Assembly (NCBI RefSeq): GCF_028290495.1
Contig: NZ_JAQGJT010000156.1
Location: forward strand, 54,063-118,062
DNA length: 64,000 bases
Reading direction: 5' to 3'
DNA from: Tardiphaga sp.
GTDB lineage: Bacteria; Pseudomonadota; Alphaproteobacteria; Rhizobiales; Xanthobacteraceae
Below the pieces are notes generated by a model that saw only the letters and a program-made list of their open reading frames with translations, did no database searches and was not told the DNA's origin. Of this stretch, positions 1-64,000 are shown in pieces (the first letter of the stretch is position 1; each line of letters begins with the position of its first letter). The position numbers were made by a program, and so were the translations under genes.

Positions 1-359
1 ATCAGGGATCGCTACGTGAGGTGCCAATTTCGGATCCGGTGTGGGATCGCCCTGCGAGAGACGTATCGGAATTGCGCGCGCCTATCTGTCAGAAGCACAG
101 TCGTCATTATCGTCGCCCGGCATTGTGTCGTTCACTCTGGCGGCGACTTCGTCTAGACGAAGACGAATGACCTTCGTCGTCTTCCGTTCCTTCTCGCTTG
201 GCTGGCTCGCGTAACTCCATAGGCCAGGAGCGAGCCGAACCTCGCCGCTCGGAGCCGCGAGCGATTGAGTATCGCCGCTCCTCAGGCTTTGCGATAACTC
301 AATTGCGGGACGCGAACCCCCGACTGCAGAAATGGATTCCTCAGATGCAAATCGCCGTC

Positions 360-878
360 TCAGCTTGCTTTCAGCGGACGGTAACGAGCGAAATTTTCCT
401 GATTGCTTGACCACTCTTCGGGGGTCGCGGGTCGCATCAACCCCAACTGCGTCATCGCAGCCACACCGTCGAACAATATCTGTTCCCGCTCGATCCTGCC
501 GTTTCTCACTGTCAGCACCGTCGTGCCCGAAATCCACATCTTCCGCCCCGAGTGCTCGCGAAGGAGCCTCGTCGCGAAATCGCCCATGGCTTTTCCAGTA
601 TGGGTGCCGCCGCCTTCCCAACGGACGACGACGAGATCGCCTTCAGCGATCATGTCCCCGACGGGACGGAAGCAGAGATCGGGGAATGCGGCCCGATACT
701 CGGACATGAAGAGTCTCATATCGAGATGGCCTGCTCGCGTACGATGCAGCGAGGGCACCATGTGGATGGCGGGAGCGGCGAGTTCGGCGACGATGCCTTC
801 GTTGTAGGTCTCGCCCCAGTATTCGTCGAACCAGCGCGTGATGATGATCTTGTTGTATTGTTCGCGGAGGATGCACAT
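360..878 (-). CDS. SnoaL-like / ester cyclase family protein
   Basis: ORF internal start MCILREQYNK; NTF2/SnoaL-like pattern (RxxFPDLxFxxxDMIAEGDxVVxRWEGGGTHTG); paralogous to 17053..17502. Confidence 0.75.
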   Translation of the reverse strand: MCILREQYNKIIITRWFDEYWGETYNEGIVAELAAPAIHMVPSLHRTRAGHLDMRLFMSEYRAAFPDLCFRPVGDMIAEGDLVVVRWEGGGTHTGKAMGDFATRLLREHSGRKMWISGTTVLTVRNGRIEREQILFDGVAAMTQLGLMRPATPEEWSSNQENFARYRPLKAS

Positions 879-978
879 GCTCGGTCCTGACAGTTTGTTC
901 GGTCCTGTCATTCTACTGGAGCGGCCACCCGGCACACTCCGTTCTCTGCCCTTGAATTCGGAGCGGGTGCCGTTCCGC

Positions 979-1605
979 CTACCAGCCCGGATACAGCGCG
1001 ACGAGGATGCCCCAGTCTGCAAGGACGCCGCTTCGGCGCATCTCGCCCACCGCGTCGACGGCGTGCCACGTGCATGGCACACGACGGAGCCAACGATTGT
1101 CCTTGCCGCTGCGATAGAGCCAGACGATCGTCGCGGCGAACATCTGCTGCGCGGGCGACATCGCCCGGTAATCGGATCGCCACGTTTCCATGGCGAAGGC
1201 ATCCACCGCATCGACATGGTAGTCGTACCCAGTGGGTCGGATCGCCTGGTGATGGCGCCCGGGCCCCCCTTCGCAGAACAAGGCCGTCAAGGCGAAGCGT
1301 TCGATCGACGCGCGAAGGTGATCGTTGAACGGCGCCCCGCCCGGCACGGTCTTCGGAGCAGTCGCCCCGGTCAGGTTTATGAAGATCCGAGCCTCGGTTT
1401 CGTCCATGTCGAAACGGTTCAGGACAAGTCGGGTCAGGCGATATTCGGGAAACACCTCCTTCGCTTCGACAGAATCGGAGGATGACAAGGACAGTAGAGT
1501 TCGGACACTATCGCTGCCGGCGCCACTTAGGATTATGTCCGCCTCGGAAGCGATGGCAGTCCCGCCCGGGGGATCAGCGATGGTCATATCATCAGATCCC
1601 GCCAC
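979..1605 (-). CDS. hypothetical protein
   Basis: 208-aa ORF on the same strand as its neighbours; no recognised domain. Confidence 0.5.
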   Translation of the reverse strand: MAGSDDMTIADPPGGTAIASEADIILSGAGSDSVRTLLSLSSSDSVEAKEVFPEYRLTRLVLNRFDMDETEARIFINLTGATAPKTVPGGAPFNDHLRASIERFALTALFCEGGPGRHHQAIRPTGYDYHVDAVDAFAMETWRSDYRAMSPAQQMFAATIVWLYRSGKDNRWLRRVPCTWHAVDAVGEMRRSGVLADWGILVALYPGW

Positions 1606-2111
1606 GGCGAATGGTTGTGCTGCTCCCTTCCGAGGAGGCTACGCTTCCGACGAACACCCCAGCGATATCCCGAGATGGAGCCGTCCTTCTTGATAACGCG
1701 GTGGCACGGAATGAGGATCGCGATCGTATTCGAACCAATTGCCTCGGTGACATCGCGGGCGTCACTCGTTCCGAGCTTGGCCGCCAGTGCGCCGTAGCTG
1801 GTCGTCTCTCCAGCCGGGATTTCCAACAGCATGTTCCAGACCTTCTTCTGGTAGTCGCTGCCCCGCATATCGAGCGCGATCGCCGCATCCTGTTTGGGGT
1901 AGTCCACGATGCATTTGAGCCGCTCGACCGTCCCCGCCAGGCCATCTTGGTCGTTCACGACGGAGGCGCCCGGCAGGCGACTTTCCCGCGCGTTCAACAT
2001 GGCCGTCCGGTTTTCGCCGAACTCAAAAGCCAGCAGGCCAACGCCGGATACGGCTGCGATGAATTCGCCGAGGGAGCTTACTCCCCAAGCATATCGGATT
2101 TGTTCTTGCAT
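1584..2111 (-). CDS. methylated-DNA--[protein]-cysteine S-methyltransferase (Ogt/Ada-C type)
   Basis: IPCHRVIKKDGSISGYRWGVRRKRSLL active-site motif; likely start MQEQIRYAWG. Confidence 0.85.
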   Translation of the reverse strand: MQEQIRYAWGVSSLGEFIAAVSGVGLLAFEFGENRTAMLNARESRLPGASVVNDQDGLAGTVERLKCIVDYPKQDAAIALDMRGSDYQKKVWNMLLEIPAGETTSYGALAAKLGTSDARDVTEAIGSNTIAILIPCHRVIKKDGSISGYRWGVRRKRSLLGREQHNHSPWRDLMI

Positions 2112-2150
2112 ATCTGTACTCTCTGCGGTGTCGACCGATCTCAGCAATCG

Positions 2151-2900
2151 CTATTTAGCGTCGTGAAAGATAATGCCGACGGTATGGCGCAATCCGGAGC
2201 GGACTCGGCTGACGCCGTGCCGGAGGTTCACCCGGTAGTTGCCCTTGCTGCCCTGAACGGGCCGATTATGGACGGCGAATGCCACGGCATCGCCTTGGCG
2301 CAGCGGGACGACCTCGGCGCGGCTCTGCATGCGGGGCCGCTGTTCGGTCAGTACGAACTCGCCGCCGGTGAAATCCTTTTCCGGCTCGGAAAGGAGGATC
2401 GCCACCTGGAGCGGAAACGCAAGATCGCCGTACAAATCCTGATGCAGGCAATTGAAGTCACCCGGCACGTATTGAAGGAGCAGTGGTGTCGGACGGGTCT
2501 GTCCCGCTTCATGGCACTGCTCGAGGAACGCGGCGTGCTTGTCGGGATACCGAACCTCGATCCCCATCCGACCGTTCCACTCGTTTGCGATGCCGGCAAG
2601 CCGCGGATAGAGCGCCGTCCGGAGACTACCGAGAAGGTCAGGAAGCGGATACTTGAAATATTTGTACTCGCCCTTTCCGAAGCCGTGGCGCGCCATATGG
2701 ACGTGGCTGCGGAACTGGCCTTCCTCGGGATAGAGACCCGCGATCCGCCGGCACTCGTCCGGGGACAGGAGTTGGCGGATCACCGTGCAACCGAAGCCGC
2801 TCAATTCGTCGGAGAGGTCTTTCCAGTCGTATCCGGCGACGCGGGCCTCCGCGGACTTTGCCGCGGAGGCGGGCGTCGTGACTGCAGCGGTGGTCTTCAT
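2151..2900 (-). CDS. 2OG-Fe(II) oxygenase
   Basis: CLHQDLYGD (HxD), distal His region and RVNLRHGVSRV; start ATG at 2900 overlaps the stop of the upstream methyltransferase gene. Confidence 0.8.
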   Translation of the reverse strand: MKTTAAVTTPASAAKSAEARVAGYDWKDLSDELSGFGCTVIRQLLSPDECRRIAGLYPEEGQFRSHVHMARHGFGKGEYKYFKYPLPDLLGSLRTALYPRLAGIANEWNGRMGIEVRYPDKHAAFLEQCHEAGQTRPTPLLLQYVPGDFNCLHQDLYGDLAFPLQVAILLSEPEKDFTGGEFVLTEQRPRMQSRAEVVPLRQGDAVAFAVHNRPVQGSKGNYRVNLRHGVSRVRSGLRHTVGIIFHDAK

Positions 2901-3469
2901 GCCTTGGCTTCCTTGTCGATCAGGGACCGCTTGAGTTCCACGCCCCAGCGATAGCCGGAGATCGTGCCGTTGCTTCGGACGACGCGATGGCACGGGATGC
3001 CGAGAGCGATCGCGTTCGCGGCACAGGCGCCAGCGACGGCGCGCGCACCGTTCGGCTCGCCGATGCGGCATGCGAGGGCCGCATAGGTGATCGTCGCCCC
3101 GTATGGGATCGAAAGGAGCGCGTCCCATACGCGCCGCTGGAATAGCGTTCCGTGACGCATGTCGAGCGGGAGCGTGAATCCGTCGGTCGGATGCTCGAGA
3201 TACTGCGCGACCTTCTCGAGCTCGTCGTTGAGTTGCGACCCGGTCCATGTCAATTTTCTGTCCGGAAAGCGCGCCTTGAGATCGCTCCGGAGTGCTTCTT
3301 CGTCCGCGCCGATCAGGACGGCGCAGATGCCGACGATGGTGCGTCCAATGAGGATCTTGCCCGCGCTGCTGTCTCCGATCGAGAAAACGATATCGTGCGA
3401 GGCGACTGCGTCTGGATTGGTCGCGGGCGGGAGGGATCGTGAAAGTGTGTCTGTATCAGCCATGTACAT
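2897..3469 (-). CDS. methylated-DNA--[protein]-cysteine S-methyltransferase
   Basis: GIPCHRVVRSNGTISGYRWGVELKRSLIDKEA; likely start MYMADTDT because the longer ORF start lies inside the repeated upstream element. Confidence 0.88.
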   Translation of the reverse strand: MYMADTDTLSRSLPPATNPDAVASHDIVFSIGDSSAGKILIGRTIVGICAVLIGADEEALRSDLKARFPDRKLTWTGSQLNDELEKVAQYLEHPTDGFTLPLDMRHGTLFQRRVWDALLSIPYGATITYAALACRIGEPNGARAVAGACAANAIALGIPCHRVVRSNGTISGYRWGVELKRSLIDKEAKA

Positions 3470-3526
3470 CTTCGTCACTCCTTGGTTCGTTGCTGTTTCG
3501 AACGTAGGGGCGATGTACGTGGCCTT

Positions 3527-3548
3527 CACTCCGGTCCTTGCTTTCAAA
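3527..3548 (-). promoter_or_regulatory. 22-bp repeated element, putative Ada operator (copy 1)
   Basis: CACTCCGGTCCTTGCTTTCAAA identical to 8114-8135; upstream of the 3469 start. Confidence 0.65.
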
Positions 3549-3619
3549 AAGATTTGCTCGCACGGACACTAGCTTCGTGCGCAGGGATTCGCGCATCGGC
3601 CATCTTGTGATCAGCCGTG

Positions 3620-3955
3620 TCACATGACGCGCGTGATCGTCGTCTCAGCGAGGAGAAATACCTCGCCCGACACGAAGCGCAGTTCGACTTCATCATTTGC
3701 GAGCATGCGCCATTCTGCGAAGCCGTCGCTGACGAGTTGGCTAAGATATTTCATCACCAGCGACTTCGCGGAGTCGTGGCGAAATCGCTTCGGAAGGCCG
3801 ACGAGAGTCGCCGCCGTACCGCACGATTTTTCACGCCTTGTTTTGGCGTCCCGCTCGCCGATCGCAGACATCGAATGGAAACCTTCATTATATCGGCAGG
3901 ATCGGCCTGAAATTGCTCTGCGGCTCCTAAGACACGCAACGCGGAAACCGCACAA
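3620..3955 (-). CDS. hypothetical protein
   Basis: 111-aa ORF; an internal start is plausible; strand agrees with the cluster. Confidence 0.4.
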   Translation of the reverse strand: MCGFRVACLRSRRAISGRSCRYNEGFHSMSAIGERDAKTRREKSCGTAATLVGLPKRFRHDSAKSLVMKYLSQLVSDGFAEWRMLANDEVELRFVSGEVFLLAETTITRVM

Positions 3956-4024
3956 TTAATGAAAGGAACACGGCACCGGTTTTGCAGCACTCCGGATACT
4001 GTCTTCAAATCCGAAGCGCGCCGC

Positions 4025-4675
4025 TCACAATGCCCCACGAAAGGTAAGATTCAGCCGCATCCGCCCGACGGTCCCGTGCTCGCCGTCCTTCAATTTGGGA
4101 ACTCCGTGGTAGCGGAGCCGGGACGGTCCTCCCCACACGGCGACATCGCCGTGCCGCAGCGCGAACTTCCGGACGGGATCATTCCGCTTCAAGCCTCCGA
4201 ACTGGAAGGTCGCGGGAAGACCCAATGAAACCGAAACGATAGGATTCGCGAAATCGCGCTCGTTCTTGTCCTGGTGCAAAGAGAGCCGTGCTCCTGGTTC
4301 GTAGCGATTGATCAGGCAGGCATCAGGCATGAAATCCGGATATCCCGCCTCCGTAGCCGCGGAAACCGCGAGATCGAGGAAGCTGGCCGGCATCACCGGC
4401 CACGGCTGTCCGCTTTCCGGATCCAAGGCGTCGTATCGATATCCAGTCCGGTCCGTCACCCAGCCTGCGGCGCCGCAGTTGGTCATGGCGACGGACATGA
4501 CGTAGCCGCCGGGCGTGACCATGTGCCGGAAGGGCGACCGGGTCGCGATCGTCTGGATCGCGGTCAAAATATCCGTTTCATACGGGAGGGCTGCACCGCG
4601 CAGGAGCATCGCACCGTCCGCCATGACCTCCCGGGGAGGGTTGGGAGGAATGATCAAGTCGAAGAGGTCGCTCAT
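4025..4675 (-). CDS. alkB: DNA oxidative demethylase AlkB
   Basis: LINRYEPGARLSLHQDKNERDFANPIVSVSLGLPATFQFGG...VWGGPSRLRYHGV...RLNLTFR: AlkB HxD...H...RxNxTxR motifs. Confidence 0.95.
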   Translation of the reverse strand: MSDLFDLIIPPNPPREVMADGAMLLRGAALPYETDILTAIQTIATRSPFRHMVTPGGYVMSVAMTNCGAAGWVTDRTGYRYDALDPESGQPWPVMPASFLDLAVSAATEAGYPDFMPDACLINRYEPGARLSLHQDKNERDFANPIVSVSLGLPATFQFGGLKRNDPVRKFALRHGDVAVWGGPSRLRYHGVPKLKDGEHGTVGRMRLNLTFRGAL

Positions 4676-4698
4676 CAGCTATTCGTCCTGCATTGCCG

Positions 4699-5505
4699 TC
4701 ACGCGACGCGCTTCGACAGCGACATCGCCGCTTCCGGATTGGCGACTTTGTGGCCACTGATGACGTAGAGGTAGACGTCGCGCGGGCTCCCGTCGTGTTG
4801 CACCGGCTCGACGCGGGCGAGGCCGTCGGGCGTGCCGCCCGATGCCCAGGTCCGGGCCCTCTCCGCCCACAAGTCCAAGGCCGACTCCGGATAGCCCAGC
4901 GGCTGTCCCTCCTGCGTCCCCATGATGCGGGCGTAGACGAACGGCGCGGTGACGTCGGCAATCAGGGGGTGCTGGGAGTCGGCAGCCAATACGACGGCAA
5001 CGCCATACCTGCGGACGAGAGTTACGAACTCCGGCGACAGGAAGCTTTCGTGGCGAACCTCGACCGCGTGCCGCAGCGCGATGCCGCCGGCTTCATTCGG
5101 AAGCAGTTTCAGGAATTCCTCGAAGTCCTCGGGATCGAATTTCTTCGTCGGCATGAATTGCCAATTGGTAGCACCCAGCTTGTGCTTCAATTCCAAGACC
5201 CCGCCCGAGAAGAAGCGCTGGATCGTCTCGCCCGCATCCGCGAGGACCTTGCGGTTGGTCGCATATCGCGGCGCTTTCAGCGAAAAGACAAAATCGTCGG
5301 GCGTTTCTTCAAACCATTTTGCGAAGCTCTCGGGCTTCTGCGCGCCGTAGTACGTGCCGTTGATCTCGATCGAAGAGAGCCGGCGGCTCGCATACTCGAG
5401 CTCCCATTTTTGGGGGTGCTTCTCGGGGTAGAACACGCCGCGCCATGGCTCATAGGTCCATCCCCCGATGCCGGTCCGAATGATGCCGCTGCTTGTCTTC
5501 GCCAT
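4699..5505 (-). CDS. DUF72 domain-containing protein
   Basis: GIGGWTYEPWRGVFYPE...SIEINGTYYGAQKPESFAKW: DUF72 (YecE-like) signature. Confidence 0.88.
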   Translation of the reverse strand: MAKTSSGIIRTGIGGWTYEPWRGVFYPEKHPQKWELEYASRRLSSIEINGTYYGAQKPESFAKWFEETPDDFVFSLKAPRYATNRKVLADAGETIQRFFSGGVLELKHKLGATNWQFMPTKKFDPEDFEEFLKLLPNEAGGIALRHAVEVRHESFLSPEFVTLVRRYGVAVVLAADSQHPLIADVTAPFVYARIMGTQEGQPLGYPESALDLWAERARTWASGGTPDGLARVEPVQHDGSPRDVYLYVISGHKVANPEAAMSLSKRVA

Positions 5506-5566
5506 GTGCCTCTGAATCCTGCTGGAGTTGCCGTCGGAATGAGATCGTCCGTCTTGCGATATTGGG

Positions 5567-6208
5567 CTATTTGAGGACGTTGCCGCGATCCCGCGGCATC
5601 CGCCAAAGATACCAGGACGCGACGGTCCGATGCGGCGCCCACGCGTTGCTGATCTCGCGCAGCGCCTTGGGCTTCGGCTGCTCTTCCAGCGACTTGAGAG
5701 CACGATAGCCCTCGCGAACGCCGAAATCGTCGACCGGCAGAATGTCCATCCGCTCCAGCGAATACATCAGCAGCATCTCGACGGTCCATCGTCCGATGCC
5801 CTTGATGGCGACGATCCGCTCGATGAGCTCTTCGTCGCCCATATCGACGGCAATTTCCCTGCGCGGAACGAGGCCCGAAAGCGCTCCTTCGGAGATGGCC
5901 TTGATGGTCGCGATCTTGCTGCCTGAAAAGCCGCAGGCGCGCAGCGCGTCGAAATCGGCGGCGACAATATGCTCGGGCGCCGGGAACGGCACGTCGGGGT
6001 GCAGCGCCTTAAGCCGGGCGATGATGGCGTCCCCAGCCTTGGCCGTGAGTTGCTGATACCCGATCGCCCTGACCAGCGCTTCGTAGGGCTCGCGTGCGGC
6101 CTTCGGATCATGAAGACACGGACCGACAAGCTTGATCAGTGCCGCCCAGTCGCGGTCGAGCTTGCGCAGGAAAGCTACGGATTTTTCGTAACGCGTGAAA
6201 GTCTTCAT
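5567..6208 (-). CDS. DNA-3-methyladenine glycosylase II (HhH-GPD, AlkA family)
   Basis: HhH-GPD motif IKGIGRWTVEMLLMYSLERMDILPVDDFGVREGYRAL. Confidence 0.92.
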   Translation of the reverse strand: MKTFTRYEKSVAFLRKLDRDWAALIKLVGPCLHDPKAAREPYEALVRAIGYQQLTAKAGDAIIARLKALHPDVPFPAPEHIVAADFDALRACGFSGSKIATIKAISEGALSGLVPRREIAVDMGDEELIERIVAIKGIGRWTVEMLLMYSLERMDILPVDDFGVREGYRALKSLEEQPKPKALREISNAWAPHRTVASWYLWRMPRDRGNVLK

Positions 6209-6894
6209 GATTCCCCGTGGAAGACGGCCGACGCCGCGGCGAAGCGCAGCCGGTTGCCAATCGTGAGCAGAAGCAGGATTGCGAAGAGCGGGAGAAGAAT
6301 GCTGGCGCTATCCGGCAAGGGACCGAGGCAGGCAAGCCAGACGCCGATCGCCCCGACGGCAAGGGCCCGGTCCACTTTCCCGAAAGGGCCTTCGAGACGC
6401 CGGGAGCCGCCGAAGGCGTGTCCGACGATTCCGGCAATCTCCGTCACCGCCGTCAGCAGGACCACAGCAGCGATCCATGCTCCCGAGAACGGCGGCAGCC
6501 AGACCAGAGGCAAGAACATCGCGATGTCCGAAACGACGTCGCCGACCTCGTTCAGGATGCCTCCCAGTCTGCTCTTCTGACCGAAATCAATCGCGAGTGT
6601 GCCGTCGATGGTGGCGAACGCCATGCGGGCCAGCGTCCAGGCCGGAAGTAGTCCCCAGATGGCTTTCCCGTCGGTGTGGACCGAAAGCCAGGAGCCGACA
6701 GCGACCGATCCGGCCAGGGATGTAATGGTGACCTGATTCGCGGTGACCCCGACCCGTGCCAGCTTTTCGACGACCGGGTAGAGGGCGCGCTTGAGCAGAG
6801 GCTTTAGGGGATCGAGCAAGGTGGCCGCCAGTAACGCCGCGCCCGGCCGGGAACGGCGCTCCGGAGCGAGTGTGATCGATGAGAGCAACGTCAT
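6205..6894 (-). CDS. CDP-alcohol phosphatidyltransferase family protein
   Basis: Degenerate CDP-OH-P motif region (DGTLAIDFGQKSRLGGILNEVGDVVSD) plus several hydrophobic segments. Confidence 0.8.
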   Translation of the reverse strand: MTLLSSITLAPERRSRPGAALLAATLLDPLKPLLKRALYPVVEKLARVGVTANQVTITSLAGSVAVGSWLSVHTDGKAIWGLLPAWTLARMAFATIDGTLAIDFGQKSRLGGILNEVGDVVSDIAMFLPLVWLPPFSGAWIAAVVLLTAVTEIAGIVGHAFGGSRRLEGPFGKVDRALAVGAIGVWLACLGPLPDSASILLPLFAILLLLTIGNRLRFAAASAVFHGES

Positions 6895-6953
6895 GAATTC
6901 CAGTGGACAGAGATAAATACGGGAGCGACAGAGCGCAAGATCGACCTTCGACG

Positions 6954-8072
6954 TCAGGCGGCGATCATGGTATTGGCGGCCTCCCGATCCAACAGCGTGC
7001 GCTTGCGTTCGACGCCCCATGCGTATCCGGAAAGCGAGCCGTCGTTTCTCACGACGCGGTGGCAAGGAATCGCGACCGCCAGATGGTTGGCGGCACAGGC
7101 GCCTGCAACGGCACGGACCGCCTTCGGGGATCCGATGCGCTGCGCCACTTCCGCATACGATACGGTCTGGCCGACCGGAATCTGCTGGAGTGCCTGCCAG
7201 ACGCGCTGCTGGAACGCGGTCCCGCGAACGTCCAAAGGCAGGTCGAGGCCGAGACCGGGCGCTTCGATGAACCCGACGACGCGCGCCACAAGCGCTTCGT
7301 AATCGCTGTCGGCCCCGATCAGATGGGCCTTCGGGAAGCGGTCCTGGAGATTTCGCACCAGTTCTTCAGGGTCGTCGCCCAGAAGGATGGACGCCACTCC
7401 CTTCTTGCTCGATGCCACCAGAATGGCGCCGAGCGACGTCTGTCCCACCGCGAACAGGATCTGCTCGTTGGCGCCGCCGGCGCGATACTGGGTCGGCGTC
7501 ATGCCAAGCATGTCCGTCGACTTGGCGTAGAACCGGCCGCTGGAATTGAAACCTGCGTCGTACATCGCTTCGGTCACGCTGTTGCCGGATTCTAGCCCTT
7601 GGCGGACCTTCGCGGCCCGGTGCGCCGCGGCGTAGTCCTTGGGGGTGAGACCGGTGGCAGCCTTGAACATCCGATGAAAATAGCTGGCGCTTCGTCCGAC
7701 CGCGTGGGCAAGGTCGTTCAGCGATGGCTCTTCTTCGCGCTCCTCGATCAAGCGGCACGCCTTCGCGACCAGAGCGGCGTTTTCGCAATCGAGCGACAGT
7801 CCGTCCGGATTGCAGCGCTTGCAGGACCTGAAGCCGGTCGCCTTCGCGCTCTCGATCGTGTCGTGTAGCTGGACGTTCTTGGGATTGGCGGTCCGCGAAG
7901 GGCAGGACGGACGGCAGTATACGCCGGTCGTTGCTACCGAGTACCACAAATGGCCATCGGCGGTCTTGTCGCGAGAAAGAATGCGGGCCCATCGCGGATC
8001 ATCTACCACGCTCAAGCGGGCTTTCTTCGGAGTAAGTGATTGGATTGGGGCCATGTCATTTCGATTCATCAT
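6954..8072 (-). CDS. ada: bifunctional transcriptional activator / DNA repair enzyme Ada
   Basis: N-terminal Ada zinc domain (YCRPSCPSR...FRSCKRCNPDG), AraC-type HTH, C-terminal IPCHRVVRNDGSLSGYAWG. Confidence 0.95.
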   Translation of the reverse strand: MMNRNDMAPIQSLTPKKARLSVVDDPRWARILSRDKTADGHLWYSVATTGVYCRPSCPSRTANPKNVQLHDTIESAKATGFRSCKRCNPDGLSLDCENAALVAKACRLIEEREEEPSLNDLAHAVGRSASYFHRMFKAATGLTPKDYAAAHRAAKVRQGLESGNSVTEAMYDAGFNSSGRFYAKSTDMLGMTPTQYRAGGANEQILFAVGQTSLGAILVASSKKGVASILLGDDPEELVRNLQDRFPKAHLIGADSDYEALVARVVGFIEAPGLGLDLPLDVRGTAFQQRVWQALQQIPVGQTVSYAEVAQRIGSPKAVRAVAGACAANHLAVAIPCHRVVRNDGSLSGYAWGVERKRTLLDREAANTMIAA

Positions 8073-8113
8073 CAGTGATGTGGAATTAGGATGCCGCGAA
8101 GGGTGGAAAATGG

Positions 8114-8135
8114 CACTCCGGTCCTTGCTTTCAAA
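8114..8135 (-). promoter_or_regulatory. 22-bp repeated element, putative Ada operator (copy 2)
   Basis: Identical 22 bp, 42 nt upstream of the ada start at 8072. Confidence 0.65.
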
Positions 8136-8216
8136 CCGAGACCGATTGGACTCGTCCCGAATCCTGATGGGCCACAGTGGCGGCTGGGACGGCGGCGAGC
8201 CACCCGATTTCCGTTT

Positions 8217-8744
8217 TCATTCCCGCGCCGAACGACTTAGGCGCGCGCCGACATTGGGGGCAGCCTGCGTGAGTCGTCGGGAGGCGTGGATTCCTGCCTG
8301 AATGCTCGGCGACAGACCGTCCGCCATCGCGTCGATGTTGTGCAGCGTGCGCCGCAGCTTCTTGCTCGACGTTGAAGATGTGTATCGGAAGTAGACGACG
8401 TCCACGCCGACGGCGGCGAAATCCCGTTCCAGGCGGTCGCCCTTGTTCGAGCCGCGCCAGTCGTCTCCCTTGAAGAGCACGTTGAAGCGGAGGTCGCGCC
8501 AAATCTCGATCTTGTCGTTCGTCATCGCGGGGTGCGCGGCATCGACAAAGCGGACGTTGCGCACGATTTCAAGGCGTTCAGAGAGAGGGACGACGGGGGT
8601 GACGCCCTTGTGCATGGTCAGAACCTCGTCCGAGACCACTCCAGCGATGAGGAAATCGCACATGAGCTTGGCCTCACGGAGAAGATTGAGATGCCCTACG
8701 TGAAATAAATCGAAAGCGCCTGGCGCATAGCCGATGCGGATCAT
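8217..8744 (-). CDS. adenylyl/cytidylyltransferase family protein (glycerol-3-phosphate cytidylyltransferase-like)
   Basis: GYAPGAFDLFHVGHLNLLREAK (HxGH nucleotidyltransferase motif); TSSTSSKKLRRTL. Confidence 0.85.
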   Translation of the reverse strand: MIRIGYAPGAFDLFHVGHLNLLREAKLMCDFLIAGVVSDEVLTMHKGVTPVVPLSERLEIVRNVRFVDAAHPAMTNDKIEIWRDLRFNVLFKGDDWRGSNKGDRLERDFAAVGVDVVYFRYTSSTSSKKLRRTLHNIDAMADGLSPSIQAGIHASRRLTQAAPNVGARLSRSARE

Positions 8745-8945
8745 GTGGGTCGCCTTCCGGATTTTGTCAGCAATTCGATGAGGCAGACAATCGCAGTTCG
8801 GATAGGCAGCAGCGCTCCGCTTCATATTCCGGAATCGCATTGACTTTTGATAGAGCGGCAAACGATCGTTGGCGGAGCCAATTCAACCGTTGACATGCAA
8901 TACCCGCCATAGTTGAGTTTCCGGACAGGCAACGGGGGTTGGCAA

Positions 8946-9956
8946 ATGAAACGCCGTGATTTTCTCGGATTTTTTGGTGCGGCGCTCGTTGCATCGCCCA
9001 ATATCTCGTTCGGTCAGGCCGCGGCGCCCTTCTCCGGAACGAAACCGCTCCGAATCGTCGTCATAGCGAACACCTACTATGAGGGAGACGGCCTCATGAC
9101 AGCCCTGTGCAATAGGATGGCTCGAAACCCCAAACTCGATGTTCCGCGTGATTTAGCATGGCCGCGCAAGGTGCCCCAAGCCGATGCCGACGTCATGCCT
9201 AGACCGCGATGTTTGATCGACGCTCATGCCCAAACCGCAAACGCTGCCGCCGTTGTCGAGATTTGGTGCCTTGATGACCTGATGTCGGCCGCAATCTCGC
9301 ACGGGGCCAGTGACAACAAGGCGAAGGCTATGAAACTGATTACCGATTACGGTGCCACACCAGATGGCGTGGTCGCGTTCGGGACGGCTGGGTATCCCGG
9401 AGATATATCCTACGATGGATGCGCCACCATCGGCGGAACGATCTTTATTCGAGATGCGGCGAATGATGGCGGACCTATCCATAGCAACTGGACCTGGCCA
9501 GGCCATGTGGGAGTTCTTGTGCCGAGCAGCACGCCCGCGTCATTTTTTTCGAACGTGCTCGCGGACCCCCAAACCGTGACGAAAATCAATTCCCAAATGC
9601 TGGAAGTTCCCGTCAATCCGGCGTCTAAACCTCGCCTTGTGATCTCATCGGACGCCGTCGCCATCAGTTCGGTCAATATTCCGAAAGATACCGAGTTCGC
9701 GCCCGTCGACCTGAAGGCGATTGCTGCCGCGCAAGCGGCAGGTGCTACAAATATCGCTTCAGTGGAAACGACGCACGGGGTAATCCGTGCGCAATGGCCC
9801 GATGCACCGTTCATATATGTAACCGCAATACCCAATCGGGTCGGTCACTTTCAGGACGAGGCGCGAAACAATTACCCCCAAGAGTTTGGCTCGACTCACA
9901 ACGCCGGAATCGCGCTGAATCACATTATGCCCCATTTCGTAGAAGCCATCGCATAA
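8946..9956 (+). CDS. secreted (Tat-like signal) hypothetical protein, possibly nucleoside phosphorylase-superfamily-like
   Basis: MKRRDFLGFFGAALVASPNISFGQA signal; repeated ETTHGVIR / VTAIPNRVGHF segments; superfamily assignment is tentative. Confidence 0.6.
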   Translation: MKRRDFLGFFGAALVASPNISFGQAAAPFSGTKPLRIVVIANTYYEGDGLMTALCNRMARNPKLDVPRDLAWPRKVPQADADVMPRPRCLIDAHAQTANAAAVVEIWCLDDLMSAAISHGASDNKAKAMKLITDYGATPDGVVAFGTAGYPGDISYDGCATIGGTIFIRDAANDGGPIHSNWTWPGHVGVLVPSSTPASFFSNVLADPQTVTKINSQMLEVPVNPASKPRLVISSDAVAISSVNIPKDTEFAPVDLKAIAAAQAAGATNIASVETTHGVIRAQWPDAPFIYVTAIPNRVGHFQDEARNNYPQEFGSTHNAGIALNHIMPHFVEAIA

Positions 9957-10125
9957 ACGAAATGGCAACTCGTTCTCGCGCCGCAAATCGACGGCCGCGA
10001 TCTCATTACAACAATAGTGTTGGTCCAGCGAGAATGCACTGTGCGGGCTTTTCGATTTCTGAACCATGCGTAACTTCAGGCTTGGACCCACGTGTCGGTG
10101 TGAAAGATGCCTTCGATGTGCACCC

Positions 10126-11232
10126 ATGATAGACGTCAATCAGATACGGGATGCGAACATCGCACTTCATGGGCTAACGAGGGCCGACGAGACATACACT
10201 TTCTATTACGACGAGACGAACAACATCCGCCGTCTTCATGTCCGAGCGGACGGCTTGAACGTCAGCGATCCCAAATGCTTCGTGATCGCCGGAGTGGCTC
10301 ACCGCGGCCCCGTCCGAGACCTTGATCTGGAGGCGCTTCGTGGTCTTCTTCGCATCCAGAAGACCACCAAAGAAATCAAACTCGAGCATGTTGCGAAGGG
10401 AGATTTCCTCGAACTTCTGAAGGCCCGCAAGATTGAGATATTTCTGACATGGCTGCTCGACACAGGGCTTTTCATCCATTTCTCGGCACTCGATCCGCTT
10501 TATTGGTCCACAGTTGACATCGTCGACTCTATTCTGACGGAGCACGGTGAAAAGAATCTGCTCATGGCCAACCGCATGCTTAAGAATGCACTCTATTCGG
10601 TGCTGCGGCAGAATCAGGAAGATACCGTTGAGCTATTCCGGCGATATTCGTATCCGGATGTCGGACGCGAGCGTCGCCGTGCGTTCATCGCGGAGCTACG
10701 CCAGCGGCTCGACGTGCGCTACCAGTCGCTCGACGACTTCAGCGCCATGATGCTCAAAGGAGTCCTTCAGATAGCAGAAAAACTCGACGCGCTTCCCTAT
10801 CTCGAGGAGGAGGCCCCAAACGTGCTGATCGACGGATTTGGGCTCTTTTTCATCGTGCGGATTTGCCTCTTCAAGAACTCGTTCCACATCCTGGATGTCG
10901 AAAAGGTTGTTGAAGATTACATCGGCGACCAAGCTTTCGTCGACCGGGATCGTACGCTAAACATTTATCGTTTCGCGATGTCGCATGACGAACCAGGCAT
11001 ACAGATCTCGGATGTGATCGCGGGCCTCTTGGGAAAGTTCTTCTCAATGCTTCAGCGCAACGACATAGAGGATTTGTCCGAGGTCCGCCGCACACTAAGT
11101 CCGCAGCAAGTGCGGAATCTCAATCTCTTGAGGCGCCTGCTGGATCGATCCTTCGAGGAAAATCCGGCATTCCTCAATTACGTGATCAGCGAAGAAGACC
11201 AGAAGCGCGGTGCGTTCTTCATGGCCGAGTAA
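10126..11232 (+). CDS. DUF3800 domain-containing protein
   Basis: FYYDETNNIRR N-terminus and DEPGIQISDVIAGLL C-terminal motif, as in DUF3800 proteins. Confidence 0.75.
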   Translation: MIDVNQIRDANIALHGLTRADETYTFYYDETNNIRRLHVRADGLNVSDPKCFVIAGVAHRGPVRDLDLEALRGLLRIQKTTKEIKLEHVAKGDFLELLKARKIEIFLTWLLDTGLFIHFSALDPLYWSTVDIVDSILTEHGEKNLLMANRMLKNALYSVLRQNQEDTVELFRRYSYPDVGRERRRAFIAELRQRLDVRYQSLDDFSAMMLKGVLQIAEKLDALPYLEEEAPNVLIDGFGLFFIVRICLFKNSFHILDVEKVVEDYIGDQAFVDRDRTLNIYRFAMSHDEPGIQISDVIAGLLGKFFSMLQRNDIEDLSEVRRTLSPQQVRNLNLLRRLLDRSFEENPAFLNYVISEEDQKRGAFFMAE

Positions 11233-11346
11233 CCCTTCCGTCGCGCCATTACCGCGAAAGACATACACGGCGGATATATATCGCCGAAGTGCTTGAAACC
11301 TCTCGTTGTGGGCGCCACTGTAAGGCCCATCCGGGGGGGGCGATTC

Positions 11347-12939
11347 GTGTCGATCGAGCGTGTTATTGTTCGCAACTATCGAGCTTTGCGGAACGTGGAC
11401 GTCACGTTTGGGCCAGGCACCAACATCGTGGTCGGCAACAACGAGACCGGAAAGTCGACGTTGCTCGAGGCGATCAACCTCGCACTCAAGTGCCAGCTCG
11501 GTCGCCGGCCAGCAGCTTATGAGCTTCATCCCTTCCTTTTCAACGTAGAAACAGTCGCTGAATTTGTCGCCGCCCACAAGGCGAGGAAGCGATCTCCCCC
11601 TCCGGAGATAATGATCGAGCTTTATCTGAAGGAAAGCGACGCTCTCGCCGAACTTCAAGGATCGATCAATACCCTCTCGTTGGATCAGCCCGGCATTAGC
11701 CTCTCCATCCGACTCGATGAAAACTTCAAGGCGGAGTATCGGGAATACATCTCTGACCCCGAACATCTGAATAGTATTCCAGTCGAATTCTACGAAATCG
11801 TCTGGTTAAGTTTTGCTGGCGATCCCCTCAAGGCGCGAGCGATTCCGTTGAAGTCGGTCCTCATCGATCCAAGTTCGATCTCAAACACGAATGCCGCGAA
11901 CCGGTACATCCTGGAGATCGTCAGGGACTATCTGGACAAGGCGCAGGCAGTAGATCTCGCGCTGTCCTACCGAAAGATGCGCGATGACTTTGTCAGTGAT
12001 GGCAGGATCGCCGCTATCAACGAGGATCTCGCAGCCAAGACCGGCATCGTCTCCGACAAGACGTTGTCGGTCGCGATGGACATGACATCCAAAGCCGGGT
12101 GGGAATCCGGTGTGCTTCCCCATCTCGACAACATCCCGCTGACGCTTATTGGCAAGGGAGAGCAGAACGCCGTCAAGGTGAAGCTGGCGATGGAGGCCTC
12201 GGAGAGATGCGACATTTTCCTCATGGAAGAGCCGGAAAATCATCTTTCGCATACGAACCTCAATCGCCTTATCAACAAGATCATCGAAAAGTCGGCAGGA
12301 CGGCAGATCATCATTACCACGCACAGCAGCTTCGTGCTCAATAAGCTCGGCGTCGAAAACACTCTGATGTTCAACGGTAAAAATTCCTTCCGACTGAATG
12401 ACCTTCCCAAGTCGACCGAGTCCTATTTCCGGAAGCTGCCCGGATACGACACGCTGCGCATGATTCTGGCCTCCAAGACGCTGCTCGTCGAGGGGCCTTC
12501 CGACGAGCTTATCGTCCAAAAGGCGTTCCTGCAGACCCACGGCCGGCTACCGCTCGAGGCTGGTGTAGAGGTCATTTCCGTGAATTCTCTCGCATTCAAA
12601 CGGTTTTTGGATATTGCCAGGCTGCTCAAGCTAGAAGTGCGCGTGATTGGCGACAACGACGGAAAATCCGCTGCGAGGGCGCTGTCCTACGCACCATATG
12701 CCGCGGACGAGACCATCCAGATCCATATCGGTCAGGACGACTTGCTGCCGACGCTCGAACCTCAGCTTGTCCGAGTAAACGGCCTGGAGAAACTCAATCG
12801 CATCCTCGGAAAGCATTTCGCAAACGTGGACGATCTCACCGAATATATGAAGGCTCACAAATCTGAAACCGCTCTAAGACTGTTTGATAGCGATGAACCG
12901 ATCGACATCCCTGGATACATCCGCAATGCCATCGCCTAA
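11347..12939 (+). CDS. gajA: Gabija-type GajA-like OLD-family ATPase/TOPRIM nuclease
   Basis: Walker A GNNETGKSTLLEAI; FLMEEPENHLS; TTHSSFVLNKL; TOPRIM-like LLVEGPSDELIVQKAF...VIGDNDGK; GTG start proposed at 11347. Confidence 0.82.
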   Translation: MSIERVIVRNYRALRNVDVTFGPGTNIVVGNNETGKSTLLEAINLALKCQLGRRPAAYELHPFLFNVETVAEFVAAHKARKRSPPPEIMIELYLKESDALAELQGSINTLSLDQPGISLSIRLDENFKAEYREYISDPEHLNSIPVEFYEIVWLSFAGDPLKARAIPLKSVLIDPSSISNTNAANRYILEIVRDYLDKAQAVDLALSYRKMRDDFVSDGRIAAINEDLAAKTGIVSDKTLSVAMDMTSKAGWESGVLPHLDNIPLTLIGKGEQNAVKVKLAMEASERCDIFLMEEPENHLSHTNLNRLINKIIEKSAGRQIIITTHSSFVLNKLGVENTLMFNGKNSFRLNDLPKSTESYFRKLPGYDTLRMILASKTLLVEGPSDELIVQKAFLQTHGRLPLEAGVEVISVNSLAFKRFLDIARLLKLEVRVIGDNDGKSAARALSYAPYAADETIQIHIGQDDLLPTLEPQLVRVNGLEKLNRILGKHFANVDDLTEYMKAHKSETALRLFDSDEPIDIPGYIRNAIA

Positions 12940-14011
12940 TCGCGTGATTCTGGCTTGTGCTGGATCTGGAAAGACCACCAGCATTGTTCGAGACGCCTGT
13001 GACGAGGCCGTCATGCGCTCCGTCCTAGTGACCTATACCATCAACGGTGCGGGAGAGCTGTCGAAGGCGGCATATGCGCATGTCGACTCGATACCGCCTG
13101 AGATCACGATCAGCACTTGGTACAGCTTTCTCCTTCGCCATTTCGTCCGGCCTTACCAGAACCACCTGTATTCGCCACGCGTCTCGCGAATCAATTTCAA
13201 GCGCGGTGTTTCCGCGCGCTATTCGAACGCCAGGGACATTCGTCAGCATTATTTCTCGCGCGAAGGCACGATATATCTGGACAAGGTGTCGAAATTCGCA
13301 TGTGAGGTAATCAGGCGCACTGGCGGGCTTCCAATCCGCCGCTTCGAGCGCATCTTTGGCCGCTTGTACATCGATGAAAGTCAGGATCTGCAAGGCTTCG
13401 ATCTTGAGCTTGTAGAGGCGTTGCTCGAATCGAAGGTCGAGATCGTATTGGTCGGCGACCACAGGCAATCAACCTACTCGACGAACGACTCAAGGAAGAA
13501 TTCAAAATTCTCGCGCGCGAAAATAGTCGATAAATTCTCGGACTGGGAAAAACGCGGGCTTTGCAGCATCGAATATCAGACGGAAAGCCGTAGGTGTGTG
13601 CAGGCGATTTGCGATCTCGCCGACAGCTTCTATCCTACGTTTCCGACGACGACTTCGCGCAATTGCGAAGTCACCGGACATGACGGCGTGTTTGCGGTCC
13701 AGGAAAGCGACGTCGAACGGTATTTCGCACGCTTCGCTCCCCAGACGCTGCGGTACAACCGGACTCATATCGGCCTTCTCGGGGCGCCGATAAATTTCGG
13801 CATCGCGAAAGGCATGACTTTCCACAGGACGCTTATCTATCCACACGGTCCGCTACGGCAATTCCTGAGAACAGGCGATCTTGGCGATGCAGGAGCCCAA
13901 ATACCGTTGCTCTATGTCGCGGTCACCCGGGCACGTCAGAGTGTTGCGTTTGTCGTGCCCGACGGCTTTCGAGCAAAGGGCATTCCGATCTACCGGCCAG
14001 TCGAGGACTGA
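12926..14011 (+). CDS. gajB: Gabija-type GajB-like UvrD/REP helicase
   Basis: VILACAGSGKTTSIV (Walker A), YIDESQDLQGFDLELV (DExQ), VGDHRQSTYSTN, PLLYVAVTRARQSVAFVV; overlaps the gajA 3' end by 14 bp. Confidence 0.82.
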   Translation: MPSPNRVILACAGSGKTTSIVRDACDEAVMRSVLVTYTINGAGELSKAAYAHVDSIPPEITISTWYSFLLRHFVRPYQNHLYSPRVSRINFKRGVSARYSNARDIRQHYFSREGTIYLDKVSKFACEVIRRTGGLPIRRFERIFGRLYIDESQDLQGFDLELVEALLESKVEIVLVGDHRQSTYSTNDSRKNSKFSRAKIVDKFSDWEKRGLCSIEYQTESRRCVQAICDLADSFYPTFPTTTSRNCEVTGHDGVFAVQESDVERYFARFAPQTLRYNRTHIGLLGAPINFGIAKGMTFHRTLIYPHGPLRQFLRTGDLGDAGAQIPLLYVAVTRARQSVAFVVPDGFRAKGIPIYRPVED

Positions 14012-14115
14012 AAGAAAGTGGTTCGATTGTCGGCAAGTAAACCTCAGCTGATCACTCCAATCCGCCAGATATAATGCAGTCAGGCTGCGTCGGAGCTGGA
14101 GATGAGTGTAACAGT

Positions 14116-15079
14116 ATGCCAGAAGTGATCGATTTCAAAACGGCTCTGAACAGTATCGGCGCAGAATCCTGCTCCATTCTGCTCGGCAATGGCTTTTCTC
14201 ACGACTACTGTGGCTACAGTACGCTGCTTGAGAAAGCAGGACTGGATGCCGGCGAGCCCTGTAGGCGCCTCTTCGATCAGTTGGACACCCCGAACTTCGA
14301 GAGAGTCGTTCGCGCGCTCGAAGATGCGAGTACGGTCGAAGCGACTTACGGGCACACACAGCATGCCGCCCGGCTTCTGGCGGATGCCGGGGTTGTAAGA
14401 AGAGCTCTAATCAGCGCGATTCAGGCCGCCCATCCGACCCACCTTGACAAAATGAAGGGAGCAATTCCGGCGTGCCTGGAATTCTTGAACCCGTTTCGGA
14501 AGATATTCACGACCAATTACGACTTGCTCCTCTATTGGGTCATCATCAAATCCAATGGGAAATTCGGAGACGGGTTCTTCAAGGCAAGAGACGCGGACGG
14601 TTTCCGCGGACCGTTCGCGGAGGATCGTCTTTGCAACGTCTACAATATCCACGGCGGCCTTCATCTCTTCAGGCGCAAGGATGGCGAGATCGAAAAAAGG
14701 TTGGCGGGAAACGACGGCGGCCTCGAGGCGATTGGGCAAACTATTGCGGACGACCATCGGTATCCCATCTACGTTGCGGAAGGCAGTGCGGAATCGAAAC
14801 AAAAGCGGATCTGGGACGTCCCCTTATCTCAAGCTCTGTTTTCAACGACTGCAGGAGACCTCGGGCTGCTTCTTCGTCTACGGTTCGTCCGCGAACGAGA
14901 ACGACGCGCACATCTACAATGCGCTCTTCCGTTCTAGGATCAGCCATCTCTATTTTTGCGTATACGATCAGGCCGATCTGGCTATTTTCGACGGCAGACT
15001 TGCAAACTTCCAGAAATCTAACCGTTCCGATGTGCAGTACACCTTCGTGGATGCCAAGAGCGCAGGCGCATGGGGGTAA
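14116..15079 (+). pseudogene. DUF4917 family protein, frameshifted (frame 1 to about 14820, then frame 2 to 15079)
   Basis: Frame 1 SILLGNGFSHDYCG...IFTTNYDLLLYW; frame 2 continues SPYLKLCFQRLQETSGCFFVYGSSANENDAHIYNAL, the expected C-terminal motif; switch near C4 at 14820-14823. Confidence 0.72.
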
Positions 15080-15176
15080 CCCACCTTTACTGGACTTCGT
15101 GCGCTTCCCGTGCTGCGCTCCCGGGTAAGCCTCGACTGGCGACGGCCTTACGGCGTTTCCGACACGACCTTCAGGT

Positions 15177-16078
15177 TCACCCGATATCTGCCGGATGAAG
15201 CAAGTTCTCTAGGCCAATGTTGCGATACATCTCCCGACGCATGCGGTCGGCGACACCGTTGACGATCTCGGCTCCATCCTGCGAGGGATCGACATGTACG
15301 CGGAACGGTCGCTTCCCGAACGGTGTGTCCACAACCCGGACGATCTCTCGAGCGACGTCGGCTGGATCCGCATCGGCGGGCTCCAGGCGGGCAAGGCCCT
15401 TGAGCGCCATATCGGCGATCCCGGCATACGGGCCGTCTTCGTACTCGAACGCGCGGGCCCTATCCGACGGCTTTCCGGAATGGGCAAAATGATTGGTGCC
15501 CTTTGTGAAGGCCCCCGGCACCACGATGGTGGTCTCGATGCCCCAGAGAGCCAGTTCGGTCGAATAGGACACCGCCAACGCATCCATCGCCGCTTTGGCG
15601 GCGAAGTATGGCGCCAGGAATGGGGGGGCCCGCCGCGCGTCGAGCTCGACCCGACCCAGACCAGCAGGCCTTTGCGCTGCTCGCGCAGGTGGGGAAGCGC
15701 CGCCCGGTTGACCCGTTGGGCGCCGAGTACGTTGACGTCATACTGCTGAATGAACTGGTCGGGCATGAACGCCTCGGCGGGGCCGAAAACCATGTGTCCC
15801 GCATTATGGACGATGACATCGAGTCGTCCACTGTCCGCGACGATTTGCGCGACACCGGCTTCGGCCGACGCATCGGATTGAACGTCCAGTTCGACCGTAC
15901 GCAGATCGGCCCCAACCTTGGCGGCCCACGCCGCAGCGGTTGCCACCTGCGGCGCATTGCGCCCTACGGTCTCCCGCATGGAGGCGTATACGATGTAACC
16001 AGCCTGGGCCAATGCCTTTGCGGTCATGAGACCGAAGCCCGAGGAGGCGCCGGTGACTAGAATAACTTGCTTGGGCAT
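15177..16078 (-). pseudogene. SDR family oxidoreductase, frameshifted
   Basis: MPKQVILVTGASSGFGLMTAKAL ... SSSTRGGPP | FLAPYFAAKAAMDALAVSYSTEL across two frames; switch at the G7 run 15622-15628. Confidence 0.75.
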
Positions 16079-16133
16079 GACAGGGACCTCTTTGAATTCG
16101 CATTTTGGACTGTGGGGCAGGCCTAGGCGGGCG

Positions 16134-16874
16134 TCAGACGATTCCGCCGTTTGCGCGCAGCGTCTGACCGTTGATCCAGCCACCGTCAGGCCCCGCTAGG
16201 AAAGCGACGGCATCCGCGATATCGTCGGGCTGACCGAGGCGTTCCAGGGGCGGTAGTTTCGATAGGCGGTCGATCACTTCCTGTGGCTTTCCATCGAGGA
16301 AGAGATTGGTCGCTGTCGGGCCGGGCGCGACGGCGTTCACCGTGATGTCACGACCCCGCAGTTCTTTGGCGAGAATGCTGGTCATGGCTTCCACCGCCGC
16401 CTTGGTCGCGGCGTAGACACCGTAGGTCGGCTGCAGCAGGCCGACGACGCTGGACGACAGGTTTACGATCCGGCCGCCGTCGCGCAGCCGCTTCGACGCC
16501 TCGCGTAGCGTATTGAACGTGCCCTTGAGGTTGACGGCGACCTGGCGATCGAACAGGACGTCGTCGCTGTCGGCGATGCTCGCGAGCGTCATGATGCCGG
16601 CATTGTTGACGAGGACGTCGATACCTCCGAAGTCGCCTTCCGCCACGTCGAACATGCGCCGGACAGCGGCGGGGTCCGAAACATTGGCCTGGATAGCGAC
16701 TCCTCTGCCGCCAGCCGCTTCTATCTGGGCGACAATGGCCGCGGCGGGCGCGGCGTTGCCCGCATAGTTCACCACTACGGCGAACCCGTCTGCAGAGAGA
16801 CGCCGAGCGACCGCAGCGCCGATGCCGCCGGATGCCCCAGTCACGATGGCGACTTTGCTTGATGTATAGGTCAT
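16134..16874 (-). CDS. SDR family oxidoreductase
   Basis: TGASGGIGAAVA, LVNNAGI, YAATKAAVEAM (YxxxK), C-terminal GGWINGQTLRANGGIV. Confidence 0.92.
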   Translation of the reverse strand: MTYTSSKVAIVTGASGGIGAAVARRLSADGFAVVVNYAGNAAPAAAIVAQIEAAGGRGVAIQANVSDPAAVRRMFDVAEGDFGGIDVLVNNAGIMTLASIADSDDVLFDRQVAVNLKGTFNTLREASKRLRDGGRIVNLSSSVVGLLQPTYGVYAATKAAVEAMTSILAKELRGRDITVNAVAPGPTATNLFLDGKPQEVIDRLSKLPPLERLGQPDDIADAVAFLAGPDGGWINGQTLRANGGIV

Positions 16875-17052
16875 GAAACTTGCGCCTTACTTTCCGCCGA
16901 GATGGAAAATGAATGTCTGAACTGTCTGGCAGGATTTCTTCGGTGATCGAACGTCAACGATCGAAGTTGAGGCCCGCAGGTCGCTCTGCGGGCCTCAACT
17001 ATGATCGAGAGTTCGCCGTCGCTTAAGGCAAGCGGGCGGCGGCGCCTCTCGA

Positions 17053-17502
17053 TCAGGCGGCCTTGAACAGGCCGAGCTGCGTGAGGGCTGTGACGCCATC
17101 ATCGAGGCCGATTTCCTCGACGATCTTTCCATTCACGACCTTCAGGACGGTCGTGCCGGTGAAGCGCATCTTGCGGCCGGTCGCTGCGGGCAACGCACCG
17201 ATCAGGAAATCGCTGAACGCCGCTCCCGTATGGGTGCCGCCACCTTCCCACTGGCCGACGACGTAGTCGCCTTCCGCGATGAGGTCGGCCGTGGCTCCGA
17301 ACTGCAAATCCGGAAACGCCGCACGGAAGTCGGTCATGAACGCCTTGATGTCGGAATGGCCGCGGCGCGGTTCATGAAGCGAATACTTCAGCAGCATGTC
17401 CGGTGCTGCGATGTCGTCGACGACGTTGAGGTCCACTTTCTCGCCCCAGAAATCGGTGAACCACCGAACGACCACGGCCTTGTTGTCTTCTTCTTTGCTC
17501 AT
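17053..17502 (-). CDS. SnoaL-like ester cyclase family protein
   Basis: FRAAFPDLQFGATADLIAEGDYVVGQWEGGGTHTGA; paralog of 360..878. Confidence 0.8.
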   Translation of the reverse strand: MSKEEDNKAVVVRWFTDFWGEKVDLNVVDDIAAPDMLLKYSLHEPRRGHSDIKAFMTDFRAAFPDLQFGATADLIAEGDYVVGQWEGGGTHTGAAFSDFLIGALPAATGRKMRFTGTTVLKVVNGKIVEEIGLDDGVTALTQLGLFKAA

Positions 17503-17919
17503 TGTTTTTGTCCTGAGTTGATCTCGTTAAGACCATCGACATGAGATCGATGATCCGCGCAGAGACGTAGGCTCCCCGCCATGGTCCAAAACTCCGGTTC
17601 TTACCCCGCAATCAAAACCGCACGATCGGCAGCTCGAACCAGAAGAAAAGGGCTCGGAGTGTGTGCGGGCGGAATGCACGAAGCACTCATGAAGCTAGAT
17701 TGTTCGAATGGATTTCTTCGCGAAACGTCAAAGAAACGGCGGGGGCTCGGACGAGGCGGACGTCACATCCGAACCGACATTTCTAATTGAGGCAGATGCT
17801 TTGCCGGGGCGCAGCGTTTGCGATGTGGGAAGTCGGATCGGACCGCTGTCCGGTCGCGGTGACATGCGCGTCCGATAATCGGCCGGCGCCGATCGGTTGT
17901 CGCTTCGCAGAACGTTCGG

Positions 17920-18306
17920 CTACGGGCCGTGCACCAAGCCATCGTCGAGGAGCCGAAAGAAGGGCATCATGGGTCCGACAGGCAAGATTTCAAAGCGGAT
18001 CGCATTCGTTTTCGCGAACGGCAGGCCACGCAGGAGTGAGGCGGCCTCGTCTAGCGACTCCGCGGCCATCAGCAAGACGACGCCCTTGCCGTCCTTCCGG
18101 AACCAGAACTGCTCGACCTTGCCGTTGAGGTACATTTTCATTGTCTCTCGCTCTTCGCTAAGAGCCAACGAGGCCTCCGGCACGGCGGTCGGCTCGGCAT
18201 ATGTCCCGACGGCCATGAACTTGGATGTGTCGCCCGCTTGGGCGCCGGTGCTATGTATAAGCGTCGCGACGATCAAAGCGACGATGCGCCGTGTCGTGCC
18301 TCTCAT
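17920..18306 (-). CDS. secreted hypothetical protein
   Basis: N-terminal signal peptide RRIVALIVATLIHSTGAQA; 128 aa. Confidence 0.5.
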   Translation of the reverse strand: MRGTTRRIVALIVATLIHSTGAQAGDTSKFMAVGTYAEPTAVPEASLALSEERETMKMYLNGKVEQFWFRKDGKGVVLLMAAESLDEAASLLRGLPFAKTNAIRFEILPVGPMMPFFRLLDDGLVHGP

Positions 18307-18527
18307 CGTGCGATTTTTCCGAGCTTTTCGGGCTGCGCATTAGCCACGCCGACACGTAAATTCGCTTCAGAAGCCGGATCTGGCCCGGCCTGCAGCATGC
18401 CGTCGAGACGGACGGTCAGTTCCGCCCGCGGGGAGGCCGCCGTTCGATCAAGCAACGATCGCAGCTTTGGATGAAGCCCCTCTCCGCGAGCGGCGGCGAA
18501 GGCATCGAACTGACGAAAAGAGCTCAT
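18303..18527 (-). CDS. hypothetical protein
   Basis: Internal start MSSFRQFDAF; overlaps the start of the downstream ORF (possible coupling). Confidence 0.4.
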   Translation of the reverse strand: MSSFRQFDAFAAARGEGLHPKLRSLLDRTAASPRAELTVRLDGMLQAGPDPASEANLRVGVANAQPEKLGKIAR

Positions 18528-18690
18528 GAAATGTCTCCCGCATCTACCAATTTCCGGAGCAGCGTGGCGGACGTTGGAGCGACCGGCACTCCGAATCTTG
18601 CGGTCAAACACACATGAGCGGGACAGGCGGCACAGATCTGCAATTTGAGGTCAGGAAACGGAGTGATGTCTTGGGCGGGAGCCAACCTAT

Positions 18691-19098
18691 GTGACTCCGG
18701 CAACGAGTAGGAGCACTCACGTGGCAGCAGATCTTCAGGTTCGGCGTCTTTTGAATTTCGAAACCGCCACGGACGGCAGCGCCGTCAGACTCATCGTCGA
18801 AGATCTTGCCAGCCAACGGGTCGGCATTGTCTTCACGATCGAGACGGTCACCGCACTGCTGATGACGTTGCCTAAGATGGCCTCCAGCGCCGTGCAGCAG
18901 GCTCACGGAGATCCGGCAATGCGAGTCACCTACCCCTTGAGCCAGTTTCAGATCGAACTAAGTCCCGTGGGCACACGGATCCTGACGATCGGAACGCCCG
19001 ACGGGTTCACCGTCTCGTTCAGCCTCACTGATGAGATCTCCCGAGAACTCGGTGAGGCGCACCTCAAGCAGCCTGATCGGCGGTCGACGAAACATTGA
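18691..19098 (+). CDS. hypothetical protein
   Basis: 135-aa ORF with coding-like composition. Confidence 0.5.
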   Translation: MTPATSRSTHVAADLQVRRLLNFETATDGSAVRLIVEDLASQRVGIVFTIETVTALLMTLPKMASSAVQQAHGDPAMRVTYPLSQFQIELSPVGTRILTIGTPDGFTVSFSLTDEISRELGEAHLKQPDRRSTKH

Positions 19099-19865
19099 TA
19101 GCTTTCGTGGCGCATTGCCGGATCATGGTTTCCCGGCCCGTTGGATCGACGGACGCCGCAGCGAATTGGCGGGCCATAACCTCACGGCCGGTCGGGTCGG
19201 CCCCCTGGGTTGAGTTCGCGGAAACTCCGCCCGTTGCCTGAGTTCGCTCCATCCGTCAGTTCCTCACATGGGGTCATGATGCCGGCATTATGGACTACTG
19301 GCCGCTAGGCCGATCCTCGGTTCTTGTCGTCAAATCGAAGTCACCGCAGGCCAACTTATGGAGCGCTCCTCGTCCGCGCCGCTTCGAACGTGACGACGCG
19401 GCTTGCAGCATGGAGCCAGCTGCAGCAGCGTTGGAAAAGGCTGTAAGGCGGAGTCATAGCTGTGATCCGAACCGACTGCTTAGATGAGGAAGATCGAGGG
19501 CGCCGCTTCATCGCTCGAGATACCTAATTGCGGTGTCGAGCCCGTCCCGTTCCTCATGCCGCCGATGATCTTTTCTGACAAGCGTCCAATGGCCCTGAGG
19601 CCAGTTTCCGTCCAGGACGGTCTGGTACTCCGGTTCGCGCAAGCGCTTAGGCGCTTCGTCGTAAGCACGGTCGCCGAACTTCTCCATGAACACGTCGGCC
19701 TCGGCTTCCGCCAGCTTCAAGCCCGCACCGGCGTCTGATTCAACGGAAGATCATCGCCATCACTCCACCGAAAGGCGGAGCATAAAAAGCAATCAGGACA
19801 CATCTTCGCTATCCCCGGCAAAGATCTACGTTGCGCCTCGGTTGACTTGCAATGCTGCGACAACC

Positions 19866-21371
19866 ATGGGTAAGTCCCAGGCCGCTCTTCCTGACACCGT
19901 AGGATCAATGATGTTCAGACCGCTGATTTGTGCCACTAGCGTCGTGGTAATGTCAGTATCCGTGCTGGCTTCGCCGTCGAAATCCCAAGAGCGGCCCAAT
20001 CCGGTCCAGGTTGAAGCGCAGCAGCCGCAACCTGCACTGGCTCCCGCGGCTCCGACCGCCGCAGCGTCGGGGACGGAAACCAAGACGGGCGCTGCGTCGG
20101 CTGTCCGCAGCAACGATCCTCAGAAGCAGTGCGTCAAGACCGGGGAGTTCGCAGTCGAACTGAAATCCGGACGAAATCCGGTCGGCGGCACGATCGTGTT
20201 CGCGACCAACTTCCTGCCGACGAACCAGCGAGTGGATGTCGGCGTGCGTGCGCCGTTCGTGGACGGAGTGCGATATTTCGCGGGCATCGACTACGGCGAC
20301 GAGACCTATCTTTTCAAAAGGCAGGATGTCGTCACCCGCCGCGCCGTCGATTCTGACCCGCTCGTCAAGAAGCACTTTCTTGAGCCGGATCAGGCCATCG
20401 TAACCCTAAACATGGGGGACGATTTCGCCTCGATGTGGAATAGGGTCGACCTCTATCTGTACACCTGCAACAGCGCCGTCGGAGAATCCCCTGGGCGTGT
20501 CTCCCTCACGACCGTGCGCCTGAGCCCGTATTGGCTGAGCATCGGGATAACCGTAGCTGAGGTGTTCCTGCTCTACGTCTGGATTGCCTTTGCGCTCCGC
20601 ACGCGGGACCACACCTTGGCGTCCTTCGTCCGCACCCTCGATCCGGCACGGCTCACGGCGGGCCCGGACGGGAAAGGAAGCCTATCCACCTTCCAGACTC
20701 TTTCGTTTTCCCTGGTCGTCGTCGGGCTGATCTCGCTGTTGTTGCTGCAGACGGGGATGCTGACGGACATCTCTGGAACGATCCTCACGCTGCTCGGGAT
20801 CAGCGGGATCGGCGCCACGGTGGCCAAGGGTGCCGACGCCCAACGCAACACTCTCTCAGCCGACAACAGGGCGTGGCTGCTGCGGCGAGGCTGGATTCCG
20901 ATGGCCAAGACGCCAGTCGATCCGTCCAACGCATCGTGGCGTGACTTCTTCTCCACCGACGGGGTTTTCGACGTCTATCGGTATCAGAGCTTCATCTTCG
21001 CGCTGGTCGTGATCGGCGCGTTGATCGCGGCAGGCGTGACGCAACTTTCCACCTTCGTCATTCCGGACACCATCCTGGGCATCGTCGGGCTAAGTCAGGT
21101 CGTCTACATCGGCGGAAAGCTCGTCACGCCGACGAACATGTCCGACCTGAACGCCGCCATCGCCGGGCTGCGGACTGAAGAGGCCAAGTTCAAGGACGCT
21201 GCGACGGCCGCGAAACAGGGGCCTGTGGCAAGCCTAGCGGACGCGATCAATTCAGCAGGCCCAGGCGCCTATGCCGCATATAGGGAAAAAGCCAAGGACG
21301 TAGCGGCGATCTTCACCGCGGAGACCGGAATCGTCGTCGGCGACGCCTCGCTCGATCCGGCTTTGGCATAA
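19866..21371 (+). CDS. membrane protein with several TM helices, paired with the downstream DUF2235 gene
   Basis: Signal/TM LICATSVVVMSVSVLA plus segments YWLSIGITVAEVFLLYVWIAFAL, LSFSLVVVGLISLLLL, FIFALVVIGALIAAG. Confidence 0.65.
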   Translation: MGKSQAALPDTVGSMMFRPLICATSVVVMSVSVLASPSKSQERPNPVQVEAQQPQPALAPAAPTAAASGTETKTGAASAVRSNDPQKQCVKTGEFAVELKSGRNPVGGTIVFATNFLPTNQRVDVGVRAPFVDGVRYFAGIDYGDETYLFKRQDVVTRRAVDSDPLVKKHFLEPDQAIVTLNMGDDFASMWNRVDLYLYTCNSAVGESPGRVSLTTVRLSPYWLSIGITVAEVFLLYVWIAFALRTRDHTLASFVRTLDPARLTAGPDGKGSLSTFQTLSFSLVVVGLISLLLLQTGMLTDISGTILTLLGISGIGATVAKGADAQRNTLSADNRAWLLRRGWIPMAKTPVDPSNASWRDFFSTDGVFDVYRYQSFIFALVVIGALIAAGVTQLSTFVIPDTILGIVGLSQVVYIGGKLVTPTNMSDLNAAIAGLRTEEAKFKDAATAAKQGPVASLADAINSAGPGAYAAYREKAKDVAAIFTAETGIVVGDASLDPALA

Positions 21372-21389
21372 AGCCACAAGGAGCATCAC

Positions 21390-22652
21390 GTGACCAAGAA
21401 CATCCTCATCTTCGCGGACGGCACCGGAAACGAAGGCGGTCTGCTGCCGGACGAGAGCCGCACGAACGTCTACAAGCTCTACCGCGCAACGCGGACCGGG
21501 CCGGAGTCGGTCGTCGATCCCAGCAAGCAACTCGCCTTCTACGTGCCCGGCATAGGAACGCCGACGCCTCGGCACAATAGCTGGATCGCCCAGACCAAAG
21601 AGAAAGTTCGCCAAATGTTCGGCATGGGCCTCACCGAGAAGATCATGGACTGCTACGTCGCGATTATCGGTGTGTGGCAGCCCGGCGACCGCATCTACCT
21701 GTTCGGCTTCAGCCGCGGGGCCTACACGGCCAGGTGCCTGTCCCACGTCCTCGAAGTCTGCGGCGTCCCCACTAAGCAGCCTGGCCTACCGACGCTGAGC
21801 CTCGAACCCAAGTCTCTGCGGGGGGTCGCGAAGGAAGCGGTGGCATGCCTCTACAAGTTCGGTATGCCGATTACCGACGAGAAGACCCTAGCCGAGAGGC
21901 AGTCGAAGTTTCGGGCTGACTACGGCTCCCAGTTCGGCTTGGCGGCTGGGGCCTCGGCATATTTCATTGGGATCTGGGATGCTGTCGCGGCAATCGGATG
22001 GCAACGCTTTTTCCCGGATTGGACGTACGACCGGCACTTTTCGTCGGACGTCCAATATGCTCGGCACCTGCAGTCGATCGACGAAGGACGTAAGGACTTC
22101 AAGCGCGTGCCGTGGGGAGGTCACGGAACGGTCAAGTGGCCCGACAGGAAGAACGAGCCGGAGCAGTTCGACCAGATCTGGTTCGCCGGTAATCACGCGG
22201 ACATCGGAGGAAGCTATCCCGAAAACGAATCCCGCCTGTCCGACATCACCCTGACGTGGATGGTCGACTTCATCACCAAGAAGATTCCCGAGCCGAACTG
22301 CGTCATCGTCGATAAAGGCCTGCTGAAGCTCTATCCGTCCAGCGACGGGATGATGCACGACGAGTGCATGGTCGGCGTAGGCGGCACCTTCCTCAAGTGG
22401 TCCAAGGACATCCGCGACGTCTCCGACACGGCCCAGCTTCATGAGACCGTCTATGAACGTCTAGCAATGAAGTCGGTGCGAAACTTCACAAGCTTCGGGC
22501 CCTACCGGCCGGTAGCGCTGGAACACCATCTGAAGGCGAAGAAATACTTCGAGGCCGACAGCGCCGCGGCTGCAGAGCTGGCAATCACCTCTGCCTCATC
22601 TGGTCCGATCGTCGCAAGCACTGCGGACTCTCCGCCCGGCGCAGTAATGTAA
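21390..22652 (+). CDS. DUF2235 / T6SS Tle1-like phospholipase catalytic domain protein
   Basis: NILIFADGTGNEGG...GDRIYLFGFSRGAYTARCL (GxSxG lipase motif) ... WFAGNHADIGGSY. Confidence 0.85.
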   Translation: MTKNILIFADGTGNEGGLLPDESRTNVYKLYRATRTGPESVVDPSKQLAFYVPGIGTPTPRHNSWIAQTKEKVRQMFGMGLTEKIMDCYVAIIGVWQPGDRIYLFGFSRGAYTARCLSHVLEVCGVPTKQPGLPTLSLEPKSLRGVAKEAVACLYKFGMPITDEKTLAERQSKFRADYGSQFGLAAGASAYFIGIWDAVAAIGWQRFFPDWTYDRHFSSDVQYARHLQSIDEGRKDFKRVPWGGHGTVKWPDRKNEPEQFDQIWFAGNHADIGGSYPENESRLSDITLTWMVDFITKKIPEPNCVIVDKGLLKLYPSSDGMMHDECMVGVGGTFLKWSKDIRDVSDTAQLHETVYERLAMKSVRNFTSFGPYRPVALEHHLKAKKYFEADSAAAAELAITSASSGPIVASTADSPPGAVM

Positions 22653-22912
22653 TCTCTATCTGACGAAATTCGACGTTGGGCATTTCTGTTGCGGTGGCTC
22701 TTACTGCCCATGTTCGATTTGCGTTTTCCGAAAATGGTGAGACTGCATGCGATGGATCAACGCCAATGAGCTTGAAAGCTGGACTCCGGCCAGGTGTCGA
22801 GGTCGGCGATATCGTGACCCGACGTTCGTAGCGGCTCGGCGCCGAACGAAGCGTTGGCCCGGAAGCCAGACGGGCGAAAGGACTGCGCGCTGCCGGAGCA
22901 AATCCATCGCTT

Positions 22913-24124
22913 CTAGAACGCCATCCCGTCCACCGTTGTGTACCGCACGTCGGTCACGTCTTCCATCGACCACCCCGCGTACGAAAGCACGTAAGGATCC
23001 GCTTCGCCCACGAAGCCGCCGCGATTGAGTATAACGATGTTGCGATTATCCTGTTCTTCGTCGCGCTGCATGGAAGATCGATATATGATCGCATCGCAAC
23101 CAAAGAACGACTTGAGATACTCGGCAACGATTTGCGTGGCAATATATTCACGCTGACGTTCATGGGGGCGGACCGGCCTGCTGATTTCGGCCTGCAACTG
23201 AGTGATGAAATCCCATCGGCTGTGCTCGACGAAGTGTCGACGATCTGCCGCTCGTCGATCGAAGGCTGTGAAGTCGAAGACCTTCAGCGGCACGCGTGTT
23301 CTGAATGTGCCGATCGCAATGGAATCGCCGATGCTGGGACGCAGTTCGCCCACGACCGTCGTCTTCGAAAATGCGGCGTAGAACACCGGAATGAATTCGA
23401 CGTTCATCCTGCCGCCCTGAGTCCGCTCCGACGGGGGAGGCCCCAGCTTTGCCGCTCCGCTCGCGTTGAGGACCTCTTCGGTCAGATCGTCGCGCATCAG
23501 GCGAGCCCGGTAGAGGGTTTGGGATGCCGCAAGGTCGTACAGCGGCTTCACGGGGCCCTCACCATACTCGGCGGGCTCGCCGAAAAGCTCGTCGAGCTTC
23601 TGCTTGATGCCGAAGAAGCGTGACGAGAACTGTACCTGTCTGCAGAACTCCTGCCATTCGAAGGCGTACCTGTTGGAAAACCAGTATTCGTCCTGATCGG
23701 CCTTCTCGCGGGACCGCGCCGTCTCTATGAGCTCGAAATTATGCGCGTCAGTGTAGTAGGGCTCGGCTCCCTTGGAGATGTCCCTGTCCGAGACGTCCGG
23801 AAGGGAGTCGATCACCGCCTCTGCCACCTCATCGGAAGCTCCGAGCTCGTCCGAGAATATCTCTTCGAAGGGTTGTCCTTCGGTGCCGTGATAGACGCGA
23901 TCGCTGTCGGGGCCCGTGTCCACCTCGAAAGTCTCGGCTCCAGGCTGGTAATTCTCCTGAAACCACCGATCGGCCTCTTCCGCCAATTCGTCGACCGTCA
24001 CGCAAGTGGCCGAGACGTGATCCGAGTCGAAATCGCAGTCGTCGGGCGTGCCAATCTCTTCGACCCAGACCCGAAGCTTCCCATCGGAGAGGCAAAGCGC
24101 ACAGATGTTTCGATCGTCGGCCAT
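22913..24124 (-). CDS. RES domain protein with N-terminal extension (HEPN/RES-NTD1-like; putative NAD+-phosphorylase toxin)
   Basis: LYRARLM ... FYAAFSKTTVVGELRPSIG ... VFDFTAFD ... YIATQIVAEYLK: RES pattern; N-terminal CALC...C region. Confidence 0.72.
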   Translation of the reverse strand: MADDRNICALCLSDGKLRVWVEEIGTPDDCDFDSDHVSATCVTVDELAEEADRWFQENYQPGAETFEVDTGPDSDRVYHGTEGQPFEEIFSDELGASDEVAEAVIDSLPDVSDRDISKGAEPYYTDAHNFELIETARSREKADQDEYWFSNRYAFEWQEFCRQVQFSSRFFGIKQKLDELFGEPAEYGEGPVKPLYDLAASQTLYRARLMRDDLTEEVLNASGAAKLGPPPSERTQGGRMNVEFIPVFYAAFSKTTVVGELRPSIGDSIAIGTFRTRVPLKVFDFTAFDRRAADRRHFVEHSRWDFITQLQAEISRPVRPHERQREYIATQIVAEYLKSFFGCDAIIYRSSMQRDEEQDNRNIVILNRGGFVGEADPYVLSYAGWSMEDVTDVRYTTVDGMAF

Positions 24125-24132
24125 GTGTCGAA

Positions 24133-24852
24133 CTACCCGTCCTGCGCCCCGTCGAGCTTCTCGCCCCGCGCGACGATCTTCAGCGCGCCGTCCGGCAGGG
24201 GACGCTGTAGCATGCTTGCTTCTTCCCAGGGAGCGTTCATCCAGACGTCGATGGCATCCGAGTTCGCGAGGATGACGGGCATCGCTTTGGGATGGACCGC
24301 GTGGATTTCGGCGTTGGCGTCGGTCGTCAGGAAGGCGAACAGATCGTTCGTGGTCTCGCCTTCCTTGATCATCCGGACGGAGGTCCAGTTCGTCCACAGA
24401 CCAGCAATGCAGACCAGGGGCTGGCTCCCGTCGAGAGCGAACCAGATATCTCCGCCGGCGTTCTTGTTGAATTCACTGAAAGACGTGAACGGCACGACGC
24501 ATCGATGTTCCGGCCCGGTCCATCGCTTCCAGTGCTCGAGGCGGCGGATGTTGGTCGTGCCCTTGTCCGGCTCTTTCCGGAGCAATTCCTTGAAGTCGAC
24601 CGGCTTACCCTTGGCTCCGGGCTTTTCGGCGCGCGTCTGCGCCTTCTTGAAGAGAGTTTGGGACGACCACGGCATGCCCCAGCGCAGCATGGCGAGCTCG
24701 CGTCCGCCCCCTGCGCCGTTGCGCACCACCGGTGCCATCTTGTCCGGAAAGGTGCCCGGCATGGATGGCAGGTTGCCGGCGCTATCCTTGTCGACCCTAA
24801 CGAGATTCTGGATCGCGGCCTGGTTTTTTGTCATGGAGTATAGATTGCACAT
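24133..24852 (-). CDS. SOS response-associated peptidase (SRAP / YedK-HMCES family)
   Basis: MCNLYSMT N-terminal catalytic Cys; [26 protein letters not shown]. Confidence 0.92.
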
Positions 24853-24857
24853 GATCA

Positions 24858-25298
24858 TCACGTCTCCGGAACGGCCTGTCGCGGGCGCTGCAGCAGGGTC
24901 GCCGCCGGGCGTCGCCCCGCTTGGGCGCATTTCCGGCATCGTAGCCTGCCGGCGAGATCATGGACAAACGTAGTCGGCTCTTGCCGCAGCGCCGCGAGAT
25001 CGACGTCGCTCGGCGTCTTGCAGCGGAAGCACTCGATCTGCAGCCAAGGATATCCGCCGTTGGCGGCCTGCTCGATAGTCAGCGACGGGTCGATCGGCTC
25101 GCCGTCGGCCCACATCATCTCGTTCCAGCTTTCGCAGAGTAGCCGGTCCGCTCGTCTAATCAGGGCGTCACCCTTGGACCGCATCTCGTCCGACTGGGCC
25201 GCGAGGATGCCCGTCATCGCGCGCGCCGCGGGGAGCTCTTTCCTCAATGCCTTCCGCTGCCCTCCGGAAAGGGGCGTGGGGTGATACTTCGGAGCCAT
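24858..25298 (-). CDS. hypothetical protein with CxxC...CxxC zinc-binding-like motifs
   Basis: IECFRCKT...[10 protein letters not shown]; start MAPKYHP. Confidence 0.5.
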
Positions 25299-25342
25299 CC
25301 GGACATCCAGCGGAGACAGGTCGGATCGGCGACGGCCGAGGT

Positions 25343-25750
25343 TCAGGGCGTCTCGAAATTGGGCCAGCAGCCATCGTCCTCGCGGCTGCCGGTCCGTTGT
25401 CGGCAGCCATCGTCGAGGAGACGCATCCCGGCCTCCTTCCACGTCGTATGCCGGCCGTACAGCCGGACCGCGTCAGCCGTCTGTATATCGATGACACGGT
25501 CGCAACGTCGGCAACTGACGCGCAGTACGTGGCGCGAGATCTCCGACAGGCGTTGTTGCTGGATCGGCAATCCGGCTGGTCTAAAGTCGGCATAAGGGTC
25601 GTTCAGCACCGATTCCCAGTATTCGGGCGGCATATCGGCCGCATCGATTTCGGCGAAGCCTGCAGCGGGCTTTCTCCGGACTGCCTCTATGGCCAGCTTT
25701 TCCATCTGTTTGGGTGTCGGCATGCGCCAGCTCGCAGGATGATCCTTCAT
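25343..25750 (-). CDS. hypothetical protein
   Basis: MKDHPASWRMPTPKQMEKLAIEAV...VSCRRCDRVIDIQT; same strand as upstream genes. Confidence 0.5.
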   Translation of the reverse strand: MKDHPASWRMPTPKQMEKLAIEAVRRKPAAGFAEIDAADMPPEYWESVLNDPYADFRPAGLPIQQQRLSEISRHVLRVSCRRCDRVIDIQTADAVRLYGRHTTWKEAGMRLLDDGCRQRTGSREDDGCWPNFETP

Positions 25751-25953
25751 TTTTTTAAAAATAGAACATAAGAAGAACAAAAGTCGAGTCGAATTGTCGC
25801 CCGGTCAAAACTCACCGATAGATCGCCGAACCCATAGCTTATTCTCGGTCACCGCTGTTGACGTCAGGGCATGTGAACGGAATATGGCGACTCGGGCCAA
25901 TTGCCGCAGGCGACCTCCCTTCTGCGCTCGGGGAGGGGAGGTTAACAGCCATA

Positions 25954-25979
25954 GGGAAGCTTAATGGCCATAACTTCCC
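25954..25979. promoter_or_regulatory. 26-nt near-palindrome GGGAAGCTTAATGGCCATAACTTCCC
   Basis: Read directly; 26-nt counterpart at 33276-33301 and partial copy at 33919-33938. Confidence 0.6.
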
Positions 25980-26070
25980 TTCCCTGCAGACTCGGTCCGG
26001 CCCCGTTGTCGGAGCGGTCTGGCTATACTAGATGCCGGACGAGAGGTCGCTTTTGAAGCGAGTCGCCTGT

Positions 26071-26829
26071 TTATTCTGAAACAAGCATCCGCTTGTCATC
26101 GACCATAACCAGGCTGAGCGTCTCGTCGCGAGAGATCCGGATCGTCTGTTCTCGGACATCGAAGCGAGCGGCGTCGTGGCGACCTAGCCAGGCGCCAGCC
26201 TCGATCTTACGTGGCGTGGCGTTATCCGGACGTCCACCGAACTGAATGCCGAAAGCCGAACTCTTGGGGTCGAGATCCTCCCGAGGGAACCAGTCCCTAC
26301 TCACGCTAGGCGACCGCGCAAACCACTTCCGTCCGCGGGACGTGTGGCAGATCACGAACCCGCGCAGCCGATCAAGCTCGATAAGCCGGATGGAGGTCGC
26401 CGTCAAACTCGACTTAAAGGCATCCGCCAGGCCTCTGATCGACGCGAAGTCGAATTTTTCGATCTGTCGCGCCATCGGCTCGAAGATGTAGCGGGGCATC
26501 AAAAGGTCGGCAGCATATGCATCGGCAACCTTTTCCGGGGAGCGACCTTCGCGGGGCTGATACTCGTCGACCCTGCAGACTAGCGTCTGACCTCGATGGA
26601 AACGCCAGTGCCCCAATTCGTGCGCGATCGAAAACCGCTTCCGTCGGCCCGAGCTTTCGGCCTTCACGGTTATCAAAGCGTGCCCATTGCAGCCCAGAAT
26701 GTGTGCCTCGCAGCCGGTTAGGGGGCGGAAGCGCACGCGTGCGCCGACGTGGTGGGCGATGGCCTCCAGATCGATTTCGCAGGGTTCGGTGATGCCAAGT
26801 TCCTGGAGGAGGGCTTCGGCCGGCGTCAC
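26071..26829 (-). CDS. ImmA/IrrE family metallo-endopeptidase
   Basis: RKRFSIAHELGHWRFH (HExxH) ... EKVADAYAADLLMP. Confidence 0.92.
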   Translation of the reverse strand: MTPAEALLQELGITEPCEIDLEAIAHHVGARVRFRPLTGCEAHILGCNGHALITVKAESSGRRKRFSIAHELGHWRFHRGQTLVCRVDEYQPREGRSPEKVADAYAADLLMPRYIFEPMARQIEKFDFASIRGLADAFKSSLTATSIRLIELDRLRGFVICHTSRGRKWFARSPSVSRDWFPREDLDPKSSAFGIQFGGRPDNATPRKIEAGAWLGRHDAARFDVREQTIRISRDETLSLVMVDDKRMLVSE

Positions 26830-26839
26830 TGCAACAATC

Positions 26840-27244
26840 TCATTTCAGAATGCCGAGTTCGTGCATGGCTTGGAGCATATCGAGAACATCGGCGTCCGAG
26901 AGTTCCGTCTCCTTGCGCGCCGCGAGGGTGAAGCTGGTGTCGCTGGCGTGATCGGCGAGCGCCAGACGCAATTTCTCCCGCGCTTTTTCGATAGGAATTA
27001 CAGGCAGAGCCGTTGCCGCTCGGCTGGCCGTGGCGCCCGCCCGGGCGGCAGCCAGCCGACCCTTGTTGGCCAACAGAACAGTTTTCTCGAACATCGCGCG
27101 CATGCGTTCTGCGTTCGCGTCCGGGGACCCGACGTCTTCCGCGTATTGGGATAGTATCTCCTGGTCGGAAGCCTGCAGGATCTCGTCAGCTAGTTGAAGT
27201 CTTAGGCTTCGAAAGCCCATCTGTTTCTCACTTCCGCGGGTCAT
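26840..27244 (-). CDS. hypothetical protein (middle gene of sigma-like/ImmA operon)
   Basis: 134-aa ORF overlapping the stop of the upstream sigma-like gene by 4 bp. Confidence 0.55.
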   Translation of the reverse strand: MTRGSEKQMGFRSLRLQLADEILQASDQEILSQYAEDVGSPDANAERMRAMFEKTVLLANKGRLAAARAGATASRAATALPVIPIEKAREKLRLALADHASDTSFTLAARKETELSDADVLDMLQAMHELGILK

Positions 27245-27816
27245 GCGATCACTCCCTTCGGACGAAGTTTGACAAGTCGGCGCCGTATCAAGGTTCGTTT
27301 GCTTGCATATCCAGTGCCGTCGAGACCGGTAAGCTCCTTGAGCTGATCCGTGTCGAACCCCTCCAACAGGCCTTCCACGAGGTCCCTGGCGGTCTGATCG
27401 TCGTCGAAAATCGCCAAGATTTCACTTCTTTGAGCCTGGTAAAAGTGTTTTTCCTCGGCATTCCAATCTGGGGAGGCCGGGTCGACGGCATCTTCGATGT
27501 CCGGCTGCATGGTGGGCAGATGGACAATGGAACTGCGCGGTTTCTTCCGCTCACCGTCCGCAATGCTGCTCATGGTATCGATAAGGTGCTTCATCAGGTC
27601 GACGTCGGTAGGACAGTTGCGCTTACCCTGCAACGTTCGCAGGATCGCTTCCTGGGAAAGGTCGTCGGGATCCCAGCCAGTTCCGTACATGAACGATAAT
27701 GCAACGGAATGGATCCTTGACCAATCGGCCGCGGTGAAGGCGCGAATCGTGCCTTCAATCTCCTCGCGTGGCCTGGCAGCCTTATTGTCCCGGTCTAGCA
27801 AGCGTGCCCCTCCCAA
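27241..27816 (-). CDS. sigma-70-like / sigma factor-related protein
   Basis: GTGWDPDDLSQEAILRTL resembles sigma region 2; C-terminal region (LTGLDGTGYASKRTLIRRRLVKL) is HTH-like. Confidence 0.55.
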   Translation of the reverse strand: MGGARLLDRDNKAARPREEIEGTIRAFTAADWSRIHSVALSFMYGTGWDPDDLSQEAILRTLQGKRNCPTDVDLMKHLIDTMSSIADGERKKPRSSIVHLPTMQPDIEDAVDPASPDWNAEEKHFYQAQRSEILAIFDDDQTARDLVEGLLEGFDTDQLKELTGLDGTGYASKRTLIRRRLVKLRPKGVIA

Positions 27817-28014
27817 CGCCTATGCGGCGCGCGGCAGCGCCGACGGACACCATCGTCAATTTTTTTTATTGAGATGTCCGCGAGGCCGGTTCGGCCCCGC
27901 ATAGGTAAATGAAGCCCGTTTTTGCAGCAACCCACGGGCGAATACAACCTGCGTTATGTCGTGATTGCGGCGGCGCAACCGTCTTTCTCGGGTGGCTGGC
28001 GAGTGAGGGACACA

Positions 28015-29166
28015 ATGGCAGTCAAGGCATCACATTTCAAAGTTGGGAACGGCGACATGACGTTGCTGGAGTGCGAGTCGGGCCGCCGCATCCTGGTGGA
28101 CATCAACATCCGGAGCGCTGCGGACGACGAGGCGGACGAGACGCCGGACGTTGCTAAGCAGCTTAAAAAGAAGCTGGACCGCGACGGCAAGGATCGGCTG
28201 TACATCGACGCGTTCCTCAACACGCATCCTGATGCGGACCACATCCGTGGCCTGAAGGAGCATTTCCATCTCGGTGACCCGTCGACATGGTCGAAGGTCG
28301 ACGACAAAATCATCATCCGTGAGATGTGGTCGTCGCCGATCGTATTCCGTCGAGCGAAGGCCAAGGATGAGGACCATGTCCTCTGCGAGGATGCCGAGGC
28401 TTGGCGCGACGAAGCGCGCCGACGAGCCAACAAGTTCAAGAAGGAAGGCACTGCCGAAGACGGAAACCGCATCTTGATCCTTGGAGAGGACGTCGACGGA
28501 AAGACTGACGACATCGCCGCGATCGTGGTGAAAGTGGACGAGGTCTTCTCCAAAATATGCGGCACGAAGGATACCTCGTTCGAAGCCAGGCTGCTGGCGC
28601 CGATGCCCGCGGCGGACGACACGGAAGAAGAAATTCTGACCAAGAACAACTCCAGCGTAATCATCCGGATCGATCTGAAGGTCTCGAAGGTCACCAAGGC
28701 CCGCTACTTGATCGGTGGGGACGCGGAAGTGGCGATCTGGGAGCGGATCTGGGAGCGCAACAAGAAGGTGCCAGAGCGCCTCGCATACGACGTGCTAATC
28801 GCTCCGCATCACTGTTCGTGGCATAGCCTTTCTTACGATAGCTGGTCAGAGAAGGCTGAAAAAGCCAAAGTCTCCGAACCTGCGCGCTGCGCTCTCGGCC
28901 AACCCCTCGACGGTGCGCTGATCGTGGCCAGCAGCAAAACCATCGAAGATGATGAGAGCGATCCGCCGTGCATCCGCGCCAAGCGCGAATACATCGACAT
29001 CCTCGATCCGGTGAAAGGCGAATTCAAATGTGTGGCCGAGAGTCCGGGTGACGATCCGCTGGTGATCGAGGTCTCCTCAGTTGGGCCGCGTATCAAGCGC
29101 GCGGCGTTCGCGGTGAGCGTCGCCGCCGGCACCGGCATCGGCAGCCAGCCGCTCGCTCACGGATAG
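28015..29166 (+). CDS. MBL-fold (ComEC-like) metallohydrolase
   Basis: FLNTHPDADHIRGL (HxxxDH-type metal motif); YDVLIAPHHCS. Confidence 0.82.
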   Translation: MAVKASHFKVGNGDMTLLECESGRRILVDINIRSAADDEADETPDVAKQLKKKLDRDGKDRLYIDAFLNTHPDADHIRGLKEHFHLGDPSTWSKVDDKIIIREMWSSPIVFRRAKAKDEDHVLCEDAEAWRDEARRRANKFKKEGTAEDGNRILILGEDVDGKTDDIAAIVVKVDEVFSKICGTKDTSFEARLLAPMPAADDTEEEILTKNNSSVIIRIDLKVSKVTKARYLIGGDAEVAIWERIWERNKKVPERLAYDVLIAPHHCSWHSLSYDSWSEKAEKAKVSEPARCALGQPLDGALIVASSKTIEDDESDPPCIRAKREYIDILDPVKGEFKCVAESPGDDPLVIEVSSVGPRIKRAAFAVSVAAGTGIGSQPLAHG

Positions 29167-29170
29167 GCCG

Positions 29171-31492
29171 ATGAAGCCTGTTACCACCGCGACCCACGAC
29201 ATTCCGGTGCCCGTTCGAAGGGCGCTTCGTCTGATCGAGGCGCATCCGTCAGTTGAACGGGTGACCGCGGACCGCGTCGAAGATGGCGACGTGACCGTCG
29301 CGATAGTCGAGATCCGGACCGAGCTTCCTAACGCCTGGAGGGCCGCAGGTCGCAGTCCCTCCGGTGTCCGGGCCGTCGAGCCGGTGATGTTCGCATTCAC
29401 GGCTGGATATCCGCTTGGACCACCGCGTATTCGCCTGCGAGCGGACTTCAATCGCGGTCACCCCCACATCCAGCCATCGAGAGACGGCGGACCACCGGAA
29501 CCGTGCCTGGTTGCGGGCTCACCTCGGGAAGTGCTGCGCGTCCGGGGGATGGGCGGACTCTTGGAGCAACTCGTCGACTGGCTCGACAAGGCGGCGATGG
29601 CGCAACTTATAGATCCGCAAAACGGCTGGGAGCCGGTGCGGCGGGATGGCATCGACGACGTCATCGTCGCAGACGCGACTTGGCTCACCAACCTACCGAC
29701 GCGCGACGGGGGCTGCTCGGTCTTTCCCGCCTGGTATTTTGCCTCACGGCGAGCGAATGTTGTTACGTATCGGATCGGTCTGCCACAAGCTTCTCCGGTG
29801 CCTCTGGGACCGAAATTTGCTGCCGAGTGGCGCTACTCGCCCGTCGGCGACCAAGGGTGGACGGGCAATACGCATGCGCTGGTCGCGTGGTCCGGGAAAC
29901 TGCCCACAGGATGGCCATTCGTCGCCGATCGTTATCTTCCCGAGACCGTCACGACGATCGATGAACTCCTTATACGCGCGGACGAATTGGGGTGCCGCGA
30001 GTTCTTGGAGCCGAAACTTGGCATTCTTCAGAGTCGCATTGCGGCATCGAAACTCAGGGACGGACAGCCAGTCGCGGTCCTTATGCTGGCGCGGCGCCCG
30101 TTCGACGTGATCGGCACGGCTTCGGCGATCGAGATATGCCCGTATGTGGTCGAATTGCGCGGGGGCGAGGCGCTCACGTCCGGAAGCGGTTTGGTGGTCA
30201 GGACGGCCATGCACCGGGCAGAGATCTCACCCGAGTTGCTGAGGCGCGCTGCGGGCGACGACGGGATGGCGCTGCTCCCTTGGACCTTGATCGGCTGCGG
30301 AAGCCTGGGATCGAAACTTGCCGTTTATCTGGCCAGGTCTGGACGCGGGCCCGCGGCCGTCATCGACGACGGCAGCATGCAACCCCACAATTTTGCTCGA
30401 TACGGCACACTCCCTTCGGAGAACAAGGTTGAAAGCTTCTGGTCCATCCCGAAGGCATATTATCTCGCGGACGCGCTGGCCCCTCTTAAGCAGCCCATAG
30501 TGCCGCACGACGTCGATATCGTCGCGCACGCATTCGGAGAAAAATCGATCGCCTCGCTGGTCGCGCCGAACAGCTTCGTCGTCGTCAATACCACCGGCTC
30601 CGCGAGCGTGCGAGAAGCGCTGGCCATGGCAGGTGTTGCCGCGAACCGTCCGCGGTCCATCGAAGCTTGCATGCTAGGGATCGGTAGCGTCGGCCTGATG
30701 GCGGTGGAAGGACCCGGGGCCAATCCGTCTGCAACAGATCTGATGTGCGAGGCGTACCGGCTCATCCACGCGGACCAGGGTCTGAGGCGCGAGGTATTCA
30801 ACACTCACGCCGAGGCGATCGCGATAGGGCAGGGGTGCTCGGCCATGACGATGCCGCTGTCCGACGGCCGCCTCTCGTCATTCGCGGCGCCGATGTCCGA
30901 GCACATTCGCCGGCTGCAGCGGGAAGGCCTCAAGGACCTTGGCGAAATTCTGCTCGGCAGCCTGGCGTCCGACGGATTGGATCTGCATTGGCAGCGCACC
31001 GAGATCAGACCGCGCATCATCGTGGGGGACGGAAACGGAAGCGTAGTGCGGCTGAGTCCCGAGGTCGATGAAACGATACGCCGCGAAATCGCAGCGCGCC
31101 CTGGCTCCGAGACCGGCGGCATCATCGTCGGCCGATATTCGGACGTCGCCGACGTCTTCCACGTCGTCGCCGCCATGCCGGCACCGCCCGACAGCAAATT
31201 TTCCCGCGACGAATTCGTGCTCGGCACCGAGGGGCTGCGCCCAATGTTGGAGGACCTGATCGAGGGGTCGGGTGGAGCGCTCTACGCTCTGGGCACCTGG
31301 CACAATCATCTCGTTCCGAGCGGGCCCTCCGGGACGGATATAGGGACCGCTGCGCTTCTTTCCATCAGCCAGTATTTTCCGCTTCTGATGCTCATCCACA
31401 CGCCGAGGGGATATGTGCACCTAACTGCAGAAGCATTTTCAGTCAGATCGAAAGCTGCGCCAGGGGAGGCAAACGATGAAAAATCCAGTTGA
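29171..31492 (+). CDS. E2-E1(ThiF)-JAB triple-domain ubiquitin-like conjugation protein
   Basis: N-terminal E2-like region with candidate Cys112 (GGPPEPCLV); central ThiF LIGCGSLGSKLAVYLARSG; C-terminal JAB/MPN ETGGIIVGRY...GTWHNHLVPSGPSGTD. Confidence 0.85.
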   Translation: MKPVTTATHDIPVPVRRALRLIEAHPSVERVTADRVEDGDVTVAIVEIRTELPNAWRAAGRSPSGVRAVEPVMFAFTAGYPLGPPRIRLRADFNRGHPHIQPSRDGGPPEPCLVAGSPREVLRVRGMGGLLEQLVDWLDKAAMAQLIDPQNGWEPVRRDGIDDVIVADATWLTNLPTRDGGCSVFPAWYFASRRANVVTYRIGLPQASPVPLGPKFAAEWRYSPVGDQGWTGNTHALVAWSGKLPTGWPFVADRYLPETVTTIDELLIRADELGCREFLEPKLGILQSRIAASKLRDGQPVAVLMLARRPFDVIGTASAIEICPYVVELRGGEALTSGSGLVVRTAMHRAEISPELLRRAAGDDGMALLPWTLIGCGSLGSKLAVYLARSGRGPAAVIDDGSMQPHNFARYGTLPSENKVESFWSIPKAYYLADALAPLKQPIVPHDVDIVAHAFGEKSIASLVAPNSFVVVNTTGSASVREALAMAGVAANRPRSIEACMLGIGSVGLMAVEGPGANPSATDLMCEAYRLIHADQGLRREVFNTHAEAIAIGQGCSAMTMPLSDGRLSSFAAPMSEHIRRLQREGLKDLGEILLGSLASDGLDLHWQRTEIRPRIIVGDGNGSVVRLSPEVDETIRREIAARPGSETGGIIVGRYSDVADVFHVVAAMPAPPDSKFSRDEFVLGTEGLRPMLEDLIEGSGGALYALGTWHNHLVPSGPSGTDIGTAALLSISQYFPLLMLIHTPRGYVHLTAEAFSVRSKAAPGEANDEKSS

Positions 31493-32273
31493 CGCGTACA
31501 CCGTTCAGGCACGCGTCGCTCCGGCGATCATTGCCGGCGCGCCGGCGTTTGCGTTCGCGGCGATCTTTCTATCGTTCGGAAAGATCGGCTTGCCGCATTT
31601 GATCGCTGGTACCGCGCTCGTCGTACTCTTCGGTGTGTTCTCAGACGTCGCCCGGCGACGTGGACGCGCGATCGAACCGTCGATTGTCGATAAGATGGGC
31701 GGCTTGCCGACGACCGTGACGCTGCGCCACCGAGATACCACACACGACGCAACAACGAAGGCAGGCTTCCATAAGTTTTTCGAAGCGAAACTCGGGCAGC
31801 CCGCACCGTCGCTGGACGACGAAAAGATCGATCCGATAGCCGCCGATGCCTATTACGCCCGCGGCGCCGCTTGGCTGCGTGAAAACACACGGAATGCGAA
31901 GAAATTCGACCTGCTATTCAATGAGAACGTTAGCTACGGATTCCGACGCAATCTCCTCGGTCTCAAGACGCCGGGCTTTCTGCTCAATGCCATCATCGTA
32001 ATCGTCTGCCTTGCGATATTCTGGCGCCGTTGGCCCGTCGATCTATCGAATGGCTTCGACGGGAAGCTTCTGGCCGTCATCGTGATCGCGGTACTGCACG
32101 CGGCCTATCTCGCGTTTTTCGTGACGGAGGAGGGTGTATTCGAAGCTGCACGGATCTACGCGCGTCAGCTCCTCCTGAGTACTCAATCGCCGCACCTGAA
32201 TAAGCCGGAAAAATCTTCTCCTGCGCCGCGGCGCGACGCAAGTCGATCGCGAGCCGCAGCCAAGGCAAAGTGA
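31476..32273 (+). CDS. membrane protein (putative effector/partner of the E2-E1-JAB module)
   Basis: TM segments APAFAFAAIFLSFGKIGL, IAGTALVVLFGVF, LLNAIIVIVCLAIFW, LLAVIVIAVLHAAYLAFFV; overlaps the E2-E1-JAB stop. Confidence 0.7.
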   Translation: MKNPVDAYTVQARVAPAIIAGAPAFAFAAIFLSFGKIGLPHLIAGTALVVLFGVFSDVARRRGRAIEPSIVDKMGGLPTTVTLRHRDTTHDATTKAGFHKFFEAKLGQPAPSLDDEKIDPIAADAYYARGAAWLRENTRNAKKFDLLFNENVSYGFRRNLLGLKTPGFLLNAIIVIVCLAIFWRRWPVDLSNGFDGKLLAVIVIAVLHAAYLAFFVTEEGVFEAARIYARQLLLSTQSPHLNKPEKSSPAPRRDASRSRAAAKAK

Positions 32274-32472
32274 GTTCGAGTAAAGGTTCTCGTCAATTCT
32301 CTGATAGCGGAGATGGAGCCGCTTCGAGCGGCCTTGAAGGCGGGCATCGAAGATATCGGTCGTGCGCGCTGACGGCGGAGCACTTCGTGGCGAGCCCAAA
32401 GCCACCCAGGCCGTGTGCCTCTCGCGCCTGCGCGAGGCGGGAGAGAGCGCCGAGGCGGGTATCGTTTGGTGA

Positions 32473-33057
32473 TTAAGACGGCAATCGGAGACGCGGATTG
32501 GATCCGTATTTCTTCTCGGCCCAATTGCAAACCCGATTCGTTATCTTACTCACGTTCTCGGTGCAGTCTCCGATGACATCGGCACCCGAGTTCCAATTGA
32601 TGATATAAATCCAGGCGATATGTTCGCGCTTGCCTACCTGATGGACGTACATGTCGATTTCATCGACGTCGTCGAGCATCGATAACAACTTCTCGCGTCC
32701 GCCCTTGCGGCTGACGTAGTCTTCGACTCCGCTATCAGATAGCGAGATTTCGTAACCTGCTGCGAGCAGATCGTCGACGAGTCGCGCGCGGACTTCGCAA
32801 TTGACCCGCAAGCGCCAGTCCTTGACGACCGGAACGGGCTTGCCGTTGCCGCGGATATCGTAGGCGGAGCCGTCGAGCCAGACAACGTGCTCTTTGTCGC
32901 CGCCGTGGGTGCGGAAAATTGCAGGGAAGGGTTTGTTATCAAACGCCTTCTGATTTTTGATGACCTGATCGGGGATGATCACGACATGCTCTTCCTTGCT
33001 GTTGTGGGCAATGTACCTCGCCGGCGCCTTATATTCGAATGTGAATCCCTGCTTCAT
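32473..33057 (-). CDS. hypothetical protein, convergent with the E2-E1-JAB operon
   Basis: Start MKQGFTFEYKAPARYIAHNSK; 194 aa, no recognised domain. Confidence 0.55.
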   Translation of the reverse strand: MKQGFTFEYKAPARYIAHNSKEEHVVIIPDQVIKNQKAFDNKPFPAIFRTHGGDKEHVVWLDGSAYDIRGNGKPVPVVKDWRLRVNCEVRARLVDDLLAAGYEISLSDSGVEDYVSRKGGREKLLSMLDDVDEIDMYVHQVGKREHIAWIYIINWNSGADVIGDCTENVSKITNRVCNWAEKKYGSNPRLRLPS

Positions 33058-33275
33058 GTCTCGAGTCCTTCGGGCGTAGTGGTTTCTATTGCAAAGCCAG
33101 CAATCCATGCCTCAGGCATTCCAGCGCGCGGATGTTTGCTCATTCTTCGTTCCATTTAAAGACCAACAGCGTAAGACCATTAAGCCAAGGATGGTAAGCA
33201 GTTTGCAAACTAACATTTGAGTTGCTCGGCACTCTCCTCATCTTTTTCGGAAAGCTTCAGCTTGTTAACGCAGAA

Positions 33276-33301
33276 GGGAAGCTAACTCGACTTAACTTCC
33301 C
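33276..33301. promoter_or_regulatory. 26-nt near-palindrome GGGAAGCTAACTCGACTTAACTTCCC
   Basis: Same length and arms as 25954-25979; both preceded by GTTAAC. Confidence 0.6.
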
Positions 33302-33578
33302 TCGGACACGAATTTACAGACCACCCGAAACGATCGTCGTTGAATACATTTTCTTCAGGATTCGATGGATTGCCAAAATCAACGAAGGCGTTGACGTCGC
33401 CCCCCTAAAGAGTGGAGAAATTTGGTTCCGTTGCCAGCGCCTGAACATGCGCCTTACCACTGTCGATCATGACTGACTTCTACGTTTCTTTTACGATTCC
33501 ACTACCAGTGGTGCAAATGGGGCGCACGGCACAGCTAATGTCAGCACTGCACACGCCTTTGCAAGACTAGCCCGCATA

Positions 33579-33842
33579 TCACGACAACAACTTCCTGGCA
33601 CGGAGATCCAAGGCGATTGCCTGCTCAGCCATGACACGCAGCGCCGCGGCCATGGCGCGGGGGCCGCCGAATTTCTCGGCGCGTCCGTTTGCAAAACCAT
33701 GCCGATAGCTCCAAGACCTCTTTCCGTCAGGCTCAGGATTACTGAGGTTGCGACCCTCCAGGCAACCCTGCGTCATCTCATCAAGTAGTCCAACTAGGAC
33801 GGGGTCATTACCATCGTTATCGAAAATGGCGTTAGGATCCAT
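33579..33842 (-). CDS. hypothetical protein
   Basis: MDPNAIFDNDGNDPVLVGLLDEM...; 87 aa. Confidence 0.4.
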   Translation of the reverse strand: MDPNAIFDNDGNDPVLVGLLDEMTQGCLEGRNLSNPEPDGKRSWSYRHGFANGRAEKFGGPRAMAAALRVMAEQAIALDLRARKLLS

Positions 33843-34223
33843 GAATACCTCGGTAGTTGGAATAGTTACGACCAAGGCTTTATAATAGCAGTTGAATGCT
33901 GATCCTCTAAATCCCAGTGGGAAGTTAACTCCGCTTCCAGCTTATTTTCGGCGTTGTCCCCGTATTTTTTTGAAAAACACGTCGATGGATGTGAGGCGCC
34001 ATAAATCAGGCTTGACGAGTATAGTTAACGGAATCGGCTTGGGGTGTTCACGCCGATCGAAAGCCCTCGATCCGTTTGGTGCTGGCGGGTCAAGCTTTGG
34101 CGGCGGCTCACGCCTAACTGGTCGAGATATCCCTCCGTCGGAACAGCTTGATGAATAAGAGAGCGCGCTTCAATTGCGCCAGAAACTAAGCGATCACGGC
34201 AGTGCGGTCGGCATGACAGAAAT

Positions 34224-34336
34224 TTCGAGTTTCGGAGCATTGCACAACTAATAGTTCGACTCTCGAAACGTTGACGGGCCAGACATTCCAAGTCTCGCAA
34301 CATTCGAACACCGAATAATTCGAGTCTCGGAGCATT
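34224..34336. repeat. Four imperfect direct repeats (core TTCGAGTCTCGGAGCATT), period 31-32 bp
   Basis: Copies start at 34224, 34255, 34287 and 34319. Confidence 0.7.
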
Positions 34337-34486
34337 AAGCCGGCTGGTCGACCGTCGGGGGGGAGGGAAGGCACGGGAGCTTCAACACATTGACCGTCAA
34401 CCGGGCTCAGGGTACACAACATGGTATCCGAAATGGGTTGCGGATCTCTAGAATTGTCGCGATCTCAGTGGGTTAACTACGGGAAT

Positions 34487-34512
34487 GGGGTTCGCTCCCA
34501 CTCTCTCCGCCA
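34487..34512 (+). other. tRNA-Ser 3'-end remnant (candidate att site)
   Basis: GGGGTTCGCTCCCACTCTCTCCGCCA matches the T-loop/acceptor end typical of tRNA-Ser; no tRNA-like 5' portion upstream. Confidence 0.6.
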
Positions 34513-35159
34513 ATGCCGCTGCGCTCCCGGTGTCACCCGTCGCCAAAGCCTCAAAAAAACCCAATAAAAACAACCTCCCCTTGAAGTCTTGCCGTACGCG
34601 AGAACTTGGGATTTCGGAGATTTGACGCTGGAGACGGCGTTTTTCTCCAAAGCTTCGTACTGCGGCGATTTGGTACGGTTTTCAAAGGCAGCAATTTACG
34701 GCGTTTGCGGCTGTGGTCTTGATGACGGTTCGAATCCCTGTCGGTCGGGCACTGCCTGTTAGCTATATCACCCTCCGAATCCTCCATTTCAGCCAGGCAC
34801 TCCGGGCATTCGGCCGGGAGAGCTGATTAATCGAAATGGCCTGAAATTATCTGGCTCGCATTCGGGAAAATCTGTGACTGGCCAACTTTGCTCTGAACGA
34901 GTGTGAAATTCTCGAAAGTCTCCGGCGGGAATCCGCGAATTTCCCTTATCCAGAGACCTTCAGCGAAGACAAAGTTGATCTTTACCAATAACGGCGGGAG
35001 CGGCGCGGCTGCCGTCTTTGGTTCCAAAAAAGAGCGGATTGGGGGCCAGGCGTGCCGGCGATCGCCGCAACGCACTTGCCAATGTACTCGATGGACAACT
35101 ACCGCGTGACCGATAGAAGTGACATGCGCGGGCGGCTTGCCTCGCGTTGGGGGAGACGC

Positions 35160-36905
35160 ATGAAGCCACGACCGAGCGCAAGCGACATCACGGTGCTTGA
35201 AACCCTTGAGCGGCTTGATACCGATTTCGCAGCCGTAGTCGATGGCATCGAACGTGGTGAGTTCGCCCTATGGGTGGGGTCAGGCATTTCCCGCTGCGCG
35301 CCGAGCCTTGGTGGGCTAATTAGCCGGGCAATCGAGTTCATCCGCCTTAAGGCGGTCGATCCGGCCACCCAGGCAAAGTTCGAGCCCGTCTTTGTGGCCG
35401 CCCTCACGCTGGCTGTGGATGATCCAGAAACGCTGCGCGCGAATTTCGCCAGTGCATTCGAAACCTGGACGCAACGTGAAAAAATCGTCAAGGCGCTGTG
35501 GAAGCAATATTCCAAGTTCCTCGATATTCCTGTCGATGGAGAACAGCCAGACTATCTGCTTTGGGAAGCCGTCGACATCCGCCGGGCGTTCGAGAGTCCC
35601 GCTCCCCCGGCCGCCGAACACCTGTGCATTGCCATCCTCATTCTAGAGGGCGCCGTGCGAGAGGTCGCGTCGGGCAATTGGGACGGCTTCATCGAGGCGG
35701 CGGTGGAGCGCCTGAGTCCTGGCGTGCCCGGTCTGCTACAAGTCGTCGTCGATCCCAACCATTTGCGCGATGCGGCGGGCAAGGCCCGTCTGCTCAAGTT
35801 TCATGGCTGTATTATCCATGCGACCCAAGCACCTAACGACTATCGCAAATATCTGACCGCCACCGAAATCCAGATTATCGATTGGCCGAATAAGCAGGAG
35901 TTAGCCCCGATGAAGGCGGCTATCACTGCCGTCGCCACAAACTACAAGACGCTGATGTTCGGGCTCTCTGTGCAAGACGCCAATCTGCATGGCGTTTTCT
36001 CCGCAGCGCGGCAGACAAATCCGTGGCCGTGGCCCTGCGCGCCCAACGCCCAGGGACATGTCTTCTGTGAAGACACGCTGCAGCCTGGCCAGAAGACCAT
36101 GCTGCGGGCGGTCTACGGCGCTGGGTACAATGTCAATATCAACGCCATCGAAACTAGCGCGCACCTGCGGGCGTGGGGCGAGCAGGCCCTTCTGGCCCTC
36201 GTGCTGAAGATCCTGACTCACAAGCTATGCGTCCTGGCGACTGCGCGCCTGGAGGCCACGGGGTTGGCGGCCGACGCCGGCGCGGTCAACTCTGGCATCT
36301 CTAGCCTTCGCGACGCTGTCGCGAGCCAAGCAGTTGGTGATCGCACGGCTTTCGTGAACGAAGCGATCGGTGCTTGGTCGCGGACCCTTCGCCTATTCCG
36401 CAAGGGGGACCTTCCGCTGCAGCCCGACGCTTATGAAGTGCTCAGCGCCTCGTCGCCTGCTCAACTCGCTGCCGACCAGAACGCTCAGGCATCCGGGCTG
36501 GGTGAACTTGCGATCGCGCTCGCTATGCTTGACCACGGTGCAGGAGAAAAGCTCTGGACGCTCAAATCGACCTCATCGAGCGCTCTGGCAGATGGAGCCT
36601 TCACGGCAGTAGCTTCGTGGAATGGAGCGACGGAACGGCCGGTGTTCATCGTGCGATCCGCCGGCATTGCCATCGAACTGGAAAAGCAGGGCGCGTTCGC
36701 TAATGACAACGCCATCGTCATTCACGGTGACGACCTCTGGCACATGATGAGGGACGCGTCAGGAGGTAGCGCGCGTGGGCCCAAGCGCGCGCCGGGTCGA
36801 ACGGGCATGCCGGGCACACGCCACGTGAGCATTGCGCGAATGATCGAATCCGAGCCGGATATCGCTAGTCTGCAGAAACGCTTCATCGGAGAGGTAACGC
36901 TATGA
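35160..36905 (+). CDS. SIR2-like domain protein (Lamassu LmuA-type effector)
   Basis: FALWVGSGISRCAPSLGGLISRA SIR2-like motif; LLKFHGCI; first gene of a three-gene overlapping operon. Confidence 0.78.
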   Translation: MKPRPSASDITVLETLERLDTDFAAVVDGIERGEFALWVGSGISRCAPSLGGLISRAIEFIRLKAVDPATQAKFEPVFVAALTLAVDDPETLRANFASAFETWTQREKIVKALWKQYSKFLDIPVDGEQPDYLLWEAVDIRRAFESPAPPAAEHLCIAILILEGAVREVASGNWDGFIEAAVERLSPGVPGLLQVVVDPNHLRDAAGKARLLKFHGCIIHATQAPNDYRKYLTATEIQIIDWPNKQELAPMKAAITAVATNYKTLMFGLSVQDANLHGVFSAARQTNPWPWPCAPNAQGHVFCEDTLQPGQKTMLRAVYGAGYNVNINAIETSAHLRAWGEQALLALVLKILTHKLCVLATARLEATGLAADAGAVNSGISSLRDAVASQAVGDRTAFVNEAIGAWSRTLRLFRKGDLPLQPDAYEVLSASSPAQLAADQNAQASGLGELAIALAMLDHGAGEKLWTLKSTSSSALADGAFTAVASWNGATERPVFIVRSAGIAIELEKQGAFANDNAIVIHGDDLWHMMRDASGGSARGPKRAPGRTGMPGTRHVSIARMIESEPDIASLQKRFIGEVTL

Positions 36906-37528
36906 GCGACGCCCTTCTCGTTCAGGCGCTGGTATCTCGCCTCAAGGTCATGGGCTACGAGAGCTTAGTGACCCCATTTCGGGTTGCAACCGTCGAGTTC
37001 CAGTTCACGGCAGCGTTGCGCGGCAGGCAAGGCCGTGCCCTCGATCTGGTTCTTGTCGTAGACACCTCTATAGGTGACCATGGCGATCGCGAACCCGAAC
37101 GGGTTAAGCGACGCGTGGAGGCGTTAAGCCGCGCGTTGGATGTGACCGGATCGCGCTACGTCCTCACCGTCATTCTTGCTGGCGCGGCTCTGGCCGGCAA
37201 CGTCGATGCCCTGTCGGAGACGTGTCGAGTTCTGAACGTCGAAGGGATCCGTCTTAACGACAAGGGCCAACCGGAAAACGCTGAAGCGGCCGAGGCCTTA
37301 GACGATCAGATCCGCGTGCTGTTGCCTTTGGACCTCAAGGGCACCGGAAGCGAGCCAGCTCCAACGAGCCTCAACGCGATGGCGATGCTGGGCGCTGCGC
37401 TGCCCGCCGACTTTGATCCTGAGCTTCTCAACATGCTCGTCTTAGCATCGGCGGCCGGCGAGGACGCAGTCGAGACCGCGATCGGCGGCGCCATCGATGC
37501 AGCCTTGGCAACGGGTGAAAAGCCATGA
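36902..37528 (+). CDS. small accessory protein (Lamassu LmuC-like)
   Basis: 4-bp overlaps with both neighbours; position and size fit the Lamassu middle subunit. Confidence 0.6.
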   Translation: MSDALLVQALVSRLKVMGYESLVTPFRVATVEFQFTAALRGRQGRALDLVLVVDTSIGDHGDREPERVKRRVEALSRALDVTGSRYVLTVILAGAALAGNVDALSETCRVLNVEGIRLNDKGQPENAEAAEALDDQIRVLLPLDLKGTGSEPAPTSLNAMAMLGAALPADFDPELLNMLVLASAAGEDAVETAIGGAIDAALATGEKP

Positions 37529-39966
37529 CCAAAAGCCAGCTCAAAGACATCGAGATCACCAACTTCCGCAGTATCCGCGGGCGTATGCTGGTTCCGCTCG
37601 ACGCTCAGGTCGTGTTGATCCACGGTGAGAACGGCGCTGGAAAGACTAGCCTGTTGTCCGCGATCGAAATGGCGTTGACCGGGCGCATGGTTGCTATCCA
37701 GCGAGCCGACCCGAACTATGATAAGCAATTGTTGCATCGCGGCTCCCAATCTGGAAAGATTTTGTTGAAGGCTTGCCTGAACGGGGCTGACGTCGAGTTC
37801 GAGACCCAGCTCAAAACAGCAGGGGCAGACACTCTGACCTGCTTGCCGACGGGCATGGCCGCGTTTCTCAGCGAGCGATGCTATCTGCCGCAAACACTGC
37901 TGGGCCAACTTCTGCAAATTTATCAGGACTCGGGCTCCGGATTGGATTCTCCGTTGTCGCGCTTTGTCGGCGAACTCTTAGGTCTGGACCCTCTTGACGC
38001 AGTCGAGTCGGGCCTTAAGGCGCTAGGCGATGTCAGAAACGTTCGAAAGATCTCGAGCCAGTACGGGGTGACTGAGTCAGAGAAGGCGCGGCTCGAACGT
38101 CAGCTGTTCGACCATCAGAGAAGCGCCGCCGCGATCGTTACCACTTTGTCGGAGGCATTAGCGGAGGTCGATGACGCCGCCCGGGCGCTCGGTGCCGCCA
38201 CGCCCATTCCGGTGGAGGAGCTTGCGCTAGCAGAAGGTCTATTTCTAGACGCACCTGAAGAAAAATCGCTGGCCAACCTCAATGATCACAAGCGTCAACT
38301 TGAGGCGATTTCGCGCCAGATCGCCCAGTCGGCCTCTCCGACCGAGAACAACGACGAAGCGACGCTGGCAAGCGCGCACCACCAGGCTGAGACAGTCTTG
38401 AAGGCCTGGCAGGACCTCTACCGCGAAAATTTCGCGAGCCTGCGGCAGGCGTTCCAGATTCAGTTCCCAAGTCATTCTTTATCGCCATCGATGGGCGAGT
38501 TCAGGAGCGACGCTCTTCGCCTTGTGATTAGCGAACGCAACCGCATCGGCGAGCGGGCAGTGCAAACCTCCGCCGATCGGACCCGCCAGGCCAGCGTATT
38601 TGCGGAAATCGAGACCGCCCGCAAGCAGCTTGAGACGATCGATAGTGAGCTGTCACGGATTTCTAGCGACGCCGGCGGCCTTGGCGCGGCGCTTGCTGAG
38701 CTGTCCACCTTTATCACCGGTGACAACTGCCCAGTCTGTGATCGCGATTTCACCGAAACAAAACGGGGCAGTCTCTCCGATCATGTGCACGCCAAGGTTC
38801 GCGCGCTGTCCACCTCCGCGCAGCGGTTGCTGGATCTTAGCGGAACGAGGAGCGAACAACAGGCGTTAATCGATAGCCTCGATAGAGAGCTTCATTCGCT
38901 GGCTGCCAGGGTCCTGCCGGACGAGGTCGTGACCGATATTTCACGCTTGACCGCCTTGCTTGATGGGCTGATGGCTCAACTTCAGCCTCTGGAAGTTGTT
39001 GCTGCCGACGGCGATCGCTTGGTCGCACTTGAGACGGCTGCCCGGCGGGCGTTGGAGGAGCATCAGTCGCGCAGTCGCGTCCGAACTTCTGCGATGGCGA
39101 CCTTGACCGAATTCGTCAGCGGTCTAACCGAGCTGGAGATGGATGCGCCGGGCGCGACAGAAGCGCCTTCGGCCGTCGTAGCACGCTATGTCCAAGGCTT
39201 CGACGCCAGAGCCAAGATTTTGGAGGGAGGGCTTGTAGCGCGGAGACGCGGGATGGAAGGTGTGCGAAAGGCGAGGGCGGAAATCGCACGTCGGGATGAG
39301 ATGGTGGCGCTTGTCGATATTGATCTACTAGAACTGGCCAAGGTGGACGAGGCCATCAAGCGGGCACAGCTAGTTCGGTCGCAAGGCCAGCAGGTGCGTT
39401 CGGCCGTCGAAAGCGTAAGATCGACGATTATCCGCCGCGAATTCAATGATCGGCTCAATCGGCTTTGGCGTGACCTCTTTATTCGCCTAGCTCCGAACGA
39501 GCCCTTCGTGCCTGAGTTCAAGGTTCCTGAAACATCCACGCAGCGCCTTCAGCCCCAGCTAATCACTCGGCACCGCAGCGGTGGAACGGGCGGTACGCCA
39601 GGTGCCATGCTTAGCGCCGGGAATCTCAACACGGCCGCCCTGACCTTGTTCACGGCTCTTCACCTGACGGTTCCACCTCAGCTGCCGTGGTTGATACTGG
39701 ACGATCCCGTGCAATCGATGGACGATGTGCACATCGCGCACTTCGCAGCCCTATTGCGGACGCTATCCAAAGAGCACGGACGCCAGGTGATGATCGCCGT
39801 GCACGACCGCCAGCTGTTCGAATATCTCAGACTTGAACTCAGCCCAGCCTTCGTCGGCGACAGCCTGCTTACGCTGGAGCTGACGCGCGGAACGAGCCGC
39901 GACACTTATTGTCTGCCTGAACGTTTGCAGTTCCAGGAGGAGATGGCTCTGCAGACGGCGGCCTAG
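37525..39966 (+). CDS. SMC/Rad50-like ATPase with zinc hook (Lamassu LmuB-like)
   Basis: Walker A GENGAGKTSLLSAI; CPVC zinc hook; WLILDDPVQSMDDVHIAHFAALL Walker B; D-loop/His switch. Confidence 0.82.
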   Translation: MTKSQLKDIEITNFRSIRGRMLVPLDAQVVLIHGENGAGKTSLLSAIEMALTGRMVAIQRADPNYDKQLLHRGSQSGKILLKACLNGADVEFETQLKTAGADTLTCLPTGMAAFLSERCYLPQTLLGQLLQIYQDSGSGLDSPLSRFVGELLGLDPLDAVESGLKALGDVRNVRKISSQYGVTESEKARLERQLFDHQRSAAAIVTTLSEALAEVDDAARALGAATPIPVEELALAEGLFLDAPEEKSLANLNDHKRQLEAISRQIAQSASPTENNDEATLASAHHQAETVLKAWQDLYRENFASLRQAFQIQFPSHSLSPSMGEFRSDALRLVISERNRIGERAVQTSADRTRQASVFAEIETARKQLETIDSELSRISSDAGGLGAALAELSTFITGDNCPVCDRDFTETKRGSLSDHVHAKVRALSTSAQRLLDLSGTRSEQQALIDSLDRELHSLAARVLPDEVVTDISRLTALLDGLMAQLQPLEVVAADGDRLVALETAARRALEEHQSRSRVRTSAMATLTEFVSGLTELEMDAPGATEAPSAVVARYVQGFDARAKILEGGLVARRRGMEGVRKARAEIARRDEMVALVDIDLLELAKVDEAIKRAQLVRSQGQQVRSAVESVRSTIIRREFNDRLNRLWRDLFIRLAPNEPFVPEFKVPETSTQRLQPQLITRHRSGGTGGTPGAMLSAGNLNTAALTLFTALHLTVPPQLPWLILDDPVQSMDDVHIAHFAALLRTLSKEHGRQVMIAVHDRQLFEYLRLELSPAFVGDSLLTLELTRGTSRDTYCLPERLQFQEEMALQTAA

Positions 39967-40092
39967 GATAGGTTTTGAACCTATGACTTTCAGCTATGCG
40001 CCTGCCGATTGGGTCCAGAAGTATGTGTTCCATAACATTCGATCAGCGATCGAGCTCTTTTCGGCAGGATGTCGCATCTGACCAAAATGCGA

Positions 40093-40464
40093 TCAGCGAC
40101 GCCGAAATGGTAGTACTCTTCCAGTCGCCTTAGAGCGATTTGGAGAAGGTTGCCCATGCGTAGGAATTGGAGACCAGCCTGTCTTTTCACTCATAAACAG
40201 CAGGCGCAACCAATCATGGGTGATTGACGCCTCCGCCCAGGGCATCGGGTCTGGCTCCGATCCGTCGTCGTGTTCAGGCGGACCGAGTGGCACAGCGACG
40301 GCATGGCCCTCCCACATAATGCCGCCTGGACCCATAAATACATACTCGCAGTCCTCCGGCTCGGAGCATTCGTCAACGAGCGCCGCCAGTTGGCGCTCGT
40401 CATGGGCGACGAATATTCCGACGAGGTCTTCACCGTTCTTCGTTCGAACTAGGTATATTTGCAT
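40093..40464 (-). CDS. hypothetical protein
   Basis: 123-aa acidic ORF MQIYLVRTKNGEDLVGIFVAHDE. Confidence 0.5.
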   Translation of the reverse strand: MQIYLVRTKNGEDLVGIFVAHDERQLAALVDECSEPEDCEYVFMGPGGIMWEGHAVAVPLGPPEHDDGSEPDPMPWAEASITHDWLRLLFMSEKTGWSPIPTHGQPSPNRSKATGRVLPFRRR

Positions 40465-40547
40465 TTGGACGTCAAAATCTCATGCGAGATGTTTGGGAAC
40501 GCCGCGCGGTCGCGCATCTCAATATGCCGAAGCCAAGGCGTAGGCCA

Positions 40548-41030
40548 TCAACCTCGGCGAAAGGTGCTGGTCTTGGCTGAAATGCTCGATGTCGGTTTCG
40601 CGGAACGCGGCGATGGCGATCCCCGGGGACGACGCCTTGCGTCACCCAGGTTGACCTGCTTGGTCTTGCGTGATCCGAGCTGATTCTGCCGCATCTTAGT
40701 CGCCAGAGCGGCTTTACTGGTAATCATTCCTCCCACGTCGCCCATAAACAGCCAATTTAGACACTGGCCGTGCGCGTGGAAAAATTCGACCACGGGCTGG
40801 AACTGTGCGTCGGTGGTGCGCTTGCCGTCTGCGCGTCGGCGGCAAAACTGTATAACGAGTGCTGCTGCCGGTTCAGAAAGTTGCCAGCCGTCGCAGACGT
40901 AGCTGGTTCGCAAAACATCCATCATATGTTCGGCGCGGACTAAAGCTGCTGCGGGACTCTCGCGATCCACGACTATTTGCTCAGACGTGTTGGATGTTCC
41001 AGCGGTGGCATGGACGACTTGCAGAGTCAT
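40548..41030 (-). CDS. hypothetical protein
   Basis: 160-aa ORF; C-terminal part low complexity. Confidence 0.45.
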   Translation of the reverse strand: MTLQVVHATAGTSNTSEQIVVDRESPAAALVRAEHMMDVLRTSYVCDGWQLSEPAAALVIQFCRRRADGKRTTDAQFQPVVEFFHAHGQCLNWLFMGDVGGMITSKAALATKMRQNQLGSRKTKQVNLGDARRRPRGSPSPRSAKPTSSISAKTSTFRRG

Positions 41031-41205
41031 GAGATGCTCCTGAAATCAGAATGGCACCGCACATCCGGCGGCTTAGCAAGTTGAGACCAAATTTCGCATC
41101 GAGAGTCGATCTATCGCCGCTGATTGCTCTGTTTCGCCTATTAAGGTTTCTTTTGAAAACGCTCGATTTAGATAGGCTCTAGCACCTGTTATACTCAGGT
41201 AGTTG

Positions 41206-41646
41206 CTATTGCGCGATCAGTTGAGCGTGTTGCTGGGCCCAATTGAGCGGAAGGGGTCCAAGCAACCCATCAAGCTCCAGTTCCGCGTGCTGGTGTCCTT
41301 CGAGAATCGATTGGATAATCGCTGGCGCCAATAATGTCAGGCGCAACACACGGCTGAGATACGACTCGTTGATGCATTCGGCTTTTGCCAAATCGCGGAC
41401 CGTAGCGTGTCGGCCTGACTCCAGCATGTCCCGCCACCGATGGGCACGAACGACCGCTTTGACGAGAGTGCTGTCGATTCGACTGGCGCGCGGGATCCAA
41501 GGCGCTGCATCGGCCGGCGTCACGACCTGCTTGCGGCCCCCTTGGTGGCGCAGCGTGATGGGAATGTGGACCGAGATCGTCCGGCCGTCGCGGCTGAGCG
41601 TTGGGCGGCGGGATTTGCCGACGATGAGGTTTTGCTGAGCGGTCAT
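41206..41646 (-). CDS. recombinase-associated small DNA-binding-like protein
   Basis: ATRVRDLAKAE-type region (RHATVRDLAKAECINESYLSRVLRLTLLAP) resembles HTH; ATGA overlap with the recombinase stop. Confidence 0.6.
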   Translation of the reverse strand: MTAQQNLIVGKSRRPTLSRDGRTISVHIPITLRHQGGRKQVVTPADAAPWIPRASRIDSTLVKAVVRAHRWRDMLESGRHATVRDLAKAECINESYLSRVLRLTLLAPAIIQSILEGHQHAELELDGLLGPLPLNWAQQHAQLIAQ

Positions 41647-43040
41647 GCGGCCTCTTGCTGCGGAGCCGTGGCGCCGCGGAGATCGCTGCAAAGCGAGGTC
41701 AGGCCATCGACCCGCAGGCGGAGATCGATTCCAGTCTGGCTAATGTCGACCCGCTCTACCAGCAGCTCGATGATGCGGGCCTGCTCGACGGGGAATAGTT
41801 CAGCCCACAGTGGCTCGAATTCCACCAGCGCACTGCGGACATCGTTCTCGCCAAGGGAGGTGCCGGCTTTCTGTGCTGCGCGCCAGGTGGCGACAATGAC
41901 CTCCGGCGACAGTAACAGCGATCGGATCTGTTCAATGACGATCCGCTCGATCTCGGCGGCAGGGACTTGGCGGACTGGGCAGGCGTCCGTCCCCCGCTTC
42001 ATGACGCTTTGGCTGATGTAATAGCGGTAGAGCTTGCCGGCCTTTCGGGTGTGGGTTGGCGACATGGCCGCGCCGTCAGGTCCGAATAGCAGCCCTTTCA
42101 GGATCGCCGGGGTCTGTGCCCTGGCGCCGGCAGCCCGCTTTCGGGGGCTGTCTTTCATGAGGGCGTGGACCTGGTCCCAGAGCTTGCGGTCGATGATTGC
42201 CTGGTGCTCGCCGGGGTATGACGTGCCCTTGTGGACAGCCTCGCCAACGTAAACCCGGTTGTTGAGCAGCTTGTACAGCACGCCTTTATCCAGGAGGTGG
42301 CCATACCTGTTCTTTGCGCCCTTCGCCACCAGCTCCCGCGCCAGCAAGGTCGCGGACTTCAGAACCAGGAAGCGCTTGAATATGCCCCGCACCGTCTCAG
42401 CGTCGGCATCATGAATAATGAGCTTGCGATCCTGGACCTCGTAGCCGAGCGGCGTCCAGCCGCCCATCCACATGCCCTTCTTGCGGGAGGCCGCGACCTT
42501 GTCGCGGATCCGTTCGCCGGTGACCTCGCGCTCGAACTGGCCAAACGACAGCAGCACATTGAGCATCAACCGGCCCATCGGGCTACGGGTGTCGAACGAC
42601 TGGGTGATGGAGACGAAGGTGACGTCGCGGCCGTCGAAGGTCTCGACCAGTTTCAAGAAGTCCAGCATAGACCGGGAGAGCCGGTCGATCTTGTAAACCA
42701 GGACCACGTCCAACTTGCCGGCTTCGATGTCGGCAAGCAGCCGCTTCAGCGCAGGCCGCTCCAAGGTCCCGCCCGAGATGCCACCATCGTCGTAACGGTC
42801 GGGCACCAGCGTCCAGCCCTCGGCACGCTGGCTGACGATGTAGGCCTCGCAGGCCTCCCGCTGCGCCTCCAGCGAGTTGAACTCCATGTCGAGGCCTTCC
42901 TCGCTGGATTTGCGGGTGTAGACCGCGCAGCGCAGTTTCCGGAGCGGAGGCATGGCAACGCCGCGGCTTGTCGACCGGTGATTTCCATTGCCGTTCGACG
43001 TAGATTTCGATGCGCCAGAGCTGCTGCGGCGAGTTGTCAT
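41643..43040 (-). CDS. large serine recombinase (resolvase N-terminal, recombinase, zinc-ribbon domains)
   Basis: AVYTRKSSEEGLDMEFNSLEAQREAC; YKIDRLSRSMLDFLKL; SFGQFEREVTGERIRDK; LKGLLFGPDGAAM. Confidence 0.95.
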   Translation of the reverse strand: MTTRRSSSGASKSTSNGNGNHRSTSRGVAMPPLRKLRCAVYTRKSSEEGLDMEFNSLEAQREACEAYIVSQRAEGWTLVPDRYDDGGISGGTLERPALKRLLADIEAGKLDVVLVYKIDRLSRSMLDFLKLVETFDGRDVTFVSITQSFDTRSPMGRLMLNVLLSFGQFEREVTGERIRDKVAASRKKGMWMGGWTPLGYEVQDRKLIIHDADAETVRGIFKRFLVLKSATLLARELVAKGAKNRYGHLLDKGVLYKLLNNRVYVGEAVHKGTSYPGEHQAIIDRKLWDQVHALMKDSPRKRAAGARAQTPAILKGLLFGPDGAAMSPTHTRKAGKLYRYYISQSVMKRGTDACPVRQVPAAEIERIVIEQIRSLLLSPEVIVATWRAAQKAGTSLGENDVRSALVEFEPLWAELFPVEQARIIELLVERVDISQTGIDLRLRVDGLTSLCSDLRGATAPQQEAA

Positions 43041-43483
43041 GATTTGACCTGATGATTCTTGAGGCCGAAGAAGACCCAGCCATTCCATTTCGTGCCGGTG
43101 ATTTCCTGGGCGACGGACGACAGCGACTTGTACGGGCGACCGAGATATTCGAAGTCATCGATCCGGACCGTCACGCAATGTAAGATGCCCTGCCATTCCC
43201 GGATCAGCTGGGTGCCGGCGATCGGGCGGTGAACAGGGCGAGCTTTCCGCTCGGCGGCGGTCTTGGTGTCGTACTGCTTGGCCATGGATCGGAGGCGGTC
43301 GAGGGTCTCGCGGCCCAGCCCGCCGTAAGCCAGCTCCTGGATCCGGTAAGCCAGCCGGCTCTCCAGAAAACGCCGATTGTATTGGGGCGGCTCGCTGTTA
43401 AACAGCTCCCGCCACTTTGCCTTCAAAACCGGTGCAGATGCGCCCTTCAAGGCCGCCAATTGGCTCAAAACCGTATTATTCAC
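43037..43483 (-). CDS. DUF2924 domain-containing protein
   Basis: LKAKWRELFNSEPPQYNRRFLESRLAYRIQELAYGGL ... LIREWQG; partner of the serine recombinase. Confidence 0.88.
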   Translation of the reverse strand: MNNTVLSQLAALKGASAPVLKAKWRELFNSEPPQYNRRFLESRLAYRIQELAYGGLGRETLDRLRSMAKQYDTKTAAERKARPVHRPIAGTQLIREWQGILHCVTVRIDDFEYLGRPYKSLSSVAQEITGTKWNGWVFFGLKNHQVKS

Positions 43484-43698
43484 GTGCCGATATCCTCGCG
43501 TTCACGCTGGACATGACCGTGTGACTCGGGCGTGAAGTCGAGCGGAGAATCTCGATTTGCCGGCGAAATGCGACTGGACTTGCGGGCATTAAGACGCTGG
43601 AGCCCGAGCGCCAGTATCTCGGCCAATTCGCTCAAGATGGAGCCTGTCGTATGATCAATGTGGCGAATCGAATCTTTCATCGCCTGACAAGCCACCAA
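43480..43698 (-). CDS. hypothetical protein upstream of DUF2924
   Basis: 72-aa ORF overlapping the DUF2924 start by 4 bp. Confidence 0.5.
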   Translation of the reverse strand: MVACQAMKDSIRHIDHTTGSILSELAEILALGLQRLNARKSSRISPANRDSPLDFTPESHGHVQREREDIGT

Positions 43699-43770
43699 GG
43701 CATGCTTGGCGTCAGGCCGGGTAGATGAAGTATTTTAGGGGCCCTTGTCGGCCCAGAGGTTTGATGGGTA

Positions 43771-44640
43771 ATGCTGAACGCGATTAGGCCGCCCATACAA
43801 AGTGCTCCTAAGGGCAGTAAGGTATTCCTTCAAAATGCGGTTGAGTGTCTTGGGCCATTTTCGGACGCTGTCGAGCAACTGTCAAAATTAGAGGCTCGTC
43901 GACGTATTGATCGACTTGCGAGATCGCTAAATTACAATTTCGCGTGCGAGCTCAAGTCACCTCGGTTGGGAGAGACGATTGACCAGTTCCGAAAGTCGGT
44001 CGCGCTTGCCGAGGGACTTGAACGGCATTTGTCCTCGCTTAACGATGTGACGCGGTTCCTCCTCGAAACAGGAGGGGATGGCATGCCAGGTTTTATGGCC
44101 TTTGTCGGTCGACACGCCGAGAAGAAGGCAAAAAAAGCAAGCGATGACCTCGATAAGTTTATCGTCGATCTCGAAGTGTTTACGAGTCGCCTCGCACTTA
44201 CGACCGCGATCGTCGAAACAAGATTCGAGGGCGTTGGACGCAATACCAATATGCACAACAGGCTGATTGGCATAGTTCGGATTAAGTTCATCCAAGACGG
44301 CCTGGCGATCTATGAGTTGTTTAGACCGGGAAAAATATCCGGGTCGGTCGGCGGGCCTTTTCACAAATTTCTGTTGCAGATTTTCCAGTACGCCCGAGGA
44401 AGCGATCCGGACGAAAAAAAATCCAAACTCGGCACGCACCTCAAAGAGCTTGTTGGTGGGTATAAGGCGCGAAAGCGAGAAGAGGCCAAGTATCAGGTAA
44501 TATACGAGCGGCGAGAACTCATGCTAGCAAATCCGAAAACCAAACCTGAGGCGCTACAAAAGATAGATAAGGAATTCGCTCAAAGCGGCGCGCTAATGCG
44601 GAAGCACTGGCGAACGTATATGCCGCAGCTCCGCTATTAG
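43771..44640 (+). CDS. hypothetical protein
   Basis: 289-aa ORF with coding-like composition, lysine-rich C-terminus. Confidence 0.55.
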   Translation: MLNAIRPPIQSAPKGSKVFLQNAVECLGPFSDAVEQLSKLEARRRIDRLARSLNYNFACELKSPRLGETIDQFRKSVALAEGLERHLSSLNDVTRFLLETGGDGMPGFMAFVGRHAEKKAKKASDDLDKFIVDLEVFTSRLALTTAIVETRFEGVGRNTNMHNRLIGIVRIKFIQDGLAIYELFRPGKISGSVGGPFHKFLLQIFQYARGSDPDEKKSKLGTHLKELVGGYKARKREEAKYQVIYERRELMLANPKTKPEALQKIDKEFAQSGALMRKHWRTYMPQLRY

Positions 44641-44721
44641 GCTGACGAGGTGCATATCTAAAGCTATGTGGTCGGCCTGTGTTGAGCGCGAATAGCCTCT
44701 AGGAGCGTCTGTCATCCATGG

Positions 44722-45039
44722 ATGGCGTCCCGTCATCCCTTGATGACGGAGGCTGATTTGTTGAACTTTCAGGCTATCGAGCACATTCCAGATGGAAGAC
44801 GGCGCCGGAGCGCAAAAGAACGCCTCCACCAGAAGCGCGTACCGACCACCAAGCGCACGGCGGGCTACGCTCCTAAGGAGTTTTCGCTCTATATCGGCCG
44901 TCAACGACTAGGGATGGTGACGCAAATTGCTCCGCGGTCATTCGAAGCGTTCGATGTGCATGGAGACGTGATCGGTATTTTCAGAACCCGGGTCCAAGCG
45001 ATAGCTTCGATTCCGAAAGCGTCTGAGGAACGGCTGTGA
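44722..45039 (+). CDS. hypothetical protein
   Basis: 105-aa ORF overlapping the next start by 4 bp. Confidence 0.5.
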   Translation: MASRHPLMTEADLLNFQAIEHIPDGRRRRSAKERLHQKRVPTTKRTAGYAPKEFSLYIGRQRLGMVTQIAPRSFEAFDVHGDVIGIFRTRVQAIASIPKASEERL

Positions 45040-45683
45040 GCTACCAGGCAACTGAATGGGCGCGTCGCCAAGTCACAGGGGGAAAATCGCGAAAGGTGCT
45101 GCTGTTCGCTATCGCAACCTATGCAGACGCAGACGGGTTTTGCTGGCCGTCACAGGAGACCCTGGCCAAAGATGCTGAGATGTCCGTCGACACGGTTCAG
45201 CGCCAACTGAAGCTGTTGGAAAAACAGAAACTACTTACGCGCGAACACATGCCGAAGCGGCGGGGTAAATGGCGCGGCCACTGCTATCGCCTCAATATAG
45301 GATCAGCCGTGCTTGGCTCAGCCCCGGGAGCCAAGACCACGGCGCTCGATTTGCGGCCTAACCACACCGCATCTGGCACCGAAACCAGGCCGCATAGCTT
45401 GCGGCATAAACCTTCAAGAGAAACTTCATCTGAAAATCTACCAGGTAGAACACCGACCAGCGTTGAGAAGCGCCAGATTGCTTTCCAGAAGCAGTATGAG
45501 GGAATTGAAATCATCCAACACCGGATCGCCGTGCGCATCGGGGGTACAGGTTGGCTCATCTTAGGAGAAATGAGTGAAAGTGAGCTGGCTCGAGTGTCCG
45601 CACTTGAACGGCAGGGCAGGCTGGACGACGAGAGCTTGCTAGAAGCCGTCGCGAAGGTCCAACTGACGAAGCTGAGGGAATAA
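45036..45683 (+). CDS. helix-turn-helix domain protein (HTH_36/phage replication-like)
   Basis: ADGFCWPSQETLAKDAEMSVDTVQRQLKLLEKQKLLTRE. Confidence 0.75.
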   Translation: MSYQATEWARRQVTGGKSRKVLLFAIATYADADGFCWPSQETLAKDAEMSVDTVQRQLKLLEKQKLLTREHMPKRRGKWRGHCYRLNIGSAVLGSAPGAKTTALDLRPNHTASGTETRPHSLRHKPSRETSSENLPGRTPTSVEKRQIAFQKQYEGIEIIQHRIAVRIGGTGWLILGEMSESELARVSALERQGRLDDESLLEAVAKVQLTKLRE

Positions 45684-46031
45684 TCACGTCCGTGCTGGCT
45701 GCTATCTTGCAAGGCGAGCTCAGCGAGGACAGCTCAGTTCTCGTTCGCACCGCTCGTCGTCAAGGGCTGATGGGCGATGGCCGCGCGATTGCTCGGCGCA
45801 ATGACGCAGCAATTGTCCGGTTTCTCGCCAGACCTTGGATACAGGGAAAGATCCGTGCGATTCTAAATGCGCCCGGATTTTACTCTATGAAGTGCGGATA
45901 TGGGACCGGTTTAGAGTGGTTTGTGCAGAAAGAGCATCAGCTCGATTGAGAAAACCAACAGTGTGCCGCGAGGCAACGGTTCTTCATTTTCTGGCTTTTT
46001 ATTCACAAAAGCCAGATCTAATAGCCGCGGC

Positions 46032-46239
46032 GTTAGCCCTGGCAGTTTGCTAGGGCTAACGAGGAATGTGAGCCATCCGAAATATCTTACGTTGGCCTGT
46101 TTGGGGGAAAGGCAGAGAGTGTCCAGCCTCGATTGTCCACTTCCTTCAAAGGCCACTTCGCGTCGGCATGTCGGTCGCGAGACAGCCAAAAACTCATTTG
46201 ACACGATTAGCCCTGGCAATTTGCTAGGGCTAACGAGGA
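46032..46239. repeat. Two copies of a 33-bp element TTAGCCCTGGCARTTTGCTAGGGCTAACGAGGA, 174 bp apart
   Basis: Copies at 46033-46065 and 46207-46239; each contains inverted arms TTAGCCCT/AGGGCTAA. Confidence 0.8.
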
Positions 46240-46608
46240 CCGTCGGCACGCTGCCCCATCGAGGCTTAATTGATGAGCGATGCGCTAACCGGCCTGACGC
46301 GCGGCCCGGAAGGCGTCGGAGCTGACTACTTTAGCTTCGCGGCACGTCCCGGCTGGGGTGGAAGGGCCTGACCGTGTTGCGCGCTCAACAGGCGGGGGGG
46401 GGCGTCAAAACTCTGGAAGGTAGGGGCATGGGACCGGTTAGGGTGTCTCACACGCAAAAAGTTGGTTTTTTAAAACTAAAAGCCCACCTGCGTTTGGTCT
46501 CTGGCGCGGCCGATGCCACTCAGCATTTTGCGGATTTAATAGAGAAAGCCACTCTTGCAGTAGATAGCTTCTGGCGCTGCGCGCTCGCACGCTTAAGCTA
46601 CAAGACGA

Positions 46609-46912
46609 AGACGTATCTAAGCGCGCCGCTCACGCTGCAATCGAGAAGGGATTTCGTTCATTCCATGGATCATTTGCCGACAATTTGGATGAAGTGGCAG
46701 GTGACATAAAGGCAGCGTTGACGAAAAATCATGAGTACGTCAGCTTAGCGACTTTAGATGCCGCTATCGTCATGCTCAAGAATATCGGGCGAGAGGATGA
46801 TGCCAAGGCTCTTCTGAAATCCTTCGAAAGCAGCCAAGATGCAGAGTTCAGGCAGCCCGAGCGTGATCCCTTTGGCAGATCGATTGGCGATTCGGATGCT
46901 CAAATAATCTAG
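46609..46912 (+). pseudogene. 3' remnant of a larger gene (LQDEDVSKRAAHAAIEKGFRSFHGSFADNLDEVAGDIKAALTKNHEYVSLATLD...)
   Basis: Coding-like frame extends upstream of the first ATG at 46685; approximate start. Confidence 0.45.
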
Positions 46913-47130
46913 CAATCTCTAGCTTGGATAGCGCTTCGGAGTTGTAGCGCACCGGTTATTCCTCCCATGCACACCAAAAGACGGGGTCTTAATCGCGAGC
47001 ATCGAAGCTTAATTGACGACCTCGGACGCGCAAAAGTAATCGACAAAATTGGCTCCAGCGCTCTCGCCTAAGTCGAGCATGCGATGCATCTACGCCGTCG
47101 ACAAATCGGGAGATAGTGGCAATTGTATCG

Positions 47131-47155
47131 GGAACCTTCGGCATCGTCCTGAGTT
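47131..47155 (+). promoter_or_regulatory. EcfG-like promoter GGAAC-N16-AGTT
   Basis: GGAACcttcggcatcgtcctgAGTT about 52 nt upstream of ATG 47207. Confidence 0.45.
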
Positions 47156-47206
47156 CTATTTTTCGCATCGGGCACCCTGCATCCTATGCAAACTGGAGGA
47201 ATTACG

Positions 47207-47443
47207 ATGAGGAAGTTTTTGATGGCCAGTGCCATCGGCGCGTTCGCAGTGACCTCGGCTTTCGCCCAGACCACGACCGTCTCCACCGAATATTACGTGG
47301 TGCGGGATCCCGCTACGAAGAAGTGCACTGTCGTGGACAAGAAGCCGACGACCACCACGACAATCGTTGATAACGGCACATACAAGACGAAGACTGAAGC
47401 CGAAACCGGCATGAAGACTACAAAGGTCTGCACCGAGAACTAA
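47207..47443 (+). CDS. small secreted hypothetical protein
   Basis: MRKFLMASAIGAFAVTSAFAQ signal peptide. Confidence 0.65.
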   Translation: MRKFLMASAIGAFAVTSAFAQTTTVSTEYYVVRDPATKKCTVVDKKPTTTTTIVDNGTYKTKTEAETGMKTTKVCTEN

Positions 47444-47684
47444 AGTTTCGGAGCTTTCGCCGTCGTGGCGGCGAAGGCTCCGTTACTCGGACACGACTTA
47501 TTTGGCGTCACTCTTTGCTGGGAATGCTGCGTTCAAAATTACTCATTGTGACTGGCCGACTTGCCCAGCCTTGGCCGGGACCGCCGGTGCCGGCGGGACC
47601 CTCAAGATGAAGCTTGTTCCGCTTTAGGAACTGGAGCGTCCTGCGGGGTTATAGGCTGTAGCTTTTCGAACCGTTGGAGGCACC

Positions 47685-49193
47685 TTGAACCGACGACAAC
47701 TTCTTGGGGCCTCGGCCGCGCTTCCGCTGCTGACAATATTGCCACGTAGCCCTGCAGCGGCGGCTGGACCGACACCATTCGACGCCTCCTTGGTGCGGCA
47801 GATGGCGCGCGACGCCGCCGCAAGGCCGTTCAAGGGTGCCGACAACAAGTTGCCGGACTCTCTGAAGGATCTCGACTACGACCAGTACCGCGCGCTTCGC
47901 TTCAATCCGGAGAAGGCGCTCTGGCGCGGCGAGAAGTTGCCCTTCGAGGTGCAATTCTTTCACCGAGGCTCGTTCTACACCAACCGTGTCGATATCTACG
48001 AAGTCGCTAATGGGCAGGCGGCCCGGGTTCCCTATCAACCCGAGAACTTTTCATTTGGCGCTACGCCGCCGCCTCCGGCCGGTACCGATCTCGGCTTCGG
48101 CGGTTTCCGGCTGCATGCGCCGATCAACAAACCCGATTATTACGACGAGGTCTGTGTATTTCTCGGCGCCAGCTACTTTCGTGCGGTTGCCAAAGGTCAG
48201 GTTTACGGTCTGTCTGCGCGTGGTCTATCGATCAACACCGGCGAGGCGGCAGGCGAAGAGTTTCCCCAATTCAAAGCGTTCTGGATCGAGAAACCGGCGT
48301 CCAACGCCAACTCGATCGTGGTGCACGCGCTGCTGGACAGCGAAAGTGCCGCAGCTGCCTATCGCTTCACCATCCGGCCGGGCGAAACCACGATTTTCGA
48401 TGTGGAAGTGGCGATCTATCCGCGGGTTGAATTGAAGAATGCCGGCCTCGCCCCGATCACCAGCATGTTTTTCTTCGGGCCCAACGACCGCAAGGAAGTC
48501 GATGACTTTCGCCCTGCCGTGCACGATTCCGACGGCATGGCGATCTACAACGGACGCGGCGAGCAGCTGTGGCGCCCCCTGAACAATCCTCGCGACTTGC
48601 AGATCAGTTCGTTCGGTGATCTCAATCCCCGCGGCTTCGGGCTGATGCAGAGACAGAAGAGTTATCTCGACTACCAGGATCTCGAATCCAGCTTCGAACG
48701 GCGCCCCAGCCTGTGGGTCGAGCCTATCGGCGACTGGGGCGAGGGTTCGGTGCAGCTGCTCGAAATCCCCACCAAGGAAGAGATTCACGACAATATCGCT
48801 GGCTTCTGGCGCCCGAAAGGTCCACTGCCGGCCAAGGGCGAGCACACCTATGCCTACCGCCTGCATTGGGGACCGGACCATCCGAAGCCCTCGGCGCTTG
48901 CGATCTTCTCGCGCAGCGGCATAGGCGCGCGCGGCGATGACACTAAGCTTTTCGTGCTTGAGCTGATCGGCGATAAGCTGAAATCCATCGCCCCCGACAA
49001 GATCAAGGGCGTCGTTACCGCCGAAAAGGCCGAAATCCGCAACGTCGTCACGCAGCCGAACCCGCAAAGCGGCGGCTGGCGGCTGAGCTTCGAAATGCCG
49101 ATCAAGGGCAAGGCGCCGGTCGAACTGCGCGCGTTGCTGATGCAGGATGATCAAGCAATTTCCGAAGTCTGGGTCTATCGATGGACGCCGTGA
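47685..49193 (+). CDS. opgD: glucan biosynthesis protein OpgD/OpgG family (Tat-type signal suggests OpgD)
   Basis: MNRRQLLGASAALPLL; YDQYRALRFNPEKALW; FFFGPNDRKEVDDFRPAVHDSDGMAIYNGRGEQLWRPLNNP. Confidence 0.9.
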   Translation: MNRRQLLGASAALPLLTILPRSPAAAAGPTPFDASLVRQMARDAAARPFKGADNKLPDSLKDLDYDQYRALRFNPEKALWRGEKLPFEVQFFHRGSFYTNRVDIYEVANGQAARVPYQPENFSFGATPPPPAGTDLGFGGFRLHAPINKPDYYDEVCVFLGASYFRAVAKGQVYGLSARGLSINTGEAAGEEFPQFKAFWIEKPASNANSIVVHALLDSESAAAAYRFTIRPGETTIFDVEVAIYPRVELKNAGLAPITSMFFFGPNDRKEVDDFRPAVHDSDGMAIYNGRGEQLWRPLNNPRDLQISSFGDLNPRGFGLMQRQKSYLDYQDLESSFERRPSLWVEPIGDWGEGSVQLLEIPTKEEIHDNIAGFWRPKGPLPAKGEHTYAYRLHWGPDHPKPSALAIFSRSGIGARGDDTKLFVLELIGDKLKSIAPDKIKGVVTAEKAEIRNVVTQPNPQSGGWRLSFEMPIKGKAPVELRALLMQDDQAISEVWVYRWTP

Positions 49194-51364
49194 GCCCGAA
49201 GAAACCAGAACCTCCGACCGTTTCCGCAATCGACTCGTCGTCTCCGGTTGATGCAAGCGGCGCGTTTCTCCCGCCGGAGATGCCGACTGCAATGGCACCG
49301 CAGAAGCTGGCGGGGGTGATGAAATCGGAACGGCGCGCTCAATTCAAGCCGATGCCAACCGTGCTGCGGCGCGCCTATATCCTGATCGGCACCGCCGCGA
49401 TGACCTTGGCCGGCGGCTACGAAATGTTTGAGGTCTTGCAGGTCGGCGGAGTCACGATCCTCGAAGGTTTGGTACTGGCGCTGTTCGTGTTGCTGTTCGC
49501 CTGGGTGGCGTTCTCGTTCATGTCGGCGCTGGCCGGCTTTGCGATGTTGCTGGTGCGCGGGCGGGATCCGCTCGGGATGGAGCCTCACGCGCCGCTCCCG
49601 GCGATCTCGAGCCGTAATGCGATGCTGTTGCCGACCTATAATGAAGATCCCTATCGGATCATGGCTCGTTTACGGGCGATCTTCGAATCCGCCGGGGAAA
49701 CCGGCTATGCCTCGCAATTCGACTGGTTCGTGCTCAGCGACACCACCGACCCGGCGATCTGGGTCGCTGAGGAAAAGGCTTTGCTACAACTACGCCACGA
49801 GGCGAGCGCCAGCCGCATCTTCTACCGCCACCGGCCACGCAACACCGCGCGCAAATCGGGCAATATCGAAGACTGGGTCAAACGGTTCGGCGCCGGATAT
49901 GATCACATGATCATCCTTGACGCCGACAGCCTGATGACCGGCGATACCATCGTGCGCCTGGTCGCCGGCATGGAGCAGCATCCCGGCGTCGGCCTGATTC
50001 AGACGCTGCCGATCGTAGTCAATGCGCGCTCGCTGTTCGCGCGGATGCAGCAGTTCGCGGGCCGGCTCTACGGCCCGGTAATCGCGTCAGGTATCGCGTG
50101 GTGGCACGGCTCCGAAGGCAACTACTGGGGCCATAATGCGATTATCCGCGTCCGCGCCTTTGCGGAGGACGCCGGCCTGCCAGAACTGTCCGGGCGGAAG
50201 CCGTTCGGCGGCCACATCCTCAGCCACGATTTCATTGAAGCGGCATTCATGCGGCGGGCCGGATGGGCGATCCACATGGCGCCGAAGCTGGCCGGCAGCT
50301 TTGAGGAATGCCCGCCGTCGCTGCTCGATTTTGCTGCCCGCGACCGACGTTGGTGCCAAGGCAATCTGCAGCATCTCGCGGTGCTGCCCGCGCGCCGGCT
50401 GCACTGGGTGTCGCGGCTGCATCTTATGACCGGAATCGGCTCTTATCTGACCGCACCGCTTTGGCTGATGTTTCTCGTGCTCGGCATCCTGATCTCGCTA
50501 CAGGCGCAGTTCGTGCGGCCGGAGTACTTCCCGAAGGGCTTTTCGCTGTTCCCTCAGTGGCCGGCGCAGGATCCAGTCCGCGCGGCTTGGGTGTTCGCCG
50601 GCACCATGGGGCTGCTGATCGTGCCGAAACTGCTCGCCTACGCCTTGCTGCTCACACAAGGGGACACCCGCAAACGCTTCGGCGGCGGCTTTTTGGTCCT
50701 TCTCGGCATTATGGTCGAGACCGTGCTCTCCGGCCTCATCGCGCCGGTCATGATGATCTTCCAATCATCGGCGGTCGGCGAAATACTGCTTGGTCGCGAC
50801 GCCGGCTGGCAGGTACAGCGCCGCGACGATAGCGGCGTTCCGTTGCGCGAGGTCGTGAGAGAATATGCGGTGCCAACGCTAATCGGGGTACTGATGGCCA
50901 TCAGCGCCTACGCGGTATCGCTCCCGTTGTTCCTGTGGATGACGCCGGTGATCGTCGGTCTGCTGCTTTCGGCACCGGTGGCGATGCTGTCATCGCGCCT
51001 ATTGCAGGCGGGCCAACGCGCCGGCCTGTTCGGTACTCCCGAACAGAATACGCCGCCGAAGGTGCTCGACCGCGCCAACGAGCTGGCGCTAACGGCGCCG
51101 ACCTACGGCACCAGCCCGCTGCACGAGCTCCGCGGCGACGCTGAGCTGCGGGAGGCGCACCTGCGAACGCTGGCTGATCAGCCGCGAACCCGCGGCCAGA
51201 TCGATACCGACCTCGCCATCGCCCGTGCAAAAATCGAGGACGCCGGGGGGTTCGATGAAGCCGTCAGCTACCTCAGTACCCGTGAAACGTTTGCCGTCCT
51301 GAATAGTCGGATTGCGCTCGAGCTGCTGGCACGATTGCCCGACGAGGCGCCAGTCGCGGACTAA
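49181..51364 (+). CDS. opgH: glucans biosynthesis glucosyltransferase OpgH (MdoH)
   Basis: LDADSLMTGDTIVRLV; RDRRWCQGNLQHL (QxxRW-like); multi-TM; follows opgD. Confidence 0.93.
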   Translation: MDAVSPKKPEPPTVSAIDSSSPVDASGAFLPPEMPTAMAPQKLAGVMKSERRAQFKPMPTVLRRAYILIGTAAMTLAGGYEMFEVLQVGGVTILEGLVLALFVLLFAWVAFSFMSALAGFAMLLVRGRDPLGMEPHAPLPAISSRNAMLLPTYNEDPYRIMARLRAIFESAGETGYASQFDWFVLSDTTDPAIWVAEEKALLQLRHEASASRIFYRHRPRNTARKSGNIEDWVKRFGAGYDHMIILDADSLMTGDTIVRLVAGMEQHPGVGLIQTLPIVVNARSLFARMQQFAGRLYGPVIASGIAWWHGSEGNYWGHNAIIRVRAFAEDAGLPELSGRKPFGGHILSHDFIEAAFMRRAGWAIHMAPKLAGSFEECPPSLLDFAARDRRWCQGNLQHLAVLPARRLHWVSRLHLMTGIGSYLTAPLWLMFLVLGILISLQAQFVRPEYFPKGFSLFPQWPAQDPVRAAWVFAGTMGLLIVPKLLAYALLLTQGDTRKRFGGGFLVLLGIMVETVLSGLIAPVMMIFQSSAVGEILLGRDAGWQVQRRDDSGVPLREVVREYAVPTLIGVLMAISAYAVSLPLFLWMTPVIVGLLLSAPVAMLSSRLLQAGQRAGLFGTPEQNTPPKVLDRANELALTAPTYGTSPLHELRGDAELREAHLRTLADQPRTRGQIDTDLAIARAKIEDAGGFDEAVSYLSTRETFAVLNSRIALELLARLPDEAPVAD

Positions 51365-51473
51365 TGACGGCTTCTTGGCCGCGCTAATCAGGAAATCGGC
51401 GAACCACCCTCTCCCGCACCAGGACGAGCCGTCGATCGTAACGCGCAGGAAGTGCCACTTTTCCCGATGCTGG

Positions 51474-51498
51474 GGAACGGTGTGCAAAGTCGAAAGTT
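51474..51498 (+). promoter_or_regulatory. EcfG-like promoter GGAAC-N16-AGTT
   Basis: GGAACggtgtgcaaagtcgaaAGTT, 33 nt upstream of ATG 51531. Confidence 0.5.
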
Positions 51499-51530
51499 AG
51501 AAGCGCCCTGCCACTTGCGAGGATCTAGAC

Positions 51531-51854
51531 ATGAAACACCTTCGCCTTCCAATCTTCGGCCTTTGCGTTGCCGCCGCCCTGTCGTGTGCTGCTTATGCTC
51601 AGGCGCCGGCGGCCAAGAGCGGTCCGGGAAACAACGCCATTAACAGCGAGCAGAAGAACTCGACAGCGCCGGTAGCGGGACGGAACTCGTTTACCGAAGG
51701 CCAAGCCAAAAGCGCAATCGAAAAAGCCGGTTACACCAGCGTCACCGAGCTGAAGAAGGACGACAACGGCATCTGGCGCGGCAAAGCCAGCAAGGGCGGG
51801 TCGGCCAGCGCGGTCACCGTCGATTTCCAGGGCAACGTCAACGCCGCCAAATAA
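51531..51854 (+). CDS. secreted PepSY-like small protein
   Basis: Signal peptide; FTEGQAKSAIEKAGYTSVTELKKDDNGIWRGKA. Confidence 0.7.
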   Translation: MKHLRLPIFGLCVAAALSCAAYAQAPAAKSGPGNNAINSEQKNSTAPVAGRNSFTEGQAKSAIEKAGYTSVTELKKDDNGIWRGKASKGGSASAVTVDFQGNVNAAK

Positions 51855-51870
51855 TCAAAAGGACACGAAC

Positions 51871-52479
51871 ATGACCGCAACCATTTCTCGCTTATACGAT
51901 TCGTACGCAGACGCTCAGAAGGCCGTTCAGCGCCTGGAAACCGCTGGTGTCCCTCACTCCGACATCAGCATTGTCGCCAACAATTCTAATGGTTGGTACG
52001 ACGGAAAGAAAGATCGCGATGGTGACGGCGTGGACGATCGCGCCGAAGCGGCGGGCACCGGCGCTGGTGTTGGCGCCGGTCTGGGTGGCGCGGCCGGCCT
52101 GCTGGCCGGCCTCGGGCTGCTCGCCATTCCGGGTCTCGGCCCTGTGGTTGCCGCAGGTTGGCTCGCTGCCACTGCCGTCGGTGCGGCAGCCGGAGCCGCC
52201 ACCGGTGGACTTGTCGGCGCATTGACGGAAGCTGGCGTATCGAAAGATGACGCACCGCTTTATGCCGAGGGAGTCCGCCGCGGCGGCACGCTTGTGTCGG
52301 CCAAAGTAGCCGATGCGGAACGCGCCCGCCTGGACGCCCTGCTAAGCCCTTCTTCGGTCAATCTGAGCGACCGCAAGGCCGCTTGGACGAAGTCCGGCTG
52401 GGCCGGTTATGATCCGGCAGGTCAGCCCTACGGCGCGGACCAGGTTCGCAAAGAGCGCGCTCTTCACGGCACCCGCTAA
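51871..52479 (+). CDS. general stress protein 17M-like domain / glycine-zipper protein
   Basis: LYDSYADAQKAVQRLETAGVPHSDISIVANN; Gly/Ala-rich zipper. Confidence 0.75.
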   Translation: MTATISRLYDSYADAQKAVQRLETAGVPHSDISIVANNSNGWYDGKKDRDGDGVDDRAEAAGTGAGVGAGLGGAAGLLAGLGLLAIPGLGPVVAAGWLAATAVGAAAGAATGGLVGALTEAGVSKDDAPLYAEGVRRGGTLVSAKVADAERARLDALLSPSSVNLSDRKAAWTKSGWAGYDPAGQPYGADQVRKERALHGTR

Positions 52480-52484
52480 ATAAA

Positions 52485-52514
52485 ATGGCCCGCTTCGGCG
52501 GGCCATTTTTTATT
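52485..52514 (+). terminator. rho-independent terminator
   Basis: ATGGCCCGCttcgGCGGGCCATttttta hairpin followed by T-run just after the 52479 stop. Confidence 0.9.
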
Positions 52515-52610
52515 GGCGGTCGCCGGACGGCCCGGCTGCGCAGTCGCTCCGATAGCTACACAACTGCCGAAGGCCTCGTTCCCGTATAGGGATAAAGTGG
52601 CAATTTTTTT

Positions 52611-52635
52611 GGAACGGATCTTTTCCTTGTTGGTT
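52611..52635 (+). promoter_or_regulatory. EcfG-like promoter GGAAC-N16-GGTT
   Basis: GGAACggatcttttccttgttGGTT, 35 nt upstream of ATG 52671. Confidence 0.5.
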
Positions 52636-52670
52636 TCTCATGTCCTTAACAGCACAGGAGGATGGACGAT

Positions 52671-53076
52671 GAAGAACACTATGTTGGCAGGTGCGTTTGT
52701 TTTGGCAGCGCTTTCGGTTCCGATCCTCGCTCAGGCGCAGAACGGCGTGGCGGCTGGTGCGACCACCGGTGCGGTCACGGGCGCTGTCGTGGGCGGCCCG
52801 GTTGGCGCGGCGGTAGGTGCCGGGGTCGGTGCCGTTGCTGGCGGCATTGCCGACGATACGCGCCCGCGCTTCCGAAGCTACGTGTCGGAGCGCCGCGTGC
52901 CGTCCTATCGGTACGAGCGCGAAGTGCGCGTCGGTGCGGACCTGCCAGAAAGCGGCGTCACATACTACGAAGTGCCGAAGGAATACGGCGTGACCAAGTA
53001 CCGCTACACGGTGGTCAACGATCGTACCGTCTTGGTCGATCCCGGCACCCATCGCATCGTCCAGATCGTCGAATAA
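52671..53076 (+). CDS. DUF1236-type secreted glycine-zipper protein
   Basis: Signal peptide; GATTGAVTGAVVGGPVGAAVGAGVGAVAGG; VPKEYGVTKYRYTVVNDRTVLVDPGTHRIVQIVE. Confidence 0.8.
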
Positions 53077-53148
53077 CGACTTCAACGGAGCGGCCCCACA
53101 CGGGTGGGGCCGCATTTCCCTGTGTGATGGGGCAACAGGAGATTGGCC

Positions 53149-53730
53149 ATGTCGTTCAATCCGAGTTCGTTTTTTGCCGGCGTCGGGACGGTCTTTGTGG
53201 CAATCGCCGTCGGCTTCGGCGGTGGCGCGATGATGACGGCGACGACGCAGAAGAAGCCCGACGGGCCGAACCGCCTCGAACGCATAGCTTCGACATCCGC
53301 AGCCGCTCCCCCTGCCGCAATGGGACCGGAGAGCGCGATTGCACCGCTGGTCGCGGCCCCACCTACTCCGGCGGAGAACATGCCACAACGGGTCGATCAA
53401 ACGCCAGCACCGCCGTCGGTTTCGACAGACACTTCGGGATCTCAACGGCCTCAAGCTCCGCCTACAGCGCCGGCATCGGCGTCGCCCGAGGCGATACACG
53501 AAACGCAGACGGCTCCCGCCTCCGGACAGGTGAGCGAAAGCGCGAAGAGCAGCGAGCGCAATCGACGCGCGGAACGACGTACGAACGAGCCACGCAAATG
53601 GACCGAACGCAAACGTCCACGGCTAGAATCTGTCGATGTGGCAGTGGCGCGACGCGAGCCAGTGGTCATGCGTGAGGTTGTCGAGGAAGAGGAGCGTACG
53701 CCGCGCTTCGGGCTTTTTGGTCGGGACTAG
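53149..53730 (+). CDS. hypothetical Pro/Ala-rich protein with N-terminal TM
   Basis: 195-aa ORF; FFAGVGTVFVAIAVGFGGGAMM. Confidence 0.6.
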   Translation: MSFNPSSFFAGVGTVFVAIAVGFGGGAMMTATTQKKPDGPNRLERIASTSAAAPPAAMGPESAIAPLVAAPPTPAENMPQRVDQTPAPPSVSTDTSGSQRPQAPPTAPASASPEAIHETQTAPASGQVSESAKSSERNRRAERRTNEPRKWTERKRPRLESVDVAVARREPVVMREVVEEEERTPRFGLFGRD

Positions 53731-53799
53731 TTACTCGTTTTCGGTATCGGAAACTAACGGTAGTTCACCCGGTTTTCGCCGCGTCGATGCGGTACCGCA

Positions 53800-54276
53800 A
53801 TGAAGCAGGAAAGCGCCTTGCCCCTTTTTCGATACCTTTGCCTAGTCGGCTCCGTTCTTGTCGGCGCGCTTTGGCTGTTCGGTTCACACGAGAACGGCCT
53901 GCGCTCGGCCCAGACCGAGCGGTGGACGTCGCTCGATACGCTTCGCGCCATGGCACATCACGGAGAGCCTCCGCGTCCGAAGGCGGTCTTCGCTGATGAC
54001 GCGGCCCCGATCCGCGTGGCGGTCACGGAAGCCGCGCCGCTGCCCCCTACGCGCCCTCTCGTTTCGCCTGCCGTTAACTCGCCTGCGCTCAACGACTCCT
54101 TCAATGATGCGCAGGCCCGCTACCGCTCCAGGGGAATTGCTCGCGCCAACATGTCCCGAAAACCGCGACGGCAGGCGGTTGCTGCGCGGGCAGTAAAGCC
54201 TCGAACCGCCGGAGCTACCACCGTTGCTACCGCCGACCGGATGTCTCCCATCGACGTTTTCGGATCAGCGTGGTGA
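53800..54276 (+). CDS. hypothetical membrane-anchored protein
   Basis: YLCLVGSVLVGALWLFGS TM anchor. Confidence 0.55.
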   Translation: MKQESALPLFRYLCLVGSVLVGALWLFGSHENGLRSAQTERWTSLDTLRAMAHHGEPPRPKAVFADDAAPIRVAVTEAAPLPPTRPLVSPAVNSPALNDSFNDAQARYRSRGIARANMSRKPRRQAVAARAVKPRTAGATTVATADRMSPIDVFGSAW

Positions 54277-54476
54277 CCGGGCCGGCAAAGGGCCCGCTGG
54301 CTGATCAGTTCCAGCTGACGTCCATCATCGCGGCCGCTATACGCGCCTGTCACGAAAGCACGAAGCAGCCTGCCGTCGAACAACTGAGTACCGAGGACGC
54401 CAACTGTATTGCGAAAGCCGTGCTGTCGGCGCTCGCGGAAGCCGGGCTCACGATTGTGCCAACGAAGAACGATTAG
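54270..54476 (+). CDS. hypothetical small protein
   Basis: 68-aa ORF, convergent 4-bp overlap with the histidine kinase gene. Confidence 0.45.
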   Translation: MVTGPAKGPLADQFQLTSIIAAAIRACHESTKQPAVEQLSTEDANCIAKAVLSALAEAGLTIVPTKND

Positions 54477-55807
54477 GCTACGTCCGAAGCCGGCAGCTTG
54501 CAGCAGATTGACGTCCAGCCATCTCGCCGCGACAGTTCGAAGCTCCCAGCCAACGCCCGCAAGCGCTCCCGCATGCCTGTTAGGCCCCGCCCGAACACGG
54601 GTTCTGTCGACCAGCCGATTCCGTTATCCGAGACTTCTACAACAACGGAGCCGTGGTGCAGCGCCGCTTTCACTCTCATCTGGCTGGCCCCAGCGTGCTT
54701 CGAGACGTTGGTAATACCTTCCTGTATGACCCGATAGATTGTCTGGGTGACAACACTGTCCATGCCGTCCAGATCGGGGCCGATGTCACAGGCCACTTTG
54801 AGGCCGGGAAGTTGGGCATGGACGTCACGAAGTAACTTTTTGACGCTCGATTGCAGTCCGAGCTCTTCGATATAGAGAGGTCGTAGGCGATCCAGTATCC
54901 GACGATTAGCCATCTGCAGGGCTTCCACAGATTGTATCGCCCGGTGCGGCGCGGAGTCCGGATCGTCCTCACTGATGTTACTGGTGTCGGCCATGGCTAT
55001 GACGTTGGCCCGGATGGCGAAAAGAAGTGGCCCGAGTTCGTCATGGAGTTCACGCGAAATGTCGCGCCGCTCTTCATCCTGAATCAGGATCATCCGACGG
55101 AGCAGAGTCCGATTTTCGGAGTTGAGGCTTGAAAGCGTGCTGGCCAGTTCGTTTACGGCCAAACAGCTCTGGCGTATTTCCGGGGGCCCCGAGCAAGCGA
55201 TCCTGGCCTCATAATGGCCGTCTTGCAGCTTTGCCAGCCCGTTCCCGAGATCGCTCAGCGGCTTCAAGGCAGCCCCTACGGTCCAGAATGCGATAAGAAT
55301 GGTAAGAAAGGCCAATCCTACGCCGGAAGCGACGATCGAGAGAAAGCCCACCCATTTTTCATAGATGTTTGCCCGAATGTCGGGCTCGTAGACGAGGTCT
55401 CCAACGCGCCGATCCCCGACCAGAATTGGAATACGCCGTGACAGATCCGGCAAGTTGAGAAAGCTCACGAACCAGTGCGGCACGTGAGAATAACTTAGCG
55501 CAACGGCAGGGTCAGTTTTCGTCGTCGATATTGCGCCGACCGGCCGGAACTGCAGGGCATCGGGACTGGTGGAGGCTAGGCCGGAGACAAAGGCCACCAG
55601 GACGGCGTTCGGGTCGTACGTCACCTTCAATGCATTGTTGAGGGCGCCCGCAACCAGGACGGCCGAGCGCTCGGCGGGTTCGTTCTCGTCGACAAGCTGG
55701 TCAGCCGAGAACAGCCGCAATAGCGAGGCGCCGGCAACTAAAGCCACAAGGAAAACGGCGCACAAAAACAGCGATAGACGAGTTCGAAGTGAGTATGTTT
55801 TCCACAT
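54473..55807 (-). CDS. sensor histidine kinase (NarL/UhpB HisKA_3 family)
   Basis: RRDISRELHDELGPLLFAIRAN; VIQEGITNVSKHAGA; VSDNGIGW; GLTGMRERL. Confidence 0.93.
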   Translation of the reverse strand: MWKTYSLRTRLSLFLCAVFLVALVAGASLLRLFSADQLVDENEPAERSAVLVAGALNNALKVTYDPNAVLVAFVSGLASTSPDALQFRPVGAISTTKTDPAVALSYSHVPHWFVSFLNLPDLSRRIPILVGDRRVGDLVYEPDIRANIYEKWVGFLSIVASGVGLAFLTILIAFWTVGAALKPLSDLGNGLAKLQDGHYEARIACSGPPEIRQSCLAVNELASTLSSLNSENRTLLRRMILIQDEERRDISRELHDELGPLLFAIRANVIAMADTSNISEDDPDSAPHRAIQSVEALQMANRRILDRLRPLYIEELGLQSSVKKLLRDVHAQLPGLKVACDIGPDLDGMDSVVTQTIYRVIQEGITNVSKHAGASQMRVKAALHHGSVVVEVSDNGIGWSTEPVFGRGLTGMRERLRALAGSFELSRRDGWTSICCKLPASDVA

Positions 55808-55900
55808 TGGAAGGATTCCAAGCTATGAACAGAACAATCCCTGTTCAAAGGCCGCTGACCTCCTATCTATAGACAGGTCACAACTTACAGAAAATATATC

Positions 55901-56521
55901 ATGAGATTGTTGATCGTTGATGATCATCCCGTGGTCGCCTCCGGATGCCGGTCGCTATTCGCTTCCGATGCTTCGGTGAAAATCGACGAAGCGGCGGATG
56001 AGAAATCTGGTCACCGTGCTTATCTGAGTAAGCGCCCGGATGTGACGATTATCGACATCAATCTGCCCGACCTTTCCGGTTTCGAACTGATGCGTCGGAT
56101 CCGGAAAGAAGACCCCGATGCCCGCATTATCATGTTTAGTATGAACGACGATCCAGCGTTCGTTGCGCGCGCTATCGAGCTGGGAGCTCAGGGGTACGTT
56201 TCCAAGGGAGATGATCCGCGCTTATTGGTCAAGGCCGTGCGAAAGGTGGCGGCAGGGGAAAATTTCATCACGCCGCGCCTCGCCGAATCCGTCACCTTCT
56301 CTGCAGCGGCGATTCGCTCGAGCCCGACGTCTCAGATGAAGCCGCGTGAACTTGAGATCCTGCGACTGTTGGCACGAGGCGACAAAATCAGTGAGATCGC
56401 TGACGCTCTGGACATTTCCTACAAGACGGTCGCCAATACGACGTCGCTGCTCAAGCAGAAGCTTGGTGCAAAGAGCCACTCCGATTTGATCCGCATTGCG
56501 GTCGAGACTGAGTTGAGCTGA
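55901..56521 (+). CDS. LuxR/NarL-family response regulator
   Basis: LLIVDDHPVVASGC; ALGAQGYVSK-like receiver; HTH LARGDKISEIADALDISYKTVANTTSLLKQKLG. Confidence 0.93.
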   Translation: MRLLIVDDHPVVASGCRSLFASDASVKIDEAADEKSGHRAYLSKRPDVTIIDINLPDLSGFELMRRIRKEDPDARIIMFSMNDDPAFVARAIELGAQGYVSKGDDPRLLVKAVRKVAAGENFITPRLAESVTFSAAAIRSSPTSQMKPRELEILRLLARGDKISEIADALDISYKTVANTTSLLKQKLGAKSHSDLIRIAVETELS

Positions 56522-56644
56522 GCCGCAAGACCAGTTCCCAGTTTTCCGATTTTCGCTTCGCGATGTGGCTGGCTGCAGCCTGAAGGGCCCATTCATGCTG
56601 CCTTCATTTGGAGGGTGGCAAGAAACGCCTGCATCACAGCTGGG

Positions 56645-57115
56645 GCGCAATGGCAGGAAATGAACATGGCCCAGGTTGACCCTATCGCACGCGCCATCGA
56701 CTGGTTGGACGCCTGCAAGGCAAACGACCTGGAAACGGTTTGTTCGCTATACGCGCCAGACGCAACGAGCACGATTCCGTCGGTGCCGGTTTCCGGCCCC
56801 GGGATTCTCCTGTCAGGCGCGGAGCAGCATCGTCGGTACTAGATGGACGCCTTTCAAAGCGGCACCACCGAGGTCTTTGAGCTGGTCGAGATCTACCCGG
56901 GTCGCGACAGCGCAGTACTCATCTATTATGACAGGTACTATCGGCGTGTCTGCGAATACCTGCAGTTCAACAATGCAGGCCTCGTTTCAACCGCAGCGCG
57001 ACATCTCATTCCGCGGCGACGGAGGTGTTTCCGATGCCTGCCAGCGCCGCTGCGGGGGACGACGCGAATTCGTCAGTCTCTGAGCTTTTGCGCTGCGAGG
57101 CGCGGCAAAATCTAG
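56645..57115 (+). pseudogene. SnoaL/NTF2-like gene interrupted by an in-frame TAG at 56840-56842
   Basis: Two ORFs contiguous in the same frame: DPIARAIDWLDACKANDLETVCSLYAPDAT...RRY*MDAFQSGTTEVFELVEIYPGRDSAVLIYYDRYYRRVCEYLQF. Confidence 0.65.
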
Positions 57116-57447
57116 GGGAAGCGCAGCAGCTTCCGGTAGGACCTGCACGCAACAGCTTGCGCCAGCGCGCCATTGCACTCAGCGAGCTGTCCAAGCGCGA
57201 CGCCAATTCCGCCTGAAGGTGGATACTCGGATTTACAGGCACGCAAGCGGTGTGAAATTGCCACAAACTCCCGGTCAATATGGTTCCGTTGAACTGGGTA
57301 GCGGCTACGAGACCAGGTCTCTCAAGACGCTTCGATGCACGCGTTGCCGATTTTTCCCGAATACCTCTCGCTGAACGGAACTTTACATCTCGATTCCGCT
57401 TGTGACGTGTGACCGCTTGCCGGTCTTGAAACCTGGGAGTATGCGCA

Positions 57448-58158
57448 ATGAGACGTTCGTTTTTAGGATCTGCAGCGGCCCTCGCTCTGGTTGCCAGCAC
57501 GGCGCTGGTGTCGGCTCAAATTTCCGGCGGTACGACGGCTCCGGCCGGCGGAGGCGCGAAGGGAAGTGAGGCTCCGGCTGCGACGCAGCCGCGCGAAGGC
57601 GGTTCGGTCAACGTCCAACCGGCCGCAAAGGGATCGGCTGCGGAGAGTACAGCTGCACCGCCGGCAAAGACTGGCGCTGCCAACCCTGACCATGCCGGCA
57701 CCAAGTCCGGCGACATGAAGGCCGATTCAACGTCGAAGCCGGCGTCCGGCGCCGCGACATCGCCGACTGCTGCTTCCAAGGACGCTCCAGCCGCGTCAAA
57801 GGATGCAAAAAACCCCACCGCCGACACCAAGGCAGCGAATCCAACCGCGGACAACAAAGCCGCGGACGGCAAGACCACGGGCAATGCCGCAACATCGGTG
57901 GCCGCAGCACCGCCGGCTGAAAAGCGTAGCGAGATCACGACAGCGATCAAGCAGGAGAAGGTTGAGGAAGTGACAAATGTCAACTTCAACATCTCTATCG
58001 GAACTGCTGTGCCCGCTTCGGTCCGCTATCATCCGCTTCCTCCACGTATCGTGGAGATTTACCCGGAATGGCGCGGCTACGACTTCATCGTCGTGCGAGG
58101 GAAATACATCATTCTGCGTCCGCAGACTCGCGAGATCGTCTACATTATTGAGGGCTAG
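57448..58158 (+). CDS. DUF1236 domain-containing secreted protein with Ala/Thr/Lys-rich linker
   Basis: Signal peptide; C-terminal PRIVEIYPEWRGYDFIVVRGKYIILRPQTREIVYIIE. Confidence 0.8.
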   Translation: MRRSFLGSAAALALVASTALVSAQISGGTTAPAGGGAKGSEAPAATQPREGGSVNVQPAAKGSAAESTAAPPAKTGAANPDHAGTKSGDMKADSTSKPASGAATSPTAASKDAPAASKDAKNPTADTKAANPTADNKAADGKTTGNAATSVAAAPPAEKRSEITTAIKQEKVEEVTNVNFNISIGTAVPASVRYHPLPPRIVEIYPEWRGYDFIVVRGKYIILRPQTREIVYIIEG

Positions 58159-58986
58159 GCCCAGCCATGGCCGGGGGGTTGACTAACTGAGCTGGAGACC
58201 CCACTCGCCTCCCAAAACTAGGTCCTGCTCGCGGTCGTTCCCCGCAGGCAGGACGCTCTTTGTTCTGATGCTTTCAAAGGTGCGCGTAGGTGTTGTCACC
58301 GATCGGCAACGTCAGCATCGTGCGTAAGATCCAGCGAGGCGAGCATGCGAGCTCCACACGACGCGTGCACGTCGTGCTTACCTACTTCATCCGAGGGTTG
58401 CTCAAGTGTCAGGGCCGCGTGCTGGTATGACTGTTCCGCCAGATGCGCAAAGATGCATCCCTGCTGTTAGCAACGCCGTCAGGAAGTCGGTCCTAACGAC
58501 AAGGTATCGGCACCTCGCCGGCGAGCATCGGGTACAAAAATCTCTGGAAGGCCAAGCTTTTGAACGCCGTTTCAATTTGCTCTACCGTTACTTCGAGCGG
58601 GGCTGAGCCGGTACGTTCACGCGCTCACTTTGTTCGGGGCACACCCGATAAGCTGCAGGGGCTGATGTTCCACCAAATTTAAGAATGATAGGCAATCTCG
58701 ATGGCGCGCTGCAGAATTCCCAAGCGGTGGCATTACAATTTTCGGCCGGGACTTCGAATAGCGGAAATCTGCGTTGCATGCAGAAATACCCAATGTAAAT
58801 TTAGCATGATACAATCTAATTTTGAGTGTTTGCTACCTCGACTGAGGAACGAACTTTGAAACCCAATGTCTCCCACATGACGCTACGGGATGCCCGGGGA
58901 AAGACTGGAAATCTTTGTGGCAGAGAAGCAGTCGTGCGCTATCGTCTTGCAGCCACGGCGGTTCTCAGTATTTTTCTAGGTGCTTC

Positions 58987-61900
58987 ATGAGCGAAACGAC
59001 GACCTCTCGCGCCCGCAAGAAGACCGGCCCTGCTGTTAAAATCAACCGAATGACGAATGGTCTCGGCGATGATCCGGCCGCAGCGCGGTCGCGTCAGCTC
59101 CTGATGGCGATGGTGGCTTTTCGAGACGGAGACTTTTCAGTTAGGCTGCCTGCTGATTGGTCGGGCGTGGAAGGACGAATCGCCGAAGCATTCAACCAAA
59201 GCGTCGCTCATGAAGAGCGGATCTCCCAGGAGGTTGCGCGGTTGAGCGTCACCGTCGGTAAAGAGGGGCGGCTGAAGCAGCGCATGACGCTTCCGGGAGC
59301 CGTTGGGCAGTGGGCCAAAAAAGTTGATTCAATCAATACCCTGCTGGACGATCTCGTCCGGCCGACGACCGAGGTGGCGCGGACGATCGGCGCGGTTGCA
59401 AAGGGCGATCTTGGGCAATCCATGGATTTGGAAGTCGATGGGCGCCCCCTGAGAGGCGAGTTCCTGCGTTCCGCCAAACTCGTCAATACCATGATCGAGC
59501 AATTATCCGTCTTCACTTCGGAAGTTACGCGTGTGGCCCGTGAAGTCGGCACCGAGGGCAAGCTGGGGGGACAAGCCAAGGTGAGAGGCGTCTCCGGCGT
59601 GTGGAAGGAGCTTACCGAATCGGTCAATCAAATGGCCGGCAATTTGACTGCGCAAGTCCGTAACATTGCGGACGTCACCATCGCTGTGGCGAACGGTGAT
59701 CTTTCTAAGAAAATCACGGTAGACGTGCGTGGCGAGATCTTGCAACTCAAAGAAGCCATTAACACAATGGTCGATCAATTGCGGTCGTTCGCCTCGGAAG
59801 TAACGCGCATGGCTCGCGAGGTGGGCACGGACGGGAGCCTGGGCGGCCAGGCCGTCGTGCCCGGCGTTGCAGGTACCTGGAAGGATTTGACGGACTCCGT
59901 CAATGCGATGGCGACCAACCTCACGGAACAGGTGCGCAACATTGCAACGGTAACCACCGCCGTCGCACGCGGCGACCTTTCTCGGAAGATTACCGTGGAT
60001 GCCAAGGGGGAAATCCTCGAACTGAAGGAAACCATCAATACGATGGTGGACCAACTTAACGGCTTTTCGTCGGAAGTAACGCGCGTTGCCCGCGAGGTCG
60101 GCACCGAGGGTAAGCTTGGCGGGCAGGCGCAGGTACCGGGCATCGCGGGCACCTGGAAGGATCTGACCGACTCTGTCAATTCGATGGCGTCGAACCTGAC
60201 CGGTCAGGTGCGCAACATCGCGGATGTGACGACCGCGGTCGCCAGGGGCGACCTTTCCCGTAAGATCACCGTCGATGTGAAGGGCGAAATTCTTGCTCTA
60301 AAGAACACCATCAACACGATGGTAGATCAGCTCAACGGCTTTGCGGCCGAGGTGACGCGCGTCGCGCGCGAGGTCGGCACCGAAGGCAAGTTAGGCGGCC
60401 AGGCCGCAGTGCCGGGGGTCGCCGGCACGTGGAAGGATCTGACGGACAACGTCAACTTCATGGCGTCGAACCTGACGGGGCAGGTCCGCAACATCGCCGA
60501 AGTCACGACCGCTGTGGCTCGCGGCGACCTTTCGAAGAAAATCACCGCGGATGTCCGCGGGGAAATTTTGGAAGTGAAGAACACCATCAACACCATGGTC
60601 GATCAGTTAAATGGCTTCGCCTCCGAAGTGACACGCGTGGCGCGCGAAGTCGGCACCGAGGGCAAGCTTGGAGGACAAGCTCAGGTGCCCGGTGTGGCCG
60701 GCACCTGGAAGGACTTGACCGACAATGTGAACTCGATGGCTTCCAACCTCACCGGCCAGGTTCGCAATATCGCCGACGTGGCGACGGCGGTGGCGAACGG
60801 AGACCTTTCGCGCAAAATCACCGTTGACGTGAAAGGTGAGATTCTCGAGCTCAAAAACACGCTTAACACGATGGTCGATCAGTTGAACGCCTTCGCTGGC
60901 GAGGTCAGTCGTGTCGCGCGCGAGGTCGGCACCGAGGGCAAGCTAGGCGGTCAGGCGGCGGTGGAAGGCGTGGCCGGCACCTGGAAGGATCTGACCGACA
61001 ACGTGAACTCAATGGCCAATAATCTGACGGGCCAGGTTCGTAACATCGCGGACGTGACGACCGCCGTCGCCAGAGGCGACCTTTCGCGCAAGATCACCGT
61101 CGATGTGAAGGGCGAGATTTTGGCCCTCAAGAACACCATGAACACGATGGTGGATCAGCTCAACGGCTTCGCCGCCGAAGTGACGCGGGTGGCGCGCGAG
61201 GTCGGCACCGAGGGCAAGCTCGGAGGTCAGGCCGCAGTGCCCGGCGTCGCCGGTACTTGGAAGGATCTGACCGACAACGTCAACTTCATGGCCTCGAACC
61301 TGACGGGGCAGGTCCGCAACATCGCCGAAGTCACGACCGCTGTGGCTCGCGGCGACCTGTCAAAGAAGATCACCGCCGACGTCCGTGGTGAGATTTTGGA
61401 GGTGAAGAACACCATCAACACGATGGTCGATCAGCTGAATGGTTTCGCTTCGGAAGTGACACGCGTGGCGCGCGAGGTTGGTACTGAAGGCAAGCTCGGA
61501 GGCCAGGCGCAAGTGCCAGGCGTTGCCGGCACTTGGAAGGACTTGACCGATAACGTTAACTCGATGGCCAACAACCTGACCGGCCAGGTTCGCAACATTG
61601 CCGAAGTCACCATCGCGGTCGCCAACGGAGACCTTTCAAAGAAGATCACCGCCGACGTTCGCGGCGAGATTCTCGAAGTCAAGCAGACCATCAACACCAT
61701 GGTGGATCAGCTCCGGTCTTTCGCGGCGGAAGTCAGCCGCGTGGCGCGCGAAGTCGGCACCGACGGCAAGCTCGGCGGCCAAGCACAAGTCCCGGGAGTC
61801 GCCGGCACCTGGAAGGACCTGACGGACAACGTCAATTCAATGGCCAATAACCTGACAGGGCAGGTCCGGAACATCGCCGACGTAGCAACGGCCATCGCGC

Positions 61901-64000
61901 GTGGCGACTTGAGCCGCAAGATCACCGTGGACGTCAAGGGCGAAATTTTGCAGCTCAAGGAGACTATGAACACCATGGTCGACCAGCTATCGGCTTTTGC
62001 GTCCGAAGTGACCCGCGTGGCGCGCGAAGTCGGCACCGAAGGCAAGCTGGGCGGACAGGCGGCGGTTCCTGGTGTGGCCGGCACCTGGAAGGATCTCACG
62101 GACAACGTGAACTACATGGCGTCCAACCTGACCGGCCAAGTCCGCAACATTGCCGAAGTCACCATCGCGGTGGCGAGCGGCGACCTCTCCAAGAAGATCA
62201 CGGTCGACGTCCGCGGAGAAATCCTGCAGCTCAAGGAAACTATCAACACGATGGTCGAACAGCTTCGATCGTTCGCTTCCGAAGTTACGCGCGTTGCGCG
62301 CGAAGTAGGTACGGAAGGACGACTTGGTGGCCAAGCGGCCGTTCCGGGCGTGGCCGGCACGTGGAAGGATCTAACCGACACGGTCAACGACCTCGCGAAC
62401 AATCTTACGACCCAGGTCCGCAATATCGCTGAAGTCACCACCGCCGTCGCCCGCGGCGATCTCAACCGCAAGATCACCGTCGATGTGAAGGGCGAAATCC
62501 TGGAGCTGAAGGATACCATCAATACGATGGTCGATCAGCTAAACTCCTTCGCCGGTGAAGTCACGCGGGTGGCGCGCGAGGTCGGCACCGAAGGCCGGCT
62601 CGGCGGCCAGGCGGTCGTTCCAGGCGTAGCCGGCACCTGGAAGGACCTGACCGACAACGTCAACTTTATGGCCTCGAACCTCACCGACCAGGTCCGCGGC
62701 ATCGTCAAAGTGGTCACCGCCGTCGCCAACGGCAATTTGAGCCAGCGCCTTAGCGTTCAGGCCAAAGGCGAAGTGGCCGCGCTCGGCGAAACCATCAACA
62801 ATATGACCGACACACTCGCGACCTTTGCGGATCAGGTGACGAACGTGGCGCGAGAGGTCGGGGTCGATGGACGGTTGGGTGGACAAGCCAACGTTCCGGG
62901 CGCCGCCGGCACCTGGAAGGATCTGACCAGCAACGTCAATCTTCTTGCAGCCAACCTGACCACGCAGGTGCGTGCCATCGCGGAAGTGGCGACCGCTGTG
63001 ACCAAAGGGGACCTGACGCGCACGATCCAGGTCGATGCTCGCGGCGAAGTTGCGGAATTGAAGGATAACCTCAACACCATGATCTCGAACCTGCGCGATA
63101 CCACCGAAAGCAACCGCGAGCAGGATTGGCTGAAAACGAATCTGGCCAAATTCGGCGGCATGCTTCAGGGACAGCGCGAATTGAGCACGGTCGGCCAGAT
63201 ATTGCTCAGTGAACTCAGCCCCTTGGTCCTGGCGTATCAAGGCACCATCTATCACTTGGACAGCGGCTTGCAGGATACGACGCTAAAGCTGCTTTCTAGC
63301 TACGCGCATGGTGGCAGGCGGCTGGCCGAGACGATTGGCTTGGGCGAGGGTTTGGCGGGGCAATGCGCTGTCGAAAAAAAGAGGATCTTGCTGAAAGACA
63401 TCCCTTCGGACTTTCTCACAATTTCGTCCAGTCTCGGCGAAGCAACGCGCGTCAGCATCGTGGTGCTTCCGGTGCTGTTCGAAGGCCAGACCAAGGCCGT
63501 CATCGAACTCGCCACCCTGCAGCCATTCACTGAGGTGAACCTCGCCTTTCTCGATCAGCTTACCCTAAGCCTTGGGGCCGTTTTCAACACCATCGAGGCC
63601 ACCATGCGGACGGAAGGGCTGCTCACGCAATCTCAGCAGCTAACAGTCGAGTTGCAGTCGCGCCAAAGCGAGCTGCAGCAAACGAACGAGGAACTAGGTA
63701 CGAAGGCGAAGCTGCTTGCCGATCAGAACGCGGAAGTCGAGCGCAAGAACTCCGAAGTCGAGCAGGCCCGTCACGCTCTGGAGGAAAAGGCCATCGAGTT
63801 GGCGCTTACGTCCAAATACAAATCCGAGTTCCTCGCCAACATGTCTCACGAGTTGCGGACGCCGCTCAACTCAATCCTCATTCTCAGCCAGCAGCTTGCC
63901 GAGAACGTTCCGGGCAACCTTTCTGACCGCCAGGTCGAGTTCTCGAGAAACATCAATTCGTCCGGATCCGACCTGCTTAACCTCATCAACGACATTCTCG
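58987..64000 (+). CDS. multi-HAMP sensor histidine kinase (HAMP array - GAF - HisKA), truncated by the window end
   Basis: Open frame from ATG 58987 to 64000; 13 copies of VAREVGTxGxLGGQA at 276-bp period; GAF-like region about 63.1-63.6 kb; H-box [16 protein letters not shown] at 63.84 kb. Confidence 0.93.

Follow-up and report, generated by a model that had tools for sequence, protein, structure and literature searches.

Gabija, as described in Bacillus cereus VD045, is encoded by two adjoining genes, one for an OLD-type ATPase–TOPRIM nuclease, GajA (578 aa), and one for a UvrD-like helicase, GajB (494 aa). Mutation of residue E379 of this GajA abolishes nicking (PMC8136825). A compact subtype of Gabija already counts as a known kind, because PADLOC holds dedicated models for it, separate from the others (PDLC00102/00098 and PDLC00148/00140). 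Proteins with a DUF3800 domain have been described in other settings: those associated with CRISPR are described as RNase H-fold nucleases (Cas12a2; type VI-F and V-A2 loci) (PMC10910872, PMC12669027), and in retron type VII-A1 the domain is fused to the retron reverse transcriptase (RT), to go by the name of the model, RT-DUF3800. PADLOC also lists one family with DUF3800, PDC-S51, and one with DUF4917, PDC-S21, as single-gene defence candidates.

The window, that is, the whole stretch of 64,000 nucleotides of Tardiphaga sp. analysed here (contig NZ_JAQGJT010000156.1), harbors at positions 10126–15079 four plus-strand coding regions, for a DUF3800 protein, GajA, GajB and a DUF4917 protein (Table 1). 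A first-pass annotation had presented them as a four-gene defence locus. The four same-strand genes are real and occupy the places assigned to them, but they very probably do not form one system, and the broken frame of the DUF4917 gene had been missed. The locus is, with high confidence, a two-gene compact Gabija in a low-G+C defence island, flanked by unrelated, independently mobile single-gene candidates. The pair itself is a known and ordinary representative of the compact subtype.

Table 1. Features of the locus, and the phage sites that hold a DUF3800 gene (positions in the window unless a locus is named).
Feature	Position	Strand	Matches and remarks
DUF3800 protein (368 aa)	10126..11232	+	PF12686, 27 bits (cut-off 21); PADLOC PDC-S51, 366 bits
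GajA, OLD-family ATPase + TOPRIM nuclease domain (530 aa from the most likely start, GTG)	11347..12939	+	PADLOC PDLC00102, 738 bits
GajB, compact UvrD/Rep-type helicase (361 aa)	12926..14011	+	PADLOC PDLC00148, 418 bits
DUF4917, 5' part (NGFS, TTNYD and IHGGLH motifs)	14116..14820	+	PF16263, 116 bits; PADLOC PDC-S21, 193 bits
C-run, site of the DUF4917 frame shift	14820..14823	+	ORFs match PF16263 1-224 and 222-311 in different frames
DUF4917, 3' part, other frame (GSSANENDAH motif region)	14824..15079	+	PF16263 222-311; PDC-S21 247-334
DUF3800 gene in fun(Z) site	L103:6001-7107; L105:4001-5107		P2-like phage and E. coli prophage

The central pair had been called Gabija from the start, and the call is borne out by the motifs of GajA, the profile matches of GajB and the scores of both proteins against dedicated, clade-specific PADLOC models (Table 1). 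As in B. cereus VD045, the gene of an OLD-type ATPase–TOPRIM nuclease adjoins that of a UvrD-like helicase of superfamily 1, which lies directly downstream. GajA combines an OLD-like ATPase with a TOPRIM domain that keeps the catalytic glutamate and the DxD motif. An alignment of 16 homologues shows little or no variation at the Walker A lysine, in the EEPENHLS region or at E382, D436/D438 and K505, and E382 aligns with the catalytic E379 of the B. cereus protein. The clade profile of GajB matches the solved chains of B. cereus GajB (about 5e-15), as well as motifs of Rep, V/VI among them. Both proteins are shorter than their B. cereus counterparts. GajB owes its length to the stretch between its GDxRQ and KGxTF motifs, which spans only about 115 residues, and this short stretch, together with the alignment to Rep, suggests that the 2B subdomain is probably missing. 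Outside the conserved motifs, there is little sequence identity to Gabija proteins studied by experiment. The overlap of 14 bp between the two genes, also reported in the first-pass annotation, is exact, the ATG of GajB standing at 12926 and the stop codon of GajA ending at 12939; in contrast, spacers of about 114 bp and 104 bp separate DUF3800 from GajA and GajB from DUF4917.

For all four genes, biochemical and defence activities can be proposed. Following the model for B. cereus Gabija, the ATPase domain of GajA would keep its TOPRIM nuclease inactive until nucleotide levels drop through phage replication; GajA would then nick DNA, with GajB assisting. The flanking proteins would each act alone, the DUF3800 protein as an RNase H-fold nuclease and the DUF4917 protein as a SIR2-type NADase that depletes NAD+.

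The G+C content is 53.5–55% across the four-gene stretch versus about 60–63% outside it, as expected for an acquired island. The SDR genes to the right are conserved in genomes of the same genus. The insertion site without the island could not be reconstructed, because the left flank (8200–9950) has no good same-genus counterpart. The DUF4917 gene is split by a one-base shift in a C-run (Table 1), and its relatives are uninterrupted. The adjoining SDR gene (15177–16183, minus strand) has a frame shift of its own, at a C-run near 15622, and intact copies of it occur in genomes of the same genus. Since this neighbor too is shifted in a C-run, the break in DUF4917 may equally well be a homopolymer sequencing error or true decay; unless it is such an error, the protein is probably not made in this assembly. 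A pair of frame shifts about 0.8 kb apart would also fit a non-functional remnant, a decaying locus in which Gabija itself is perhaps inactive. This reading is very unlikely, as DUF3800, GajA and GajB are full-length with conserved family motifs, and as both shifts lie in C-runs, where sequencing errors typically occur, in an assembly of 231 contigs.

The proposal that a Gabija variant uses DUF3800, as an RNase H-like nuclease, and DUF4917, as a SIR2 NADase, for accessory effectors that share its trigger has several features of the locus on its side. The four genes lie on one strand with short intergenic gaps, so that they could be co-transcribed in this genome, they share the low-G+C block, and PADLOC independently ties both flanking families to defence. 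Promoter and terminator scans found fewer sites than in shuffled sequences and are uninformative on co-transcription. Related loci speak against the proposal. A sampled set of 31 GajA loci (30–87% identity) was assembled from contigs of GTDB genomes, from plasmids and from whole-genome samples. Iterated profiles of the four proteins were run against every six-frame ORF of 60 aa or more, up to about 7 kb on each side as far as the contig reached (flanks are short at L002, L045 and L046, near contig edges). GajB follows GajA immediately, and usually overlaps it, in 28 of these loci; the other three are at a contig edge or have a truncated GajA. The pairing spans Alphaproteobacteria, Gammaproteobacteria, Verrucomicrobia and Streptomyces. 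Within the searched flanks, DUF3800 and DUF4917 are found in none of the 31. The DNA of the two nearest relatives (87% protein identity, about 78–79% at the DNA level) is homologous from 11290 and 11292 onward, just upstream of GajA, so that the GajAB cassette has its left edge in the gap between the DUF3800 gene and GajA.

Co-occurrence points the same way. GajA is present in 8 of 398 evenly sampled genomes from this order, against 2 with DUF3800 and 5 with DUF4917, and the genome of the window is the sole one to have more than one of the three. Taken alone this result is weak, because the counts outside that genome are small and the chance overlap expected is far below one; the adjacency result is not weak. 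With the frame shift of DUF4917, if real, and the Gabija-free contexts of both flanking families as further points against it, a single four-gene unit is rejected by the neighbourhood and co-occurrence tests on the sampled loci and genomes, and the probability left to it is even smaller than that of the remnant. The suggestion that the flanking genes are accessory components of the locus is thus not supported in this sample, their recurrence next to related GajAB being the test that it had itself named. The other possibility raised in the first-pass annotation, adjacent defences, is supported, since both families occur elsewhere without Gabija and both are PADLOC candidates. A candidate four-gene defence system is in this way struck off by direct comparison.

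Least probable of all is a non-defence role of the OLD nuclease and helicase, for example in repair or plasmid maintenance, as the low identity to studied Gabija and the OLD family members with assigned roles in DNA repair and replication (PMC8136825) might suggest, against which stand the clade-specific Gabija models, the patchy distribution of GajA in the order (8 of 398 genomes) and the neighbouring defence genes, QatA-D and AbiE among them.

This GajA clade was not found in a scan of viral contigs. About 1,600 matches on enterobacterial plasmids were rejected as members of the clade, as they belong to a distant group with about 27% identity. That group is itself a GajA-like and UvrD pair, carried mostly in Klebsiella and E. 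coli and mostly on conjugative plasmids.

The DUF3800 protein of the window is a full-length match to the stand-alone PDC-S51 candidate, and the DETNN and QxSD motifs are invariant among its relatives. Probably it is a nuclease with an RNase H fold that works alone, after the published predictions for the family. The AlphaFold2 model of the window protein, built from an input of 7 sequences, reached a pLDDT of 44, too poor for a fold search, and when solved structures were searched by profile, nothing came up but spurious hits on protein A. Unlike the RT-DUF3800 and CRISPR-associated forms, it is a lone protein, neither fused nor joined to an RT or a Cas protein, and it does not match the RT-DUF3800 models of PADLOC. 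Relatives without Gabija are found on plasmids, next to AbiEii, beside unrelated genes and, at two loci, near retrons, one a retron III-A pair of PRTase and RT (L075:263-4039) and the other a retron type IX RT (L036:7001-10766). In phage fiAA91-ss and E. coli prophages, the DUF3800 gene lies inverted between the tail genes G and FI, which is the place of fun(Z) in phage P2, so that it replaces fun(Z) in these P2-like prophages (Table 1). This G–FI allele is present in 6 of 5,426 complete E. coli genomes. The P2 locus holding fun has been reported as a second defence-enriched site (PMC9519451). A testable by-product of the comparison is that, in P2-like prophages, the defence site of fun(Z) is taken by the PDC-S51 family.

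The DUF4917 protein is most likely a stand-alone SIR2-type NADase, because a predicted model of a close relative (L081; pLDDT 85) matches best the SIR2 subunits of SIR2-HerA (1e-9), followed by other sirtuins, and because the SIR2-type motifs TxNYD and HG are conserved across 18 family members wherever they are covered. The SIR2 fold of the family is thus a prediction, combining this model with the family alignment. Family members also match Pfam AbiH and SIR2_2 weakly, and a profile search of solved structures by sequence found nothing. Unlike in SIR2-HerA, no HerA partner is seen near the DUF4917 gene of the window, which matches PDC-S21 as a lone gene with a broken frame. In viral contigs, its relatives are lone inverted genes, such as one between the gpV and gpS homologues of a P2-like element (L092) and another between lysis and terminase genes (L093). 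A DUF4917 gene is also inserted between the specificity and restriction subunit genes of a type I restriction system (L086:3545-9307). A second testable by-product is that PDC-S21 would be a family of SIR2-fold, probable NADase genes carried alone by prophages.

Other genes of note are found elsewhere in the window. The plus-strand operon at 27922–32273 encodes a metallo-beta-lactamase-like protein, a 773-aa protein that joins E2, ThiF/E1 and JAB domains of prokaryotic type in a single chain, and one unmatched protein. It resembles a defence operon for ubiquitin-like conjugation, or one related to CBASS, although none of the ORFs seen is an obvious cyclase, and upstream of it lies a gene for a CapP-like peptidase (26071–26829, minus strand; PADLOC capP, 192 bits). 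A further plus-strand operon, at 35052–39966, encodes a SIR2_2-domain protein of 617 aa, an unmatched protein of 208 aa and an SMC-like ATPase that matches LmuB (3e-31). The ATPase is the only one of the three matched by PADLOC, and the three genes make up a Lamassu-like operon with a putative SIR2 effector. A large serine recombinase with Resolvase, Recombinase and zinc ribbon domains, encoded at 41643–43088 on the minus strand, is possibly the integrase of the neighbouring island. Finally, the gene at 22913–24397 (minus strand) encodes a protein with a RES domain, and the one at 21390–22652 (plus strand) a protein that has a Tle1-like phospholipase domain.
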